Part shown: positions 1 to 64,000 of the stretch, piece after piece
Layout: each line of letters begins with the position of its first letter
Numbering within the stretch: position 1 is the first letter of the stretch
DNA from: Polyangiaceae bacterium
GTDB lineage: Bacteria; Myxococcota_A; Polyangia; Polyangiales; Polyangiaceae
DNA: 64,000 nucleotides
Direction: 5' to 3'
Assembly: GCA_025936115.1 (NCBI GenBank)
Contig: JAICTZ010000003.1
Location: 124,001-188,000 of the forward strand
Program-made: the position numbers and the translations under genes
The notes under the pieces: model-generated
Database searches by the model: none
The model's input: only the letters and a program-made list of their open reading frames with translations
Told to the model about the DNA's origin: nothing

Positions 1-817
1 GATACAGGCGCATGCCGGCGTCGACGGAGGCGCCTTCCACGACGTCCTTTTCGATCACGAAGCCGCCTGCCGGCGAGGGGAACGCGATGCTCTCCGAAGG
101 AGTCCCGCGTCGCGCGAGCAGCTCGATCTCGGCGTCTCCGATCCCCAAGAGCTCGAGCCGCTGTCGTGCGGCGCGCGCGAGGACTTCGCCCTGAGCCGGC
201 GCTGTCCCCGCCAAAGCGGGCGCCGTGGCCCCGGCGTGCGAGGCGAGCAAGAAGTCCTGCTCCGCGCTGAAAAGCTCGGGGCTAAAGAGCTGAAAGAGCG
301 GTTGCCCCTTGCTCACCCGCTGTCCGGTCTGACTCACGAACAGCTTGGTGATCCAGCCGCGCACCTTCAGCGTCACGTCGGTGAGGTTCGACTCGTCGTA
401 GGTGATGCGGCCGACGGCGCGGAACGTTTGACGGAGCGGCGCCTCGAGCACCGCCCCCACGCGCACGCCGATGAGCTGCCGCCGCGCCTCGTCGACCGTC
501 ACGACGCCTTGCTCGTGCTGTTCGGCCGTGACGGGGACGAGCTCCATGCCGCAGATCGGGCACTTGCCCGGCTTCTTCTCGTTGACCGACGGGTGCATGG
601 GGCACGTGTAGTGGTCGATGACCGGAGCGGCACTCGACGCGTGCACGTGCGCGGGCGCGGAGGCGGACGGCTCGGCGTGAGAAGCGGCCGAATTCTTGCC
701 GCCGAACCAGCGCCTGAGCTCGCTCTGAAAGACGATGCCCAAGACGACGAGCACCGCGATGAAAGCGGCTGTTCCGAGACGGCGGGCGCCTGGGCGCTCG
801 GGCAGAGGGTCGGTCAT
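1..817 (-). CDS. cusB: CusB-like RND efflux periplasmic adaptor (3' end off window)
   Basis: Periplasmic adaptor (membrane fusion protein) of a heavy-metal RND efflux pump, linking an inner-membrane pump to the outer-membrane channel encoded just upstream. The protein starts MTDPLPERPG, has a membrane anchor at about residues 17-30, and then a heavy-metal-binding motif YTCPMHPSVNEKKPGKCPIC-GMEL at about residues 68-92, as found at the N-terminus of Cu/Ag adaptors. This is followed by typical adaptor sequence (VGRITYDE, VRGWITKLFV, GQPLFQLFSPEL). The reading frame stays open to the left window edge, so the C-terminal part and probably cusA lie outside. The ATG overlaps the stop codon of the upstream gene (ATGA), implying translational coupling. 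Copper/silver specificity is inferred from the Cys/His motif. Confidence 0.88.
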   Translation of the reverse strand, partial: MTDPLPERPGARRLGTAAFIAVLVVLGIVFQSELRRWFGGKNSAASHAEPSASAPAHVHASSAAPVIDHYTCPMHPSVNEKKPGKCPICGMELVPVTAEQHEQGVVTVDEARRQLIGVRVGAVLEAPLRQTFRAVGRITYDESNLTDVTLKVRGWITKLFVSQTGQRVSKGQPLFQLFSPELFSAEQDFLLASHAGATAPALAGTAPAQGEVLARAARQRLELLGIGDAEIELLARRGTPSESIAFPSPAGGFVIEKDVVEGASVDAGMRLY

Positions 818-2223
818 CGCGATGCTTCTTTCCAATCGAGGGCCGGAATGCGCCCGAGCGCGCGGTCGAGCTCGGCGCGACGCACCCCGTAAGCGGCGCG
901 CTCCACTTGATAGTCGAGCTCGACACGGCGAAGGTTCCGCTCGGCGTCGACCACGGAAACGAAGGGATTCTGCGACGTCGAAAAGCCAGCGCGCGCCGCG
1001 TCGATTTGTTGTTGGGCGACGGGCAGGAGCCGCTTTTCATAGAGTTCGAGGACGTGCCTCGACTCCGTGAGTTGCTTCAAAGAGACGAAGACTTGCGTGC
1101 GCGCGGCGTCCGAGAGCCGCGCGGCGTCATGTTCGAACTGCGCGTGCATGGCGCGCGCTTCGTCCGCGGCGCCGGCGCGCCGGCCGCGCTGGATCGGCAC
1201 GTTGAGCCCGACTCCCACCATCCAGCGGTGTTCGGGCATGTCCCACATGGAATTGTACGAGGTCGAAAGCGTAAAGTCGGGATAACCCTCGCGCTCCGCT
1301 CGTTCTCCGCGCGCGGCTTCGGCGCGCGCGCGCTCCCGGACGGCGACGATATCGGGCCGGTGCTCCACCGCCTCTCCTTGAAGGCGCGTGCTCGGCGCGT
1401 CGGGAACGTCGGGAACGGGGAGCTCGGCGACGGGCGGCGGCAGCGCGAGCTCCGGCGCTCGATGCAAGAGTTCGTTCATTTGCGCTACCGTCACGTCACG
1501 CTCGGTCGCGAGCATCACGGCGTCGTGCTCGAGGTGCGTGAGCTCGGCCTCGGCCTGGAGCGCGTCTTGAACCGATCCGCGCCCCGAAGCGAATTGTGCG
1601 GCCGCCGCGCTGCGCATCGACTGCATCAGCGCGATGTGCTGCGCGTTGATCTCGAGCGAGCGCGTCGTGACGAAGTACTGGTCGTAGAGTGTGACGGCGC
1701 TCAGCGCGAGCTCACGCTCTACGGCTTCGTAATCGGACTTCGCGGCTTCGGCTTCTGCGCTCGCGGCCGCTTGCTCGAGCGCGCGTTTTCCGAACCAGGG
1801 TAGCTTCTGACTGAGCGCCACCTCGTAGCCGAACGGCGCGTGGCTCGAGCCGATCGACAGCGGCGCGACGCCGACCTCCAGCATGGGGTCCTCGAAACTG
1901 CCCGCCTGCTCGGTGCGCGCGAGCGCCGCACGAACCCCGCTCCTTGCGCTTTCGATACTCGGATTGCGCTGCAGCACGTCCCGCACGAACGCTCCGCGTT
2001 CGAGCACCTCGCCCGCGCGAACTGCCGGCTCCTCCGACGACCGAGCCTTGGCGCCGAGCGCCGCGCCAGGCGGCCCTCGACGCGAACTCGCGAAATCGTC
2101 AGCGCCCGGCGGCGGCCCCTGACGTCCAGGAGCGCAGCCTAGCGCGACCGCAAAATTCAAGACGAACACTGCCGCTCGCCGTTCGCACGGGGAGCGCAGC
2201 CAACATGACTGCCTGCACGACAT
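814..2223 (-). CDS. TolC-family outer-membrane efflux channel (CusC-like lipoprotein)
   Basis: Outer-membrane channel of the tripartite efflux system whose adaptor follows directly. The protein shows the two alpha-helical repeats of this family: EQAGSFEDPMLEVG and GYEVALSQKLPWFGKR in the first half, and TLSTSYNSMWDMPEHRWMVG with VGLNVPIQRGRRAG in the second. The ATG at 2223 is preferred because AGGAG sits about 8 bases upstream; an in-frame GTG at 2241 is the alternative. From 2223 the N-terminus gives a signal segment ending at VALGC followed by APG, consistent with a lipid-anchored CusC/OprM-type channel. About 470 residues is normal for the family. It is translationally coupled to the adaptor by a 4-base overlap. 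Confidence 0.88.
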   Translation of the reverse strand: MSCRQSCWLRSPCERRAAVFVLNFAVALGCAPGRQGPPPGADDFASSRRGPPGAALGAKARSSEEPAVRAGEVLERGAFVRDVLQRNPSIESARSGVRAALARTEQAGSFEDPMLEVGVAPLSIGSSHAPFGYEVALSQKLPWFGKRALEQAAASAEAEAAKSDYEAVERELALSAVTLYDQYFVTTRSLEINAQHIALMQSMRSAAAAQFASGRGSVQDALQAEAELTHLEHDAVMLATERDVTVAQMNELLHRAPELALPPPVAELPVPDVPDAPSTRLQGEAVEHRPDIVAVRERARAEAARGERAEREGYPDFTLSTSYNSMWDMPEHRWMVGVGLNVPIQRGRRAGAADEARAMHAQFEHDAARLSDAARTQVFVSLKQLTESRHVLELYEKRLLPVAQQQIDAARAGFSTSQNPFVSVVDAERNLRRVELDYQVERAAYGVRRAELDRALGRIPALDWKEASR

Positions 2224-2312
2224 GGAAAAACTCCTGGTCACTCGGCTCGCAAGGCTTGGCCTCGCGAGCGATCAGGGGCGTGTGAGCCCAACTGGCGCGA
2301 GCAGGAGACGCT

Positions 2313-2711
2313 TCAGCAGAGCAAAGCGCAGTGTGCGACGAAGAGCAGACGTCTCGGTCCCGGTGGCCCGCGACTCTGCCGCGCGGCGCTAACCGGGGCC
2401 TTCGGACTTGGACCCATCGAAAACGGCACGGGCAGCACGGCCGCCAGCGCCGCGGGCTGAATCGAGTCATCCGCCGACGGCGTACCGATTGCTTTCGCGC
2501 CGTCAGCGGGAGCGAGGCGTTCGCAACAGTCGGAGGCCCGCGCGCCTGGCAACGCAGCTGGTTTGGCGAACTCGTTCTTCGTCCCGCAGCAGCAGGTCGC
2601 CTGGACGCGCCCGCTCATCTGGCAGCGATAAAGAACGCCGCCCCAAGCGCTGCCCGGCAGCAGCATGAGTGCCGCCAGCAGAACCAACAGTCGGGGCAAC
2701 GCGCAGCGCAT
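2313..2711 (-). CDS. small Cys-rich exported protein of the efflux operon
   Basis: A protein of about 132 residues with a clear signal peptide (MRCALPRLLVLLAALMLLPG, then SAWG). The mature part begins GVLYRCQMSGRVQATCCCGT and has another Cys pair at SDCCERL, then a C-terminal segment ending LLFVAHCALLC. I do not recognise a named family. The Cys-rich periplasmic sequence and its position about 90 bases upstream of the channel gene suggest metal binding or redox protection in the same efflux operon; that is inference. The ATG at 2711 is chosen because it places the signal peptide at the N-terminus; the open frame extends to 2756 without adding recognisable sequence. Confidence 0.6.
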   Translation of the reverse strand: MRCALPRLLVLLAALMLLPGSAWGGVLYRCQMSGRVQATCCCGTKNEFAKPAALPGARASDCCERLAPADGAKAIGTPSADDSIQPAALAAVLPVPFSMGPSPKAPVSAARQSRGPPGPRRLLFVAHCALLC

Positions 2712-2824
2712 CCGAGTACCTTTTAGCACTCCTGAGACGCGCGCCCAACCAGGCATTCACCAAGCGCGTTCACGAAAAAAATGCGCGCAAGGATTGCCGA
2801 AACGGACGCTCGAAGTGCACCGGT

Positions 2825-3190
2825 TCACCCCGCGAGCGCGAACGGAAGCGCTACGTACGCTGGAACGGCCGCAAACGCCCCCACTCGCAAGAGCGCGGCG
2901 GCAAGCCGCGGTCGCTCGAGCGCCCGCGCGAGTGGCCCCAAGAAGAACGCAAAGGTCGTCACGACGATTCCGGCGGCAATGGCGCTCGTCCACACCCCGC
3001 GCGTGAAATGCTGCCACACCGCGCCGAGACCGAGGAGCTGCACCGCACCGGCAGTTCCCCCGGCGTGCACGACCCGCCACAGCTGCGCGCGCTCAGCGCT
3101 CGCACGGTGCGCGTACTGTGCGAAGCCGAGCAGGGCCGAAACACTGAGCAACACCGTTCCACACCCGATCAATCCGTCACCCACGTCCAT
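2825..3190 (-). CDS. small four-helix membrane protein, unknown function
   Basis: A protein of 121 residues that is almost entirely hydrophobic, with about four predicted membrane segments: near residues 6-24 (LIGCGTVLLSVSALLGFAQ), 42-60, 68-87 (VWTSAIAAGIVVTTFAFFLG) and 100-120. No motif that I recognise. It lies upstream of the metal-efflux genes on the same strand with a gap of about 110 bases, so it could be part of the same transcription unit, but nothing in the sequence ties it to that function. It is called coding because the hydrophobic pattern is continuous and competing frames in the region look like Arg/Pro-rich shadows. Confidence 0.5.
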   Translation of the reverse strand: MDVGDGLIGCGTVLLSVSALLGFAQYAHRASAERAQLWRVVHAGGTAGAVQLLGLGAVWQHFTRGVWTSAIAAGIVVTTFAFFLGPLARALERPRLAAALLRVGAFAAVPAYVALPFALAG

Positions 3191-3268
3191 GTCGAGCTCT
3201 CTAGGGCGCGAGCGTCGATACGGACGTCACGATTTGGTCAGCAGTCAGCCCGTTTTCCTAGCGTGCGC

Positions 3269-3500
3269 TCAGCGTAGCCGGGCCGTGGCCGCGCGGATCT
3301 CCGCCTCCGTTGCCGGCCGGCTCGCGCCGCGCGGATCGCGCGAGTTCTGAAACTCGACCATCCAGCCGGGATATTCGGCGGGTAGCGCGCTCGCTTCGTC
3401 GAGCAGCTTCACGTGCTCACTCGAGAGCTCGAGCCCGGTAGCGGCGAGATTGTCGGCGAGTTGTTCGGGCTTTTTTGCGCCGAGGATGATTACGTCAGGC
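3269..3500 (-). pseudogene. aldo/keto reductase C-terminal remnant
   Basis: Only the last 75 or so residues of an aldo/keto reductase can be read: DVIILGAKKPEQLADNLAAT followed by GLELSSEHVKLLDEASALP and the end of the protein. In the full family (about 300-340 residues, TIM barrel) this segment holds the C-terminal NADPH-contacting loop and last helices. The catalytic Asp-Tyr-Lys-His region is absent. Similarity begins almost exactly where the upstream muramidase gene ends (3495-3497), so the 5' part of the reductase has been lost, probably by deletion joining the two genes. The frame could still be read as a short peptide, but a functional reductase is excluded. Confidence 0.7.
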
Positions 3501-4394
3501 GGCAAACGTCGCGGCCCACGTCGTGGGGCCGACGATGCCGTCAGGAACGAGCCCGCTGTCACGCTGTAGCGCGAGGCACGCCCGCTTCGATTCGGGACCG
3601 TAGACGCCGTCGGTATCGACCTGAAAACCGCGGAGCAGCATGCGTTCCTGCCAAGCGCGCACGGCTCCTCCCGTCACGGCCGGCGTACGCGGCCAAACGA
3701 AGAACGTGCCACCCGGCCAACGCCCGTCGCTCGGCGCGGCGGGCGGCTGCTCGGGGACCGGCGTCGTCCCGCGACAGAGCGCGTCGAGCTCCGTCACGCC
3801 GCCCTCGAACCAGTTCTGATCGCAGAATCCGACGCCCGGAACGGCGCTCGGGCGGTTGAAGGTGCCCTCCGAATACTGCCAGAACGTCCAGCGTGACCAC
3901 GGTTTCGGAATCACGAGCTTGGATTCGAGCGCGTAACCGGCGAGCCAGAGGCCTCGCTCCTTGAACAGCGGCTCATCGACGCCGCCGAGCTTGTCGCGCC
4001 AGAACGCGCCCGTGTACACGATGAGCCTGCGGCCGAAGAGCGCCTCGGCGCGCGCCAGGAAGGAGCGAGTCCAAGCGACCACGGCGTCCGCGGAGTGGCC
4101 GTCCGAGACTTCGAGATCGAGCACGGGCGGCAGATCGCGAAAGCCGAGCGGACCGACGACTGACGCAAAATGCGTGGCTTGGGCTTCCGGATCCGTCCCG
4201 GGCCGACCGAAATGGTAAGCGCCGCGAAAGAGCCCGGCGTCCTGGATCCCGCGCCAATTCGCGGCAAAAAAGGCGTCGACGGCGACGTTACCCTCGGTGG
4301 CCTTCGCGAAGGCGAACTTCACGTCGCTGCGCGCGACGCTCTCCCAATTGACGTTCTTTTGATAGTGACTCACGTCGATGCCGAGTGTTCGCAT
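3495..4394 (-). CDS. GH25 muramidase (lysozyme) with peptidoglycan-binding domain
   Basis: Predicted N-acetylmuramidase cleaving peptidoglycan. Residues 1-200 match glycoside hydrolase family 25: GIDVSHYQ at 5-12 (Asp7), KFAFAKATEG at 26-35, YHFGRPG, the acidic pair in VLDLEVSDG (Asp93 and Glu95), YTGAFW and WTFWQYSEG. A linker with PEQPPAAP follows, then a PG_binding_1-type repeat at about 225-296 (LRGFQVDTDGVYGPESKRAC and PDGIVGPTTW). There is no signal peptide, so export would need another route or the enzyme acts in lysis or competition; the sequence does not decide. The start ATG at 4394 gives the canonical GH25 N-terminus. The 3' end abuts a truncated aldo/keto reductase. Confidence 0.9.
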   Translation of the reverse strand: MRTLGIDVSHYQKNVNWESVARSDVKFAFAKATEGNVAVDAFFAANWRGIQDAGLFRGAYHFGRPGTDPEAQATHFASVVGPLGFRDLPPVLDLEVSDGHSADAVVAWTRSFLARAEALFGRRLIVYTGAFWRDKLGGVDEPLFKERGLWLAGYALESKLVIPKPWSRWTFWQYSEGTFNRPSAVPGVGFCDQNWFEGGVTELDALCRGTTPVPEQPPAAPSDGRWPGGTFFVWPRTPAVTGGAVRAWQERMLLRGFQVDTDGVYGPESKRACLALQRDSGLVPDGIVGPTTWAATFAA

Positions 4395-4418
4395 GTGACC
4401 TTCGCCTTCCGCTCCCGA

Positions 4419-5450
4419 TCAGCTGTCGTCTTCCACACGGCCCGTCGCCGCGGAGACTTTGGGCCCCGTCTTACGCAATCCGAGCGCGCCGCCGAGCGCA
4501 TCGAACCAAAACCCCGCGCCGAGACTCACGGCGAGCGTCGTGATGATCCAGCCGAGCAGGCGGAGCGGCCAGGGCTTCGGATCCGTCAACTTTAGGCCTT
4601 CCCAGCCGACCGGCAACTTCGAGAGATTGAGTGCCTGGAGCGCGGGGGCGCCGGACGGCTCGGTGACGGTCGCGCGGTCGAGGCCAGCCGGCGGCTCGGA
4701 CTCGGGCGGGGTCGCGCTACCGGCAGGTCGTGCTGTCGAACGGTCGTAAAATACTTGGGCCGTGGAGGCGACCGCCTCGCGCAGGGCACCGTTGTGCCAG
4801 AGCGCGCTGACGACCCGCGTCGAATCCGCGTTGGTGATTGCCGTCACCGCCAGCCCGAGGACGAGACTGAGGAGTTGCGCCTTGCGCGCGTACCAGCCGG
4901 AAGCGCGCGACATGCGGTCGTTGAACCAAGTTTCGATGCCACTCGTCACGAGCTCCATTTCTTCGTCGAGGCGCGTCGCTTTCGCCTCCGCCTGCTCGAA
5001 AATGAGCTCGAGGGCGTGCTTCAAGTCAGCATGCCCGGTGATCGCGGCGATCGCCTCACGGGCGCCTTTCAAGAGCTTCGTCGCCCCGAGCTCTCCCGCG
5101 AGCGAGCTACGCCGGCGGAGCACGTCGAGGAGCGCCAGCGCGAACGTCTTGCTCGGAATGTAGGACGGTAGGGCGAGCTCGCTTGGACTGAGCAGCCGCT
5201 TGCCGCGCAAGTTCTTGATCAACGGATGCGCATACACCTCGGCGAGCAGCGTGCTCTCGTCCGCCGCCGGTGTTTTGTCGCTGCGCCGGGCGCGCGCATC
5301 GCCTTTCAGCATCCCCTCGAGCGCCTGATACAGATTCTGCGCGCGCAGACGCAGCGCCGAAGCGACGAGCTCCTGGATCGTCGTGACGATCAGCGCGAGC
5401 AACAAGTACAGGAACGTGATCCCAATCGCGACGTCGAGAACGATCGTCAT
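4419..5450 (-). CDS. conserved membrane protein of unknown function
   Basis: A 343-residue membrane protein. An N-terminal helix (DVAIGITFLYLLLALIVTTI) is followed by LVASALRLRAQNLYQALEGM, a pattern I associate with a widespread uncharacterised bacterial membrane protein family having a long cytoplasmic domain. Further hydrophobic segments lie at about 190-210 (LLSLVLGLAVTAITNADSTR) and 300-325 (LLGWIITTLAVSLGAGFWFD), the last followed by ALGGALGLRKTGPK and an acidic tail. The middle region (about 80-185) is charged and helical. It lies 24 bases upstream of the muramidase gene on the same strand, so the two are probably co-transcribed. No enzymatic motif is visible. Confidence 0.72.
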   Translation of the reverse strand: MTIVLDVAIGITFLYLLLALIVTTIQELVASALRLRAQNLYQALEGMLKGDARARRSDKTPAADESTLLAEVYAHPLIKNLRGKRLLSPSELALPSYIPSKTFALALLDVLRRRSSLAGELGATKLLKGAREAIAAITGHADLKHALELIFEQAEAKATRLDEEMELVTSGIETWFNDRMSRASGWYARKAQLLSLVLGLAVTAITNADSTRVVSALWHNGALREAVASTAQVFYDRSTARPAGSATPPESEPPAGLDRATVTEPSGAPALQALNLSKLPVGWEGLKLTDPKPWPLRLLGWIITTLAVSLGAGFWFDALGGALGLRKTGPKVSAATGRVEDDS

Positions 5451-6134
5451 CTAGCTTCCCCGGGGGCCCAGCCGCACTTTCACTCCTAGCGCGCACGGGA
5501 CCAGGAGCGCCATGGTCACTTCCCTCAGCGCGTTTTCAGCCATTTCGTGCGGCGCGGCAGCGGAGTCGGCAATTGCTCAGGCGCGCTCGGCCGTACGGCC
5601 CGTCACTCGGCGGCCGCGTTCAAAAAAATTCAATTCATCGACATCGCGGGCGCGACCGAAGTGAGCCGCGTGAGCGGCAACGCGAGACTCGCGGGCGAGC
5701 CCGTGAGACGCGGGGCGGCGCGCAAAATCTGCGCGCTTTCGCAGACCGAACACCGGGCGCTGCGCAGGGGTGAGTGTCGGCATGGGCTTTGCTGCCGTGT
5801 TGAGCTGATGGCCGCAAACGACGACAGCTCGCGAGCCGCGCGCATCGCGCTTTGCGTGCGCGTCGGAGCCGGAAACGGCCTTTCAGAACGGGAGCGGACG
5901 AACCCGCCAAAACGGGCGAGAGCCGGCGTCCATTCCCACGAATTCGTGGCGCCCATTCGCATGCGGCCTGTCGCGCCACTGCGGCACGCGCGTGCGTTTT
6001 CGCCACGGCAAGCTGCAAGCGCTACGGAGCGCGAGCCTTCACACTCGGACTTCTTGCGCATAAAAACACCATGGCCAACATGGTCGGCAACGGTTCAGAG
6101 GCTTCAGCATGTTGGTCGTCAGAAGGGGTAACCG
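5451..6134. other. gene-free stretch between divergent genes
   Basis: This 684-base stretch separates the minus-strand membrane-protein gene from the plus-strand histidine kinase. Frames of up to about 190 codons are open on both strands, but their translations are Arg/Ala/Ser-rich, contain no motif, and none has a convincing ribosome site. I see no tRNA-like fold, repeat array or recognisable pseudogene. The only local signal is an AT-richer patch near 6050-6080 (CGCATAAAAACACCATGG) that may carry the kinase promoter. Confidence 0.45.
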
Positions 6135-6887
6135 ATGGCGCGTGAAGTGACGATGCCGAACGACGCGATGGAGCGTCTCCAACAGATCGCCGGGTTGCAC
6201 GACGTGTTCGTGAGAATTCTCGGGCACGAGCTGAGAACGCCGCTCAGCAGCGTCGTCTACGCTGCTCGCATGATCGGCGCGCGTCCCGAGGACCTTCAGG
6301 GCACGCGCCGTCGCGCCGAGCAAATCGAACGCACGGCGCGTGGTCTCGATCGGTTGATCGAACACGTGCTCGCTTTCACGCAGGCGAGCCTCGAAGGTGC
6401 GCTTCCGCTCGCGTGCGAACCCACTGCTCTCGACGCCCTCGTGCGGCGCTCGCTCGCCGAGCTCGATCCCGAATCTTCCGCTCGTGTCGCGATCAGCGCA
6501 AACGGTGACACACACGGCGTTTGGGACCATCGCCGGCTCGCGCATGTCGTCCACAATCTCGTGACCAATGCGCTCGAGCACGGCGAGGCCGGCGGACAGG
6601 TGCGCGTCGAGCTCGACGGGCGGCAGCCGGGCAGCGTGCGCCTGGCTGTACACAACCGCGGCGTCATTTCGGAAGAGGTTCTCGGCGTGCTCTTCGAGCC
6701 GTTCAAGGCGCGCCGGCGCATGTCGAGCGGCGTCGGGCTCGGACTCTACGTCGTCGATTGCATCGTGCGCGCGCACGGCGGAGGCGTTCAGGTCACTTCC
6801 AACGCGGAGCACGGCACCGAGTTTCGCGTCGAGTTGCCGCGTACGGCTCCGCGCGCCGATGAACGGCCGCCCGGCGTAACCTGCTGA
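6135..6887 (+). CDS. orphan soluble sensor histidine kinase
   Basis: A 250-residue histidine kinase made only of the transmitter core. The H-box is at about residues 28-40 (FVRILGHELRTPLSSVVYA, phospho-acceptor His33), the N-box near 140 (VVHNLVTNALEHGEAGGQV), and the G-box near 198 (MSSGVGLGLYVVDCIVRAHG) with a C-terminal HGTEFRVELP. The D-box is atypical: RLAVHNRGVISEEVLG stands where D-x-G-x-G is usual, so nucleotide binding may be altered. There is no membrane segment or sensory domain and no adjacent response regulator. The start is supported by AAGGGG about 7 bases upstream. It probably signals in the cytoplasm to an unlinked regulator. Confidence 0.85.
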   Translation: MAREVTMPNDAMERLQQIAGLHDVFVRILGHELRTPLSSVVYAARMIGARPEDLQGTRRRAEQIERTARGLDRLIEHVLAFTQASLEGALPLACEPTALDALVRRSLAELDPESSARVAISANGDTHGVWDHRRLAHVVHNLVTNALEHGEAGGQVRVELDGRQPGSVRLAVHNRGVISEEVLGVLFEPFKARRRMSSGVGLGLYVVDCIVRAHGGGVQVTSNAEHGTEFRVELPRTAPRADERPPGVTC

Positions 6888-6934
6888 CATGCCACTGCCG
6901 TGGCGACTGGGCGCGTTTCAGCGGTGCGCGGCGC

Positions 6935-7222
6935 GCAGTCCCACGCGCGTTTGAGCGTCTTTTTCAGCAGGTTCGTCGCGCTGCGCCCGATGATCGCGAT
7001 CACGGCCGCCCCGACCCCGTAAAACGCACCCTGCATCCAGGAAATCCCGCCGTAGCGCACGTAGAGCGCAGCGATCGCGAGCACGATCAAAAATGTCTTT
7101 GCGCATGTGCCCCGCGAGCGCGATCGGGCCTCCGAAGCCGAGCGCTCCGAGGCGCAAAAATAGAAAAAGAGCGCCCTGAACGTGTACGGCTCTGGCTGGG
7201 CGGGAATGTCCGTACCGGTCAT
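6935..7222 (-). pseudogene. chrA: chrA (chromate transporter) remnant, frameshifted and deleted
   Basis: Pieces of a CHR-family chromate transporter are readable in three successive frames. The first frame gives PYTFRALFFYF; a one-base shift at a T-run then gives LRLGALGFGGPIALAGHMRK, the signature of the ChrA N-terminus. After KDIF a jump leads to FLIVLAIAALYVRYGGISWM followed by QGAFYGVGAAVIAIIGRSAT, which in intact ChrA lies much further along the chain. Similarity stops at KRAWDC. Intact proteins are roughly 400 residues, so most of the gene is gone. The internal deletion makes a sequencing error an insufficient explanation. Confidence 0.8.
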
Positions 7223-7246
7223 CGCTCGGTCCTCGGGTGCCGAACG

Positions 7247-8494
7247 TTACACGGCCTCGCCGCTACGAGCGCCGAAGCGTCGCGCCACGCGGCCGAGCGT
7301 GAGACCTTGCACGAGAATCGAGAAAATCACGGTAAAGTACGTCATCGTCACGATCACTCCCTTGGCGGGGAGCAACGGCAGCGACAGCGCGAGGGCGACC
7401 GAGATGCCTCCGCGCAGCCCGCCCCAGGTGAGGACGCGAATGGTGCCCGGTGGAAAACGCCGGCGGCGGCCCATCAGCACGATGGGCACGGCGACACTCG
7501 CCCAGCGCGCGACGAGCACCGCCGGCAGCGCAACGAGGCTCGCGGTGAGCGTCGGGCGTGAGAGGCTCACGACCATCATCTCGAGCCCCACGAGCACGAA
7601 CAGCACCGCGTTGAGGATGTCGTCAACGAGCGCCCAGAACGTATCGAGCTGCTCGCGCGTCACCTGGGACATGCCGCGCTCGCGGCCATGATTGCCGATG
7701 ACGAGCCCGGACACGACGGCGGAGAGCGGAGCCGAGACGTGCAGGCGTTCGGCCGCAGCGTAACCACCGAGCACGAGCGCGAGCGTGAGCAGGAGCTCGG
7801 TTTGATAGTGATCCACGCTGCGGAGGAGCCGATACACGAGGTAGCCCGTCACGAGGCCGAACAGGGCGCCTCCGAGCGCCTCGCGCGCGAACAGGCCGAA
7901 TGCGCCTGCCAACGTGTGCGTGCTGTCCGTTCTGAACTCGACGATGCTCGTGAAGAGCACCACGGCCACGCCGTCGTTGAACAAAGACTCCCCGCTGATC
8001 TGCACGCGCATGCCGTGCGGCACGTGCGCCTGCTTCAAGATGCCGAGCACTGCCACGGGGTCAGTCGGTGAGATCACGGCGCCGAACAGCAGGCAGTCGA
8101 TGAATGCGAGCGGAAAGCCGACGAGCGCCAAGAGCGCGTACACGAGCCCCCCGACGATGAACGTCGAGAGCACGGTCCCGGCGACGGCCAGTGTCGCCAC
8201 GGCGAGCCGGTGCTCCCGCAGGTCGTCGAAGCGGATGTGGAGCGCGCCCGCGAAGAGCAGCGCACCCAGCATACCGTGGAGCAGCGTATGATCGAGCTGA
8301 ACTCGGCCGAGAGCGAGCGCGACCGGCCCGAGCCGGAACCAGCCGAGCTTCGACGCGCCGAGCAGGGCGAGCGAGGCCATCAGCGTCATGGCCATGAGCG
8401 CGACGGAAGCCGGCTGGCCGAGCCAGCGGTGATTCACGTAAGCGAACGCAGCCGTGAGCGTGAGGAGCAGCGCGAGCGTCTCGAAAAAAGGCAT
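7247..8494 (-). CDS. Na+/H+ antiporter, CPA1 (NhaP/NHE) family
   Basis: A 415-residue membrane protein with about 12 hydrophobic segments. Family signatures are VISPTDPVAVLGIL (about residues 140-153, in the discontinuous helix) and SGESLFNDGVAVVLF (about 167-181, the Asn-Asp pair that binds the cation). MLGALLFAGALHIRFDDLRE near 75-94 and TWGGLRGGISVALALSLPLL near 360 are also typical. It exchanges sodium (or potassium) for protons across the inner membrane and serves pH and ion homeostasis. The long C-terminal cytoplasmic domain of some relatives is missing. It lies 24 bases downstream of the chrA remnant start, which is transcribed the same way, and diverges from the nitrate transporter gene. 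Confidence 0.9.
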   Translation of the reverse strand: MPFFETLALLLTLTAAFAYVNHRWLGQPASVALMAMTLMASLALLGASKLGWFRLGPVALALGRVQLDHTLLHGMLGALLFAGALHIRFDDLREHRLAVATLAVAGTVLSTFIVGGLVYALLALVGFPLAFIDCLLFGAVISPTDPVAVLGILKQAHVPHGMRVQISGESLFNDGVAVVLFTSIVEFRTDSTHTLAGAFGLFAREALGGALFGLVTGYLVYRLLRSVDHYQTELLLTLALVLGGYAAAERLHVSAPLSAVVSGLVIGNHGRERGMSQVTREQLDTFWALVDDILNAVLFVLVGLEMMVVSLSRPTLTASLVALPAVLVARWASVAVPIVLMGRRRRFPPGTIRVLTWGGLRGGISVALALSLPLLPAKGVIVTMTYFTVIFSILVQGLTLGRVARRFGARSGEAV

Positions 8495-8531
8495 GCTGAC
8501 GCGGCGCCTACACGCCGAGGCTGAGCGGGCT

Positions 8532-8630
8532 CGTTTCTGAATCGAACGTCATCGGGCGCTGCTTTCGGGAACGTTTCTAACAGAGCGAAGAACGTTTCTG
8601 CTGCGTGGATTGGGTTGACAGCGCGTTTCC
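8532..8630. promoter_or_regulatory. four CGTTTC repeats, helically spaced, upstream of narK
   Basis: CGTTTCT occurs at 8532, 8572 and 8593, and CGTTTCC at 8624. The intervals are 40, 21 and 31 bases, close to whole turns of B-DNA. The two central copies extend to GAACGTTTCT. All lie in the 250-base gap between the divergent antiporter and narK genes. A TTGACA at 8615-8620 lies among them but I see no good -10 partner. They look like an operator for a DNA-binding regulator acting on narK, but which protein binds is unknown. Confidence 0.4.
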
Positions 8631-8744
8631 GACATCGAACAGAAACCCAAATACACGGATTTTCTCCCTGATTTCGCGTTGCCACGCCCCGCGCCAATTT
8701 TCAATATGGAGGGTGTCGCTGCATCACAAGGAGTGCCGTTGGCC

Positions 8745-10130
8745 ATGAGTCAGCTTGGATCACGCTGGATTTCGGAGTGGAACCCCGAGGACGCTGCGTT
8801 CTGGAAGAGCGGGGGCAAACGCATCGCCACCCGAAATCTCATCTGGTCCATCGTCGCGGAAAATATTGGCTTTTCGATCTGGCTCATTTGGAGCGTCACC
8901 GCGCCGCGGCTGAACAAGGCGGGCTTCCACTACACGACGGACGAGCTTTTCACGCTGGTCGCGCTGCCGGGTCTCGTCGGCTCGCTGATGCGCTTCCCCT
9001 ACACGTTCGCGGTGCCGAAGTTCGGCGGACGTAACTGGACGATGGTGAGCACCGCCATGCTCTTCATCCCGACGCTGTCGCTCGTCTTCCTGGTCACTCG
9101 ACCGGACACGCCGTTTTGGCTCATGGCTACCGCAGCGGCCACGGCCGGTCTCGGAGGCGGCAACTTCGCGTCGAGCATGTCGAACATCTCGTTCTTCTAT
9201 CCCGATCGCGAGAAGGGCTTCGCGCTCGGGCTGAACGCGGCCGGCGGCAACATCGGCGTGAGCACGGTGCAGCTGCTCGTGCCGATCCTCATCGGGATGA
9301 CGTGGGTGAACCTCACTCCCGACGGCGCAAAGGCGCACCAGGGCGCGCACCTGGAGAACGCCGGTCTCATGTGGCTGCCGCTCATCGCGCTCGCGATCTT
9401 CGGCGCCTATCGCTTCATGGATAACCTCGCGGCGCAGCGTTCGAGCTTCAAGGACCAACTCGTCATCACTCGCCGCAAGCACACCTGGATCATGGCCTGG
9501 CTTTACATCGGCACGTTCGGCTCCTTCATCGGTTATTCGGCCGCGCTGCCGCTGCTGCTCAAGACGCAATTTCCTCAGGTGACGACGAATCTCGCCTTTC
9601 TTGGCGCCCTCGTCGGCTCCGTCGCTCGCCCGCTCGGCGGCAAGCTCGCCGACCGCATCGGCGGAGCGCGCATCACCTTCGTGAACTTCCTCGTCATGGG
9701 ACTCGCAACGCTCGGCGTGATCCACTTCCTCGGCACGCAGAATTTCGCCGGGTTCCTCACGATGTTCCTCGTGCTCTTCATCACGACGGGCGTCGGCAAC
9801 GGCTCGACCTTCCGCATGATCCCCGTCATCTTCCGCAAAGAGAAACTGCGCGACGTCGAAGGCCAAGGCCCCGAAGCCGAAGCCGCGGCGCTCAAGGCCG
9901 CACGCATCGAAGCGGCGGCCGTGCTCGGGTTCGTCTCGGCCGTCGGCGCGTGCGGCGGTTACCTGATCCCGCGCTCTTTCGGGGCCTCGATTCACGCCAC
10001 GGGGACGCCGGTTGCGGCGCTCGGCGGGTTCCTCGCGTTCTACGCGACGTGCGTGGTCGTGACTTGGGTGAACTACCTGCGCAAGAGTCCCGTCACCAGT
10101 GCAGAGCCGCGGCTCGCGGCAGAGGTTTGA
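8745..10130 (+). CDS. narK: NarK-type nitrate/nitrite MFS transporter
   Basis: A 461-residue major facilitator protein for nitrate uptake or nitrate/nitrite exchange. Signatures are IWSVTAPRLNKAGFHYTTDE, the helix-5 nitrate motif GGGNFASSMSNISFFYPDRE followed by KGFALGLNAAGGNIGVSTVQ (about residues 138-185), and in the second half RPLGGKLADRIGGARITF near 290 and LFITTGVGNGSTFRMIPVIF near 345. The duplicated glycine-rich motifs carry the conserved nitrate-contacting residues. The start at 8745 is chosen because AAGGAG lies at 8728-8733; an upstream in-frame ATG at 8706 lacks such a site. No nitrate reductase gene is present in the window, so the metabolic role (assimilation or respiration) is undecided. 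Confidence 0.9.
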   Translation: MSQLGSRWISEWNPEDAAFWKSGGKRIATRNLIWSIVAENIGFSIWLIWSVTAPRLNKAGFHYTTDELFTLVALPGLVGSLMRFPYTFAVPKFGGRNWTMVSTAMLFIPTLSLVFLVTRPDTPFWLMATAAATAGLGGGNFASSMSNISFFYPDREKGFALGLNAAGGNIGVSTVQLLVPILIGMTWVNLTPDGAKAHQGAHLENAGLMWLPLIALAIFGAYRFMDNLAAQRSSFKDQLVITRRKHTWIMAWLYIGTFGSFIGYSAALPLLLKTQFPQVTTNLAFLGALVGSVARPLGGKLADRIGGARITFVNFLVMGLATLGVIHFLGTQNFAGFLTMFLVLFITTGVGNGSTFRMIPVIFRKEKLRDVEGQGPEAEAAALKAARIEAAAVLGFVSAVGACGGYLIPRSFGASIHATGTPVAALGGFLAFYATCVVVTWVNYLRKSPVTSAEPRLAAEV

Positions 10131-10285
10131 CGTAACCAGCGCTGACCCACGAGGCAAAAAGTCGCATGCGCTGTTGACGCGCGGACCAGCTTTTGCAGAG
10201 CTCGGGAGTCAATGCGCCGGAGACCACTTGCTCGACGCCGTACCGGCGCCGTGGTCGGCTCGCTGCCGCACGAGGAGCAGCGAGC

Positions 10286-11161
10286 ATGAAGCGCATTGGA
10301 TTCGTGGGGCTCGGCACCATGGGAGCAGGCATGGCGAAAAATCTCGCCAAGAAGGGCTACCCGCTCGCCGTCTGGAACCGCTCGCCGGCGCGTGCCAGCG
10401 AGCTCGGCTTCGACAACGCCCCCTCGCCGCGCGCGCTCGCGGAGCGCTCCGACATCGTCGTCACATGTGTGGCGGATCCGAACGCGGTCGAGCGCGTCGT
10501 GTTCGCCGAGGACGGCGTGCTCGCCGCGGCGCGCCCGGGCTTCCGTTACATCGAGTGCAGCACCGTCTCCCCTACCCTGGTGCGTCGCGTCGCCACGGCG
10601 TTCGACGAGCGCGGCGCCGCGTCGCTCGAAGCGCCCGTGACGGGCTCCAAAGCCGGCGCGGCGAACGGCACCCTGCTCTTCATGACGGGTGGCCCCGCCG
10701 CCCTCCACGAGGAGCTCGAGCCCGTGCTGCTCGCCATGGGCTCACGCGCGATCCGCTGCGGCGAAAGCGGGCAAGGCGCGTTGATGAAGCTCCTCGGCAA
10801 CACGCTCATCTCCTTCATGCTCGAGGGCCTGTGTGAAGCGCTCGTCGTCGGCCAGAAGGGTGGCCTCGAGATCGCGCAAGTGCTCGAAGTCGTCGCAGCG
10901 TCGGGCTTTGCCTCACCGTATTTTGCATTCAAGGGGCAAGCGATTCGCGAGCGCAACTTCGATCCCCAGTTTTCGATCGATCTGCTCGTGAAGGATCAGA
11001 CGCTCATGCTCGCCGAAGCAGCCGAGCAAAAGACGCCGCTCCCCGGCCTCGCCGCCGTGCGCGAGGTGTTTCAGGCGGCGCGCGCGCAGGGCCTCGGGCG
11101 CGAAGACATCGCGGCCGTCATTCGCGTGCTCGAGCGCGCCGCGGGTAGGAGCGACACATGA
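10286..11161 (+). CDS. NAD(P)-dependent beta-hydroxyacid dehydrogenase (HIBADH family)
   Basis: A 291-residue enzyme of the 3-hydroxyisobutyrate dehydrogenase/glyoxylate reductase family. It begins MKRIGFVGLGTMGAGMAKNL, the dinucleotide-binding Gly motif. The substrate-binding signature EAPVTGSKAGAANGTL lies at about residues 118-133, the catalytic lysine region GALMKLLGNTLISFMLEGLC at 167-186 (probable Lys171), and DLLVKDQTLMLAEA at 233-246. The Asn-Arg after the second beta strand (VWNRSPAR) suggests NADP preference, as in succinic semialdehyde or glyoxylate reductases of this group. GAGGAGC stands a few bases before the ATG. The stop overlaps the next start (ATGA), coupling it to the metallopeptidase gene. 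Confidence 0.86.
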   Translation: MKRIGFVGLGTMGAGMAKNLAKKGYPLAVWNRSPARASELGFDNAPSPRALAERSDIVVTCVADPNAVERVVFAEDGVLAAARPGFRYIECSTVSPTLVRRVATAFDERGAASLEAPVTGSKAGAANGTLLFMTGGPAALHEELEPVLLAMGSRAIRCGESGQGALMKLLGNTLISFMLEGLCEALVVGQKGGLEIAQVLEVVAASGFASPYFAFKGQAIRERNFDPQFSIDLLVKDQTLMLAEAAEQKTPLPGLAAVREVFQAARAQGLGREDIAAVIRVLERAAGRSDT

Positions 11162-11997
11162 AGTGGGAGCGCGATCACGAGAGTCCGGACGTCATCGACC
11201 AACGGGGGCGCGGTGGTGGCGGCGGCATGGGGCTTTTGGGACCGCTCTTGAGCATCGGTTCGCGCTTCGGCATCGGCGGCATCGTCGTGGCGGCAGCCCT
11301 GTATTTCGGAGCCCAATTTCTCTTCAGCGGACCGGCGGCGCGCGTCGCGGGCAGCGACGGCCAGCCGGCGGCGCGAGGCGACGACACCCGCGCGCACTTC
11401 GCCGGCTTCGTGCTCGACGACGTGCAAACGACCTGGTCGAGCATCTTCGCCGAGCGCGGCACACCGTATCGGCACGCCAAGCTCGTGCTTTACACCGATC
11501 AGACACGCACGGCGTGCGGCTTCGGTTCCGCGGCGATGGGCCCATTTTACTGTCCCAACGACGAGCGCGTCTTCCTCGACCTCGGCTTTTTCGACGAGCT
11601 TTCGCAACGGCTCGGCGCGCCGGGCGACTTCGCGCAAGCGTACGTCATTGCGCACGAGGTCGGCCATCACGTCCAGCACTTGCGCGGCGAAGATCGCGGC
11701 GAGCACAGCGAGGGCGCGACGGGCGGCTCCGTCCGCCTCGAGCTCCAAGCCGACTGCTACGCGGGCATTTGGGCGCGCGCTTCCAAGCAGCAAAATCTGC
11801 TCGAACAAGGCGACATCGAGGAAGCACTCGGCGCGGCGGCCGCCGTCGGCGACGATCGCCTGCAGCGAAACTCGACCGGAGCCGTCAATCCCGAGAAGTG
11901 GACGCACGGCTCGTCGAAGGAGCGGGCGCAATGGTTCCGGCGCGGACTCGAGCAGGGCACGTTCGAGGCGTGCAACACGTCCAAGGGATTACCCTGA
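11158..11997 (+). CDS. YpfJ-type neutral zinc metallopeptidase
   Basis: A 279-residue membrane-anchored protein of the YpfJ family. It starts MKWERDHESPDVIDQRG with a Gly-rich stretch, one membrane helix at about 38-58 (FGIGGIVVAAALYFGAQFLF), then the protease-like domain: FYCPNDERVFLDLGFFDELS, YVIAHEVGHHVQHLRGE (HExxH zinc motif near residues 164-168) and LELQADCYAGIWA, which would supply the third ligand. The order N-terminal Gly-rich, helix, HExxH, ELQADC is standard for the family; its physiological substrate is not established. It overlaps the dehydrogenase gene by four bases, suggesting co-transcription without an obvious shared pathway. Confidence 0.88.
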   Translation: MKWERDHESPDVIDQRGRGGGGGMGLLGPLLSIGSRFGIGGIVVAAALYFGAQFLFSGPAARVAGSDGQPAARGDDTRAHFAGFVLDDVQTTWSSIFAERGTPYRHAKLVLYTDQTRTACGFGSAAMGPFYCPNDERVFLDLGFFDELSQRLGAPGDFAQAYVIAHEVGHHVQHLRGEDRGEHSEGATGGSVRLELQADCYAGIWARASKQQNLLEQGDIEEALGAAAAVGDDRLQRNSTGAVNPEKWTHGSSKERAQWFRRGLEQGTFEACNTSKGLP

Positions 11998-12029
11998 GCG
12001 TCGGCCCCAGATCCTGCTTGAGCTCGGCC

Positions 12030-13460
12030 GTGACGCTCCCCGCGGGGACCAAATTCGAGAGTGACCTGCCGGCGCGCTTGGACCGCTTGCCGTGGTCGGC
12101 GTGGCACTGGCGCGTGGTCATTGCGCTCGGCGTGACGTGGATGCTGGACGGGCTCGAAGTGACGCTCGTCGGCGCCATCGGGCCAGTGTTGAAGGAACCG
12201 GAGACGCTCGGCCTCACGGACGGACAGATCGGCGCGACGGCGAGCTTTTACCTCGCGGGAGCGATCGCCGGCGCGCTCCTGTTCGGACGGCTCACGGACT
12301 TGCTCGGCCGCAAGCGGCTATTCCTCGTCACGCTTTCGGTCTATTTGAGCGCGACGCTCGCGAGCGCGGGCGCGTGGAACTTCGCCTCGTTCGCTGCGTG
12401 TCGGCTGATCACGGGTGCCGGCATCGGCGGCGAGTATGCCGCCATCAACTCCGCAATCGACGAGCTGCTCCCCGCGCGTGTCCGCGGCCGCGCCGACCTC
12501 GCCATCAACAGCACGTACTGGCTCGGTACGGCGCTCGGCGCGCTCGTCACGTTGCCGCTCTTGAATTCGGCCCTACTTCCGCACCGCATTGGTTGGCGCC
12601 TCGTCTTCGCGCTCGGCGCGAGCATCGGCCTCGCGATCCTGTTCGTGCGCAAACACGTGCCCGAAAGCCCGCGCTGGCTGCTGCTCCACGGCCGCGTGCC
12701 GGAAGCCGAACGCGTCGTCGCGGAGATCGAAGCCGCCGTCGCTCACGGCCGGAACGAGCCGCTGCCCGCACCGGGGCCGCCGTCGAAGCTCGAAGCGAAA
12801 GGCAACGTCACGTTCACGGCGATCGCGAAAGTGCTGCTCGAAAGGCACCTCCGCCGCACGCTGCTCGGTCTGGCGCTGATGATCGCGCAGGCCTTCGCGT
12901 ATAACGGTGTGTTCTTCACCTACGCGCTCGTCCTCTCGCGCTTTTACGGCGTTCCGAGCGAGCACGTCGGCCTGTATCTCCTGCCCTTCGCGGCCGGCAA
13001 CCTGCTCGGCCCGCTCTTCCTCGGCCATCTGTTCGACAGCGTGGGCCGCCGCCCGATGATTGCGCTCACCTACGCCTTGAGCGGCATCTTGATCGCCGTT
13101 GCGGGCTTCGGGCTCGCACACGCGTGGCTCACCGCCGCCTCCCAAACCCTCGTCTGGTGCGCCGTCTTCTTCGTCGCCTCGGCGGCCGCGAGCTCCGCGT
13201 ACCTCACCGTGAGCGAGCTCTTCCCCGTCGAGCTCCGCGGCATGGCCATCGCCCTCTTTTACGCCGTCGGAACGGCGGCGGGCGGCCTCCTCGCACCGGC
13301 GCTCTTCGGCGCCCTGCTCGACACGGGCCGCCGTGAAAACGTCTTCACCGGCTACCTCGTCGGCGCCGTCCTCATGATCGCGGCTGCCGTCGTCGCCGCG
13401 ATTCTGGGCGTCTCCGCCGAGGGCAAGTCGCTCGAAACCCTGAGCGAGCTCGACCGTTGA
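12030..13460 (+). CDS. MFS transporter, sugar/organic-acid porter type
   Basis: About 476 residues with 12 membrane helices. Major facilitator signatures: GVTWMLDGLEVTLVGAIGPV in helix 1, GRLTDLLGRKRLF between helices 2 and 3, RLITGAGIGGEYAAINSAID in helix 4, VPESPRWLLLHGR before the central loop, GHLFDSVGRRPMI between helices 8 and 9 and ELFPVELRGMAIALFYAVGT in helix 11. These resemble the metabolite:H+ symporter/sugar porter subfamilies, so the substrate is probably a sugar or organic acid. No ATG fits; GTG at 12030 is the most sensible start, with TTG at 12018 possible. It follows the metallopeptidase gene after 32 bases on the same strand. Confidence 0.82.
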   Translation: MTLPAGTKFESDLPARLDRLPWSAWHWRVVIALGVTWMLDGLEVTLVGAIGPVLKEPETLGLTDGQIGATASFYLAGAIAGALLFGRLTDLLGRKRLFLVTLSVYLSATLASAGAWNFASFAACRLITGAGIGGEYAAINSAIDELLPARVRGRADLAINSTYWLGTALGALVTLPLLNSALLPHRIGWRLVFALGASIGLAILFVRKHVPESPRWLLLHGRVPEAERVVAEIEAAVAHGRNEPLPAPGPPSKLEAKGNVTFTAIAKVLLERHLRRTLLGLALMIAQAFAYNGVFFTYALVLSRFYGVPSEHVGLYLLPFAAGNLLGPLFLGHLFDSVGRRPMIALTYALSGILIAVAGFGLAHAWLTAASQTLVWCAVFFVASAAASSAYLTVSELFPVELRGMAIALFYAVGTAAGGLLAPALFGALLDTGRRENVFTGYLVGAVLMIAAAVVAAILGVSAEGKSLETLSELDR

Positions 13461-13551
13461 GGAAGTCGGACAGGGGGGCCTTAAGTCGCAGGATCTATGT
13501 CCGTCTGGGACGTAGGCGGCCCCGCACCTACCCCGCTCAGCCGCCCTAGCC

Positions 13552-14268
13552 ATGACGCTCCCCGCCCCGCTCGATCCTCAGTTCGCCCTGGAAGGCCCGC
13601 TGGAATCCAGACCTTTTCCCGACACCCTGACGGCACGGGTGGTGACGCCCGGTGATCATCCCCGGCTGCACGGCTACGATGTCGAGTCGGATCTTGCGCG
13701 GCACTACGAGCCCACCGAGGTGCTCTTTCTCTCGCTCACGGGTGAGCTGCCCTCCCCTGCCGTGAAAGCAGCTTTACGCGTAGCGCTCACCTTCCTCGCG
13801 CCAGTGTCCGTGGCGCACGCTTCCGTCCATGCTGCCGCGCTGGCCCGGCTCTGCGGCACGACGAGCGGCTCGATCATCGGTGTCGCGGCAATCGGACTCG
13901 CAGAGCAGAGCCGCGCGCTGCTCGATGAACACGCCGAGCTATTCACCTGGCTCAAGTCACCGACGGCGAAATTGCCCCTTCGTTATCAAGCGCGTAGCTC
14001 CGCCGATCGCGAGAGCTGCCGGCGCCTCACCCGTGCCCTCGGCGAGAGCGGGTTCCACGTGAGGGCGCTCGACGAAGAACCGACACGCGACGCCGCACTC
14101 CTCTGCGTGCTGGTTGCGTGTGGTCTCGAGCGACGCGAACAGCTCGAAGCGGCAATCGTCACGGCGCGGCTGCCGAGCGCCGTGGCCGAGGCCATGAGTG
14201 AAGAGGTCGTCAACTTCGCCGGATATCCGATCAATCTGCCGCGCTACCGTTACGAGGAGACCCCATGA
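13552..14268 (+). CDS. divergent citrate-synthase-fold protein, first of a pair
   Basis: A 238-residue protein that I read as a shortened relative of citrate synthase/citryl-CoA lyase. Residues about 40-68 (RLHGYDVESDLARHYEPTEV and LFLSLTGELPSP) match the family segment RGYDIEDLA...FEEVAYLLLTGELP. Residues 85-110 (VSVAHASVHAAALARLCGTT) correspond to the helices before the catalytic histidine. Where active enzymes have H-G-G-A, this protein reads AEQSRALLDEHAELF, so the oxaloacetate-binding His is not conserved. It ends ATGA-overlapped with a second citrate-synthase-like gene, which suggests an obligate pair. Activity is doubtful; a non-catalytic or altered acyl-CoA function is possible. The alignment is from memory. 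Confidence 0.6.
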   Translation: MTLPAPLDPQFALEGPLESRPFPDTLTARVVTPGDHPRLHGYDVESDLARHYEPTEVLFLSLTGELPSPAVKAALRVALTFLAPVSVAHASVHAAALARLCGTTSGSIIGVAAIGLAEQSRALLDEHAELFTWLKSPTAKLPLRYQARSSADRESCRRLTRALGESGFHVRALDEEPTRDAALLCVLVACGLERREQLEAAIVTARLPSAVAEAMSEEVVNFAGYPINLPRYRYEETP

Positions 14269-15113
14269 CCGTTCCGACGCTCGACGAGCCGACACACTCG
14301 GCCCATTGGGGGTGGACCGAACATCGCTATTTCGGTCATCGCGTCTTCGGGGAGCTCACGGGCCACGAGTCGCTCGCCGGGCTCTTGGCGCTCTCGATCG
14401 TGGGACGGCGTCTGCCGCCCGATTGCAGCGCGCTGCTCGACGACGCGGCCGCGGCGCTGACGCTTGCCGATCCGCGCATTTGGCCGTTGAAGCTCACGCG
14501 CGTCGTCGCCGCGTACGGGCACATGGTACCCGCGCTCTGTGCGGGAATGCTGATGGAGGACGAGGCGCGCATTGGACCCTGGGCGTTCCTAGAGGCCGCC
14601 AAAGCGCTGCTCGAATTGCACGCGACGCTCGGCACGGACTCAGCCACTCCGGAGCGCGTTCGCGAGGTCGTGGAGGCCTATCTCGGCAAACACGGGTTCA
14701 TGTGGGGATTCGGGACTCCGTTCCGTTCCGAGGACGAACGCTTGGTCGCCTTTCGACGCTGCGTGGCAGAGCGGCAGCGCGATCAGTTGCCGTACTGGCG
14801 GACCATGACGCTCGTCTCGCAAGCGGTGCGTGCCGCGCGCAAAGCCGAGCCGAACATCGGTGTGGCGCTCGCGGCGGTGCTGCTCGACATGGGACTTACA
14901 CCGACGCAAATCGGTGCGCTCGTCGTGAGCTTGATGCAGCACATGTTCTTCGCGCACGCCGTCGAGGGCGTCACCGCAAAAACCACGCTGCGCGAGCTCC
15001 CGGCGGCGTACGTCAATTACCAAGGACGTGCCGCGCGAGTCAGCCCGCGCGCGGAAACCGAGGCGGCCGGCGAAGCACGCAACATTTCAGCCGCGACCAC
15101 CGCGGCCGAGTAG
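14265..15113 (+). CDS. divergent citrate-synthase-fold protein, second of a pair
   Basis: A 282-residue partner of the preceding gene. Residues 30-75 (HRVFGELTGHESLAGLLALS and RRLPPDCSALLDDAAAALT) resemble the family's segment leading into the large domain. The C-terminal part, about 198-260 (EPNIGVALAAVLLDMGLTPT, then SLMQHMFFAHAVE and YVNYQGRAARVSP), matches the citrate synthase end, where active enzymes have PNVDFYSG, LFALARIAGWIAHVLE and Y-G-R. The catalytic Asp of NVD is replaced by Gly (NIG). The protein therefore keeps the fold signature but lacks a key residue. Overlap with the first gene implies equal expression. Function unknown. Confidence 0.65.
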   Translation: MTVPTLDEPTHSAHWGWTEHRYFGHRVFGELTGHESLAGLLALSIVGRRLPPDCSALLDDAAAALTLADPRIWPLKLTRVVAAYGHMVPALCAGMLMEDEARIGPWAFLEAAKALLELHATLGTDSATPERVREVVEAYLGKHGFMWGFGTPFRSEDERLVAFRRCVAERQRDQLPYWRTMTLVSQAVRAARKAEPNIGVALAAVLLDMGLTPTQIGALVVSLMQHMFFAHAVEGVTAKTTLRELPAAYVNYQGRAARVSPRAETEAAGEARNISAATTAAE

Positions 15114-15119
15114 CCGTCA

Positions 15120-15151
15120 GGCTCCCGTCGCGGCTCGCCGAGGGGGGAGCC
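15120..15151 (+). terminator. possible terminator hairpin after citrate-synthase-like pair
   Basis: GGCTCCC at 15120-15126 can pair with GGGAGCC at 15145-15151, leaving an 18-base loop. It starts 6 bases after the stop codon of the second citrate-synthase-like gene. There is no T-run after it, so an intrinsic terminator is only possible. Confidence 0.3.
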
Positions 15152-15292
15152 GGTGTAGGCAACTCGCGCACCCAGCCGGGGCGGCGTGCACCCCTCACGC
15201 ATGCCCTTATGTGCCGATCCCAGCGTCCGTAATCCTCCGTGCGCCGCATTGGCGCCATCAGGCACTCGCCACCGACCACGGAGCCGCACCTC

Positions 15293-15805
15293 ATGGCTTG
15301 CGAAATCATCAGCGTCGAAGGAGCTGTTTTTGCCCTGTGGGGTAAACCCACCAAGGCCGATCTCGACCGCGTGATCGATCGGGTAGAGCTCATCGCACAC
15401 GCAACGGGCAGGCCGATCCTCTACATCACCCGCGTTCCCATGGCCGCCCCGCCACCGGACCCCGAGGTGCGACAGTACCTGAACGCGCTGATGCCACGCT
15501 TCATCAAGGCGTGCTCGAGCTACCACGTGCTACTCGAGGGCAGCGGCTTCGTCTCCGCCATCAAGCGTGCGATTTTGGCAAGCTTGCTTCAGTTCGGCTG
15601 GCGTAACGGCGCATTCTTCGTGCACGAGAACGAGAAGGGCGTCTTCGCCAAGGTCGAGCGAACTGCCCGGCCCGACGTCGAAGCCATCCTCGAGCTTGCG
15701 CGCTCGCGCGGCCTCTTGACGGCTCCGCCCCCCGAAGAAGGACCCTTCGGCCAGGCAAAGCTCGCCACGAGGCCCGCTCAAAGCAGTCACCCCCTCACGC
15801 CGTAG
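15293..15805 (+). CDS. conserved hypothetical protein, alpha/beta fold
   Basis: A 170-residue cytoplasmic protein that I cannot name. It reads MACEIISVEGAVFALWGKPT, then DLDRVIDRVELIAHATGRPI with LYITRVPMAAPPPDPEVRQY, a helical middle (LNALMPRFIKACSSYHVLLE) and GSGFVSAIKRAILASLLQFG, ending in a Pro-rich tail. The alternation of strands and helices is compatible with a STAS-like or Roadblock-like small regulatory domain, and the family seems lineage-specific. The ATG at 15293 is preferred over earlier in-frame codons because upstream sequence is non-hydrophobic and Arg/Pro-rich. It stands alone between the citrate-synthase-like pair and the beta-oxidation genes. Confidence 0.55.
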   Translation: MACEIISVEGAVFALWGKPTKADLDRVIDRVELIAHATGRPILYITRVPMAAPPPDPEVRQYLNALMPRFIKACSSYHVLLEGSGFVSAIKRAILASLLQFGWRNGAFFVHENEKGVFAKVERTARPDVEAILELARSRGLLTAPPPEEGPFGQAKLATRPAQSSHPLTP

Positions 15806-15903
15806 CGGACGCATGGCGCTGGGGCGCTCGCGCCCCGGTCGCATCGAGCCGCGCCCTCGTTCGCTGGCCCTGCTAAGCTCCGCTCCCTGCCAGGGAGAAC
15901 AGC

Positions 15904-18300
15904 GTGAGTCACTTCGTCGTTCGAAAAATCGCAGTGCTCGGCGCCGGCGTCATGGGAGCGCAGATCGCGGCGCATGCCGTCAACGCGAAGGTCGAGGTGT
16001 TGCTCTTCGACTTGCCGGCGCCGCAAGGGCAGAAGAACGGCGTCGTGCTCGGCGCGGTGGAACGGCTGAAAAAGCTGAGCCCTGCGCCGCTCGTGAACGA
16101 CGAGGACGCGCTCTACATCGAAGCCGCCAACTACGAGGAGAACCTCGAGCGCCTGCGCGAGTGCGATCTCGTGATCGAGGCCATCGCCGAACGGCTCGAG
16201 CTGAAGCACGCGCTCTACCAGAGGGTCGCGCCCTTCCTCGCGCCGCACGCGATTTTCGCAACGAATACGTCGGGTCTGCCGATCGCGAAGCTTGCCGAAG
16301 GGCTGCCGCCGGAGGTGTTGCCGCGCTTTTGCGGCGTGCATTTCTTCAATCCGCCGCGCTACATGCACTTGGTCGAGCTCATTGCGGGGCCTCGAACCGA
16401 CGCGAAGATCTTGGACGAGCTCGAGTCGTTTCTCACGACGGTGCTCGGCAAGGGCGTCGTGCGCGCCTTCGACACGCCGAACTTCATCGCCAACCGCGTC
16501 GGCACTTTTTCGATCCTCGCCGTGATGGCGGAGGCCGAGCGCTATGGGCTCACGCTCGACGTCGTGGACGATCTCGTGGGCACGCGGCTCGGGCGCGCCA
16601 AGTCCGGCGTGTTCCGCACGGCCGACGTCGTCGGGCTCGACACGCTCGGACACGTGATCGGGACGATGCGCGACACGCTGAAAGACGACCCGTTCCACGC
16701 GCTCTACACGGTGCCGCCCCTGCTCGCTCGCCTGATCGAGCAGGGCGCGCTCGGGCAGAAGAGCGGCGCCGGCTTCTACAAAAAGGTGGGCAAGGACATC
16801 CTGCGCGCCGATCCGGCAACGGGCAGCTACGTGCCCGCGACGGGTAAAGCCGACGAACGGGTGGTCGGCATCCTGAAGCAGAAGGATCCCGCCGAACGCC
16901 TGCGGCTCCTGCGCGAATCCGAGCACCCGCAGGCGCGTTTTCTGTGGGCGGTGTTGCGTGACGAGTTTCACTACGCCGCCGTGCATTTGGCCTCGATCGC
17001 CGGTTCGGCGCGCGACGTGGACTTCGCGCTCCGCTGGGGCTTCGGCTGGACGCTCGGACCGTTCGAGACGTGGCAAGCGGCCGGTTGGGACAAAGTGGCG
17101 GGGTTCGTCAAGGCAGACATCGAGGCCGGTGCCGCCCTCACGCGCGCGCCGCTGCCGGAATGGGTAGCGGGACCCGAGGTGAACGCCGCGCGTGGAGTGC
17201 ACACGGCGCAAGGCTCGTTTTCGCCGCGCGCGCGGGCGTTCGTGCCGCGCCCCGAGTTGCCGGTCTACCGGCGTCAGGTGTTTCGCGCGCCGCTGCTCGG
17301 CGAAAGCGGCGGGCCGGAGCGCGCGGGCCGCACCGTGTTCGAAGACGATGCGGTGCGCGCCTGGGCGCTCGATGACGACGCGCTGATTCTCTCTCTGAAA
17401 ACCAAGATGCACGTCATCGGTGCGGGCGTGACGGCGGGCATCGCGCGCGCCGTCGACGAGGCGGAGAAGAATTTCCGCACGCTCGTCGTGTGGAGCCCGG
17501 GCGAGCCGTTTTCGGCCGGCGCCGACCTCAAAGGGATGATGCCGGTGTTCATGGCGAGCGGGGTGCGCGGTATCGAGCAGATGGAGCGTGAGCTGCAGGA
17601 CGCGCTGCTCAGGGTCCGCTACGCGCAGGTGCCCGTGGTCGCGGCCATCGCCGGGCTCGCGCTCGGAGGCGGCTGTGAGCTCGCCCTCGCGTGCGCGCGG
17701 CGCGTGGCGCACGTCGAGAGCTACGTGGGGCTCGTGGAAGTGGGCGTCGGGCTCGTGCCGGGCGCCGGCGGCCTGCTCTACGGCGCGCGGCGTGCCGCGG
17801 AGGAAAACGCGCTCGCCCCCGACGTGCCGCCGCTCGCGTTCCTCAAGAAGTACTTCATGAACGCCGCGATGGCGAACGTCTCGAAGTCGGCGTTCGAGGC
17901 GCAACGCATGGGCTACTTGCTGCCGAGCGACCCCGTCGTCTTCAACGCGCACGAGCTCTTGGGCGCGGCGCTCGAGGTCGGCAAGTGCATGGCTGCCTCC
18001 GGCTACCGCCCGCCGCTCAAGCTCAAGGGCTTCCGCGTCGCGGGGCGGAGCGCAACCGCCACGATCCTGTCGCAGCTCGTGAACTTGCGCGAGGGCGGCT
18101 TCATCTCCGAGCACGACTTTCACATCGGGCAAACCATCGCGACGATCCTCTGCGGCGGCGACGTCGAACCCGGCAGCGTCGTCGACGAGGCCTTCATCCT
18201 CGGGCTCGAGCGCAAGGCATTCACGAGCCTGCTCATGCACCCGAAGTCGCAGGCCCGCATCGCGGGCATGATGCAAGACGGCAAGCCGGTCAGGAACTAG
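15904..18300 (+). CDS. fadN: FadN-like 3-hydroxyacyl-CoA dehydrogenase/enoyl-CoA hydratase
   Basis: A 798-residue bifunctional beta-oxidation enzyme. The order is dehydrogenase first, crotonase second, as in Bacillus FadN and opposite to E. coli FadB. Residues 5-30 carry the NAD-binding motif IAVLGAGVMGAQIAAHAV. GVHFFNPPRYMHLVELI (about 144-160) has the catalytic His and Glu of the dehydrogenase, and ETWQAAGWD marks the second helical domain near 390. The crotonase part from about 480 shows FSAGADLKGMM (oxyanion hole), GLALGGGCELALAC and VGLVEVGVGLVPGAGG with both expected Glu residues. The start is GTG; an upstream GAGAA is a weak ribosome site. The thiolase gene follows after 23 bases. Confidence 0.92.
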   Translation: MSHFVVRKIAVLGAGVMGAQIAAHAVNAKVEVLLFDLPAPQGQKNGVVLGAVERLKKLSPAPLVNDEDALYIEAANYEENLERLRECDLVIEAIAERLELKHALYQRVAPFLAPHAIFATNTSGLPIAKLAEGLPPEVLPRFCGVHFFNPPRYMHLVELIAGPRTDAKILDELESFLTTVLGKGVVRAFDTPNFIANRVGTFSILAVMAEAERYGLTLDVVDDLVGTRLGRAKSGVFRTADVVGLDTLGHVIGTMRDTLKDDPFHALYTVPPLLARLIEQGALGQKSGAGFYKKVGKDILRADPATGSYVPATGKADERVVGILKQKDPAERLRLLRESEHPQARFLWAVLRDEFHYAAVHLASIAGSARDVDFALRWGFGWTLGPFETWQAAGWDKVAGFVKADIEAGAALTRAPLPEWVAGPEVNAARGVHTAQGSFSPRARAFVPRPELPVYRRQVFRAPLLGESGGPERAGRTVFEDDAVRAWALDDDALILSLKTKMHVIGAGVTAGIARAVDEAEKNFRTLVVWSPGEPFSAGADLKGMMPVFMASGVRGIEQMERELQDALLRVRYAQVPVVAAIAGLALGGGCELALACARRVAHVESYVGLVEVGVGLVPGAGGLLYGARRAAEENALAPDVPPLAFLKKYFMNAAMANVSKSAFEAQRMGYLLPSDPVVFNAHELLGAALEVGKCMAASGYRPPLKLKGFRVAGRSATATILSQLVNLREGGFISEHDFHIGQTIATILCGGDVEPGSVVDEAFILGLERKAFTSLLMHPKSQARIAGMMQDGKPVRN

Positions 18301-18323
18301 GCAAAGGCACGGGACCCAGCAAC

Positions 18324-19523
18324 ATGTCGAAGCAAGTCCAGGACGCGTACATCGTAGCGGCGACGCGCACGCCGGTCGGCAAAGCACCGCGCGGGGCGCT
18401 CAAAAAGGTGCGACCGGACGATCTGCTCGTCCACGCGATCAGAGCGCTCTTGTCCCAAACGAAGAGCCTCGACCCGCAACGGATCGAGGATGCCATCATC
18501 GGCTGCGCCATGCCCGAAGCCGAGCAAGGGATGAACGTCGCGCGCACTTCGGTGTTGCTCGCGGGGCTGCCGCAGGGCGTCGGCGGGGTCACGGTGAACC
18601 GGTTTTGCGCTTCGGGCATCACGGCGCTCGCGATGGCGGCCGATCGCATTCGCGTCGGCGAAGCGGATCTCATGATCGCCGGCGGCACGGAGTCGATGAG
18701 CATGGTCCCCATGGGCGGACACACGCCTTCGGTCAACCCGGAGGTGTTCGCGCGCGACGAAAACGTCGCGATCGCCTTCGGCATGGGCATCACGGCCGAA
18801 AAGGTCGCCGAACGCTGGAAGGTGAGCCGCGAGGATCAAGACGTCTTCGCGCTCGGCTCGCACCAGAAGGCGCTGCGCGCGCAACAGGCCGGCCATTTTT
18901 CCGCTGAAATCACGCCGATCGAGGTGACCGAGCGCACGCCCGATCTCGCGCGCGGTGAAGTACGCACGAAGACGACGACGGTCGCCGCCGACGAAGGGCC
19001 GCGTGCGGACACGAGTCTCGAAGCCCTCGCCAAGCTCCGTCCCGTGTTCGCGGCGCGCGGCTCGGTGACGGCGGGAAATAGCTCGCAAACCTCGGACGGC
19101 GCGGGCGCGCTGCTCGTCGCCTCGGACAAGGCGCTCAAAGAGCACGGCCTCACGCCGCTCGCGCGTTTCGTGTCGTTCGCCGTGCGCGGCGTGCCGCCCG
19201 AAATCATGGGCATCGGCCCGAAGGAAGCGATTCCGCTCGCGCTCGCCAAAGCGGGGCTGAAGCTCGACGACCTCGGCTGGATCGAGCTCAACGAAGCGTT
19301 CGCGGCGCAAGCTCTCGCGGTGATTCGCGACGTGGGCCTGAATCCCGAGCGCGTGAATCCCCTCGGCGGCGCGATCGCGCTCGGTCACCCGCTCGGCGCG
19401 ACGGGCGCCGTTCGTGCTGCCACGGTCGTGCACGGCCTCCGCCGTACGAACCAGAAGTACGGCATGGTCACGATGTGCGTCGGCACGGGCATGGGCGCCG
19501 CGGGCATCCTCGAACGGGTGTAG
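18324..19523 (+). CDS. fadA: acetyl-CoA C-acyltransferase (thiolase)
   Basis: A 399-residue thiolase that completes fatty-acid beta-oxidation by releasing acetyl-CoA. Active-site Cys lies in VNRFCASGITALAMAADRIR (about residue 94), catalytic His in GGAIALGHPLGATGAVRAAT (about 355) and the second Cys in MCVGTGMGAAGILERV near the C-terminus (about 385). GNSSQTSDGAGALL and NEAFAAQAL are also characteristic. Length is normal for the family. It lies 23 bases downstream of the FadN-like gene on the same strand; together they cover three of the four steps of the cycle, with no acyl-CoA dehydrogenase in the window. Its 3' end is only 7 bases from a convergent gene. Confidence 0.93.
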   Translation: MSKQVQDAYIVAATRTPVGKAPRGALKKVRPDDLLVHAIRALLSQTKSLDPQRIEDAIIGCAMPEAEQGMNVARTSVLLAGLPQGVGGVTVNRFCASGITALAMAADRIRVGEADLMIAGGTESMSMVPMGGHTPSVNPEVFARDENVAIAFGMGITAEKVAERWKVSREDQDVFALGSHQKALRAQQAGHFSAEITPIEVTERTPDLARGEVRTKTTTVAADEGPRADTSLEALAKLRPVFAARGSVTAGNSSQTSDGAGALLVASDKALKEHGLTPLARFVSFAVRGVPPEIMGIGPKEAIPLALAKAGLKLDDLGWIELNEAFAAQALAVIRDVGLNPERVNPLGGAIALGHPLGATGAVRAATVVHGLRRTNQKYGMVTMCVGTGMGAAGILERV

Positions 19524-19530
19524 GTCCGGG

Positions 19531-20700
19531 CTAACGCGCGCGCCGGCGCCGGCGGAGCCGCGAGGTGACGCCGAAGCTGATGAAAAATCCGAGCGCGACC
19601 GGCGACGAGCCGAACGTCGCCGGAACGGGCGGCGCGGGAGCGCACTCGTCCAGCGCACATTCCGCGCTGAGCTCGTCGAGGTACGGGTTGAGCTCGTAGT
19701 CGAGGCTCGGCGGCGCGGGGAACCAGCGCGCATAACGCTCGAGCGTGGCGAACGCCGGATCCAAAAACCAATCGCCGCGCTCGGCCGTGGCTTTGAGAGC
19801 CCATGGTGGCCGTACGCCGCCCGGATATTCCTTGCCCGCCATGGAGGCGCCCAGCACGCGCCCGCGCCGTCCCGCTCGCTCGCCCGTGTAAAACAACCAG
19901 CCGCTTTCGCCTTCTTGCCAGAGCCGGCCGTTCGTTGCGCTCGGCTGCCGGCGCGCCCAAAGCGTGTCGTGGAGCGAAAGCAGCTCGTAGGTTTCGCGCG
20001 CAGCACCTTGAAGCGCGTCATTCGGCCCGCTCGCGGCTGCAGGAACGAACGTGCGGTCCGTAACGTGATTCGGCTCGCCGCGCTGAACGCTTTCGAGCCC
20101 GTGTCCCTGCGACTCGGCGTGGATGATCGGGCGCAGCGCGCCCGCGCGTGCCACGTCGCCGCCCGGCGTTGCGAGGTAACGATTGTGGGTCTTGGTTTCG
20201 ACCAGCACGAGCCCGTCGGGACGGTCGGCACGGCGCCGATCGACGACGAGCAGCGCGACTTCGAGATCGTTGTCGTGGCAGACGTACGGAACGCAAACGG
20301 GCGACGCCCAGTCGCGCGGGTAAAAGAGCGTGAACGTGAGAAACGCATGCGTCGCGCTCAGAATCGTCGAGTCGTAGACCACCGCGGGTGAGCGCGCCGC
20401 GGCGGCGGTCAGGTGGGACCAGTCGTTCGTCGCGTCCCAGTCGCCGTCGAAATCGATTCGCAGCGGGCGATCTCGCTCAGGGTGTTCGCCGGACGTCTCT
20501 TGCGCGAACACGGGAGCCCAACGCTGAGCGATCGCCTGCGCTTCGGCGTGCGCGTCGGGCTCGCCGGCGAGCTGACGCGAATCGTCGAAGCGGGCGCGGG
20601 GCAGCGAAGGAGCACCGGACGCCGCATGCGCCGAAGGGCCGAGCGCCAGTGCCCCCAGCACGAGGCACGTTGCCGTCACGAACTCTACTTTGGGCACGGC
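19531..20700 (-). CDS. exported hypothetical protein with MYXO-CTERM-like tail
   Basis: An approximately 389-residue secreted protein. The signal peptide reads VPKVEFVTATCLVLGALALG then PSAHAASG. The mature part contains RWAPVFAQETSGEHPERDRP, RIDFDGDWDATNDW and YHALFTF-like sequence (AFLTFTLFYPRDW, PYVCHDNDLEVALLVVDR), resembling secreted proteins with a Vps62-like or DUF-type polar fold, but I do not assign it. The C-terminus is striking: a Cys (DECAPAPPVP), a short hydrophobic stretch (SPVALGFFISFGV) and a basic cluster RLRRRRRAR, the layout of MYXO-CTERM sorting tails. GTG at 20700 puts the signal peptide first; GTG at 20727 would overlap the upstream gene. Surface anchoring is inferred. 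Confidence 0.65.
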   Translation of the reverse strand, partial: AVPKVEFVTATCLVLGALALGPSAHAASGAPSLPRARFDDSRQLAGEPDAHAEAQAIAQRWAPVFAQETSGEHPERDRPLRIDFDGDWDATNDWSHLTAAAARSPAVVYDSTILSATHAFLTFTLFYPRDWASPVCVPYVCHDNDLEVALLVVDRRRADRPDGLVLVETKTHNRYLATPGGDVARAGALRPIIHAESQGHGLESVQRGEPNHVTDRTFVPAAASGPNDALQGAARETYELLSLHDTLWARRQPSATNGRLWQEGESGWLFYTGERAGRRGRVLGASMAGKEYPGGVRPPWALKATAERGDWFLDPAFATLERYARWFPAPPSLDYELNPYLDELSAECALDECAPAPPVPATFGSSPVALGFFISFGVTSRLRRRRRAR

Positions 20701-20714
20701 GCGCTCGACGAACG

Positions 20715-21440
20715 TCAGAAGGTCCACGACGCGCTCGCCGCGGCCTTGCTCGCCGAGACGCTCATGCCCAAGACGGGCAAGGACGCGAGGTGCTTGGGGG
20801 CGTGCCCGGGATTGGAGAGCGCGAGCACGACGCCGGTGCCTGCAGCCGCGACGGCGATGCCCGTGAGAATCGTGCTGGTGGTTTGGAGTGTGTGCGCCCC
20901 GTCCGTACAGTGCCCGTTGCAGCTGCCCTTGAGGTCGGTGGACGGCCAATTCGAAGCAATGCGTGTGACGACAGCGCCGCCCGCGCCGAGACCACCGACA
21001 CTGAGAGCGATGAACGCCGGCAAGCGGATACCGAGCAGGCGCGGCTCCTTCTTCACGACGGGCGGCGGCGGGGGCTTGATGTCGGCCGGGGGATCCGCTT
21101 CGACGGCCACCGGCTCGGCGGAGCGCGGTTCAGAATTCGGAACGACGGCCACTTGCGCTCCAGAATCGTCCGCCCCAGATACATCGACGCGAGGCGCAGT
21201 CTCGGTAGACGCAGCGACGGGATCGAACGTCTTGCCGGATTCCGCGGCGGAGTCGTACACCGCGACCTTGGCGGGCTCTTCGGCTGCGGCTGGTGGGGCG
21301 ATGCACTTGGCGAGCGCAACCAGGGCCGCAGAGTGAGTCTTACGCAGGAGCGCTCGGCGCGCCCGAATCCAGAGTGAGATGGTGCTCAATCGTTCGTCGC
21401 TGACAGCCCTAACGGCTGCCTTCGATGCATACAGTATCAT
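20715..21440 (-). CDS. exported Pro-rich protein with two C-terminal membrane segments
   Basis: A 241-residue hypothetical protein. The N-terminal third includes a possible signal (RKTHSAALVALAKCIAPPAA), then a low-complexity acidic/Pro-rich stretch ending DIKPPPPPVVKKEPRL. Two hydrophobic segments follow (RLPAFIALSVGGLGAGGAVV and TTSTILTGIAVAAAGTGVVL) separated by a Cys-containing loop, SCNGHCTDGAHTL. This layout is frequent in myxobacterial envelope proteins of unknown role. The start is uncertain: ATG at 21440 is the longest choice, but a TTG about 55 bases further in would give a shorter leader. It probably forms an operon with the downstream MYXO-CTERM-like gene, whose start lies 15 bases past its stop. 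Confidence 0.5.
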   Translation of the reverse strand: MILYASKAAVRAVSDERLSTISLWIRARRALLRKTHSAALVALAKCIAPPAAAEEPAKVAVYDSAAESGKTFDPVAASTETAPRVDVSGADDSGAQVAVVPNSEPRSAEPVAVEADPPADIKPPPPPVVKKEPRLLGIRLPAFIALSVGGLGAGGAVVTRIASNWPSTDLKGSCNGHCTDGAHTLQTTSTILTGIAVAAAGTGVVLALSNPGHAPKHLASLPVLGMSVSASKAAASASWTF

Positions 21441-21665
21441 TGCTTGGGCCGAAGCAGGCGTGCGTTCGCTCGGCGTACGACTATTTAGGGCGCATGATGT
21501 GCGACACGTCGTGTACTCGAATACCGCCGGGCTCGCGCCGTCTCACGAGCTTTCGCGCAGTTGACGCGTCGCACCGGTCGCAGCGTTTCGCCCGCGCTAC
21601 GCGTAGCTGACCGCTGTGGTCGAAAAACTCTACAGACACGCCAGCGCCAGGCGCGTCGAGGCGCA

Positions 21666-22148
21666 CTAACTGCGTTTCCTTAGCTCGGTGGTGGCGAACG
21701 ATTCGGCGAAGGTCTGGACGGCCGCGCTCTTGACGCGCTCGATCGAGTTCTTCGTCATGAGCTCCATGACCTGTCGAGGGTTCGCTCGGTATTCGTCGAG
21801 CACGCGCCGAGCGAGTGCGGCAACCCGCGCGTCTTGAGGTGCATACGAGAATGCGGCCGGCTCCGCCTCCGTGCGCAAGACGAGCCCTCGCTCGACGAGT
21901 CGCACCAGCGCTTCGCGCACACTCGAGAGCGGTAAGCCGGTCGCCTTCGCCACCTCGTCGCGCCCCTGTCCGAGCGTGGTCGGCTGCTCGCTGAGCCAGG
22001 CGAGGACCGCGAGCTTTTCGAGATCCTCGACGTAGTCGAAAAGGAAGCGCTTGAGCGCGTCTATCTCACGAACATCCGGCACGACGACGTGTCTCGAAGA
22101 ATCTCGGACTGAGAATGGATGTGTGCCATCTCCCTCGTTTGAGTTCAA
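21666..22148 (-). CDS. winged-helix transcriptional regulator
   Basis: A 160-residue DNA-binding protein. Residues about 35-90 form a winged helix-turn-helix (LEKLAVLAWLSEQPTTLGQG, DEVAKATGLPLSSVREALVR and LVERGLVLRTE), in the style of small MarR/GntR-like regulators. The C-terminal half is helical (ARVAALARRVLDEYRANPRQ, VMELMTKNSIERVKSAAVQT) and may mediate dimerisation. Start: TTG at 22148 gives the full frame, while GTG at 22082 would begin just before the domain and leave a palindrome at 22137-22150 in the promoter. It is divergent from the large exported protein gene, which it may control. Confidence 0.68.
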   Translation of the reverse strand: MNSNEGDGTHPFSVRDSSRHVVVPDVREIDALKRFLFDYVEDLEKLAVLAWLSEQPTTLGQGRDEVAKATGLPLSSVREALVRLVERGLVLRTEAEPAAFSYAPQDARVAALARRVLDEYRANPRQVMELMTKNSIERVKSAAVQTFAESFATTELRKRS

Positions 22149-22150
22149 AC
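22137..22150. promoter_or_regulatory. near-palindrome GTTTGAGTTCAAAC, candidate operator
   Basis: GTTTGAGTTCAAAC is a 14-base dyad broken only at its centre, followed by TATTTGAG, which repeats part of one arm. It lies at the 5' end of the winged-helix regulator gene and in the divergent region with the exported-protein gene, a usual place for an autoregulatory operator. Binding by the adjacent regulator is inference. Confidence 0.4.
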
Positions 22151-22330
22151 TATTTGAGCAGCTCGGGCCCTCGGCCGAGACCGCGGCGCGGCTCGGATTT
22201 CACCTGAAGTGTCGCAACTCGGTACACTGTCCGCCGCGCCGGCCCGCCCGACGCGGCACGAAGCAGGCGAGAACCCCGCGCTCGAACGAGTAGGCTTGCG
22301 TTCTCATGCGGTTGCGGGACATTCGGCAGA

Positions 22331-24664
22331 GTGCCCCTCGCGTGTCCCTCGAGCCGGCCAGCACACGCACCGAGCTTCGTCGCACTAGCGCTCTTGGCGC
22401 TGGCTACGCTTCTCAGCCGCCCGGTCGACGCGGAAACGTTGGAGGCACCCGTCGGCGGCAAGGCCATCTCCCTCGGGCGTGGCCGCATCGCCTGCGACAA
22501 GCCGGGCGGTGGCTGGACAGCCGTCGGTACGGGGCTTGCCGTCAGGCCGCCGGACAACGACCAAGCGGTCGGCCAATCCGTGGAGCTACGAGTTTCGGGC
22601 GAACGCGCCAACTGCGCGAACGGGGCGACCGTCACCCTGCTGGCCGTCGGCGAAGCCCCGACGTTCGACCTTGCCACGAGCGTTCTCGACGTGGACGCGG
22701 GAACCGTCGAGATCCACGGCCGCGGTTTGCGCGGCGTCGGGTTGAGTTGGCGCGCCCGCTCGGCGTCGGGCGCCGACGTATGCCGTGAGCCGAAGCCTGC
22801 CGGCGCCACCAAGCGCTGCGTCTGGTCGGTGGCACACGATATGCCGGCCGATCCACGCCTGGTCGAGCTGTCGTGGTTCCCGCCCGGGGGGCGGCAGGGA
22901 CCGGAGGTGACGGTGTACGACAGTGACGGTCGCCCGCTCGGTCCGGAGGCGTTCACGCTGACGCCGGCGCTCGTCGTCGTCTCCCACGTGCTGTCGGCTG
23001 ACGCGGCCGTCGACCTGTCGACGGGCATGGGGGAGGTGCCGCTCGTGCATCCGGAAGCCGTGAGCGCCGTCGAGTGCGCCGGGGCAGCATGCAGGCTCGC
23101 CAACGGCAAGCTCGTGGTGCGCGCAGACACGAGCCTCGTCAATTCCATCGACGTGAAAGTGACGCTCGCGCCGGGCGTCGCGTTCAAACAGGAAGATCGG
23201 CTCGAGCCCCACCCGACCCTGAAGCTGTCGGTGCTTCACTGCCCGCTGTCGTTCGCGTCGGGCCCGCCGCTGCGCGCGGTCGAAGGCGCGCTCACGGTCG
23301 TGAAATTCGAGGGCCGCTGCGCCGCCGAGGCCGAAGCCCTGCATTTCCTCGAGGGGACGCGACCCGTCGAGACCGTGCGCACGGAGACGGCAGGCCAGAC
23401 TGCGTGGGTGGTCCTGCGGCTCGGCCGCATCGCGGCCAATGAAGTGACGATCACCGCCCTCCGTGGTGGGACGGCCGACATTCCCGTCGCGACCGCGAAG
23501 ACACCGACGCGCGCCGCGCCGGACGTGCGTTCGGTGCTGGAGATCCCCGGCCTGCCGCCGCTCGCCTTCATTCCGAGCAATCGCGGGGCGGTCGTGCACG
23601 TGGGGCCGCCGGGCTACGGTGCAACGCTCGTGCTCCTGCCCTTGGAAGGCGTGTACACGACCCAAACGGTGGGCAAGAGCACGCTCATCGTCGGTGACGA
23701 ATTCGCCGCCGGGGTTGCGACGCTGCGGTACGCCTATCGCGGACTTGCGCTGCCCGAGCCGCTCAAAGACATGGACCTCGCCGTGCTCGAGGATCCCCTC
23801 GCACGCCCGATTCACGAGGTGAACATTCCCGCGCCCATCGCGGGCACCCTCGCGCGACCACAGCCGCTCGCCGAGGTCATCTGTAGCGAGGGCGGCCACT
23901 CGATCGCGCTCGTGCCGGGCGAGACGGCTCGCCTGCCTTACTCGATGCGCGACGGTTGCCGGCTGATCGTGCACCGCGAGCGGTTATCGGCCGAGTACGG
24001 CACGCAAAAGCTCGCACTCGACGTCGATATTCTGCGCGCGGACGGTTCCTCGCGCAGCGAAGCGCGAGCGTCTCAAACCTTGGTGCTGCGAGCCGGCAAA
24101 GAGCCGCTCGACGCCTGGATCCACGGTGTGGGGGCGCAGTTCGATCGCATCGTCGTGCGCCTGTCACACATCGCCGACGAGAGCCATTACACCGGCGCCG
24201 CGGAAATGCTGACGAGCGAGCCGGCGCTCAAATGGACCGCCATCGTCGGTACGGGCCGCGCGCGCCTCTACGCCGCACCCACGATCCCGACGGGCCTCTA
24301 CCGTTTCGGCGACTCCGAGCACAGCGGCGTCTTGTCGCTCAATTTCGGCGTCATCTCGCGTCTCACGTGGCTCGACGAGGAGGGGCACGAGGGCTTTCTG
24401 AACCTCGAAGGCGGCGTGATGGTGATCGGACTCGCCGGCTCGCAGAGCACGACGGGAGAGAGCTTGTCGCAGGCCGCAGCCGTGATCGGCCTCGGCATCG
24501 GCATTCCCTTCGCCAACCGTTCGTCCGTGACCGAGGCGTCGATCAACCTGCACCTCTGGTACGAACACGATCTTTCGACGTCGAGCTCGACGGTGGCTGG
24601 AAAGCCGTGGTCCATCATCTTCGGACCGAGCATCTCGATCGGCAACGTGGGCGCGAATCTCTGA
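22331..24664 (+). CDS. large exported envelope protein, unknown function
   Basis: A 777-residue exported protein that I do not recognise. A signal peptide (PSFVALALLALATLLSRPVD followed by AET) is followed by a long beta-rich region with several Ig-like stretches (for example VDAGTVEIHGRGLRGVGLSW, TLTPALVVVSHVLSADAAVD, APDVRSVLEIPGLPPLAFIP). Scattered Cys residues (ECAGAACRL, CPLSF, GRCAAEA) may form disulfides. The last 150 residues (KWTAIVGTGRARLYAAPTIP, VLSLNFGVISRLTWLDEEGH, FGPSISIGNVGANL) alternate polar and hydrophobic residues as in an outer-membrane beta-barrel. A surface structural protein is plausible. Start is GTG; no strong ribosome site is visible. Divergent from a winged-helix regulator. 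Confidence 0.62.
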   Translation: MPLACPSSRPAHAPSFVALALLALATLLSRPVDAETLEAPVGGKAISLGRGRIACDKPGGGWTAVGTGLAVRPPDNDQAVGQSVELRVSGERANCANGATVTLLAVGEAPTFDLATSVLDVDAGTVEIHGRGLRGVGLSWRARSASGADVCREPKPAGATKRCVWSVAHDMPADPRLVELSWFPPGGRQGPEVTVYDSDGRPLGPEAFTLTPALVVVSHVLSADAAVDLSTGMGEVPLVHPEAVSAVECAGAACRLANGKLVVRADTSLVNSIDVKVTLAPGVAFKQEDRLEPHPTLKLSVLHCPLSFASGPPLRAVEGALTVVKFEGRCAAEAEALHFLEGTRPVETVRTETAGQTAWVVLRLGRIAANEVTITALRGGTADIPVATAKTPTRAAPDVRSVLEIPGLPPLAFIPSNRGAVVHVGPPGYGATLVLLPLEGVYTTQTVGKSTLIVGDEFAAGVATLRYAYRGLALPEPLKDMDLAVLEDPLARPIHEVNIPAPIAGTLARPQPLAEVICSEGGHSIALVPGETARLPYSMRDGCRLIVHRERLSAEYGTQKLALDVDILRADGSSRSEARASQTLVLRAGKEPLDAWIHGVGAQFDRIVVRLSHIADESHYTGAAEMLTSEPALKWTAIVGTGRARLYAAPTIPTGLYRFGDSEHSGVLSLNFGVISRLTWLDEEGHEGFLNLEGGVMVIGLAGSQSTTGESLSQAAAVIGLGIGIPFANRSSVTEASINLHLWYEHDLSTSSSTVAGKPWSIIFGPSISIGNVGANL

Positions 24665-24712
24665 GACGACCGTCAGAGGTTTGCTCGTTCGTCCGGAGAC
24701 GCCGAGCGTCGT

Positions 24713-24773
24713 CTAGCACTACTTCGCCAGTTGATCGTGATCTGGCCATTCAAGACTGGCGAAGTAGTACTAG
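24713..24773. repeat. 19-base inverted repeat between convergent genes
   Basis: CTAGCACTACTTCGCCAGT (24713-24731) is matched by ACTGGCGAAGTAGTACTAG (24755-24773) with a single mismatch, separated by 23 bases. It sits between the convergent exported-protein and Ste24-like genes, and the right arm contains the TAG stop codon of the latter. It could act as a bidirectional terminator, although no T-run follows, or be the ends of a tiny decayed mobile element. Confidence 0.6.
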
Positions 24774-26002
24774 GCGTGCCGCAGCGCGCGGATGCGCTCG
24801 GTCACGGGAGGATGCGAGTAGTAGAACTTGGCGTAAAGCGGGTGCGGGTGCAGGTTCGAGAGGTTCTCGCGCGAGAGCTTGGCGAGCGCGCTCGCGAGCG
24901 CCGGGGCGCAATCGGCGAGCTCGACGGCAAAGCGATCGGCTTGCCATTCATCGTGGCGCGACCACGCGGCCCCGAGCGGCGTGAGCGGAAACGTGAGCAC
25001 GGAAGCCAAGGCGGCGAGCACCACGAGGCGCGCCGGAAAGGACAGCGCGCTCGCGCCGACCAGCCCCGGGACGAACGGCGCCGACACGGCCCGAAACGCC
25101 ACGTACGCGACCACGAGGCTCAGCGCAAAACTCGCGAGCGTCCGGACGAGCACGTGGTGCTTCTTCCAGTGACCGAGCTCGTGCGACAAGACGGCCAGGA
25201 TCTCGCCGTGTGACATCTGCGAAAGTAGCGTATCGAAGAGCACGACGCGCTTCACGCGGCCAAGGCCGGTGAAATACGCATTCGAGTGCGCGCTGCGGCG
25301 CGACGCATCCACCTGCAGCACGCGCCGCACGTGCACCCCCGCCCGCTCCGCGAGCGCACGCACCTCACCGGCGAGCGCGTCGATCTTGAGCGGCTCCATG
25401 CGGAAAAACAGCGGCTCGATCACGTACGGCGCGACGAACGTCAGCGCGAGGCTCACTCCGGTGAAGGCGAGCCAGACCCATAGCCACCACGAGCCGGGAA
25501 GCGCGCGCACCAGCCAAAACGCAAGGGCACTCAAGAGACCGACCAGGACCAGCGACAGCCCGGTGCCCTTGAGCCAATCCGCGAAAAAGAGACCGCGCGA
25601 CATGCGATTGAAGCCGTGCCGGGCCTCGACCACGAAGCTCCGGTAGTACGAGAACGGCAAGCCGAAGATCCCACTCAAGAGCACGAGTCCGAGCACGAAC
25701 GCCACGCCGCGCCCCGCGAACGTGGTCGCGATGCTCTCGATGAACCGATCGTAAAAAACGAGTGGCCCCGCGAAGAGGCAAACGCCGGTCACCACACCGC
25801 TCGTCGCGCGCTCGATCATGCCGAGCCGCGCGCCGTCGCGCGTGTAGGCTTCGATGCGCGCGAGACGTTCGGGCTCGACGACGCCCGCGAGCTCCGACGG
25901 CACCTCGCGCCCGTGCTCGCGCTGGTGACGCAAATTGAGCGCCGCGAAAGCGAGCGTCAACGAAAGCACGCCCGCGTAGGCGGCGATGAAGGCGAAGAAC
26001 AT
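24770..26002 (-). CDS. Ste24-like CAAX-type M48 metalloprotease
   Basis: A 410-residue inner-membrane zinc protease. Several membrane helices occupy residues 1-200 (FFAFIAAYAGVLSLTLAFAA, VFYDRFIESIATTF, IFGLPFSYYRSFVVEARHGF with the family motif before NRMS, LSLVLVGLLSALAFWLVRAL). The M48 catalytic domain follows: ASRRSAHSNAYFTGLGRVKR and VVLFDTLL, then the zinc motif SHELGHWKKHH near residue 275 and the third ligand in HDEWQADRFAVELADC. This matches the Ste24/HtpX-related CAAX prenyl protease 1 family, which in bacteria degrades or processes membrane proteins. ATG at 26002 is used; GTG at 26020 is six codons earlier. Convergent with the large exported protein. Confidence 0.9.
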   Translation of the reverse strand: MFFAFIAAYAGVLSLTLAFAALNLRHQREHGREVPSELAGVVEPERLARIEAYTRDGARLGMIERATSGVVTGVCLFAGPLVFYDRFIESIATTFAGRGVAFVLGLVLLSGIFGLPFSYYRSFVVEARHGFNRMSRGLFFADWLKGTGLSLVLVGLLSALAFWLVRALPGSWWLWVWLAFTGVSLALTFVAPYVIEPLFFRMEPLKIDALAGEVRALAERAGVHVRRVLQVDASRRSAHSNAYFTGLGRVKRVVLFDTLLSQMSHGEILAVLSHELGHWKKHHVLVRTLASFALSLVVAYVAFRAVSAPFVPGLVGASALSFPARLVVLAALASVLTFPLTPLGAAWSRHDEWQADRFAVELADCAPALASALAKLSRENLSNLHPHPLYAKFYYSHPPVTERIRALRHA

Positions 26003-26035
26003 GCTCGGGTCTTGTAGCACCCGAGCTCGGTTCGT

Positions 26036-26506
26036 TCAGGGACGCAGGCTCACGATGTCGACGGCGGCCCGCTCGCTCGTGTCCGTGGTGGCGTTGGGCT
26101 CGTCGGGTGTCGTGCGTGGTGCGAAGATAGCGAGCACGCCGATGGTCACGGCGACGCCCAGCACGAGACCGAGCAGTACGCTGCCGGGCCGCGCGCCGAT
26201 GCCGCGAAAACGCCGCGGTGCGAACGGATTGTCATCGAATCCGTCGAGCTCGGGCGCGGCGGCGTTCGGCACGAGCTGGTGACGCGTCGCGTCCCAGCGC
26301 ACCGTGACCTCGTCGTCGCCGCACCAATCGATCAATGTCACGCTCGGCTTGGTAAGCTCTTCGTCTCGACCCGAGTAGCGTGCGAGCACGCGAGCCTCCG
26401 ACAGCGCGGCATTGCCGCGCTCCTTTAGATCCGCCTTTCTTGAAATGCCGCTCTCGAAAGGGTCCGACTCGGTTCCGTCGCTGTAGACTAGGTTGGTTGC
26501 GGTCAC
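26036..26506 (-). CDS. hypothetical protein with one membrane helix
   Basis: A protein of about 156 residues with no recognised domain. The N-terminal part is polar (NLVYSDGTESDPFESGISRK, SVTLIDWCGDDEVTVRWDAT) and the C-terminal part has one hydrophobic helix (SVLLGLVLGVAVTIGVLAIF) followed by a short Thr/Asp-rich tail, suggesting a tail-anchored or single-pass inner-membrane protein. GTG at 26506 is chosen as start because upstream residues are Cys/Arg-rich and look non-coding. It lies upstream of the Ste24-like gene on the same strand (33-base gap), so a link to membrane-protein quality control is possible but unproven. Confidence 0.5.
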   Translation of the reverse strand: MTATNLVYSDGTESDPFESGISRKADLKERGNAALSEARVLARYSGRDEELTKPSVTLIDWCGDDEVTVRWDATRHQLVPNAAAPELDGFDDNPFAPRRFRGIGARPGSVLLGLVLGVAVTIGVLAIFAPRTTPDEPNATTDTSERAAVDIVSLRP

Positions 26507-26667
26507 GTGCGCTCTCCGTAGTGGGCACCACACAGAGCACACGGAGTGCCAACCCCGAGATGCTCCGAAACCGCGCTAGCGCCGTCCAGCAGCAGCTCAG
26601 CGTGGCGTTTCGGGACAGCGTGGCAGGCTGGTGTTAACGCCGACTGAGCGCCTACACCGGCGCGAGG

Positions 26668-27270
26668 TCACTCGCTCTCGAACGCGACGAGCGCCACGCG
26701 CTTGGTCGGCTGCCATTCCGCCAAGAAGCCCGAAAGCTCGTTCTCACGCAGGCCGCGCGCGGGATCGAAAGTGAGGACGCGTTTGCTGCGTGGCTCGTAG
26801 CCCGTGACGACCTCGTAATGCGAGAGGCCGTGGCCGGTGGAGTACGGTTTGACGACCCCGACGATCACCGGGCGCCCCGCTCTGAGCTCGTGCTCGAGGT
26901 CGGAAACGTCACCGTAAAACACGTACGCTTCGAGGCCCTGCTCGCGCGCGAAGCGTTCGAGCGCGCCGGCAGACGCGCCGCCGCTCCCCGCGCCCGTCTC
27001 GCGCTCGATCGTCGCGAGCGGCGTGGGACGGCCCCAGTAGCCGAGCACTGACGCGAGCGCCGCCGCACCGCAATCGCTCGCGCCCGTCTGACGCACCTCG
27101 GGCACCTTCACGCGGATCCACGCCGGATCACGTGCAATCGTTTCCGCGCTCACGTCGTGCGCGGACCCGCGATAACAGCCCGTGGCTGCGAGAGCCAGGA
27201 GCCACGGCGAGAGAGCGCGAGCGAAACGCACTCGACGCGCACTCGCCGTCGTTCCAGCCGCAACACTCAC
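26668..27270 (-). CDS. C39-like cysteine peptidase lipoprotein (PA2778-type)
   Basis: A 200-residue lipoprotein with a bacteriocin-processing-type papain fold. Signal segment LSPWLLALAATGCYRG gives a lipobox Cys at about residue 32. The catalytic Cys is in VRQTGASDCGAAALASVLGY (about residue 67), the His in GLSHYEVVTGYEP (about 150) and the Asp in VLTFDPARGLREN (about 166), the order seen in C39 peptidases. Unlike C39 domains of ABC exporters it stands alone and is exported. Layout and neighbour resemble the PA2778/PA2779 pair of Pseudomonas. GTG at 27270 overlaps the stop of the upstream small gene (GTGA). The substrate is unknown; an envelope processing role is inferred. Confidence 0.78.
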   Translation of the reverse strand: MSVAAGTTASARRVRFARALSPWLLALAATGCYRGSAHDVSAETIARDPAWIRVKVPEVRQTGASDCGAAALASVLGYWGRPTPLATIERETGAGSGGASAGALERFAREQGLEAYVFYGDVSDLEHELRAGRPVIVGVVKPYSTGHGLSHYEVVTGYEPRSKRVLTFDPARGLRENELSGFLAEWQPTKRVALVAFESE

Positions 27271-27551
27271 AGCAGCACGACGAGCAAGACCACCGCGAGC
27301 ACGAGTGCAACCGCACCCGCGCTGATGATCACCACGTCATCGCCGCCGCGGTACTGCTTTGCCTCGGGCGAGGCGGCCTCGCGCGCCGCATACCGCGAGC
27401 GCTCCGAGCGCGTGGCACGCGCGGCGGCAGGCGACCTTGCGGGCGCCGTTTGGGCGGCGGCCGGGGTCTCGTTGATTACGCGCCGCCCCTCCGACGCATA
27501 CGCCGGAGTTGCAATGAGCAGACTGAGTGCGATGAGAAGTCGGGGGAGCAT
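27267..27551 (-). CDS. small exported single-pass protein, partner of C39-like peptidase
   Basis: A 94-residue protein with signal peptide MLPRLLIALSLLIATPAYAS, a 45-residue Ala/Arg-rich periplasmic stretch (RRVINETPAAAQTAPARSPA) and a very hydrophobic C-terminus (DDVVIISAGAVALVLAVVLL then VVLL) that forms a membrane anchor. It is translationally coupled to the peptidase gene by a 4-base overlap, so the two products are probably needed together. In the PA2778/PA2779 pair a small protein of the same architecture accompanies the peptidase; sequence similarity here is by layout rather than by motif. It may be the peptidase substrate or anchor. Confidence 0.62.
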   Translation of the reverse strand: MLPRLLIALSLLIATPAYASEGRRVINETPAAAQTAPARSPAAARATRSERSRYAAREAASPEAKQYRGGDDVVIISAGAVALVLAVVLLVVLL

Positions 27552-27617
27552 GGGGTTCACCTGAAGGGTGTCGGTGCATGCCGCATGCCAGCCCCGGCTA
27601 GGTACGACTCTTGCGAC

Positions 27618-28736
27618 ATGAGAGAACGATTGGACAGCCGAATCGATCGCCTTCAGCGGCGCTGTGTCGCCGAGCCCGGGGTGCTCTCGCTCGCCGGCGG
27701 ATTGCCCGCGCCGCAAACCTTTCCCATGGAGGCGCTCGCCCACGCGCTCGGGCGCGCCGGCAGCGACGCGCTGCAATATGACTGGCCCGAAGGGCGCGAG
27801 GCGCTGCGAGCGTTCGTCGCCGAGCGCTTGCAGCGCCGCGGCGCGAGCGTCGAAGCCGACCAAGTGCTCATCACGAACGGCGCGCAACAAGCGCTCGACA
27901 TCGCCGTGCAAATCGGCTGTCGCCACAGCCGAGGCATTCGCGTGCCGCGCGCGTGTTACCCGGGTGCACTCGAGCTTTTTGCGGCGCGCGGCTTGCAGCT
28001 CGTGAGCGAAGACGCGCCCGCCGACACGAGCTACGTGATGCCCGTCGTCGAAAATCCGACGGGAATCGCAGTGCCAAGGCCCGCGCTCGACGCCCTGCTC
28101 CAGGGTGACGGCTACGTGATCGAAGACGACGCGTACGCCGAGTTGCGCTTCGACGGGCGTACGCCACCCCCTCTCCTCGCCACGAAGCCCGAGCGGGTCT
28201 TCTACGTCGGCACGTTTTCGAAGACGCTCTGCCCAGGCTTGCGCGTCGGCTGGCTCGTCACGCCGCGACGCTTTCGTCGCGCCGCGCGCCGCGCCAAGCG
28301 CTTGATCGATTTGCAGGCGAACACGCTCGCTCAATGCGTCCTCGAGCAGTACCTCGCCGAGAACGACTTCGAACAGCGCCTCACGTGGTTGCGACGCTTT
28401 TACGCCGAGCGCGCCGCAGCGCTCGTGCGCGCGCTGCGCCGCCGTCTGCCGAGCGTCTCCTTCGTCGAGCCGGAAGGCGGGTTTTCGGTCTGGGCAGTCA
28501 CCGAGGAGCGCGGCGACGACGTCGAGTTCTTGGCGACCGCGTTACGTTACGGCGTGAGCGTCGATCCTGGACGTGACTTTCGGCCGAGCGGCGACTCGGA
28601 GCCGATCGCGTTCAGGCTCGCCTTCTCCTCGTTGCCTCCGGAACGCATGGACGAAGCCGTAGCCCGCCTCGCCCGCGCCTTCCGCTCTTTCGCCCGCGCG
28701 CATCGTCACACCGAGCGTCAACGTCGGGCGGTGTGA
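27618..28736 (+). CDS. PLP-dependent class I aminotransferase (MocR/AAT-like)
   Basis: A 372-residue fold-type I PLP enzyme. It contains LSLAGGLPAPQTFPMEALAH near residue 25, LQYDWPEGREALRAFVAERL (about 55), LITNGAQQALDIAVQIG (about 90), VVENPTGIAVPRPALDAL (about 145, Asn-Pro pair) and the cofactor lysine in VFYVGTFSKTLCPGLRVGWL (about residue 207). The pattern matches the aminotransferase half of MocR-type and 2-aminoadipate/aromatic aminotransferases, but no GntR DNA-binding domain is attached. It catalyses amino-group transfer between an amino acid and a 2-oxo acid; the specific substrate is undecided. Divergent from the C39-peptidase operon with about 65 bases between starts. Confidence 0.87.
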   Translation: MRERLDSRIDRLQRRCVAEPGVLSLAGGLPAPQTFPMEALAHALGRAGSDALQYDWPEGREALRAFVAERLQRRGASVEADQVLITNGAQQALDIAVQIGCRHSRGIRVPRACYPGALELFAARGLQLVSEDAPADTSYVMPVVENPTGIAVPRPALDALLQGDGYVIEDDAYAELRFDGRTPPPLLATKPERVFYVGTFSKTLCPGLRVGWLVTPRRFRRAARRAKRLIDLQANTLAQCVLEQYLAENDFEQRLTWLRRFYAERAAALVRALRRRLPSVSFVEPEGGFSVWAVTEERGDDVEFLATALRYGVSVDPGRDFRPSGDSEPIAFRLAFSSLPPERMDEAVARLARAFRSFARAHRHTERQRRAV

Positions 28737-28846
28737 CCCGAATTCGGCTGGCCGCTCGGCGTCGAAATCTTGCGGCTGCGGGGGCGGTGCGCTTCGCGAA
28801 CGTGGCAACTGGGTGGAACGGGCGACTTTATGCTACGAACGGAGGG

Positions 28847-29950
28847 ATGCTTCGTTCGAGAGGCTCGCGCGGTTGGGTGGGAGCCGCAGTGATTTGGACC
28901 GGCGTTTCGTGCGCGTCGAAATTCACGAACGTCGAGGACTGGAGCCACGCCGGTCGGTCATCGCTCGGCGGTGGCTCGGGAACGAGCGCAGGGCGCTCCA
29001 GTGGCGGCGCGGGGATGGGCGCCCGCGCGGGGATGGGCGCGACGGCCGGCATGGAGACCGAGGGTGGACAGAGCGCAGGAGGCAGTGCGGGCAGCGAGGT
29101 CGCTGGCGACACGGGGAACGCAGGCGCGCCCGTCACGAGCTCGGGCGGAACGACGAGTAGCGGCGGAACGTCGATGACCGGCGGCAGCGGCGCGAGGGTC
29201 GGCATCGCGGGTGAGGCCGGCGACACGAGTCCAGGCAGCGGCGGCAGCGCAGGTGCGCCGCCCCGTGATCCCATCAGCCGCGATGGGCTCGTGTACTGGT
29301 TCTCGGCCGATTCGGGCGTGACTCAGACGAACGGCGGCGTCTCGAAGTGGCTCGACCGCTCGGGTAACGGCAACGATGCTGCACAAATCTCGAACGATAG
29401 CCGGCCGCGGCTCGGCAGCTTCGCCGACACCGGCGCGCCCGCGCTCGTTTTCGACGGCGACAACGACTACCTCGGCCTCGAGCCGCTGCGCGCGACCTTC
29501 GAGGGCGGCGTCACGTTCTTCGCCGTGGCGCGCCCGACTGACGGCTCGTACTGCATGCCGCTGCTCGAGCTCTCGAACGGCTCGGAGATCGACGATGTGA
29601 GCTTCGGGTGGACCAACACTGCGCTTTCCTACGAAGTCACTGAAGCCTTCGTGAGCGGCCAAGCCGGTGCATTCACGAACGGTGAGCCGCGACTCGTCGA
29701 GGTCACGCACGCGGTATCCCGCGACGTAAACCTATGGATGAACGGTCTCGCGAACGGCTTCGGCATGTCCGACTTGCCCGTCGCCGTCACGCGCGGCCAG
29801 ACCTTCGTCGGCAAGAGCCTGTATCAAGGCTGCACCACGTGGAACGGCGAGATCGCCGAGCTCATCCTCTACGCGCGCGAGCTCGAGCTCGGCGAGCGGC
29901 AAGGTGTCGAGACCTACCTCCAGGGCAAGTGGGGCTGCTGCGGGAGTTGA
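28847..29950 (+). CDS. surface protein with Gly/Ser linker and LamG-like domain
   Basis: A 367-residue exported protein. A short N-terminal hydrophobic segment (GWVGAAVIWTGVSCASKF) ends in a weak lipobox. Residues about 35-140 are a low-complexity Gly/Ser/Ala/Thr linker typical of Polyangia surface lipoproteins. The C-terminal 220 residues look like a concanavalin A-like LamG domain: LVYWFSADSGVTQTNGGVSK, WLDRSGNGNDAAQ, ALVFDGDNDYLGLEPL, VNLWMNGLANGF and WNGEIAELILYARELELGER. Such domains bind glycans. It is followed by two glycoside hydrolases with the same linker design, suggesting a common carbohydrate task. GGAGGG is directly adjacent to the ATG, so a GTG 30 bases later is a possible alternative start. 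Confidence 0.7.
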   Translation: MLRSRGSRGWVGAAVIWTGVSCASKFTNVEDWSHAGRSSLGGGSGTSAGRSSGGAGMGARAGMGATAGMETEGGQSAGGSAGSEVAGDTGNAGAPVTSSGGTTSSGGTSMTGGSGARVGIAGEAGDTSPGSGGSAGAPPRDPISRDGLVYWFSADSGVTQTNGGVSKWLDRSGNGNDAAQISNDSRPRLGSFADTGAPALVFDGDNDYLGLEPLRATFEGGVTFFAVARPTDGSYCMPLLELSNGSEIDDVSFGWTNTALSYEVTEAFVSGQAGAFTNGEPRLVEVTHAVSRDVNLWMNGLANGFGMSDLPVAVTRGQTFVGKSLYQGCTTWNGEIAELILYARELELGERQGVETYLQGKWGCCGS

Positions 29951-30052
29951 GCCCGCGCTAAAAGCGGCGTGACCCGGCCGCGTGAATCGCGCCAATGAGG
30001 GGCCCGGCCTCTTTCTTCGCCACAGCTGCGCTCGTTCCGACAGAAGGCGTAG

Positions 30053-32566
30053 ATGAGAGGCCGCGATCTCGCACGTACGGCTCGGTACCTGACCGCCGTG
30101 CTGGTCATGGCGTGTCAATCTGAGGGGCCGAGCGACCCGAACACAGGCGCAAGAGGAGGGACCGCGGGCACGGGCACGGGCGCCGCCGGGGAAACCCGGG
30201 CGGGAACGAGTGGTTCGGCCGGCAGCCAGACCCCCTCGGGAGGCTCTGCTGGCGCCCAGATCGGCGCCGGAGGCTCTCCTTCTACGTCCGGGGGTCATGG
30301 GGGCGCGACCGGTCAAGGAGGCGCGGCAGCTGGCGCCCCTACCCTCGGCGGGCGCGCGGGCTCAGGCGGCACGACCGGCACCGGAGGCGCCGGAGTGGGC
30401 GGGGGTGGCACCGGCTCGGCAGGCGTCGCGGCGTCCGGCGCCGCGGGCAGCGCGGGAAGCGCGGGCGCGCTCTGCGGAACGGCGACCGCACTGGATCCAC
30501 TATCGAAGTCGCTCGCGGGCACGTGGGACTTCACTCCGAGCGGGGGGAGCAAGCGCTCGATTCAAGTCCCGGGAGGCGGCTGGGCCAAGCAGGGCATCGG
30601 CACCTCGAGCGGCACCTATGCGACGCAGATCACGGTCCCCGATTCGGGCGGCCCCCAAACCACACTCATCGAATTCGGTGCCATAAACTTCCAGGCCACC
30701 CTCTCGGTGGACGGTAAGCCCGTCGGCACGAACACCACGTCGTTTACTCCTTCCGTTTTCGACGTGACAGAGTTCGTGACACCGGGAAAGCAACATGCGC
30801 TCTCCGTGTTGGTCAACGGCGGAGGCGCTCTGAAGTCGGGCGGTAAGTCGCTCGTTCCCAACGCCGCCGGATGGTCGCAAAACGTGGCGCAGGGCATCTT
30901 CCGCTCGGCGACGCTGCGCGTGTATCCGGACGTGTACGTGAGCGACGCCTTCGTGCGAACCAGCGTCACCGACGACACGCTGACGTACGACGTAACGATC
31001 ACGAATACGGGCGCAGCGAGCCAAGACGTGACGCTCTCCGGGACCCTCAGCTCGTGGAACTGCGACGTGGCGACCTATCCAACCGTTGCGGACGTCGCCG
31101 TGACCATCGCAGCGGGGACCACCACGACTACCACCGTGGGCCCGATCAAATGGGGGCTCGGCACCGGTTCGTATTGGTGGCCAAACGTGCCCTACCAGGC
31201 CGACTACAAGGCACGGCTCCACAACCTGACGCTCGAGCTGAGCCACGGCGGGAAGGTCCTTCACACGACGAGCGTGAGGTTCGGCTTTCGGCAGAGCGAA
31301 CGGCGTCGGGCGGACAGCACCCACGTCTATTATTACCTGAACGGCATCCGCGTGAACTTGCGCGGAGACAACATTCAGGGCGCGGACTACGACAGCATCG
31401 ACGACGGTGGCAAGGGCGATGCTTACGACACGCTACCGGGCTTCTTGCCGCCCACGGCACAGAGCGCCGGCTTTCCGCAAGCCGTCCGCAATTACCAGCG
31501 CCTGAACTTCAACTTCGTGCGCGTCCACCAGGAGCTCGCCTCGCCGTACATGCTCGACACGGCGGACGAGCTCGGGCTCATGTTGATGGGCGAGACCGCG
31601 ATTCGCGGCAGCAGCAACGATCAGGACTTCGCGGCTGGGCACGACAACATGGTGAGCCACGCGCGCGCGATGGTGCTTCGCGACCGCAATCACCCGTCGA
31701 TCATCCGCTGGAGCCAAGCCAACGAGCCCAACGGCGCGAGCACCGATTCGAATCAGTTCGAGGCCGACCTCTTCAACGCCATCACCAAGCTCGACGGCAC
31801 ACGTCCGATCTCGGTGGATCTCTTCCCCGGCAACGCGAACTATGGTCTTGCGAGTCCCGGCTTCGCGACGAGCCACCACTACACGAACGGCATCGGCGCG
31901 TACTCAGAGGATGTGAACGTCAGTAGCGACAACCCGTACGGCCAGGGCGAGTACATTTGGAACCACGATAATTCGCGCCAAGGGCTCACTTGGTTTGGAA
32001 CGTCCGCCATGGCGATGCGTCGCCAGAATGCCTCGGACGTACGGCCCTACACGCTCTTGTCCGGGTGGGCGAGCTTCGTTCCCGGAGTCCTCGCGTCGAA
32101 GATGATCATCGAACAGGGCGGTCCGCCCGTATTCGGCGAGGACAACCTGCCCGACCCGTGGTCGAGCCCGATCATTCGGCGCATCCAGGCTGGATTCAGC
32201 CCCGTGCTCGTCGCCGATCAAGCCTATTGGGAGGCCGCCAAGCTGTCGAACACCAACGGCGATTGGCCTGCCTCCGTTCCCGCGCTCACGAAGGGATCCA
32301 CCCGCGCGACCACGCTGCTCGTGTTCAACGACACGTTCAGCGGGACCACGGTCGACGTCACGTGGGAGGTTCACGCCGACAGCGCGACCGGGACGATGGC
32401 GGGCTCGGGCACGTTCTCGATTGACGTGCCGCTCGCCTCCATGGCGACCAAGTCGATCAGTGTGACCGCGCCGAGCTCGGGGACGAAGTGCTACCTCGTC
32501 CTTCGCGCGCAAAAGAACGGTGCGACTTTGTTCCAAGAGTCCGATGAAGTGTTCAACCTTCAATGA
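30053..32566 (+). CDS. glycoside hydrolase family 2 lipoprotein, copy 1
   Basis: An 837-residue surface enzyme. Signal segment YLTAVLVMACQSEG gives a lipobox Cys at residue 22, followed by a Gly-rich linker to about 140. Then the GH2 sugar-binding beta-sandwich (LAGTWDFTPSGGSKRSIQVP, FGAINFQATLSVDGKPVG, VAQGIFRSATLRVYPDVYVS), an Ig-like domain and the TIM barrel: LNFNFVRVHQELASPYMLDT, NHPSIIRWSQANEPNGAST (acid/base near Glu558) and GQGEYIWNHDN (probable nucleophile Glu633). A beta domain closes the protein. Substrate cannot be told: beta-galactoside, mannoside or glucuronide. Its stop overlaps an ATG, and the next gene's likely start lies 39 bases on. AAGG before the ATG supports the start. 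Confidence 0.83.
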   Translation: MRGRDLARTARYLTAVLVMACQSEGPSDPNTGARGGTAGTGTGAAGETRAGTSGSAGSQTPSGGSAGAQIGAGGSPSTSGGHGGATGQGGAAAGAPTLGGRAGSGGTTGTGGAGVGGGGTGSAGVAASGAAGSAGSAGALCGTATALDPLSKSLAGTWDFTPSGGSKRSIQVPGGGWAKQGIGTSSGTYATQITVPDSGGPQTTLIEFGAINFQATLSVDGKPVGTNTTSFTPSVFDVTEFVTPGKQHALSVLVNGGGALKSGGKSLVPNAAGWSQNVAQGIFRSATLRVYPDVYVSDAFVRTSVTDDTLTYDVTITNTGAASQDVTLSGTLSSWNCDVATYPTVADVAVTIAAGTTTTTTVGPIKWGLGTGSYWWPNVPYQADYKARLHNLTLELSHGGKVLHTTSVRFGFRQSERRRADSTHVYYYLNGIRVNLRGDNIQGADYDSIDDGGKGDAYDTLPGFLPPTAQSAGFPQAVRNYQRLNFNFVRVHQELASPYMLDTADELGLMLMGETAIRGSSNDQDFAAGHDNMVSHARAMVLRDRNHPSIIRWSQANEPNGASTDSNQFEADLFNAITKLDGTRPISVDLFPGNANYGLASPGFATSHHYTNGIGAYSEDVNVSSDNPYGQGEYIWNHDNSRQGLTWFGTSAMAMRRQNASDVRPYTLLSGWASFVPGVLASKMIIEQGGPPVFGEDNLPDPWSSPIIRRIQAGFSPVLVADQAYWEAAKLSNTNGDWPASVPALTKGSTRATTLLVFNDTFSGTTVDVTWEVHADSATGTMAGSGTFSIDVPLASMATKSISVTAPSSGTKCYLVLRAQKNGATLFQESDEVFNLQ

Positions 32567-32604
32567 ATCTCCGACCACAGGACTTCTGGAGAAAACGGGA
32601 TATC

Positions 32605-35094
32605 ATGCATCGCGCGCTGCCCATCCTCGCAATCACGCTCTTCGCTTGCAGTCAGGCAAACCCGGGCCGTCAACAAAACGAAACGTCCGGCGGTAGCGGC
32701 GGAATTCCTAGCGCTAGCGGCGGCCGAGCCGAAGGGAGCGGAGGCTCGAACGCAGTCACGGGCGGTTCGGGCGGTCGTTCAGCGTCCACGGGCGGCAATC
32801 AGGGCGGCGGCGGGGTGCCTGGTGCGAGCGGCACTGCCGGCGGCGCCAATGTTGCCGGCGCGGCGGGCGGTCGCGCGGCGAGCGGCGGTGCGGCCGGCGA
32901 AGGAGCGGGCGGCGCTCCGTCCGGCGGAGCAGGACAGGCGGGGGCCGGCGGCTCCGGAGGAAGCAGCGGTGCAGCGCCTACCGGTGCCCGTTTGGTTCAG
33001 AACTTCAATCAGGGTTGGAAGTTCAAGCGCGCCGACGTGATGGGCGCCGATGCGACCGATTTCGACGACGGCTCGTGGGACAACATCGGCCTACCGCACT
33101 CGTTCAGCCTGCCCTACTTCATGTCCTCGAAGTTCTACGTCGGGTACGGCTGGTATCGAAAACACTTCACGGTGCCGTCGAGCTGGTCGAACAAGAGCGT
33201 GTTCCTCGAGTTTCAGGCGGCGTTCGACCAAGCGCAAATCTACGTCAACGGCAAGCAGGTCGGAGAACACATCGGCGGCTACAACGGCTTTTCCATCGAC
33301 ATCGGTTCCGCCATCAAGAGCGGAGACAACGTCGTCGCCGTTCGCTTGAACAACAACTGGAACGCGCAGCTCCCGCCCATCACCGGCGATCACACGTTCC
33401 AGGGCGGTCTTTATCGCGACGTGAACGTCGTGGTCACCGATCCGCTGCACGTGACCTGGTACGGCACCTGGGTGACGACGCCGACCTTGGCAACGAATTC
33501 GGGGTCGTCGAGCAGCGTAGAGATCAAGACGGAGGTGCAGAACAACCGCGCCACGGCGGTCAACGCGACACTCGAGACGGACATCGTCGACAAGGACGGC
33601 AAGGTGGTCGCCACCGTCTCGTCTCAGCAACAGATCGACGCGGGCAAGACGGTGACGTTCGACCAAACCACGCCCGCCGTCAGTAGCCCCGCCCTGTGGC
33701 ACCCGGACCATCCCACGCTGTACAAGGCGCTGTCCCACCTGTCTGACGACACGGGGACGGTCGACGACTTCACGACCACCTTCGGCTTCCGCTGGTTCAG
33801 CTGGTCGGCGACGCAGGGATTCTCGTTGAACGGCTCGCATTATTGGATTCGAGGGGGCAACGTCCATCAGGATCACGCCGGTTGGGTTATCGGCGTGAGC
33901 GACTCTGCGCTCTATCGCGACGTGAAGCTCGTCAAGGACGCGGGCATGAACTTCATTCGCGGCTCGCACTATCCGAAGGCACCGGCCTTTGCCGACGCTT
34001 GCGACGAGCTCGGCGTCTTGTTTTGGTCGGAAAACTGCTTCTGGGGCGGCTTCGGCGGCGGCCCCGGAGGCTGGTCCTATAGCGGCGCGTATCCGAGCAC
34101 GTCCGCCGACTTCGACAAATACGACGCCAACGTTCTCGCGAGCCTCACGGACATGATCCGTATCCATCGCAATCACCCGAGCATCATCGTCTGGAGCATG
34201 GGGAACGAAGACTTCTTCAACGGCAGCGGTCCCGCAGACAGGGTGATCGCGCTACTCAAGAAGGAAGTCGCGTTGACCCACCAGCTCGATCCGGCGCCGA
34301 CCGGGCGGCCCGCGGCGATCGGCGGCGCTCAATCCAAGATCGGCAGCACGGAGCCCGGCACCTTGGGTGACGTGGCCGGATACAACGGCGACGGCGTGGG
34401 CTACAACGATCCGGGGATACCCAACATGGTGTCCGAGTACGGCGCCGACGTGAGCTCGACCAGGCCGGGCAACTACGATCCCGGCTGGGGGAACTTGACG
34501 GTGTCGAACGGCATGGCGGCCCAGCCCGCGTGGCGCAGCGGGATCTCCCGCTGGTGCATGTTCGATTACGGCAGCCAGATGAGCGCGCAGTACATCAACT
34601 CGGGTCTCATCGACTATTTCCGGATCCCGAAGCGATCGTACTACTGGTATCGAAACACCTACGCCAACGTGCCGCCGCCGACCTGGCCGACCGCGGGCAC
34701 CGCCGCCGGCTTGAGTCTCACGGCGAGCACGACGGCCCTGTCTGCCGTGGACGGCACCCAGGACGCCTGGCTCTTGGTCAGCGTCGTCGATTCGAGCGGC
34801 AAGCCCATCAACAACACCGCCACGATAACGCTCACGCTCAAGTCGGGTCCGGGCGAATTTCCCACGGGGCCGAGCATCACGTTCACTCCGCCGGGCGCCG
34901 GTTCGGCATCCGATATCGCCATGCGCGACGGCCAAGCCGCCATCGAATTCCGAACCTATTACTCCGGCACCTCGGTGATCGAGGCGAGCTCACCGGGGCT
35001 AACGAGCTCGAGCGTGACCATCACCTCGCAAGGCAGCCCCGTCTGGGTCGAAGGCACGTCACCCAAAGTGTCGCCGCGCCCTTACCAACCGTGA
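32605..35094 (+). CDS. glycoside hydrolase family 2 lipoprotein, copy 2
   Basis: An 829-residue enzyme. MHRALPILAITLFACSQANP carries a lipobox Cys at residue 15. A Gly/Ser-rich linker runs to about 130. The GH2 order is clear: sandwich (LPHSFSLPYFMSSKFYVGYG, WYRKHFTVPSSW), Ig-like domain (HPDHPTLYKALSHL) and TIM barrel with HPSIIVWSMGNEDFF (acid/base Glu535) and PNMVSEYGADVSS (nucleophile Glu611). A C-terminal invasin-like Ig domain (SLTASTTALSAVDGTQDAWL) ends the protein. It resembles beta-galactosidase-type GH2 enzymes more than copy 1 does. The start is supported by GGAG about a dozen bases upstream. It is probably co-transcribed with copy 1. Confidence 0.86.
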   Translation: MHRALPILAITLFACSQANPGRQQNETSGGSGGIPSASGGRAEGSGGSNAVTGGSGGRSASTGGNQGGGGVPGASGTAGGANVAGAAGGRAASGGAAGEGAGGAPSGGAGQAGAGGSGGSSGAAPTGARLVQNFNQGWKFKRADVMGADATDFDDGSWDNIGLPHSFSLPYFMSSKFYVGYGWYRKHFTVPSSWSNKSVFLEFQAAFDQAQIYVNGKQVGEHIGGYNGFSIDIGSAIKSGDNVVAVRLNNNWNAQLPPITGDHTFQGGLYRDVNVVVTDPLHVTWYGTWVTTPTLATNSGSSSSVEIKTEVQNNRATAVNATLETDIVDKDGKVVATVSSQQQIDAGKTVTFDQTTPAVSSPALWHPDHPTLYKALSHLSDDTGTVDDFTTTFGFRWFSWSATQGFSLNGSHYWIRGGNVHQDHAGWVIGVSDSALYRDVKLVKDAGMNFIRGSHYPKAPAFADACDELGVLFWSENCFWGGFGGGPGGWSYSGAYPSTSADFDKYDANVLASLTDMIRIHRNHPSIIVWSMGNEDFFNGSGPADRVIALLKKEVALTHQLDPAPTGRPAAIGGAQSKIGSTEPGTLGDVAGYNGDGVGYNDPGIPNMVSEYGADVSSTRPGNYDPGWGNLTVSNGMAAQPAWRSGISRWCMFDYGSQMSAQYINSGLIDYFRIPKRSYYWYRNTYANVPPPTWPTAGTAAGLSLTASTTALSAVDGTQDAWLLVSVVDSSGKPINNTATITLTLKSGPGEFPTGPSITFTPPGAGSASDIAMRDGQAAIEFRTYYSGTSVIEASSPGLTSSSVTITSQGSPVWVEGTSPKVSPRPYQP

Positions 35095-35213
35095 ATCGCG
35101 CGCCGCCCGAGCGCGAGCTCACTTGCCCGAGCTGCGTGTGACGACGAGCCCATAGACACGGCTCGGAGCACTGGCAGTGAGAAGGAGGTCCACACCATCC
35201 GCTCCTGCAGGGT

Positions 35214-35234
35214 CCGGCTCCCAACCGGAGCCGG
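35214..35234. terminator. 8-bp stem hairpin between convergent GH2 and metE genes
   Basis: CCGGCTCC (35214-35221) pairs perfectly with GGAGCCGG (35227-35234) around a 5-base loop. It lies 120 bases after the GH2 stop and 24 bases past the metE stop, so it could terminate either unit. There is no T-run on either side. Confidence 0.45.
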
Positions 35235-35257
35235 CACGGTTCGGCGCGCGTCGAGAC

Positions 35258-37582
35258 CTACCTCGAAGACGAATGCGACTGCTCTGGCAATTGAGCGCGC
35301 ACCGCGCGAGCCGCCGCGACCATGGCGGAAAGCGCGGCCTCGACTTCCGGCCATTGCCGCGTTTTGAGCCCGCAGTCCGGATTTACCCAGAGTCGCTCGG
35401 CCGGCAGCACCTCCATCGCGCGCCGGATGAGCAGCACCATTTCTTCTTGGCTCGGCACGCGCTTGGAGTGAATGTCGTAGACGCCAGGGCCCACGTCGTT
35501 CGGGTAGCGGTAGCGGCCGAAATCGGTGAGCAGCTCCATCTTCGAGCGCGAGGTTTCGATCGAGACCACGTCGGCGTCCATGCGCGCCACGGCGTCGAGG
35601 ATGTCGCCGAACTCGGAGTAACACATGTGCGTGTGGATCTGCGTCTCGTCGCGGGCGCCCGCAGTCGCGAGCAAGAACGCGTCCACCGCCCAGCCGAGGT
35701 ATTCGCCCCAGCCGGCTCGCCGGAGCGGTAGGCCTTCACGAATCGCCGGCTCGTCGACCTGAATCACGGCGATGCCCGCGCTCTCGAGGTCGGTCACTTC
35801 GTCACGGAGAGCGAGCGCGATTTGCCGGCACGACTCGGCGAGCGGCTGATCGTCGCGCACGAAGGACCATTTGAGGATCGTGACGGGGCCGGTCAGCATG
35901 CCTTTGACGGGTTTTTGGCTGAGACTCTGGGCGTAGCGCGCCCAATCGAGCGTGAGCGGTCCGCGGCGCAGCACGTCGCCGAAGAGCACCGGTGGTTTGA
36001 CGCAACGCGAGCCGTAGCTCTGGACCCAGCCGTGCTCGGTGAACGCGAAGCCGTCGAGGTTTTCCCCGAAGTACTCGACCATGTCGTTGCGCTCGAACTC
36101 GCCGTGCACGAGTACGTCGAGGCCGAGCGCTGCTTGGCGTTCGAGCGCGCGGCGCGTCTCTGCTTCCAAAAATTGCCGGTAATCGGCGGCTGCGAGCGCT
36201 CCCGCGCGAAAATCCGCGCGCGCCTTGCGCACCGCCGCCGTCTGCGGAAACGAGCCGATCGTCGTCGTCGGCAACAGCGGCAACTTGAGCCGAGCGCCCT
36301 GCACGAGCTTGCGCACCGCGAACGGCGCATGACGGCGTAAGAGCTCCGGGGAGACGGCCGCGGTCCGGGCTCGCACCGCTGCATTTCGCGTTCGCCCCGA
36401 CGCACGGCGGGTCTCGAGCGCCGCGCGCGCGGTGTCGAAAGCCGCGCCGTGCGGCCGCGGCATTTCGGCGGCGCTCGCGAGCGCCGCGACTTCTTCGAGC
36501 TTTTGGCGCGCGAAGGCGAGCCAGCTCCGAACCTCGGCATCGAGCGCGTGCTCCGCGCCGAGATCCACCGGCACGTGCAAGAGCGAGCACGACGGCGCCA
36601 CGAGGACGCGCTCGGGCCCGAGTCGCTCGACGGCGCGCCGCACGAGCGCGTGGGCTCGGTCGAGATCGGCGCGCCACACGTTGCGTCCGTCGATCACGCC
36701 GAGCGAGAGGCTCTGCCGCTCAGCGAGCACCTCGAGCACGCCGTCGAGCTGCTCGGGGGCGCGGACGAGGTCAACGTGGAGTCCCTCGCAACCGGACTCT
36801 GCGACGAGCCGCGCGTGCTCCTCGACGCTCTCGAAGTACGTCGCGACCACGAGCTCGGGCCGGCGCCGAAGCTCACCGAGCGAGCGGAGCGCGCTGCGAA
36901 AAGCGCTTTGACTGCGTTGATCGAGGTCGAGCGCGAGCCAGGGCTCATCGAGCTGCACCGCTCGCACGCCCTCCTCCTTCATTCGCGCCAAAAGCTCGGC
37001 GTAAGCGGGCAAGAGCTGCTCGAGCAGGTCGAGCCGGTGACGCCCGGCGCCTTTGAAGGGCGCCCATTTCGCCAGCAGGAGAAACGACACCGGGCCGAGC
37101 AGCACGGGACGCGGTTCGATAGCGAGCACGCGTGCCTCGGCGAGCTCGGCGAAAATCTTGCTCGCGTCGAGCCGGAAGCTTTGGTCCGGCTCGAGCTCGG
37201 GCACGATGTAGTGGTAGTTCGTGTCGAACCATTTCGTCATCTCGAGCGCTTCGAGATCGACGCCGGCAGCCTTGTCTTGCAGTCCCCTCGCCATCGCGAA
37301 ATAACGCGCGAGCGGATCCTCGATGCGCGCGTAGCGCTCGGGCACGACGCCGAAGAGCACCGCCGTATCGAGCACGTGGTCGTAGAGCGAGAAGTCGTTG
37401 CTCGGCACGAGCTCGATGCCCGCGTCTCGCATTCCGAGCCAGTGCCGTTGCCGGAGCTCGCGCGCGACGGCCAAGAGCTCGGCCTTCGAACGCTTGCCGC
37501 CCCAAAAATCCTCGAGAGCTCGCTTGAGCTCGCGGTTCGCTCCGATGCGTGGATGGCCGAGGCAGCTCGAGAGAACGGACAT
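35258..37582 (-). CDS. metE: cobalamin-independent methionine synthase MetE
   Basis: A 774-residue enzyme that transfers a methyl group from 5-methyltetrahydropteroyl-polyglutamate to homocysteine without B12. Both halves of the double barrel are present. The N-terminal half begins LSSCLGHPRIGANRELKRAL with QLDEPWLALDL in the middle. The catalytic half begins LPTTTIGSFPQTAAVRKARA. Zinc ligands are visible in QIHTHMCYSEFGDILDA (His and Cys), VVSIETSRSKMELL (Glu) and VNPDCGLKTRQWPE (Cys). AAGGAG about 8 bases upstream fixes the ATG at 37582. It is last in the nrdA-nrdB-metE operon, 22 bases after nrdB, so it is predicted to be under the cobalamin riboswitch upstream of nrdA. Confidence 0.95.
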   Translation of the reverse strand: MSVLSSCLGHPRIGANRELKRALEDFWGGKRSKAELLAVARELRQRHWLGMRDAGIELVPSNDFSLYDHVLDTAVLFGVVPERYARIEDPLARYFAMARGLQDKAAGVDLEALEMTKWFDTNYHYIVPELEPDQSFRLDASKIFAELAEARVLAIEPRPVLLGPVSFLLLAKWAPFKGAGRHRLDLLEQLLPAYAELLARMKEEGVRAVQLDEPWLALDLDQRSQSAFRSALRSLGELRRRPELVVATYFESVEEHARLVAESGCEGLHVDLVRAPEQLDGVLEVLAERQSLSLGVIDGRNVWRADLDRAHALVRRAVERLGPERVLVAPSCSLLHVPVDLGAEHALDAEVRSWLAFARQKLEEVAALASAAEMPRPHGAAFDTARAALETRRASGRTRNAAVRARTAAVSPELLRRHAPFAVRKLVQGARLKLPLLPTTTIGSFPQTAAVRKARADFRAGALAAADYRQFLEAETRRALERQAALGLDVLVHGEFERNDMVEYFGENLDGFAFTEHGWVQSYGSRCVKPPVLFGDVLRRGPLTLDWARYAQSLSQKPVKGMLTGPVTILKWSFVRDDQPLAESCRQIALALRDEVTDLESAGIAVIQVDEPAIREGLPLRRAGWGEYLGWAVDAFLLATAGARDETQIHTHMCYSEFGDILDAVARMDADVVSIETSRSKMELLTDFGRYRYPNDVGPGVYDIHSKRVPSQEEMVLLIRRAMEVLPAERLWVNPDCGLKTRQWPEVEAALSAMVAAARAVRAQLPEQSHSSSR

Positions 37583-37604
37583 GACGAATGCTCCTTTTAT
37601 GGGT

Positions 37605-38627
37605 TCAAAATGCGCTATCGAGGGCGACGTCGCCGCGAATACCGACCTGATACGCCGACACGCGCCGTTCGAAGAAATTCGTATGTTCCTGCACGTCTTG
37701 CAGATCCATGAACGCAAACGGATTTTTCGAACCGTAGCGTTTGCCGAATCCGAGAGTGAGCAGACGTTGATCGGCGCAGAACTCGAGGTATTGCCGCACG
37801 TCGCCGAGCGAGAGACCTGCGACGCCGCCCTGCAGGAGATCCGCGGCGAATTCCGCCTCACATTCGACGGCCTCGTCGACCATGTTTGCTACGTCGCGTT
37901 CGAGCTCCGCGTCGAAGAGCTCGGGCTCCTCGCGCCTGACGGTGCGGACGGCCTCGAACGCGAACGCCATGTGCGCGCTCTCGTCGCGAAACACCCAACT
38001 GGTGCCTGCCGCGAGTCCGTGCAAGAGCCCGCGCGAGCGCAAGAAATACACGTAGGCAAACGCGCCGAAGAAGAACAACCCTTCGACGCAGGCGGCGAAG
38101 CAGATCAGATTCTTCACGAATTCGCGCCGTTCGCCCCGCGTCTCGAGCCGCGTCAGCCGCGCCGAGCCTTCGAGAAAGCGCAGGCAAAAATCCGCCTTGC
38201 GCCGGATCGACGGCACGTTTTCGACGGCGGCGAAGGCTCGGTGCCGCGCAGCCGGATCGGGCAGGTACGTGTCGAGCAGCGTGAGGTAAAACTGCACGTG
38301 CAGCGCTTCCTCGTAAAGCTGGCGCGAGAGGTACATGCGCGCTTCCGGCGCGTTCAGGTGGCGGTAAAGGCACAGGACGACGTTGTTCGCGACGATCGAA
38401 TCGCCCGTCGCGAAGAAGGCGACGAGCCGCTCGATCAAATGCCGCTCCGCCGGCGTCATGCGTTCGGCGAGATCGGCCGCGTCAGTCCCGAAGTCGACTT
38501 CCTCGACCGTCCAGGTGTTCTTGATCGCCGCGCGGTACATCTCGAAGAACGCGGGATAGGCGAGCGGGCGCAGCGTGAGGCAGAGCCCCGGCTCGAGCAG
38601 GCGCGCGGGACGGCCGGCCGAGCTCAT
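37605..38627 (-). CDS. nrdB: class I ribonucleotide reductase, beta subunit NrdB
   Basis: A 340-residue small subunit that houses the diiron centre and tyrosyl radical. Ligand motifs are FFATGDSIVANN (Asp), LYEEALHVQFYLTLLDTY (Glu-x-x-His), FVKNLICFAACVEGLFFFGA (Glu) and WVFRDESAHMAFAFEAVR (Glu-x-x-His). The tyrosine four residues after the first ligand His (HVQFY) corresponds to the radical Tyr122 of E. coli, so this is a tyrosyl-radical enzyme rather than a Phe-type class Ic. The start overlaps the nrdA stop (ATGA), coupling the two subunits one to one. It requires oxygen and no cobalamin. The C-terminus (YQVGIRGDVALDSAF) ends in the acidic/aromatic pattern that docks to NrdA. Confidence 0.94.
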   Translation of the reverse strand: MSSAGRPARLLEPGLCLTLRPLAYPAFFEMYRAAIKNTWTVEEVDFGTDAADLAERMTPAERHLIERLVAFFATGDSIVANNVVLCLYRHLNAPEARMYLSRQLYEEALHVQFYLTLLDTYLPDPAARHRAFAAVENVPSIRRKADFCLRFLEGSARLTRLETRGERREFVKNLICFAACVEGLFFFGAFAYVYFLRSRGLLHGLAAGTSWVFRDESAHMAFAFEAVRTVRREEPELFDAELERDVANMVDEAVECEAEFAADLLQGGVAGLSLGDVRQYLEFCADQRLLTLGFGKRYGSKNPFAFMDLQDVQEHTNFFERRVSAYQVGIRGDVALDSAF

Positions 38628-41053
38628 TGACACGCCTCGCAGCTTTCCGGGTTCTCGAGCGAACAAGCGAGCGCGGCGGCGACCCGCGTTTCGTCGGGCA
38701 ACGCGCCGAGTGCCGCTTCCGTCTTCGCGATGCGCGTCGCCGGACGCGAGCGCAGGTAGTACGTCGTCTTGAGCCCCGATTTCCAGGCGTGAAAGTACAT
38801 GCTCGAGAGCTTTTCGATGCTCGGGCTCTCCGCGAACAAATTGAGCGATTGGCTCTGATCGATGAAGGCGCCGCGCTCGGCTGCCATGTCGATGAGCGAG
38901 CGCATCGGCAGCTCCCAGGCCGTGCGGTAGACGCGGCGGAGCTCCTCCGGCAATTCCGCCATGCCCTGCACGGAGCCCTCGGCGAGCTTCAGGCGTGCGC
39001 GCAGCGCCTCCGTCCAGAGTCCCAGACGTTTGAGGTCGGCGACGAGGTAACGGTTCACCTGCAAGAAATCGCCGGACAGCGTCTCACGCTTGAACAGGTT
39101 CGAGACCAACGGCTCGACGCACTCCGAGCAACCGGCGATGGAAGCGATTGTCGCGGTAGGCGCGACGGCGACGAGCAGGGAGTTGCGGAGGCCGGTCACG
39201 GCAATACGAGCGCGGAGCGCTTCCCAGCGCTCGCGGTCGCTCACCTCGGCGCTCCAGGCATCGAATTGGAGCTCACCTTGCGCGGCGCGCGTTTCGGCGA
39301 AGGTCGGGTGGGCGCCGCGCTCGCTCGCCAAATCCGCGGAGGTCGAGAGCGCGTGAAAGTACACGTCTTCCGCGATGCGGCGCGAGAGCCTGCGCGCCTC
39401 GGGTGCGTCGAACGCGAGGCCGAGCTGGAAGAACAGGTCGTGGAGGCCCATGACGCCGAGTCCCACGGGCCGCCACGCGAGGTTCGAGCCGCGCGCCGAA
39501 TCGATTGGGTAAAAGCCGAGGTCGATCACGCGATCGAGCTGGCGCACGACCGCGCGCACCGTGCGTGCGAGCTTGTCGAAATCGAACGCGCGCACGCCGT
39601 CGTCCGTCACGTGCGTGTGCCGCGCGAGGTTGATCGAAGCGAGATTGCAGACGGCGGTCTCGCTTTCCGACGTGACCTCGAGGATTTCGGTGCAGAGGTT
39701 CGAGAGATGCACGGTGCGGCCCGGCAGCGCGGTCTGGTTGCAGCAGCGGTTCGCGCGATCCTTGAACGTCATCCAGCCGTTGCCGGTCTCGGCCAGCGTG
39801 CGCAGCATGCGCGCGTAGAGCTCGCGCGCTTTGAGCGTCTTTTTCGCGAGTCCCCGCCGTTCCGCCTCGACGTAGGCGAGCTCGAAGGCGTCGCCGAAGA
39901 GATCCGGCAGCTCCGGCACGTCCTTCGGATCGAACAGGCTCCAGAGCTCGTCGCGCTCGACCCGCCGCATGAACAGATCCGGCACCCAGTTCGCGAGGTT
40001 CAGATGGTGCGTGCGGCGCGCGTCGTCGCCGGTATTGTTGCGAAGCTCGAGGAACTCCTCGATGTCGGCGTGCCACGTCTCGAGGTACACGGCGCACGCG
40101 CCCTTGCGTTTGCCGCCCTGGTTGACGGCCGCAACCGAAGCATCGAGCGTCTTGAGCCACGGCACGATGCCGTTCGAGAGGCCGTTCGTGCTCGCGATCA
40201 GCGAGCCGCGCGAGCGCACGCGGTGGTACGCGATCCCGATGCCGCCCGAAAACTTCGAGAGTTTGGCGATGTCGGCGTAGCGGCCGTAGATCGCCGCGAG
40301 GTCGTCGAGCGGCGAGTCGAGCAAGAAGCAGCTCGAAAGTTGCTCATGACGCGTACCGGCGTTGAAGAGCGTCGGTGAGCTCGGCAGGTATTCGAGCCCC
40401 GAGAGCAAGCGGAAGAGCTCGAGCGCCTCGAACACCGTCTCGGACAGCGCGCAGGCGATACGCATGAAGAAGTGCTCGGGCGTTTCGATGACGAGTCGCG
40501 TCGTCGGATGGCGCAGGAGGTAGCGGTCGTAGAGCGTGCGCAGCCCGAAGTATTCGAATTCGTCGCTGCGGCGCGTGGCCGCCTCGTTCAGTTTTCTCGC
40601 CGAGCGGGCGACGAACGCGCACAAGCGCGGGTTGACGAGGCCGAGCTCGGCGCCGCGCGCGACGGACTGAGAAAATGCTTGGATTTCCTGGCCGCGCACC
40701 TCTTTGTCGATGTAGGTCGCGAGCAGGCGCGCCGCGAGTTTGCCGTACTCGGGTTCTTCGGCGATGAGCGACGCCGCGGTTTGGATCGAGAGCTGATCGA
40801 GCTCGAGCGTGGTCGCGCCGTCGTAGAGGCCGCTGATCGTCTTGGTTGCGACGCGCATCGGGTCCACGTCCTCGAGCCCCGACGCCGAGCGGCTGACGGC
40901 GCGCACGATCTTGTTCAAATCGACGGGTTCGGTCGAACCGTTGCGCTTTCGGACTTTCATGGCGGTGCGCGGCGACATCGCAGCGCTCGGTTGGGTGGTG
41001 GCGACGCCGGACGACCACAGGTCGTCCTTGTGCAGGGCAGTTTCGAACGTCAT
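38624..41053 (-). CDS. nrdA: class I ribonucleotide reductase, alpha subunit NrdA
   Basis: An 809-residue large subunit that reduces ribonucleotides. An ATP-cone lies at residues about 33-120 (MKVRKRNGSTEPVDLNKIVR), so activity is allosterically controlled by ATP/dATP. Catalytic features: LSSCFLLDSPLDDLA (first Cys), TVHLSNLCTEILEV (Asn-x-Cys-x-Glu), ETAVCNLASINL (second redox Cys), TTYYLRSRPATR (radical-transfer Tyr pair) and the C-terminal shuttle Cys pair in ESCEACQ. ATG at 41053 has AGGAG about 8 bases upstream; the open frame upstream of it lies in leader RNA. First gene of the operon behind a cobalamin riboswitch, with nrdB overlapping by four bases. Confidence 0.95.
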   Translation of the reverse strand: MTFETALHKDDLWSSGVATTQPSAAMSPRTAMKVRKRNGSTEPVDLNKIVRAVSRSASGLEDVDPMRVATKTISGLYDGATTLELDQLSIQTAASLIAEEPEYGKLAARLLATYIDKEVRGQEIQAFSQSVARGAELGLVNPRLCAFVARSARKLNEAATRRSDEFEYFGLRTLYDRYLLRHPTTRLVIETPEHFFMRIACALSETVFEALELFRLLSGLEYLPSSPTLFNAGTRHEQLSSCFLLDSPLDDLAAIYGRYADIAKLSKFSGGIGIAYHRVRSRGSLIASTNGLSNGIVPWLKTLDASVAAVNQGGKRKGACAVYLETWHADIEEFLELRNNTGDDARRTHHLNLANWVPDLFMRRVERDELWSLFDPKDVPELPDLFGDAFELAYVEAERRGLAKKTLKARELYARMLRTLAETGNGWMTFKDRANRCCNQTALPGRTVHLSNLCTEILEVTSESETAVCNLASINLARHTHVTDDGVRAFDFDKLARTVRAVVRQLDRVIDLGFYPIDSARGSNLAWRPVGLGVMGLHDLFFQLGLAFDAPEARRLSRRIAEDVYFHALSTSADLASERGAHPTFAETRAAQGELQFDAWSAEVSDRERWEALRARIAVTGLRNSLLVAVAPTATIASIAGCSECVEPLVSNLFKRETLSGDFLQVNRYLVADLKRLGLWTEALRARLKLAEGSVQGMAELPEELRRVYRTAWELPMRSLIDMAAERGAFIDQSQSLNLFAESPSIEKLSSMYFHAWKSGLKTTYYLRSRPATRIAKTEAALGALPDETRVAAALACSLENPESCEACQ

Positions 41054-41071
41054 GGCTCGGCTCCTCTCGGT

Positions 41072-41090
41072 GAGCGGGACCAGCCCGCTC
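41072..41090 (-). promoter_or_regulatory. leader hairpin beside the nrdA ribosome site
   Basis: Read on the minus strand, GAGCGGG and CCCGCTC form a perfect 7-bp stem with a 5-base loop. It ends about 6 bases before the AGGAG of nrdA. The absence of a T-run argues against a terminator, so it may take part in translational switching below the riboswitch. This function is inference. Confidence 0.35.
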
Positions 41091-41204
41091 GCGCTGGTGC
41101 GAGGCTTACGGATCAACGAATGAGGCCGCGCCCGGAGGACACACGTCTCCCGGGTGCCGACCTACCGCCTACCCGCGAGGCTCGAGGTCAAACGGCCCGT
41201 TTCA

Positions 41205-41400
41205 GTCCCGGTGCCGTGTGCTGGCAGGTCTTCGGGCTCCGCGAGCTCTGCCGGCTTTCGCCGGGTTCCTACTGTCCACCGCTTCCCGTGCCCAGAAGGG
41301 CCAGTGCGCCAGTGGAGGTCGTTCTCGCTTACCGCTGCGGGGCAGCCCCGGAATTACGCCGGGTTCCCTTTAGCCTGGGCAGGGGCCCAGGCACCAACAC
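41205..41400 (-). ncRNA. cobalamin (AdoCbl) riboswitch controlling nrdA-nrdB-metE
   Basis: The minus strand carries the conserved elements of a B12 riboswitch in order: GGTGCC near 41395-41390, GGGAACCCGG followed by AATTCCGGGGCTGCCC near 41370-41345, the B12 box GCCCCGCAGCGGTAAGC at about 41347-41327, and GAAGACCTGCC near 41234-41223. GGCACC at 41215-41210 can close the outer P1 helix with the first element. It lies between a promoter and the nrdA ribosome site, about 150 bases before the start codon. By established behaviour of the class, binding of a cobalamin lowers expression downstream. A perfect AAACGG/CCGTTT palindrome at 41190-41202 directly follows and may belong to the expression platform. 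Confidence 0.93.
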
Positions 41401-41407
41401 GGCGCTC

Positions 41408-41437
41408 AACATACGGTGCACGGCTGCGCAGTGTCAA
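41408..41437 (-). promoter_or_regulatory. sigma70-like promoter of the nrdA-nrdB-metE operon
   Basis: On the minus strand TTGACA (41437-41432) and TATGTT (41413-41408) are separated by 18 bases. The predicted transcript would begin near 41401, exactly at the 5' edge of the riboswitch. The -35 match is perfect and such an AT-rich -10 is rare in this GC-rich sequence. Confidence 0.7.
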
Positions 41438-41544
41438 GCACGCTCCGGCTCGAAGAGCGCGTCTAGCCTTTGCCCTCGCAGAGCGCCCGGCGTTATGATC
41501 AGTAGCTCGGGCGCGCCTCACGTGCGCTCGAAGGGCGAGTATCG

Positions 41545-42003
41545 ATGAGGGAAGAGGCGCGGAAACCATTGCTCTCCGTCCATGCAGGCGGTCACCGCGC
41601 GGGGCTTCCGCTCGCGAGTGTTCGCGAAATCATGCGGCCGCTACCGATCACGAGCATCGCGGGCGCCCCGGCCTTCGTGCTCGGACTGTCGCTGATTCGT
41701 GGCGTTTCGGTACCGATCGTCGACCTCGGCGCCTTGCTCGGCGAAACGAGCGTACGCACGCCGTTCACGCGTTTCGTGCGGCTCGAGCTCGGCACGCGCT
41801 CGGTTGCGCTCGCCGTGCAAGCCGTCACGGGCGTCATCGAGGTGGCACCTGCATCCCTCGCCGCGATGCCCCCACTCTTGAGCCGGGCCGCGAACACGCT
41901 CGTAGACACGCTCGCGCTGCACGACAGCGAGCTCTTGCTCGTGCTCGAGACGGCGCGCCTCGTGGCCGAGCTGCCTGTGCTCCAGGCCGAGGCCTCGGCG
42001 TGA
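41545..42003 (+). CDS. cheW: CheW-like coupling protein, first of two
   Basis: A 152-residue CheW-domain scaffold linking chemoreceptor to CheA kinase. It shows the family pattern: GGHRAGLPLASVREIMRPLP, ITSIAGAPAFVLGLSLIRGV and SVPIVDLGALLG, RFVRLELGTRSVALAVQAVT and LLLVLETARLVAELPV. No other domain is attached. It is the first gene of a seven-gene operon; the stop overlaps the CheR gene start (GTGA). An AAGGGCGAG sequence precedes the ATG. It diverges from the riboswitch-controlled operon with about 100 bases between the nrdA promoter and this start. In Wsp systems the equivalent is WspB or WspD. Confidence 0.88.
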   Translation: MREEARKPLLSVHAGGHRAGLPLASVREIMRPLPITSIAGAPAFVLGLSLIRGVSVPIVDLGALLGETSVRTPFTRFVRLELGTRSVALAVQAVTGVIEVAPASLAAMPPLLSRAANTLVDTLALHDSELLLVLETARLVAELPVLQAEASA

Positions 42004-43532
42004 CACCCGCGAGCAGCGCACACGAGCTCGAGCGGCTCAAGTTCACGTTGAGCGAGCTCATCGGTTTCGCCTTCGAAGGCGGCCGGCTCGAGCACCTCGA
42101 GCACGTGGCGCGCACGCGTGCGGACGAGCTCCGGCTCGACGGTCTCGGTGCTTACGTCGAGCGCCTGCGAGCGCCGGATTTTCAGCGGGAAGAGCTGCCC
42201 GAGCTCGCCGAAGCGCTCACCATCACGGAAACGTTCTTCTATCGCAACGCCGACCAGATCCAGGCCCTGGTCGAGGCGGTGTTACCGGCGCGCGCTCGCC
42301 GCGGCGGGCAGCGCTTGCGTATCCTTTGCGCCGGGTGCGCCTCCGGCGAAGAGCCTTACTCGCTCGCGATCGCGCTCAAAGAGAGCGTGCCGGAGCTCGA
42401 GGACTGGAACGTTCAAATTTTGGGCGTGGACGTGAACCGCGCCATGTTGGCGAAAGCCGCGCGGGCCCGCTACTCGCCGTGGTCGCTGCGCGCGACGCCC
42501 GACGCGATCCGCGAGCGCTACTTCAAGCGCGAGGGCAGCGAGCTCGTGCTCGATCCGAGCGTCGCGAAGATGGTGACGTTTCGCGCGCAAAATCTCGCCG
42601 AGCACGACCCGCTGTTCTTCCGTGCGCTCGCGTGCGACGTGATCTTTTGCCGGAACGTCATCATGTACTTCACGCCGGAGGTGACGAGCCGCGCCGTCCG
42701 GCACCTGACCGAAGCGCTCTTGCCGGGCGGTTTCTTGTTCCTCGGGCACGCCGAGACGCTGCGCGGGCTCTCACACGACTTTCACCTCTGCCACACCCAC
42801 AACACGTTTTACTACCAGCGCCGGGAATCGAGTCCGCCGCCGTCCCGCAGCAGCAGCCGGCCGGCGCCGGCGCCCGAGCTCTTCGCACTGCCGACGGCGG
42901 TCGACACGACCGCCTCGTGGTTCGAGGCGATTCAGCGCGCTTCGAACCGTGTGGCGGAGCTCACGCGCGGCGACGCTCGGGCGGTCACGCCTCGAGCGGC
43001 GAGCAGCGCGCCGCCACCGAGCCCGGCGCAGTCCGAGCTCGGTGACGTGCTCGAGCTCCTGCAGCGCGAGCGCTTCGCTGAGGCTCGTGGCTTGCTCGAG
43101 CGGCTCTCCCCAGGCGCGAGTGAGCAACCCGACGCGCTCTTGTTTTCAGCCGTGCTGTTCACGAACGAGGGCCGACTCGCCGAGGCGCAGCGCGCCTGCG
43201 AAACTCTGCTCGCGACCGACGAGCTCAACGCGGGCGCGCACTACGTGAAGGCGCTCTGCCGCGAGCACGCCGGCGACGCAGCGGGCGCCGTCGAGCACGA
43301 CCGCATGGCGGTGCACCTCGACCCGAGTTTCGCGATGCCTCACTTGCACGCGGGCCTGCTCGCCCGGCGCCGAGGAGACACGACATGCGCCCGCCGCGAG
43401 CTCGCCGAAGCGCTCGTGCTGCTCGAGCGCGAAGATCCCTCGCGCCTCGTCCTGTTCGGCGGCGGCTTCTCGCGCGCCGCGCTCACGATGCTCTGCCGCA
43501 CGGAGCTCGACAAACTCGAAGGCAGCGCCTGA
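42000..43532 (+). CDS. cheR: CheR methyltransferase with C-terminal TPR repeats (WspC-like)
   Basis: A 510-residue protein that methylates receptor glutamates using S-adenosylmethionine. Residues 1-75 form the CheR N-terminal domain (GLGAYVERLRAPDFQREELP). The catalytic domain has ALTITETFFYRNADQIQALV, the SAM-binding RILCAGCASGEEPYSLAIAL (about 102-121) and DVIFCRNVIMYFTPEVT (about 217-233). After a Pro/Ser linker (about 275-340), TPR-like helices occupy 345-490 (EQPDALLFSAVLFTNEGRLA, ALCREHAGDAAGAVEHDRMA). CheR-TPR fusions are typical of Wsp-type and other non-flagellar clusters. The start is GTG overlapping cheW; the stop overlaps the next start by one base (TGATG). Confidence 0.9.
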   Translation: MTPASSAHELERLKFTLSELIGFAFEGGRLEHLEHVARTRADELRLDGLGAYVERLRAPDFQREELPELAEALTITETFFYRNADQIQALVEAVLPARARRGGQRLRILCAGCASGEEPYSLAIALKESVPELEDWNVQILGVDVNRAMLAKAARARYSPWSLRATPDAIRERYFKREGSELVLDPSVAKMVTFRAQNLAEHDPLFFRALACDVIFCRNVIMYFTPEVTSRAVRHLTEALLPGGFLFLGHAETLRGLSHDFHLCHTHNTFYYQRRESSPPPSRSSSRPAPAPELFALPTAVDTTASWFEAIQRASNRVAELTRGDARAVTPRAASSAPPPSPAQSELGDVLELLQRERFAEARGLLERLSPGASEQPDALLFSAVLFTNEGRLAEAQRACETLLATDELNAGAHYVKALCREHAGDAAGAVEHDRMAVHLDPSFAMPHLHAGLLARRRGDTTCARRELAEALVLLEREDPSRLVLFGGGFSRAALTMLCRTELDKLEGSA

Positions 43533-44080
43533 TGCCGGAGCTCGCGACCGGGACGCCACGACCGGAGCTCGCGATCGAAACGCTACGAAACGAGTTCGAT
43601 CGCTCCTTCGCCCTGCCGCTCGCCGAGGCCGCCCGGGACACGATCGACCTCGTCGCGATCCGTATCGGCGAGCGCGCCTACGCCTTGCCTAGCGCCGAGC
43701 TCGGCGGCATCACGGCCGGCCGCCGCTCGACCCCCCTGCCCTCACCCGACCCGGCGCTCGGCGGCCTCGTCGGCTTGCGGGGCGCTCTCGTCGCGGCGTT
43801 CGACCTCGGCGTACTGCTCGGCGTTCGTGCGAGCGCCGTCTCCACACGCTGGCTCGCGCTCACGGCGCGCGACCGGCAGCTCGCGCTCTACTTCGACGAG
43901 CTCGACGGCTATCTCAGGGTCACGCGCGCGGCGCTCCGCGCGACCGAGACTCGCGACGGCGATTTCGTCGGACACGTGCTCGTCGACGAGAGTGGCCATC
44001 GGCCCGTGGCGGACGTGGGTAGGCTCGCGGAATTTTTATCACAGCGCGCGGCGGCCGCGCGCCCTGGAAAGGCACGCTGA
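43532..44080 (+). CDS. cheW: CheW-like coupling protein, second of two
   Basis: A 182-residue CheW-domain protein with a 40-residue N-terminal extension ([20 protein letters not shown]). The domain reads [60 protein letters not shown] and [20 protein letters not shown], ending with a short basic tail. Two different CheW proteins flanking a CheR is the arrangement of Wsp clusters (WspB-WspC-WspD), suggesting separate scaffold roles toward receptor and kinase. The ATG shares a base with the cheR stop. The receptor gene follows two bases after its stop. Confidence 0.87.
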
Positions 44081-44082
44081 AG

Positions 44083-45552
44083 ATGGGTGGCTCGTGGACG
44101 TTCGGACGTAGGCTCGGCTTCGGCTATGCGCTCGCCGTGGTGACGCTACTGCTCGTGGCCATGCTCGGCTATGAAACCACGGAGCACCTGGTCGAAAACG
44201 ATCACTGGGTCACGCACACGACTCTGGTGCGCGAGTCCATCGCGCGGCTGTTCGCCGGCGTCGTCGAGGCGGAGTCCGGACAGCGTGGCTTCGTCATCAC
44301 CGGACACGAAGACTTCCTCGTGCCCTACACGCGTGCCATGAGCGAAGTCGAGCGCAACTATAGCGAGCTGCGCGCGCTGATCGCGGACAATCCCGCTCAG
44401 ATCCGGCGCGCGGAGGCCATCCGCGCGCTCATTGCCAAGCGCGACGCAGAGCTCAAGGAGGTGATCGCCCTCAAGCGCACGGGCGGCGTGGACCAAGCCG
44501 CCCAGTCGATCATCGGGGGCGAAGGTTTCCGGACGATGCAGGACCTCCGTGCCGCCGTGCACGACATGGACCGCGCCGAGGAGGAGCTGCTCGTGCAAAG
44601 GCGCGAAGATGCCGAAACGAGCTCCGTCACGACGCGCAAGGTGATCCTGTGGGGCAGCTTGCTCGGCACGGGCTTCGTCGCCCTCGTGGGTTGGCTCATC
44701 GCTCGCACGCTCGCGCGGCAGATCGGCTCCGTGGTGCGGAACGTGGAGAGCTCCTCGGCGGAGCTGCAATCCGCCGCCAACCAACAGGTCACGAGCGCCA
44801 AGGAGCAGGCGACGGCCATGAACGAAATCTCGACCACGATCAGCGAGCTCCTCGCGACGGCAAAGCAGATCGCCGAGAGCGCGCGCCGCGTTTCGAGCGT
44901 CGCCGGTGACACGGCGACTGCCGCGCGCGGAGGCGATCAGACCGTCGAGCGCACGAACCAGGCGATCGCGAACATCCAACGACAGGTGGACCTCATCGTC
45001 TCGCACATGCTCGATCTCGGCAAAAAGTCGCAACAAATCGGACTATTTCTCGACCTCATCAACGAGCTCGCCGAGCAAACGAACATTTTGGCGATCAACG
45101 CCACGATCGAGGCTGCGGGAGCCGGCGAAAATGGCAAGCGCTTCGCCGTCGTGGCCGAGGAAATTCGCCGCCTCGCCGATCGCGTCGGCGTGTCGACCAA
45201 GGAGATCCGCCAGCTCATCGAGGACATTCGCTCGGCCGTCAACAAGACCGTGATGACGACGGAGACGGGCAACAAGGCCGTCGACGCCGGCGCGCGCCTG
45301 TTCGCGGAAGTGACGGCTTCGTTCGGCAGCATCGGCGGCATGGTCGTGACGACGACGGAAGCCGCGCGGGAAATCGAGCTCAGCACGAAGCAGCAGTCGA
45401 GCGCCGTCGAACAGGTCAACGTCGCCATCGCCAACGTCGCGCAGGCGGCGCGCGAGACCGAGTCGAGCTCGAATCAAACGCTGCAGACCGCGATCGAGCT
45501 CGCGAAGCTGTCGCGCGACCTCCTGCGCATCGTGCAGGCGGACGCCGCATAG
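44083..45552 (+). CDS. methyl-accepting chemotaxis receptor with CHASE3 domain
   Basis: A 489-residue transmembrane receptor. Helix 1 is at about 10-28 ([20 protein letters not shown]), followed by a periplasmic CHASE3 domain ([20 protein letters not shown] is its hallmark, about 62-85) and helix 2 at about 188-208 ([20 protein letters not shown]). The cytoplasmic signalling hairpin carries [20 protein letters not shown] and [20 protein letters not shown] at its tip, the CheA/CheW contact site. There is no canonical HAMP between helix 2 and the signalling domain; [20 protein letters not shown] is shorter than usual. The ligand is unknown. It belongs to the operon with CheW, CheR, CheA and CheB. 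Confidence 0.92.
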
Positions 45553-45562
45553 CGCGAGGCTC

Positions 45563-47632
45563 GTGGCGACCGATCCGTACCGCTATTTCCGCGTCGAGGC
45601 GCGCGAGCTCGTCGAGAGCATGAGCCAAAGCGCGCTCGAGCTCGAACGCGGCACGACGGACCCGGCCGTGCTCGCACGCCTTTTCCGCCACGCGCACACG
45701 CTGAAGGGCGCGGCGCGCGTCGTCAGGCGCCTCGACATTGCCGAGCTTTCCCATGCGCTCGAGGAAGTACTCGCGCGCGCTCGTGACGGTGCGCGCTCGC
45801 CGAGCGGAGACGAGCTCGCGGAGCTCTTCGCGCTGCTCGACCGCCTGAGCGCGGCGGTCGCCGAGCTCGACACGCCGAAGCCGGCGGCCGAAGGGCCTGC
45901 GGGACGGGCGCCGCTCGTGCCCGACGGAGCGCCGCCGAGCGCCGACACGGTCCGGACGACCCGCATCGAAATCGAAGAAATGGACGCGGTGCTCGGCGCC
46001 ATCACGCAGACGGCGGTCGAGCTCGCCGCGCTGCGCCGCGAGCTCGGCCGCCTGCACGAGCTCACGGGTGTCGCGCAAGAGCTCGCGAGCCGGCTCGAGC
46101 TCGCCGCTGCCCGCCGGCCGTCCTCGACGAGCGAACAGAGCCTCGCCGCGGAGCTGAAGCTCGGGCTCGAGCGCGCGGCCGGACGCCTCGAGCAGGGCGC
46201 CGAGCGCGTCGAGAAGGAGCTTTCCGACGTGCGCGACGGCGCCGATCGCTTGCGCTTGGTCGCCGCGGAAGCGCTCTTTCCGGCGCTCGCGCGCGCCGTG
46301 CGCGACGCCGCCTACGCGCTCGGCAGGCGCGCGAATCTCGAAGCGAGCGGCGGCTCGCTGCGGCTCGACGCGCAAGTGCTCGGGCCTCTGCGCGACGCGC
46401 TCCTGCAACTCGTGCGCAACGCGGTTGCGCACGGTATCGAATCGGAGGCGGAGCGCACGAGCGCCGGCAAGCCCGCAGTCGGTCGCGTCGGCTTACGCGT
46501 GACGCGTCGGGGCGATCAGGTCGTGTTCACGTGCGAGGACGACGGGCGCGGCGTCGACGTGGCGGCCGTACGCCGGGAGCTAGTAGCGCGCGGACTTGCC
46601 ACCGAGCTCGAGCAGCGCGCCCTCTCGGACGAAGCCGTCCTCACGCGGCTATTTTCGGCCCGCGTTTCGACCGCGGCGAGCACGACGCAGCTCTCGGGGC
46701 GCGGCGTAGGACTCGACGTCGTGCGCGAGGCGGCCGCGCGCCTGCACGGCCAGGTGACGATGACGAGCACCCGCGGACGCGGCACGAGCATCGAGCTCGC
46801 GGTGCCGATCACGCTGTCCGCACTGCAGGCGCTCGTCGTCGAGGCAGGGGGTGCGCACGCCGCAATCCCGCTCGACGCCGTCGAGCAGACGCTGCGGCTC
46901 GCGCCGAACGCCGTCGTGGGTTCACGCGACGGCGAAGCGATCGCGCACGGTGGCCAAGTCATTCCGTTCGTGCGTCTCTCGCGCGTCCTCAAGCTGCGGG
47001 GGCAGACGGAGCGCCGCGCGGCCATTTCGGTGCTGGTCGTCGCTCATGCCAAACGCCGCGTCGCGGTCGGTGTCGAGCGGCTGCTCGGAACCGCGGACGT
47101 CGTGGTGCGGCCGCTGCCACGCGCCGTGCAGGCCGAAGCGGTCGTCGCGGGCGCGAGCCTCGACGAAGAGGGCAATCCACGCCTCGTGCTCGACGCCGAA
47201 GGGCTCGTGAACGCCGCGTCCGCCGCGCCGGATCCCCTGCGGGACACCGCACGCGCCGCGCCACTGCCGATCCTCGTGATCGACGATTCGCTCACGACGC
47301 GCATGCTCGAACAGAGCATCCTCGAGTCGGCGGGGTACGCGGTCGAGCTCGCGACCTCGGCCGAGGAGGGGCTCGAAAAGGCGGCCCGCGCCCGTTACGG
47401 CCTGTTCATCGTCGACGTCGAGATGCCGGGAATGGACGGCTTCGAGTTCGTGGCACGCACCCGGGCTCACCCCGAGCTCGGCCGCGTGCCGGCGATTCTG
47501 GTCACGTCCCGTGCGGCGCCCGAAGACCTGGCGCGCGGCGAGCGCGCGGGGGCGAGCGCTTACATCGTCAAAGGCGAGTTCGACCAAAACCTTTTGCTCG
47601 AAAAGATTCGAGAGCTATTGGAAGCTGGTTGA
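45563..47632 (+). CDS. cheA: hybrid CheA histidine kinase with C-terminal receiver (WspE-like)
   Basis: A 689-residue kinase. The HPt domain has the phospho-acceptor in LFRHAHTLKGAARVVRRLDI (His near residue 46). A long helical region replaces P2/P3 (VELAALRRELGRLHELTGVA, LKLGLERAAGRLEQGAERVE). The ATPase domain shows LLQLVRNAVAHGIESEAERT, CEDDGRGVDVAAVRRELVAR and LSGRGVGLDVVREAAARLHG. A CheW-like domain follows (ALVVEAGGAHAAIPLDAVEQ), then a receiver (ILVIDDSLTTRMLEQSILES, phospho-Asp in LFIVDVEMPGMDGFEFVART). CheA-REC fusions mark Wsp/Frz-type systems, where the receiver acts as phosphate sink or output. GTG start 10 bases after the receptor stop. Confidence 0.92.
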   Translation: MATDPYRYFRVEARELVESMSQSALELERGTTDPAVLARLFRHAHTLKGAARVVRRLDIAELSHALEEVLARARDGARSPSGDELAELFALLDRLSAAVAELDTPKPAAEGPAGRAPLVPDGAPPSADTVRTTRIEIEEMDAVLGAITQTAVELAALRRELGRLHELTGVAQELASRLELAAARRPSSTSEQSLAAELKLGLERAAGRLEQGAERVEKELSDVRDGADRLRLVAAEALFPALARAVRDAAYALGRRANLEASGGSLRLDAQVLGPLRDALLQLVRNAVAHGIESEAERTSAGKPAVGRVGLRVTRRGDQVVFTCEDDGRGVDVAAVRRELVARGLATELEQRALSDEAVLTRLFSARVSTAASTTQLSGRGVGLDVVREAAARLHGQVTMTSTRGRGTSIELAVPITLSALQALVVEAGGAHAAIPLDAVEQTLRLAPNAVVGSRDGEAIAHGGQVIPFVRLSRVLKLRGQTERRAAISVLVVAHAKRRVAVGVERLLGTADVVVRPLPRAVQAEAVVAGASLDEEGNPRLVLDAEGLVNAASAAPDPLRDTARAAPLPILVIDDSLTTRMLEQSILESAGYAVELATSAEEGLEKAARARYGLFIVDVEMPGMDGFEFVARTRAHPELGRVPAILVTSRAAPEDLARGERAGASAYIVKGEFDQNLLLEKIRELLEAG

Positions 47633-47635
47633 GCG

Positions 47636-48706
47636 ATGGCGAAGACGCGGGTGCTCGTGGTGGAAGACTCGATGACGGTGCGGGCGCGCCTGCTCGAGGT
47701 GATCGCGAGTGATCCGAGCCTCGAAGTGGTGGGAGAGGCCGGCGACGGACGCGCCGCGATTCAGCTGTGCGAACGCCTGCGACCGGACATCGTCACGCTC
47801 GACATGATGTTGCCGGTCATGACGGGACTTGCGGCGACCGAGTTCATCATGGCGCATTTTCCGACTCCGATCCTCGTCGTGTCGGCGTCGTTCAACCGCG
47901 GCGAGGTCTTCAGGACATACGACGCGCTCGCGGCCGGAGCGGTCGACGTGATGGAAAAGCCGCGCGGCGACGAACCGCCGGGCGCTTGGGAGCGCGAGTT
48001 TTTGAGCGCGCTGCGCATCGCCGCGCGCGTGCGTGTCATCACGCACGTGCGAGCTCGCCTCGGTGCTTTGAGCGATCGCCCTCGCCCCCTCGGGCCGGCG
48101 CGTGACCTAGCGCTGGGATCTCAAGCGCTTCGGTTGGTGGCGATCGGTGTGTCGACAGGCGGCCCGAGCGCGCTCGTCGAGGTGCTCTCCGCCTTGCCTG
48201 CGAGCTTCTCCGCGCCGGTGCTGATCGTGCTCCACCTGGCCGCACCGTTCGCCGCTGCCTTCGCGGAATGGCTCGGCAATCAAGTCGGGCGCAAAATCGC
48301 ATACGCCGCGGACGGTGAAGCGCTCGATGCCGTGCGCGGCGAGGTACGGCTCGCGCCGCCCGATCGTCACATGGTCTTACGCGACGGCCGCCTGCGGCTC
48401 ACGGACGACCCCGAGCGCCACTCCTGCCGCCCCTCGGTCGACGTGCTGTTCGAGTCGCTCGCGCTCGAGTGCGGCGCCGAGACCGCAGCGTGTCTGCTCA
48501 CGGGCATGGGGCGTGACGGCGCGCTCGGCTTGCTCGCGCTCAGGCGCGCGGGAGCGGTCACCATCGGACAGGACGAGGCAAGCTCGATCGTCTACGGCAT
48601 GCCGCGGGAGGCCGCGCTCATCGGAGCCGTCGAGCACGTCGCGTCGCTCGCTGACGTGGGACCGCTCTTGGTGCAACTCTTCGGTCAGCGGGGGAACCGC
48701 CCATGA
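47636..48706 (+). CDS. cheB: CheB methylesterase response regulator (WspF-like)
   Basis: A 356-residue protein that removes methyl groups from the receptor when phosphorylated by CheA. The receiver (RVLVVEDSMTVRARLLEVIA, phospho-Asp in PDIVTLDMMLPVMTGL at about 57, Lys in DVMEKPRG) is followed by a linker and the esterase domain. The catalytic triad is readable: Ser in VAIGVSTGGPSALVEVL (about 167), His in VLIVLHLAAPFAAAFAEWL (about 193) and Asp in CLLTGMGRDGALGLLAL (about 289). It begins three bases after the kinase stop and its own stop overlaps the next start by four bases. Together with the CheR-TPR it forms the adaptation arm of the cluster. Confidence 0.93.
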   Translation: MAKTRVLVVEDSMTVRARLLEVIASDPSLEVVGEAGDGRAAIQLCERLRPDIVTLDMMLPVMTGLAATEFIMAHFPTPILVVSASFNRGEVFRTYDALAAGAVDVMEKPRGDEPPGAWEREFLSALRIAARVRVITHVRARLGALSDRPRPLGPARDLALGSQALRLVAIGVSTGGPSALVEVLSALPASFSAPVLIVLHLAAPFAAAFAEWLGNQVGRKIAYAADGEALDAVRGEVRLAPPDRHMVLRDGRLRLTDDPERHSCRPSVDVLFESLALECGAETAACLLTGMGRDGALGLLALRRAGAVTIGQDEASSIVYGMPREAALIGAVEHVASLADVGPLLVQLFGQRGNRP

Positions 48707-50766
48707 ACGAGACCGTGCTCGTGGTCGACGACAGTCTCACGGTGCGGATGGATCTGACCGAGGCGTTGCGCGCCGCGGGCCTCGACGCCGTGCCCTGCGC
48801 CTGCGCGAGCGAAGCGCGCGAGCACCTCGCGCGTCGAGACGTCGCCGTCGCGATCCTCGATCTCGTGCTGCCCGACGGCGACGGGCTCGAGCTCCTACGC
48901 GAAATCCGCGCGGCGCGCGGCACGAGCGTCGCCGTCGTGCTCCTCTCGAGCGAAGTCGAGGTGCGCGATCGCATCCGCGGGCTCACGACCGGCGCAGACG
49001 AGTACGTCGGCAAGCCGTACGATGCCGGCTATCTCGTCGCGCGCGTGCAGGAGCTCGCGCGCCGGCGCGGCCCGGTAACGGCGGAAGCGCCGCTCTTGCT
49101 CATCGACGACAGCCCGACGTTTCGCGATAGTTTACGTTGCGCGCTCGAAGCCTCCGGCCACCGCGTGATCTGCGCCGGCACGGGCGAGGAAGGCCTGAAG
49201 CTCGCGGCGGCCGAGCGCCCGCGCGCCGTGCTCGTCGACGGCATGCTACCGGGCATCGACGGGCCGGCCGTGATCCGCCACTTGCGGCTCGACGCGGCGC
49301 TGCGTGGCACGCCGTGCGTGCTGCTCACCGCCGAAAAGCGCATCGACGCCGAGCTCAGAGCCCTCGATGCCGGCGCCGACGCCTTCGTGCACAAAGACGA
49401 GGACCTCGACGTGATCCTCGCCAAGCTGCACGCGGCGCTCCGCAGCACGAGCGAGAAAGCGTCCGAAGAGACGGCGAGCCTGCTCGCGCCCAAGCGCATC
49501 CTCGTGGTAGACGCCGATCCGCGCGCGCGCGACGCGCTCGCGAGCTCACTGCGTAACGACGGGTACGACGTGGTCGCGGCGCGGTCGGGCGAGGAAGCCC
49601 TCGAGCTCTTGAGCGTGCAGGTCGCCGACTGTATCTTGCTCGATCTCGGTTTGCCCGGCATGGGCGGCAGGGAGACGTGCCGGCGCTTGAAGGACTCCCC
49701 CGCCGTACGCGACATCCCGGTGCTCTTGCTCGCAGGGAGCCAGGAACGCGCCGCGGTGCTCGACGGCTTGGCCGCGGGCGCCGACGACTTTTTGCCGAAG
49801 TCGCTCGAGCTCGAGGTGCTCAAGGCGCGCGTGCGCGCGCAGCTTCGCCGCCGGCAATTCGAGGACGAAACGCGGCGCGTGCGCGAGCGGCTCTTGAAGA
49901 GCGAGATCCAGGCTTCGGAAGAGCGGGCGGCCCGCGAGATCGCCGAGACGCGCGCCGCGCTCGTCGAAGAGCTCGAACGCAAGAATCACGACTTGAACGT
50001 CGCCTACGCCGAGCTCAAGGCGACGCAAGAACGGCTCGTCCAATCGGCCAAAATGGCCTCGCTCGGCGAGCTGGTCGCGGGCGTCGCGCACGAAATCAAC
50101 AATCCGCTCGCGTTCGTGCTGAGTCACCTCGGCACGGCCGAGCAGTGCCTGCGCGAGGTCGAAGAGCACGTGGAGCCGGCTGCGCTCGCCTCCTCCCAGA
50201 AGGCCTGGACGCGCGCGCGAGAGCGGCTCGGCGGCATGCGGCTCGGCCTCGAACGCATGCGCGAGCTCGTCGTGAAGCTCCGCACCTTCTCGCGCCTGGA
50301 CGAGGGCGAAGTCAAGCAAGTGAGTATCCGCGAGAGCGTGGACTCCGTGCTCACCATTCTCGGGCACCGGCTCGGCGCGCACGTCGCCGTCGAATGTCGC
50401 ATCGGCGATCCGGACGTGATCGAGTGCATGCCGGGCCTCTTGAATCAGGCGCTGATGAACCTCGTCACCAACGCCATCGACGCCGTCGCGGGCGACGGCC
50501 GCATCGTCATCGCTGCCCGAGTCGAAGGCGACGCCTACGTCATTCGCGTCGAAGACACGGGCCCCGGCATCCCGCGCGAACTCAGGCAGCGCGTGCTCGA
50601 GCCGTTCTTCACCACCAAGCCCGTGGGACAGGGCACGGGGCTCGGCCTTTCGATCACCTACTCCATCGTCAAGAAGCACGGCGGCAGCCTCGAGCTCACC
50701 GACGCGCCGAGCGGCGGCGCGGCGGCCGTGGTGCGGCTGCCGCTCAAGCTCGGGCCGGCGCGTTGA
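48703..50766 (+). CDS. triple-receiver hybrid histidine kinase (REC-REC-REC-HK)
   Basis: A 687-residue protein with three successive receivers and a transmitter. REC1 (VLVVDDSLTVRMDLTEALRA, Asp in AILDLVLPDGDG), REC2 (LLLIDDSPTFRDSLRCALEA, Asp in AVLVDGMLPGIDG, Lys in FVHKDED) and REC3 (ILVVDADPRARDALASSLRN, Asp in CILLDLGLPGMGG, Lys in LPKSLE) all keep their phospho-Asp. A coiled coil (about 385-440) leads to MASLGELVAGVAHEINNPLA (phospho-His), then MNLVTNAIDAVAGDG, VEDTGPGIPRELRQ and GQGTGLGLSITYSIVKKHGG. No membrane segment. As last gene of the operon it takes the place that WspR holds in Wsp clusters. It overlaps cheB by four bases and a convergent gene by 23. Confidence 0.92.
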   Translation: MNETVLVVDDSLTVRMDLTEALRAAGLDAVPCACASEAREHLARRDVAVAILDLVLPDGDGLELLREIRAARGTSVAVVLLSSEVEVRDRIRGLTTGADEYVGKPYDAGYLVARVQELARRRGPVTAEAPLLLIDDSPTFRDSLRCALEASGHRVICAGTGEEGLKLAAAERPRAVLVDGMLPGIDGPAVIRHLRLDAALRGTPCVLLTAEKRIDAELRALDAGADAFVHKDEDLDVILAKLHAALRSTSEKASEETASLLAPKRILVVDADPRARDALASSLRNDGYDVVAARSGEEALELLSVQVADCILLDLGLPGMGGRETCRRLKDSPAVRDIPVLLLAGSQERAAVLDGLAAGADDFLPKSLELEVLKARVRAQLRRRQFEDETRRVRERLLKSEIQASEERAAREIAETRAALVEELERKNHDLNVAYAELKATQERLVQSAKMASLGELVAGVAHEINNPLAFVLSHLGTAEQCLREVEEHVEPAALASSQKAWTRARERLGGMRLGLERMRELVVKLRTFSRLDEGEVKQVSIRESVDSVLTILGHRLGAHVAVECRIGDPDVIECMPGLLNQALMNLVTNAIDAVAGDGRIVIAARVEGDAYVIRVEDTGPGIPRELRQRVLEPFFTTKPVGQGTGLGLSITYSIVKKHGGSLELTDAPSGGAAAVVRLPLKLGPAR

Positions 50767-53368
50767 AATCGATGCGCGTGCCGAGCAACGGCACGATTTC
50801 CTCGGCGGGTTTCGGCTTGGCGATCAGGTAGCCCTGGGCCTGATCGCACTTGAGCAGCCGCAAGAGACGCGCCTGCTCCGCCGTCTCGACGCCCTCGGCC
50901 ACGACCTTGAGGTCGAGCGCATGGCCGAGCGAGATGATGGTCGTCACGATCGACGTGCTCTGGGCGTCCTCGGTCATCCGGTGCACGAACGAGCGATCGA
51001 CTTTGAGCGAATCGAGCGGCAGGCGGCCGAGCGAGCTCAAGGACGAGTACCCCGTGCCGAAGTCGTCCATCGCGACGGTCAGTCCGTGCCGGCGCGCCGC
51101 CGCGAGCTTTTCGATGCTGCCGTCGAGGTCGTCGACGAACACGCTCTCGGTGATCTCGAGATCGATGCCGGAGGCGCCGTCCGGATAATGCATCAGCACT
51201 CGCTCGAGCTTTGCGACGAAATCCTCGGCGGCGAGCTGCAAGCCGGACACGTTGACGGCGATACGCGGCGGAGTATGACCGGCCGCCACCCACTCGTGAT
51301 ACTGAAGCGCGGCGCGCTCGAGCACCCAGCGCCCCACCTCGCGGATGAGCCCCGTCTCCTCGAGCAGCGGGATGAATTTACCGGGCGGCACGAGGCCGGA
51401 GTCGGGATCGCGCCAGCGAATGAGCGCTTCGAGCCCGATGACCGCGCCCGTCTTCAAGTCGACCTTCGGCTGGTAATGCAGCAAAAACTCTTCGCGCTCG
51501 ACGGCGCGGCGGAGCTTGGTCTCGAGCGCGAGTTGCTCGGAGACGCGCGCGTTCATGACGGGGGCATAGAACACGTAGGGCTGGCCGCTCGCCTTGGCTT
51601 TCTTGAGCGCAGCTTCGGCGTTCGCGAGCAGCGCCTCGGGCGCCTCGCCGTCGGAAGGGAATACGGCGGCACCCACACGCGCCGAGACCAGCACCTCCGT
51701 GCCGCCAGTGACGAACGACTCCCGCAAGACCTCGAGGATCTGATCTTCGATCAGGAGGCCGACCACGGCTGCGCTGTCCACCGAAGGCACGAGCACGGCG
51801 AAGGTGTTGCCGAACAAGCGCGCCAGTGTTCCGCCATCACCCACGGCCTCGCGCAACCTGCCTGCGATCGCGACCAGGAGCGTGTCACCCGCCTGACGCC
51901 CGAGCGTCTCGTTGATCTGGCGAAAACGCCCCATATCCACGACGACGACCCCGACGAGCTTGCCTTCGCGGCGGCCGGCGGCGAGCTGCTGCGCGGCGCG
52001 ATCGAGAAAAAGATCGCGGTTCGGTAGGCCCGTGAGTCCGTCGTGGAAGGCGAGAAAGTCGAGCCGCTCGCGCTTGCCGATGTGATCGAACGCGAACGAG
52101 AGATTGTCGGTCACCTCGCCGAGTAGCTTCACCTCTTCGGCGTCGAAGAAATCGCGCTCGCCACCGAACAGACAGAACACGCCGTCGAGCATGCCCGCGC
52201 TCGCCAGGGGAAAGAGCGCAACCGACTGCAGGCCCTCTGCGAGCAGCTCGGCGCGGATGCGAATGTCCTCCGCCGCGGCAATGTCGTTGATCACCGCCAC
52301 CCTCGCGCCGCCCTGGCAGAGTGTCCTGAGCAAGGGGCTCTGCCTCGGCCCGTTGGCGTGCTCGGCGACGAGCATGCGCTCTACGATGGCCGCGTCTTTG
52401 GGCGCCTGCGCGACGAGCGTCGCGTTTCCGCTCGCGGTTTCGACGGAGACGACCGTGGCGAGCGCGAGCCCGCCCACGTTGACCGCGATGGCGCACGCTT
52501 CGGTGAGCAGCTGCTCGCGGCTCTGAGCGCGCACGATCGCGGCATTGATGCCGCTGATGAGCGAATACACCTTCGTGAGTCGTGCAATGCGCGCGTCCTG
52601 CTGCCGCCGCAGCGTCACGTCGCGGGAAATGCCAACGAGGCCCGCCACGTCGCCGCCCGGATCCCTGACCGGCGCCTTACTCTCCGAATACCAACACAAG
52701 CTGCCGTCACGGACGAGCGGGCGCGTCACTTCCACGACGGCGACGCCCGACTCGATGAGCTTTCGCTCTTCGGCCTCACCGGCGAGCACGTCGCTGTCGC
52801 CCTCGAGCAGGTCGCTCAGGCGCTTGCCGACGAGCGACGTTTCGTCGGTGCTCAAGCGCTCCCACACCGGACGATTGGCGCGCAAGAACCTGAGCTCCGC
52901 ATCCTTGAAGTAGATGCCGTCGGGCGTGTTGTCCATCAAATCACGCAGCAGGCGGCGCTCCTGCGCGAGCTCTTTCGCGAGTTTGAAATGCTCGGCGGCG
53001 CGCTGGACCTTAATCCGGAAATCACCGGGCTCCCACGGTTTCGCGACGTAGGCGAAAATGCGCCCCTCGTTCACCGCGCGAATCACGGCCGAGAGATCGG
53101 CGAAGCCGGTGATGAGCAGCCGCGTCGCGTCGGAGTGTCCTTCCAAGCGCGCCAAGAATTCGTCGCCCGACATCTTCGGCATGCGCTGGTCGGTGACGAT
53201 CACGGCGAAGTCGGGCTCGTCCTCGAGCACGCGGAGCGCGTGCTCGCCGGAACCAGCCTTGATCACGACGAACTCGTCACTCAAGAGATCCTCGAGCGCC
53301 ACGAGCACCTGCGGCTCGTCATCGACGACCAGCACGCGAGCTTTGGCGATCCCCTCGGAAGCCCTCAC
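50744..53368 (-). CDS. REC-PAS-GAF-GGDEF-EAL regulator, degenerate GGDEF, intact EAL
   Basis: A protein of about 874 residues. The receiver (RVLVVDDEPQVLVALEDLLS, Asp in FAVIVTDQRMPKMSGDEF) is followed by a PAS domain (RDLMDNTPDGIYFKDAELRF), a GAF domain (SGINAAIVRAQSREQLLTEA onward), GGDEF and EAL. The GGDEF active loop reads RLFGNTFAVL (about 515-524), so cyclase activity should be lost. The EAL domain keeps IGLEALIRWRDP, DLEITESVFVDD, AMDDFGTGYSSLSSL, KVDRSFVH and VAEGVET, so c-di-GMP phosphodiesterase activity is likely. GTG at 53368 has AAAGGA upstream and suits the promoter at 53426-53453; an ATG at 53425 is also in frame. Its REC-PAS half is close to the divergent gene's. Confidence 0.9.
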   Translation of the reverse strand: MRASEGIAKARVLVVDDEPQVLVALEDLLSDEFVVIKAGSGEHALRVLEDEPDFAVIVTDQRMPKMSGDEFLARLEGHSDATRLLITGFADLSAVIRAVNEGRIFAYVAKPWEPGDFRIKVQRAAEHFKLAKELAQERRLLRDLMDNTPDGIYFKDAELRFLRANRPVWERLSTDETSLVGKRLSDLLEGDSDVLAGEAEERKLIESGVAVVEVTRPLVRDGSLCWYSESKAPVRDPGGDVAGLVGISRDVTLRRQQDARIARLTKVYSLISGINAAIVRAQSREQLLTEACAIAVNVGGLALATVVSVETASGNATLVAQAPKDAAIVERMLVAEHANGPRQSPLLRTLCQGGARVAVINDIAAAEDIRIRAELLAEGLQSVALFPLASAGMLDGVFCLFGGERDFFDAEEVKLLGEVTDNLSFAFDHIGKRERLDFLAFHDGLTGLPNRDLFLDRAAQQLAAGRREGKLVGVVVVDMGRFRQINETLGRQAGDTLLVAIAGRLREAVGDGGTLARLFGNTFAVLVPSVDSAAVVGLLIEDQILEVLRESFVTGGTEVLVSARVGAAVFPSDGEAPEALLANAEAALKKAKASGQPYVFYAPVMNARVSEQLALETKLRRAVEREEFLLHYQPKVDLKTGAVIGLEALIRWRDPDSGLVPPGKFIPLLEETGLIREVGRWVLERAALQYHEWVAAGHTPPRIAVNVSGLQLAAEDFVAKLERVLMHYPDGASGIDLEITESVFVDDLDGSIEKLAAARRHGLTVAMDDFGTGYSSLSSLGRLPLDSLKVDRSFVHRMTEDAQSTSIVTTIISLGHALDLKVVAEGVETAEQARLLRLLKCDQAQGYLIAKPKPAEEIVPLLGTRIDFNAPARA

Positions 53369-53425
53369 GAGGTGAGGGTCCTTTGGACGTTGTATCCCCG
53401 GCGCTCGACACGCATCGATCCTCAT

Positions 53426-53453
53426 AAAGTAGAGTCAGACGCGCGAGGGTCAA
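53426..53453 (-). promoter_or_regulatory. sigma70-like promoter of the GGDEF-EAL gene
   Basis: On the minus strand TTGACC (53453-53448) and TACTTT (53431-53426) are 16 bases apart. Transcription would begin near 53420, downstream of the in-frame ATG at 53425, which favours the GTG at 53368 as start. Confidence 0.5.
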
Positions 53454-53460
53454 GCGCAAT

Positions 53461-53765
53461 TGGCCCTCAGAAATGAGCCCTCCCATATTTCATGTCCGGC
53501 AGACCGTACAAGATCGACGCAGGGCGCTACGTCCCACACGACCCTACACAGTCGTGCGCTTCGCGCAGGCGTCACGTGGGTTTCGTGGCGCGCATTCTTG
53601 ACAGCTTCGGGATGCGGTCGGCAGGATCGGACATACGAGCTCGCCTCGACCCTCCGGGTGAGTAGAGCTTCGTCGACGGGCAGTGGGAAGCATCAAAACT
53701 CTGGGCGAGCACGGCGTCGCACGACAACCGAGGTGAGCTCGCCACAGGCGGGCCAGGAACAGCAG
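53461..53765. other. divergent intergenic stretch upstream of hybrid kinase
   Basis: This 305-base stretch lies between the promoter of the GGDEF-EAL gene and the chosen start of the hybrid kinase. An in-frame extension of the kinase reading frame crosses it, but the translation is Thr/Arg/Ser-rich without a domain. A TTGACA near 53597 lacks a clear -10 partner. I see no repeats or RNA fold. Confidence 0.4.
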
Positions 53766-55694
53766 GTGGATCTGATCAAGAACTCCGTATTGCTCGTGGA
53801 CGACGAGCCGCAAGTGCTCGTCGCACTCGAGGATCTCTTGAGCGACGAATTCACAGTGTTCAAAGCGCACACGCCCGAGCAGGCGCTGGAGCTCGTCGAG
53901 ACCAAACGCGATCTAGCCGTCGTGCTCACCGATCAGCGTATGCCCGGAATGACGGGCGACGAGCTCCTCACGCGCGTGCATCGCACCTCCGAAGCCACGC
54001 GCATGCTCGTGACGGGTTTTGCGGATCTAGCGGCCGTGATTCGCGCCGTGAACGACGGACGTATTTTCGCCTACGTCACCAAGCCGTGGAATCCCTCCGA
54101 GCTTCAAATCATGGTGCGCAAAGCGGTCGAGCACTTTCGACTCGCCCAAGAGCTCGCCCACGAACGCACGCTGCTCCACGACTTGATGGACAACACGCCC
54201 GACGGCATCTACTTCAAGGACAGGCAGCTCCGCTTCTTGCGCACCAACCGCGCTTTCGCGCGCACGCTGAACGGGACGAGCTCGGAGGCGCTCGAAGGCA
54301 AGCGCTTGCTCGAGGTTCTGCCGGCGTCACCCGAAGCGCTGCGGGCGGAGGCGGAAGATCAACGCGTGCTCGGCGAAGGGTTGCCCGTGCAGGACGTGGT
54401 GCACGAGTACAAGCAGGGCGAGACGACGCGCTGGATTTCGGAAACCAAAGCGCCCATCCGCACACCGACTGGCGAAACGATCGGCCTCGTGGGCATCGCG
54501 CGTGACGTGAGCGAACGCGTGCTCGCGGAGACGGCGCTACGCCGCGCCGAAGAACAGCTGCTCCAATCGCAGAAGATGGAGGCCATCGGGCAGCTCGCGG
54601 GCGGCGTGGCGCACGATTTCAACAACGTGCTCTCGGTGATCCTCGGGTATGGCGAGCTCCTGCTCGAGGAAGTGCCGAAGGACAGCCCGAACCACGCCGA
54701 TATCGCCGTGATGGTCGGCGCCGCCCAGCGAGCGGCCGCGCTCACGCGACAGCTCCTGGCGTTCAGCCGCCGGCGGGTCGTGCAGCCGGACATCGTCGAT
54801 CTCAACACGATCGTGTGGGGCCTCGACAAAATGCTCCGTCGCATCATCGGCGAGGACATCGATTTGCGCACGACGCTCGCGTCGAGCCCTGCCACGTTGC
54901 GGGCCGATCCGAGCCAGCTCGAGCAAATCGTGATGAATCTCACGGTCAACGCGCGCGACGCCATGCCCAAGGGCGGTCAGCTGCGCATCCAGACCGAGAC
55001 CGTGACGCTCGACGAGCGCTACGCGGCCGGGCACGTCGGCGTGAAACCGGGCGTGTACGTGCTCCTGCGTGTCGCCGATACCGGAGCGGGCATGGACGCC
55101 GCGACGCAGAAGCGCGTATTCGAGCCGTTCTTCACGACCAAAGAAGTGGGCCGCGGCACGGGGCTCGGGCTTTCGACTGTGTACGGGATCGTTCAGCAGT
55201 GCGGCGGGCACATCGTGCTCGAGAGCGAGCTCGGCCGCGGCACGACCTTTTCGATCTATCTGCCCGAAGCCCAGGAGCCCGCGGCCGCGCCGCAGATCAG
55301 AAGGCCGCAGACGCGGCCGCCCGCCGGCGCGGGCAGCGTGCTCGTGGTCGAAGACGACGACGAGGTGCGGCAAGTGACCGTCCGCATGCTGCGCGACCAA
55401 GGCTACAAAGTCGTGGACACCGGCAAGCCTGACGAGGCGCGCACGCTCGCGCTCGAACACCGCGCCGGCCTCGACGTGCTCTTGGTCGACATCGTGATGC
55501 CGAGCACGAGCGGCGCCGCCCTCGCCGAGGAGCTCACGGAGGTGCTGCCCGGCCTGCGTGTTCTATACATGTCGGGCTACGCGGGAGCGCTCGTCGACCG
55601 TGAAATCAAGCTCACCTCGAGCTCCGATTACATCGAGAAGCCGTTCTCACCGAGCGTGCTCGGTAAGAAGGTCGCCGACCTCCTGAGCCACTAG
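53766..55694 (+). CDS. hybrid histidine kinase REC-PAS-HK-REC
   Basis: About 642 residues. The N-terminal receiver (VLLVDDEPQVLVALEDLLSD, Asp in LAVVLTDQRMPGMTGDEL, LVTGFADLAAVIRAVNDGRI) and PAS domain (HDLMDNTPDGIYFKDRQLRF) are followed by the transmitter: KMEAIGQLAGGVAHDFNNVL (phospho-His), MNLTVNARDAMPKGGQLRIQ, VADTGAGMDAATQKRVFEPF and GRGTGLGLSTVYGIVQQCGG. A C-terminal receiver (SVLVVEDDDEVRQVTVRMLR, Asp in LDVLLVDIVMPSTSG) ends the protein. No membrane segment. The REC-PAS half closely matches the divergent GGDEF-EAL gene. GTG at 53766 has AGGA 7 bases upstream; an alternative GTG lies at 53733. Confidence 0.9.
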   Translation: MDLIKNSVLLVDDEPQVLVALEDLLSDEFTVFKAHTPEQALELVETKRDLAVVLTDQRMPGMTGDELLTRVHRTSEATRMLVTGFADLAAVIRAVNDGRIFAYVTKPWNPSELQIMVRKAVEHFRLAQELAHERTLLHDLMDNTPDGIYFKDRQLRFLRTNRAFARTLNGTSSEALEGKRLLEVLPASPEALRAEAEDQRVLGEGLPVQDVVHEYKQGETTRWISETKAPIRTPTGETIGLVGIARDVSERVLAETALRRAEEQLLQSQKMEAIGQLAGGVAHDFNNVLSVILGYGELLLEEVPKDSPNHADIAVMVGAAQRAAALTRQLLAFSRRRVVQPDIVDLNTIVWGLDKMLRRIIGEDIDLRTTLASSPATLRADPSQLEQIVMNLTVNARDAMPKGGQLRIQTETVTLDERYAAGHVGVKPGVYVLLRVADTGAGMDAATQKRVFEPFFTTKEVGRGTGLGLSTVYGIVQQCGGHIVLESELGRGTTFSIYLPEAQEPAAAPQIRRPQTRPPAGAGSVLVVEDDDEVRQVTVRMLRDQGYKVVDTGKPDEARTLALEHRAGLDVLLVDIVMPSTSGAALAEELTEVLPGLRVLYMSGYAGALVDREIKLTSSSDYIEKPFSPSVLGKKVADLLSH

Positions 55695-55698
55695 ATTC

Positions 55699-55733
55699 CT
55701 TGACAAGGCCGTTTCGGGGACGAATGAGTCAAG
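55699..55733 (+). terminator. possible weak terminator after hybrid kinase
   Basis: CTTGAC (55699-55704) can pair with GTCAAG (55728-55733), followed immediately by TTTAATTT. The stem is only 6 bp with a long loop, but the T-rich tail and position 5 bases after the kinase stop fit a terminator. Confidence 0.35.
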
Positions 55734-55884
55734 TTTAATTTAGGCGTTTTCGGCGTTGTTCTGGAAGTTCTGCGTCAATGGCTGATCGCTAGGGCCCACC
55801 GCCGGCCTCGCCGGTAGCTCGCGTGGCGTGTGTCTGCTCGTGCCGATCGTGAACTATTCTTCCAAGACTCACACGTCTTGTCGC

Positions 55885-55905
55885 GCTGGGGCCTGCGGCC
55901 CCAGC
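55885..55905. repeat. perfect 9-bp hairpin upstream of MarR gene
   Basis: GCTGGGGCC and GGCCCCAGC flank a 3-base loop (TGC), giving a perfect and very stable hairpin 45 bases before the MarR start. It may be a terminator for read-through from the kinase gene or lie in the MarR leader; there is no T-run. Confidence 0.5.
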
Positions 55906-55949
55906 TAGGCTCTTGCCTTCGCGCTTCCGGTCTGCCTTGATGGCTTCAG

Positions 55950-56456
55950 GTGAAAGGTACGCGACGAAAAAATGCGCAGCCGCCGCCCAACGGGCAGCGG
56001 GCGCTCGGGGAAGTGCTCGGATTCCTCCAGCTCCTGTGGGACATCTCCCACGAGCTCGAGTCCATCTCGAAGCGCATGCGCGCCAGCGTGGGCGTGACCG
56101 GCCCTCAGCGCTTGGTGCTGCGCCTGGTCGCACACTACGAGCGCCCTTCGCCCGGTGAGCTCGCCCGGGCGCTACGCGTCCACCCTAGCTCGCTCACGGG
56201 TGTCCTGCGCCGACTCGAGCGCGCAGGGCTCATTCGCCGTGTTCCCGATCCCGCCGACGGCCGGCGCGCGATCGTGAGCCTGAGCGCCAAAGGACAGCGC
56301 CTGAACGATCACCAAGAGGGCACGGCGGAATCAGCCGTGAGGCGCGCGCTCAAGGCGCTCGGCCCTAGCCGCACGGCGACGGCGCGCACGGTCCTACGCA
56401 AGCTCGCGGACGAGCTCGCCGTCGAGAGCCGCGGCTCCGAGTCGCCGACGGCTTGA
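55950..56456 (+). CDS. MarR-family transcriptional regulator
   Basis: A 168-residue DNA-binding protein. After a polar N-terminus (MKGTRRKNAQPPPNGQRALG) come the dimerisation helices (VLGFLQLLWDISHELESISK) and the winged helix: TGPQRLVLRLVAHYERPSPG, ELARALRVHPSSLTGVLRRL (recognition helix), ERAGLIRRVPDPADGRRAIV with the wing, and SLSAKGQRLND. This is the standard MarR layout. The C-terminal helix (TARTVLRKLADELAVESRG) completes the dimer. The start is a GTG without a strong ribosome site, so an internal start is possible. No target is evident; the next gene is convergent and the previous one is a hybrid kinase. Confidence 0.85.
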   Translation: MKGTRRKNAQPPPNGQRALGEVLGFLQLLWDISHELESISKRMRASVGVTGPQRLVLRLVAHYERPSPGELARALRVHPSSLTGVLRRLERAGLIRRVPDPADGRRAIVSLSAKGQRLNDHQEGTAESAVRRALKALGPSRTATARTVLRKLADELAVESRGSESPTA

Positions 56457-56504
56457 CCGCTGCCCCCGTTCACCTGCACTGACACGCGCCGAGCCGCCGG
56501 CGAC

Positions 56505-57380
56505 TCAGGGGCTCCGTTCGATCGTGTACGTGGTGTGCGGGCTGAAGAGCCAAAACAGGCCCGAAGTGAGGAAGCAGGCACCGCTCAAGCCGAGCAGTAC
56601 GAGGCCCGTGTCGTGGGCCCATGCCTTCTTCCCGGTCGCCTCGTTAATGCCGTACATCGAGCCGCCGACTGCGCCGAAGACGAAGCCGCCCACGAGCATC
56701 GAGCGCATCCAGACCGGATACATGTCGCTTGCGAGCTCGGCCTTGACGCGCGCGTTGTACTTCGGAAGTGCAAACCAGTCCGTCGGCTGCAGCCTGCCGT
56801 AACCGATGCGGTACGGCACCGGATCGGCGACTGGTAACTCGACGCTGCAAGGGACTTTACAGACGAGGTGGTACGCGACCACGTCTTCGTCCGCGTCGCC
56901 GATGCGCCGCTCGAGAAACGCCGGGCGGTTCGCCTGCGTTTGGAGTCGAATGCGCGGCCCCGGGATCGCGGCGAGCACGCGGCCGAGATCACTTTCCGAT
57001 TCGGGCCCGCCGGAGCCCGCAGCAGCGGCGACTGCCGGCGCTGCTGAGCCGGCAGGCGGCGGCGTAGCAGCAGCGCCTCCGATGACCGGAGCCGCAGAGG
57101 GCGGCGCTGCGCCCAGCTCGAGCGGCTTTCCGGCTCGCTCGGCGGACTTGACGGTCTCGAGGGGAACGCGCCGCACCTGCCCGTCGGGCAGCCGCAGGCT
57201 GAGGTGACTTGCCGGCTCCACCTCGATGATGAGGCCTCGCAAGTAGGTGCCGTCTTTGAGCTCGACGGCGTCAGCGATCGCCGTGTCGGTGATCGCGGGC
57301 TGCGTTTGGGCACCGAGGGTGCCAGTCGCCAACGAAAACCCGATCAGGACGGGGACGGCGACCTTCAGGCCGAGCTTCAT
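56505..57380 (-). CDS. exported protein with two C-terminal membrane segments
   Basis: A 291-residue envelope protein with signal peptide (VAVPVLIGFSLATGTLGAQT). A short beta domain follows (DAVELKDGTYLRGLIIEVEP, HLSLRLPDGQVRRVPLETVK), a pattern of small Sm-like or SH3-like folds seen in myxobacterial exported proteins. After an Ala/Pro linker, RIRLQTQANRPAFLERRIGD and YHLVCKVPCSVELPVADPVP form a second domain with two Cys. Two hydrophobic segments (SMLVGGFVFGAVGGSMYGI and TGLVLLGLSGACFLTSGLFW) close the protein. No named function. The ATG at 57380 places the signal peptide first. Convergent with the MarR gene, 48 bases apart. Confidence 0.65.
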   Translation of the reverse strand: MKLGLKVAVPVLIGFSLATGTLGAQTQPAITDTAIADAVELKDGTYLRGLIIEVEPASHLSLRLPDGQVRRVPLETVKSAERAGKPLELGAAPPSAAPVIGGAAATPPPAGSAAPAVAAAAGSGGPESESDLGRVLAAIPGPRIRLQTQANRPAFLERRIGDADEDVVAYHLVCKVPCSVELPVADPVPYRIGYGRLQPTDWFALPKYNARVKAELASDMYPVWMRSMLVGGFVFGAVGGSMYGINEATGKKAWAHDTGLVLLGLSGACFLTSGLFWLFSPHTTYTIERSP

Positions 57381-57463
57381 GCGCGCGAATCTAACATCGA
57401 AAATCGACCGGGCGGGCGCCCGTCGGCAGCACCGCCCAGCCGCGCTGTGCGCGAGCCCGAGGC

Positions 57464-57787
57464 TCACTCGCCGGTGACGACGACGCAGTACGTGCTGTAG
57501 AAAAAGAGGATGTTCGACGCCGTACCGTCGATGGATGCAATCTTGGTGATGCCGGCCTGCTTGGCGGCCGTGGCTGCGGACGCATCGCCCGTCGACACGA
57601 CGCCGAGGATGTTCGAGGCGCACGCTTCACCGCGCTTGGCGCCGAGGGCGTTGTCGGTCGCGCGCTCGTTGAACGCAACGTCCGAGTAGATGCCGCCCAT
57701 ACCGTAGTTCTTACCAGCAATGGGATAACAGGCGCCTAGCGACGTCGCTAGGCCGAGCAGCCCAGCCACCGTGATCAAGTGCTTCAT
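57464..57787 (-). CDS. TRL-like lipoprotein
   Basis: A 107-residue lipoprotein of the TRL-like family (named for tRNA-associated loci). The signal MKHLITVAGLLGLATSLGAC places the lipid-modified Cys at residue 20. The mature part reads GGIYSDVAFNERATDNALGA, KRGEACASNILGVVSTGDAS, AATAAKQAGITKIASIDGTA and SNILFFYSTYCVVVTGE, which carries the family hallmarks G-Y-T/S-D, K-x-G-x-A-C-x-x-x-L-G, GDAS and Y-x-x-Y-C. Function is unknown; the family is usually envelope-associated. No tRNA gene is nearby, in spite of the family name. It lies about 80 bases upstream of the previous envelope gene on the same strand and could share its transcript. Confidence 0.85.
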   Translation of the reverse strand: MKHLITVAGLLGLATSLGACYPIAGKNYGMGGIYSDVAFNERATDNALGAKRGEACASNILGVVSTGDASAATAAKQAGITKIASIDGTASNILFFYSTYCVVVTGE

Positions 57788-57857
57788 TTCTATCTAGCCT
57801 TCCCTAGTTGATGCCAAGGTGTGCGGACACGATCCGGCGCCACCTTAGTGTGAGGCC

Positions 57858-57887
57858 ACGCTAGTGGGCCACAAAGGCCCATGTCAA
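57858..57887 (-). promoter_or_regulatory. candidate promoter with palindromic spacer upstream of TRL gene
   Basis: On the minus strand TTGACA (57887-57882) is followed by the palindrome TGGGCC-TTTGT-GGCCCA (57881-57865) and then TAGCGT or CTAGCG, a poor -10. The palindrome occupies the whole spacer, which would suit a repressor site. It lies about 75 bases before the TRL gene. Confidence 0.35.
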
Positions 57888-58092
57888 GCTTGCTTCCGAG
57901 TGCCTGCTTCGTTTGAATGTGCAGCGAGTCTCGCTCGTCATTCGTCATTCGCGCGCGCGTGCGCTGCCACGACCAACCTTGGCCGGCTGGCGGGTTTTGT
58001 AATCGCAGGCGCGGGACGACGGGACGCGCGAGCGCGCGGGCCCGTTCTATAAGCACTTTCATGTCGCCTGCCCGCCGGCGCGAGACGAGCCA
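57888..58092. other. intergenic, divergent TRL and phosphoesterase genes
   Basis: The gap between the TRL gene start (57787) and the metallophosphoesterase start (58093) is 305 bases. Besides the candidate promoter at 57858-57887 I see nothing supported in it: open frames are Arg/Ala-rich shadows and there is no repeat or RNA-like fold. Confidence 0.4.
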
Positions 58093-59844
58093 GTGACGAG
58101 CGTCGCGTACCGCCCGGCGCCAGCACCCACCACGCTCCACACCCGTTTTACGCGCGGGCGCGAACGACCGCGGGGCGTCGTGTGGTTCGGCTTTCGTTCC
58201 TTTTGGGGGCACTGGCGCCACTTCCTCGCGGCGGCAATCGCGACCGAAGACGTCGACTCGCGTGATTGGATGACGCCTGACGTCCCGAGCGAGCTCTTGG
58301 CGCGCGTCATCGAGCGACTCGGCGGCGACCCCACGGCGCCGACGTTGACGGAAGCCCTCGGCCGCGAAGTCTTCATCGACTTCATCGCGGACACGGGCGA
58401 CGACGTTGCCGTGAGCCGGGCCGTGGCGCGCTTACTCTTCGCCGAGTACGAGCTGCCCGATCCGGATCGGCCGGGCGCGTTCTTGCGCGTGCCGCGCGGC
58501 GAAATCCTGATTTTCGGCGGCGATACCGCGTATCCGGTCGCGACGGCGCAAGAGATCGCGAGTCGCGTCGTCGTGCCGTTCAACCAAGTGCTCGAAACAC
58601 TGCCGCCCGACCCGACACCCCGCGTCCTGCTCGGCATTCCGGGCAATCACGATTGGTACGACGGACTCGACGGTTTCGCGCGCATGTTCCGGCGCCGACC
58701 CCCGGGCGACGACGAGCCGGCGAGCACCGCGAAATTCACGCCGCTCATGTTGCAGCAGTACGCCGAGTGGGCACGGGAGTTCGTGCGCGGCGGCAAAATC
58801 GAAAAGCCACGGGCGCTCGTACTGCGCGACTACGCACCGGTGCAAAATGCGAGCTACTTCGCGCTCCCGCTCACGCCGTTCGTCGATCTGCTCGCCGTCG
58901 ATCGCCAGCTACGCACGCCGGACGCGCGCCAGCGCCGCTTCTTGATCGAAGCCTACGAGGAGCATCCCGAGCGCGCGACGTTCGCGCTCTTGCCCGATCC
59001 CGTCTATCCCTTCGGCGGCCCGAGCTCGACCGGCACGGCCATGCTCGAGAGTCTCCATTTCGACCTCGGCGCGCGCGATCACTTCGTGCTCACGGGCGAC
59101 GTTCATCATTATGCGCGCATCGAGCGCGACCGACTCCTGCACGTGATCGCGGGAGGCGGCGGCGCGTTCCTGCATCCGACGCGCATCGCCGCGGGCGGTC
59201 TCCGCTCCGAGCGCGCCTGGCCGGGCGCCGCGCAATCCAAGCGCATGCTCCGCTTCGTGCCGCTCAAGGTCGTCATGGGTCGCTCGGGCCTCTTGCCGCA
59301 CCTGCTGCTGCTCGCGCTGTTTTTGCCAGCCGTCTGCTTCGGGGCCCGCTTCTGGCAGCAGCGCGGCGTCATCATGTCGGCCCCCTTCGCCACGACGCTC
59401 GTACTCACGATCATCCTCGCGCTCATCGGCGGCGTACGGCGCAGAAAAAGCGTGCTCCCGCTCGCGTTCGGCGCAGCGCTGGCGATCGCCCTGACGCCCA
59501 TCGGCTTTTCGCTGGTGATCCACGGCGCGGTCGACGAGTGCGGCCTCGTCGCCTCGCCGGCCGCGGCCGCCGCGTTGACGCTCGCCGCCGCGGTGCTCGC
59601 GGGCGCGTGGGTGTTCGGCGCCTACCTGAGTTTGCTCACGCGAGCCGGCTTCGAGCACACGCAGGCCTTTACGGCGCTCGACCATCCGGGCTTCAAGCAC
59701 TTCGTGCGTCTCCGCGTGCGCGCCGACGGTCGCGGCATCGACGGCTGGTGCCTCGGCTTGGTCGATCCACTCGGCCCGGCTCAAAAACCGGTGCTCGTCG
59801 ACGCGTTCACCTGGCGCCCGGCGCCGGGAACGAGCGTTCCCTGA
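58093..59844 (+). CDS. membrane-anchored metallophosphoesterase
   Basis: A 583-residue protein with a calcineurin-like phosphoesterase domain and a membrane tail. Metal-binding motifs in order: VFIDFIADTGDDVAVSRAVA (Asp), ILIFGGDTAYPVATAQ (Gly-Asp), VLLGIPGNHDWYDGLDGFAR (Gly-Asn-His-Asp) and FVLTGDVHHYARIERDRLLH (Gly-Asp-x-His). Three or four hydrophobic helices follow at about 400-520 (LLPHLLLLALFLPAVCFGAR, TTLVLTIILALIGGVRRRKS, LAFGAALAIALTPIGFSLVI, ALTLAAAVLAGAWVFGAYLS). A further soluble domain (HPGFKHFVRLRVRADGRGID) ends it. The substrate, such as a nucleotide, lipid or protein phosphate, is unknown. GTG start; no obvious ribosome site. Confidence 0.82.
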   Translation: MTSVAYRPAPAPTTLHTRFTRGRERPRGVVWFGFRSFWGHWRHFLAAAIATEDVDSRDWMTPDVPSELLARVIERLGGDPTAPTLTEALGREVFIDFIADTGDDVAVSRAVARLLFAEYELPDPDRPGAFLRVPRGEILIFGGDTAYPVATAQEIASRVVVPFNQVLETLPPDPTPRVLLGIPGNHDWYDGLDGFARMFRRRPPGDDEPASTAKFTPLMLQQYAEWAREFVRGGKIEKPRALVLRDYAPVQNASYFALPLTPFVDLLAVDRQLRTPDARQRRFLIEAYEEHPERATFALLPDPVYPFGGPSSTGTAMLESLHFDLGARDHFVLTGDVHHYARIERDRLLHVIAGGGGAFLHPTRIAAGGLRSERAWPGAAQSKRMLRFVPLKVVMGRSGLLPHLLLLALFLPAVCFGARFWQQRGVIMSAPFATTLVLTIILALIGGVRRRKSVLPLAFGAALAIALTPIGFSLVIHGAVDECGLVASPAAAAALTLAAAVLAGAWVFGAYLSLLTRAGFEHTQAFTALDHPGFKHFVRLRVRADGRGIDGWCLGLVDPLGPAQKPVLVDAFTWRPAPGTSVP

Positions 59845-59845
59845 C

Positions 59846-59874
59846 GCGTCGAGCGACTGCGCGCGGCTCGACGC
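59846..59874. terminator. 9-bp stem hairpin between convergent genes
   Basis: GCGTCGAGC (59846-59854) pairs perfectly with GCTCGACGC (59866-59874) around an 11-base loop, in the 40-base gap between the convergent phosphoesterase and TonB-like genes. It can serve both strands. There is no T-run. Confidence 0.5.
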
Positions 59875-59884
59875 CGCCGCCAAC

Positions 59885-61069
59885 TCAAAACAGCTCTTGC
59901 CGCGTCACGTGCGCGTGAACGACGCGCTGCGGCTTGGTCCCGAGATTCGAAAGTTCACAGCCGCCTTGCAGCATCGGCCCGAGCAAGCTCAAGCCGAAAC
60001 GGTAACTGCACACCTTGCCGTTCTGCGCCAGGTACACGCCCGGGATCTCGACGACGGCGCGCATTTGGTCCGTGCGCGACAAGCCGGAAGCGGCCGTCGG
60101 ATTGCTCCGCAGCATGTCGCGCTCACCCTCGCTCCATGAATGAACGCGCGGGGGCGTCGTCTCGATACGAGGTCCATGCAAACTGGCCGCGCGCCGGCCG
60201 TCCACGATCAGCATTTCCGCGGAAAGATCGACCAAGAAACGCGCACCTTCGCTCGGCGGGCGGATCGTCGGCGCATTCGCGCGCAAATTCGCGGCGGCGC
60301 GCTCGGCCACACGCTTCCACTCCGCCTCGCCGGCGCTCGCGCTTTCGAGCTTCACTTCGACGCCGCCCGTCCGCAGCACCGTGACGGCGAAACGCGCGAC
60401 GCCGAACGCGGTCGCGCCTTCGCCGTGGGCGGCGTCTTCGAGCGCATTCACCACGCGTCCGCTCGGACCGACGACGCGCTTGAGATCGGCCTCAATGAGG
60501 CCCTCTTGTAGTCCGCCCGTCGTGCTCGCCGGCGCTGCCTTCACGACGGGCGCGCCCCGCGGACGCACCGGCGTAGGAGCCTCGCTCGCGTGATCGCTCG
60601 CGAGCCAGCGCTTCCAGCCGTCGGCGCCGAGCCCGAGGTCGATGGCACGTTCCGGAGTTTCGCCGGGCGTGGCCGCGGCGTCTGACGGAGCGGTGGCGGG
60701 CGCGCCCGAGGCGAGAGCAGCCGGCGCCTCACTCACCTCGAGCGACGCCGTGGGCGCGAGCTCGGAAGCACGCTCACTCGCCGCCCGGCGCGCGCCGGGC
60801 GTGAAGGCGATTCGACCCGCGCGTCCCGGCTCGAGTTTCGTCCCTTGCGCCGTACCGAGAGCAGCGGCCGAGGCCGGAGCCGAGGCCGCGCCGTCAGCCA
60901 AGAGCTCGACGTCGAGCGCGTCGGCGATTGCCTCCGCTGCACGAGGAGCAGCGGTGCGTGGCGGCGGCGGCGCGACGCGCGCGATCAGCGCGAGCACGAT
61001 GGCGTGCAGGACGACGGCGCCGAACAGCGCCGCGCCTTCACGCGCCGATCGTTGCCCGAGCTCCCGCAT
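59885..61069 (-). CDS. TonB-like envelope protein
   Basis: A 394-residue protein with a TonB-type layout. A single N-terminal membrane helix (GAALFGAVVLHAIVLALIAR) is followed by a Pro/Ala-rich stretch (VAPPPPRTAAPRAAEAIADA) and a long Ala-rich spacer to about 190. Residues about 225-300 (FGVARFAVTVLRTGGVEVKL, RVAERAAANLRANAPTIRPP, GARFLVDLSAEMLI) resemble the TonB C-terminal fold. The protein then continues about 90 residues with a Cys pair (KVCSYRFGLSLLGPMLQGGC), which classical TonB lacks. It could transfer force or signals between membranes; no ExbB/ExbD genes are in the window. ATG at 61069. Confidence 0.6.
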   Translation of the reverse strand: MRELGQRSAREGAALFGAVVLHAIVLALIARVAPPPPRTAAPRAAEAIADALDVELLADGAASAPASAAALGTAQGTKLEPGRAGRIAFTPGARRAASERASELAPTASLEVSEAPAALASGAPATAPSDAAATPGETPERAIDLGLGADGWKRWLASDHASEAPTPVRPRGAPVVKAAPASTTGGLQEGLIEADLKRVVGPSGRVVNALEDAAHGEGATAFGVARFAVTVLRTGGVEVKLESASAGEAEWKRVAERAAANLRANAPTIRPPSEGARFLVDLSAEMLIVDGRRAASLHGPRIETTPPRVHSWSEGERDMLRSNPTAASGLSRTDQMRAVVEIPGVYLAQNGKVCSYRFGLSLLGPMLQGGCELSNLGTKPQRVVHAHVTRQELF

Positions 61070-61123
61070 GGTCGGCCCCTACCATACGCCGGCTGCCTGT
61101 CTAGTTCGCGCAACGGACGGGCG

Positions 61124-63280
<2,157 letters not shown>

Positions 63281-63462
63281 TTGTTCAGAAGCGCCCCGGA
63301 GACCGGACGTCAGTGAACGAGCGGCGGGGGTAACCGGTAACTTAAGTCCGCACCCACGCCTTCGCAAAGCACCAAAGGAGAGCCCCGCGAAAGGGGCCCG
63401 GCGTGGCCACTTCGGCGCTAGCGAAGCACTTTAGCGCTTCTCGGCGGGGTCCCGCGCCGCGG

Positions 63463-64000
63463 TCACAGTGACGCTGCAACCGCGTCGGCCGGCCCGCTGC
63501 CGGCCGACGGATTGGCGCTCGCCACGGGATCGAGGCCCGCCCAGGCGCTCAAGTCGGCGAGGGCGCGCTCGGCCATCGCCTCGTATTTGGCGCGTTTCGC
63601 TAGTCGGAGCAGCTTGCCGTTCGGTCCGACCGTCGGCGGGTACGGAGCGAGATGCGAGAAAGTGATGTTCGAGGGTTGATAATCCTCGGGGTGACGCGAA
63701 AGGTGCGTCACGAGGCCGCCATGAGCCGTCGTCGCAGGCGGGAGCGCGGGCTCCCTGCCCTCGAGGCGCTCACGGACGAAGCGCGCGACGAGCAGGCCGC
63801 TCGCGGCACTTTCCACGTAACCTTCGACGCCGCTCACTTGGCCCGCGAAGTAGAGGCCCGGATCGGTCTTCAGCTGGAACGTCGCGTCGAGCAAGAGCGG
63901 CGCGCGCAAAAAGGTGTTCCGGTGAACCGCGCCGTAGCGGAGGATTTCGCACTGCTCGAGGCCGGGAATGCTGCGAAATAGGCGCTCCTGCTCGCCGCGG
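63463..64000 (-). CDS. trmFO: TrmFO, folate-dependent tRNA (U54-C5) methyltransferase (5' end off window)
   Basis: C-terminal 178 residues of TrmFO, the FAD- and methylenetetrahydrofolate-dependent enzyme making ribothymidine in the T-loop of tRNA. Reading from the right edge: FRSIPGLEQCEILRYGAVHR, NTFLRAPLLLDATFQLKTDP, GLYFAGQVSGVEGYVESAAS and GLLVARFVRERLEGREPALP, then TTAHGGLVTHLSRHPEDYQP and SNITFSHLAPYPP. These are near-diagnostic for the family. The N-terminal FAD-binding part lies beyond the window. The last 25 residues (VASANPSAGSGPADAVAASL) are a low-complexity tail. A 180-base gap separates it from the RelA/SpoT gene on the same strand. Confidence 0.94.
   Translation of the reverse strand, partial: RGEQERLFRSIPGLEQCEILRYGAVHRNTFLRAPLLLDATFQLKTDPGLYFAGQVSGVEGYVESAASGLLVARFVRERLEGREPALPPATTAHGGLVTHLSRHPEDYQPSNITFSHLAPYPPTVGPNGKLLRLAKRAKYEAMAERALADLSAWAGLDPVASANPSAGSGPADAVAASL

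Follow-up and report, generated by a model that had tools for sequence, protein, structure and literature searches.

Can a single cobalamin riboswitch stand over two B12-independent enzymes of unrelated pathways, and how would such a unit have come about? The question is raised by a 64 kb stretch of a Polyangiaceae genome (64,000 nucleotides, hereafter the window), in which nrdA, nrdB and metE follow one another, all on the minus strand, behind a cobalamin riboswitch.

Gene order and transcription signals

Based on open reading frames and family matches, nrdA, which encodes the large subunit of a class I ribonucleotide reductase with an ATP-cone, occupies positions 38624..41053 (minus strand), and its ATG stands behind the Shine-Dalgarno sequence GAGAGGAG (41061..41068, minus strand). 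The small-subunit gene nrdB lies at 37605..38627 and metE, encoding the cobalamin-independent methionine synthase, at 35258..37582, both on the minus strand. These coordinates bear out an earlier sequence-only reading, which had described an ATGA overlap between nrdA and nrdB and a distance of 22 nt from the nrdB stop to the metE ATG. NrdA matched NrdE_NrdA with 695.9 bits (cut-off 341.05) and contains the barrel, N-terminal and ATP-cone domains. NrdB matched Ribonuc_red_sm with 255.2 bits (cut-off 33.6) and contains the motif E-x2-H-x3-Y (EALHVQFY), which we take to be the radical tyrosine position; none of its 16 NCBIfam matches reached the cut-off. MetE matched met_syn_B12ind with 1058.1 bits (cut-off 929.95), with both PF08267 and PF01717 present. 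The nrdAB-metE locus of the window is a chemotaxis (cheW-cheR) locus.

A scan for sigma-70-type promoters recovered the TTGACA-18-TATGTT site proposed earlier ahead of the riboswitch (41408..41437, minus strand; 10/12 matches), a sigma-70-like promoter whose GCTTGACACT stretch aligns with the metE riboswitch locus of G007, a genome of the same genus. This was the sole minus-strand promoter-like site in 35000-41700, a region in which 2 such sites were observed on both strands, versus 0.4 +/- 0.6 in shuffled sequences. The end coordinate of the sequence-only reading, 41437, corresponds to this promoter. The same reading had seen neither promoter nor terminator between the genes. As for promoters, this stands: the sigma-70-type scan, to which other sigma types inside nrdB are invisible, gave no minus-strand site between nrdA, nrdB and metE. 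As for terminators, one of six terminator-like matches (5.3 +/- 2.4 in shuffled sequences) is on the minus strand, a weak one inside nrdB. Judging from this layout, nrdA, nrdB and metE most likely form a single transcript.

The riboswitch and its leader

Using cmscan with gathering thresholds, the only Rfam match in the window was RF00174 (Cobalamin). The aptamer, located at 41206..41413 (minus strand) and syntenic with the G007 metE riboswitch, spans the full model (1-189) with 95.9 bits (gathering score, 31.5), and the B12 riboswitch of the sequence-only reading thus passed the covariance-model check. It is assigned to the class I cobalamin riboswitches. L5, L13 and P13 are used here as names of leader elements. 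The L5 motif, CCCCGCA, lies within the aptamer and was found in 16 of 16 leaders. Sequence comparison placed a P13-like hairpin, with a loop CGCGGG complementary to L5, at 41159..41189 (minus strand). Read by eye, the loop at this position is CGCGGG in 8 of the 16 leaders, CGAGGG or CGTGGG in 7 and CCGGGG in 1, with L5 constant; CGCGGG is a possible kissing-loop partner of L5. Folding of the leader gave no clear switch, the accessibility of the nrdA Shine-Dalgarno being nearly the same with the P13 segment (mean unpaired probability 0.33) or without it (0.31).

The window leader does not carry a second hairpin that is present in 8 of 9 other nrdA leaders examined, as might be expected if the switch no longer responded to B12, or answered another corrinoid, and the operon were constitutive. 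Nevertheless, the aptamer matches the full model, keeps both L5 and the complementary hairpin loop, and is placed between the promoter-like site and nrdA, so we regard a constitutive operon as improbable.

A stretch of 1545 nt that includes the aptamer aligns collinearly, at 72%, with the metE riboswitch locus of G007. Other riboswitch matches cover the aptamer part alone, i.e., those to G001 metE (84.5% over 251 nt), to G062 (88.4% over 155 nt) and to G007 nrdA (75.7% over 255 nt). Since the aptamer core is closest to that of G062, it is synteny that assigns the aptamer to the metE locus. A sequence search located, immediately ahead of the nrdA Shine-Dalgarno, a hairpin of the nrdA-leader type, GAGCGGGCTGGTCCCGCTC (41072..41090, minus strand). 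Among 225 sequences, this hairpin occurs at 0-1 mismatches only before the nrdA genes of the window genome, G007 and Polyangium fumosum. It is altered on both stem sides before nrdA of G026 and G062, and several nrdA leaders, e.g., those of G016, Minicystis, Archangium and Nannocystis, lack it even when 3 mismatches are allowed. That G016, whose NrdA is the nearest to that of the window in the tree, is one of these speaks against the hairpin as a mark of nrdA leaders. Considering these matches, the window leader looks chimeric: a promoter and aptamer in synteny with the G007 metE leader are followed by a pre-Shine-Dalgarno hairpin common to the G007 nrdA leader. This arrangement makes it testable how a riboswitch leader copes with the exchange of its downstream half.

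Origin of the joined unit

Positions 8765-48030 of the window are collinear in blocks with contig C66 of G007 (~39 kb), and the window has, as extra sequence, nrdAB (41125 to 37598) and ~6.6 kb after metE. At the collinear locus, G007 has a riboswitch and metE without nrdAB, its nrdAB being located elsewhere under a riboswitch of its own. Based on the alignment, we localized the 5′ breakpoint at 41125 (minus strand), the last base collinear with the G007 metE leader, and the 3′ breakpoint at 37598 (minus strand), where the two sequences become collinear again, 16 nt ahead of the metE ATG. In the metE tree, window metE is the sister of G007 metE with a support of 100/100. Within a single genus, the window and G007 thus show the joined and the separate state, and both breakpoints can be read. 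We consider it probable, from these comparisons, that the window holds a B12-independence operon, with one class I cobalamin riboswitch over an nrdA-nrdB-metE transcript, formed by nrdAB coming between the metE riboswitch and metE; nrdAB would most likely have brought along the leader hairpin nearest to it and its ribosome-binding site.

The collinearity fits equally well a history that starts from the joined operon at this locus, with nrdAB subsequently lost in G007 from its place between riboswitch and metE and another nrdAB kept elsewhere. Window nrdA and G007 nrdA are apart in the tree, as expected of different copies; still, their grouping is not rejected (AU p 0.065; AU p values here and below are indicative only, since the groups were named after the gene orders had been seen). 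However, loss accounts poorly for a leader that mixes a metE-leader-syntenic part with an nrdA-type hairpin, and riboswitches stand directly on metE in G001, G092, G095, G108, G109 and G181. Additionally, the C39 locus of the window genome has an orthologue of a gene next to G007's nrdAB, with no nrdAB there and no decayed nrdAB relic found, the other flank matching at only 35%. A precise deletion leaving a complete metE leader is also the less simple event, and a loss in G007 seems doubtful to us. No outgroup at this position polarizes the change; gain of nrdAB in the window appears most likely.

Joined units are also found in other genomes. G062, a single contig of 11.4 Mb, has the order riboswitch-nrdA-nrdB-thioesterase-metE, and L013, one MAG contig with a coverage of 2.99 and a label, Nitrospira, that does not fit its nrdA, shows a similar gene order. 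G011 contains a decayed nrdA::metE fusion relic, and G007 and G001 have separate riboswitch-nrdA and riboswitch-metE units. In L043 and L058, metE is near nrdAB on the opposite strand, behind nrdB and ahead of nrdA, respectively. In the phylum, metE is rare (10 of 377 genomes drawn evenly from a larger group, at E 1e-100); the one new metE locus from this search, in G366, showed no nrdB within the 1.5 kb examined. The division of the window genome into 83 contigs with 3.36% contamination, together with the low coverage and discordant label of L013, might suggest that the junction is an artefact of assembly or binning. Nevertheless, the operon lies on a 346 kb contig whose collinearity with G007 extends to either side of the junction, the G062 unit is on one contig, and GC and GC3 of nrdA, nrdB and metE fit those of four neighbour genes, which makes an artefact very improbable.

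A single origin of the joined operons was rejected for metE, as grouping the window with G062 in the metE tree gave an AU p of 6e-13. In the case of nrdA, grouping all three joined operons gave an AU p of 0.025, and G062 with L013 gave 0.0735; the latter pair had 0.196 for metE, and these two may therefore have a common origin. These comparisons suggest that genes which had each had a switch of their own were joined into such units on more than one occasion, G062 being a case of different origin from the window, with an extra gene, the thioesterase, in between.

B12-dependent counterparts and reach of the switch

The sequence-only reading had predicted NrdJ and MetH elsewhere in the genome, and a profile search found both: NrdJ on contig C52 (584.1 bits over joined pieces, cut-off 399.95) and two MetH on contigs C47 and C5 (1549.2 and 1560.2 bits over joined pieces, cut-off 1010.85). 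Each riboswitch-preceded enzyme therefore has a B12-dependent isozyme in the same genome. The genome contains three cobalamin riboswitches in total, one of them ahead of a TonB-dependent receptor; searching it gave no match to CobB and only a sub-threshold match to CobI/CbiL. G004, of the same genus and 88% complete, has riboswitch-nrdA with no NrdJ-type match, which argues against the view that the switch always goes together with a B12-dependent enzyme.

Neither riboswitch-nrdAB nor riboswitch-metE is new in itself; what is unusual is the joined unit. Borovok et al. are said to have described, in 2006, the nrdABS operon of Streptomyces coelicolor, which reportedly has, as in the window, a cobalamin riboswitch ahead of class I nrdAB and, unlike the window, a third gene, nrdS, and belongs to another phylum. 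NrdJ is also present in S. coelicolor, and metE is not known to be part of that operon. In Bacillus methanolicus, cobalamin riboswitches likewise precede both B12-independent enzymes, excerpts of PMC4342826 giving (AdoCbl)-metE and (AdoCbl)-nrdAB in one genome as two separate riboswitches and transcripts, whereas the window has one riboswitch ahead of both. Excerpts of PMC3848588 describe cobalamin riboswitches on nrdAB and nrdDG of Propionibacterium acnes, much of the transcription stopping before the first gene, with nrdJ in the genome; the likeness to the window is the riboswitch on nrdAB beside nrdJ, and, unlike in the window, these excerpts mention no metE in the nrdAB unit. For Desulfovibrio/Desulfuromonas, parts of PMC545781 report nrdDG with B12 elements under the same proposed logic, B12 repressing the B12-independent isozyme while NrdJ is used; the enzyme there is NrdDG, and metE is not in the unit as described in those parts. 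Among the open-access papers searched, we noticed none that describes the joined unit; Rodionov 2003, Nahvi 2004 or Borovok 2006 may mention it earlier.

From the sequence we infer B12 binding, repression, co-transcription through metE and the control mode. Imported cobalamin would occupy the switch and turn down the B12-independent ribonucleotide reductase and methionine synthase, while NrdJ and MetH would do the work; with B12 scarce, the operon would be on. The terminator scan gave no intrinsic terminator for the leader, so that the switch would reach metE, 3.5 kb further down, only through translational repression together with coupling or polarity. Most likely, nrdA would be translationally repressed, nrdB coupled to it, and Rho polarity would extend into metE. 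A terminator-free leader is also what one would expect if the riboswitch hid the nrdA ribosome-binding site and controlled nrdA and nrdB only, with metE on the same mRNA escaping through its own Shine-Dalgarno without polarity. The Shine-Dalgarno region of metE (AAAAGGAG, followed by ATG) can be aligned with its counterpart in stand-alone G007 metE, and metE, with this signal of its own after 22 nt, may be translated independently. According to passages of PMC2258182, it is outside Firmicutes that translation attenuation is most common. Such restricted control is nevertheless unlikely, considering the tight packing (ATGA overlap, then 22 nt) and the different origins of the window and G062 units, something hard to understand if sharing the switch brought metE no benefit; moreover, the mode published for nrdAB in the excerpts of PMC3848588 is transcriptional, ending before nrdAB in P. 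acnes. The operon makes it testable whether a gene at a distance of 3.5 kb can be governed by a switch whose site of action may be the first ribosome-binding site.

On balance, we lean towards a general view in which operons for B12-free living have formed time and again in myxobacteria, by bringing under one riboswitch copy genes whose pathways are unrelated and which have only the riboswitch type in common. Here, nrdAB would have landed inside a riboswitch-metE leader, giving a chimeric leader, with a metE-locus sensor and an nrdA-type output hairpin, that may control both enzymes. The property common to the two unrelated enzymes is the cofactor that both do without, and their shared regulator would be an RNA domain.

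Riboswitch and gene order in the window

The sequence-only reading had placed a B12 riboswitch ahead of nrdA, nrdB and metE, and a search with Rfam gathering thresholds agrees: the single match in the 64-kb window is a cobalamin riboswitch at 41206-41413 on the minus strand, a full-model covariance match (RF00174, 95.9 bits). On the same strand follow nrdA (38624-41053) and metE (35258-37582), each assigned by a protein family match, and between them nrdB (37605-38627), which is placed by Pfam and falls below every one of its NCBIfam cut-offs. The gene coordinates bear out the proposed ATGA overlap between nrdA and nrdB and the 22-nt gap between nrdB and metE. The promoter TTGACA-18-TATGTT is the sole minus-strand sigma-70-like site in 35000-41700, with none between the genes. 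One minus-strand terminator-like match was found in this interval, inside nrdB; terminator-like matches overall were not above chance.

Downstream of the aptamer lies a hairpin with a loop complementary to the aptamer loop L5 (CCCCGCA). A scan of the leader revealed no intrinsic terminator, and its folding gave no clean switch. Translation attenuation is described in PMC2258182 as the commonest mechanism outside Firmicutes, and a premature end of P. acnes nrdAB transcription is reported in PMC3848588. In the window, the switch would repress nrdA translation, nrdB would be translationally coupled to nrdA, and polarity may carry the control into metE.

A second hairpin, resembling CGCCCGnGGGGGCGA and with a loop similar to the L13 motif, was observed 105-201 nt after the aptamer of other leaders. 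Allowing two mismatches at most, it occurs in 10 of 19 leaders (L207, L185, L050, L016, L029, L051, L196, L015, L154 and L202), with 0.011 expected per leader for a motif taken from some of these same leaders. The carriers are eight of the nine nrdA leaders other than that of the window and two metE leaders; at the same tolerance, it is absent from the window leader, from the btuB-like leader of the same genome and from the metE leader of G007, a same-genus relative. This hairpin may belong to the expression platform as an element so far unrecognised.

Origin of the joined unit

In G007, riboswitch-metE and riboswitch-nrdAB are at separate loci. Window positions 8765-48030 are collinear in blocks with positions 5 to 26707 of G007 contig C66, and the blocks flanking the window nrdAB (41125 and 37598) are only ~82 nt apart in G007. 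Also extra in the window is a stretch of ~6.6 kb after metE (28692-35310), with a gene for a family 2 glycoside hydrolase (32563-35094); this whole stretch lacks a counterpart in the G007 contig. The part of the window with cheR, cheW, the promoter and the aptamer aligns, at 72% over 1545 nt, to the locus of the G007 metE riboswitch. Because the other riboswitch matches span the aptamer part alone (G007 nrdA, 75.7% over 255 nt; G001 metE, 84.5% over 251 nt; G062, 88.4% over 155 nt), the aptamer was assigned to the metE locus by synteny.

The last 71 nt before the window nrdA are not similar to the G007 metE leader above chance (0.44 of shuffles), and they contain a 19-nt hairpin sharing 18 of 19 positions with the G007 nrdA leader, a score reached by 0 of 2000 shuffles. 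In G026 and G062, both arms of the stem are altered, and within three mismatches the hairpin is missing from several other nrdA leaders, including that of G016.

The window metE is sister to the G007 metE (support 100/100). The window nrdA is not sister to that of G007 and pairs weakly with G016 (86/91); in the nrdA topology tests, grouping the three joined units gave p 0.025 and grouping the window with G007 gave p 0.065. For metE, a single clade of the three joined units was rejected (p 6e-7), as was a clade of the window and G062 (p 6e-13). Contig C39 of the window genome carries an orthologue of one gene beside the G007 nrdAB, its opposite flank matching at only 35%, and no nrdAB is found at this locus. 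An alternative history is that nrdAB was lost in G007. Considering the synteny, the mixed leader, the trees and the C39 orthologue without nrdAB, the simplest history would be that nrdAB, bringing its proximal leader along, was inserted into the leader of riboswitch-metE.

Occurrence among relatives

Among the best 80 of at least 596 named loci, the order nrdA-nrdB-metE was found once, at L013. This 5.3-kb contig, from a MAG labelled Nitrospira, begins at nrdA and so leaves the leader outside; its nrdA clusters with Minicystis (90/84). At L043 and L058, metE is nearby on the opposite strand. The single-contig genome G062 (11.4 Mb) contains, tightly packed, a riboswitch, nrdA, nrdB, a 140-aa thioesterase-family ORF and metE. 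In G011, nrdA residues ~421-742, with one stop, continue in open frame into metE residues ~330-642 and no nrdB is left, most plausibly the decayed remains of an nrdA-nrdB-metE order that also suffered a deletion.

MetE was detected (E 1e-60 or better) in 21 of the 183 genomes of the order. A riboswitch directly precedes metE in seven (G001, G007, G092 with a broken gene, G095, G108, G109 and G181), and metE follows riboswitch-nrdAB in two, the window genome and G062. Neither arrangement was seen in the other 12, which include the decayed G011 and G004, whose contig stops inside metE. The single-contig genome G027 has a broken metE (L193, C1:3804559-3805871) with a riboswitch-like match just upstream (27.5 bits, below cut-off), perhaps a riboswitch-metE locus in decay.

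Across 59 relatives, window genome included, 27 have an NrdA-type gene, counting the G011 relic, and in 17 of these a cobalamin riboswitch lies within ~430 nt upstream, by hand comparison of coordinates. A weak NrdJ-like match, called by identity and frame length and confirmed by the family model for the window genome only, is present in 56 of the 59 and absent in G004, G047 and G052; cobalamin riboswitches are absent in G047, G052, G029 and G051. G004 has riboswitch-nrdA although it shows no NrdJ-like match. The window genome is probably myxobacterial, given that G009, a genome of its family, has an NrdA with no difference over the aligned stretch from the NrdA of the named Myxococcota MAG L051. 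A short G035 contig (L216, C957) bears two nrdB-like stretches (1365-2381 and 4102-4632).

Thirteen named loci, picked from the best 80 of at least 596 mostly for titles naming Myxococcota, were scanned, and six have a riboswitch before nrdA (Minicystis rosea, Archangium lansinium, Polyangium fumosum, Nannocystis bainbridge, a Myxococcales MAG and an Acidobacteriota-labelled MAG). In four of the seven others (L013, L017, L035 and L046), the contig starts within ~200 nt before the nrdA match.

B12 economy of the window genome

A genome whose metE and nrdAB each have a riboswitch of their own is already described (PMC4342826), and so is the logic of B12-independent and B12-dependent isozymes (PMC545781 and PMC9600662). 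We found no report of the joined riboswitch-nrdAB-metE unit in the open-access papers searched, among which several key ones are missing.

The window genome, 8.06 Mb in 83 contigs and 93% complete, encodes the B12-dependent counterparts anticipated elsewhere in the genome: NrdJ on C52 and MetH twice, at C47:18235-21948 and C5:398526-402269, both far above the curated cut-off. It has three cobalamin riboswitches, one of which, as with BtuB, sits before the gene for a TonB-dependent receptor. Behind this receptor is a lipoprotein-like 410-aa ORF (L179:2806-4038, minus strand) with no Pfam match, which by eye resembles a beta-propeller and is perhaps BtuG-like; another lipoprotein-like ORF with no Pfam match follows the third riboswitch (L180:6705-7466, plus strand). 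CobB has no match in this 93% complete genome, and CobI/CbiL has a sub-threshold match only, in a 508-aa frame. With missing synthesis judged from these two families and at this completeness, the cell appears to import B12 and to keep B12-free enzymes in reserve.
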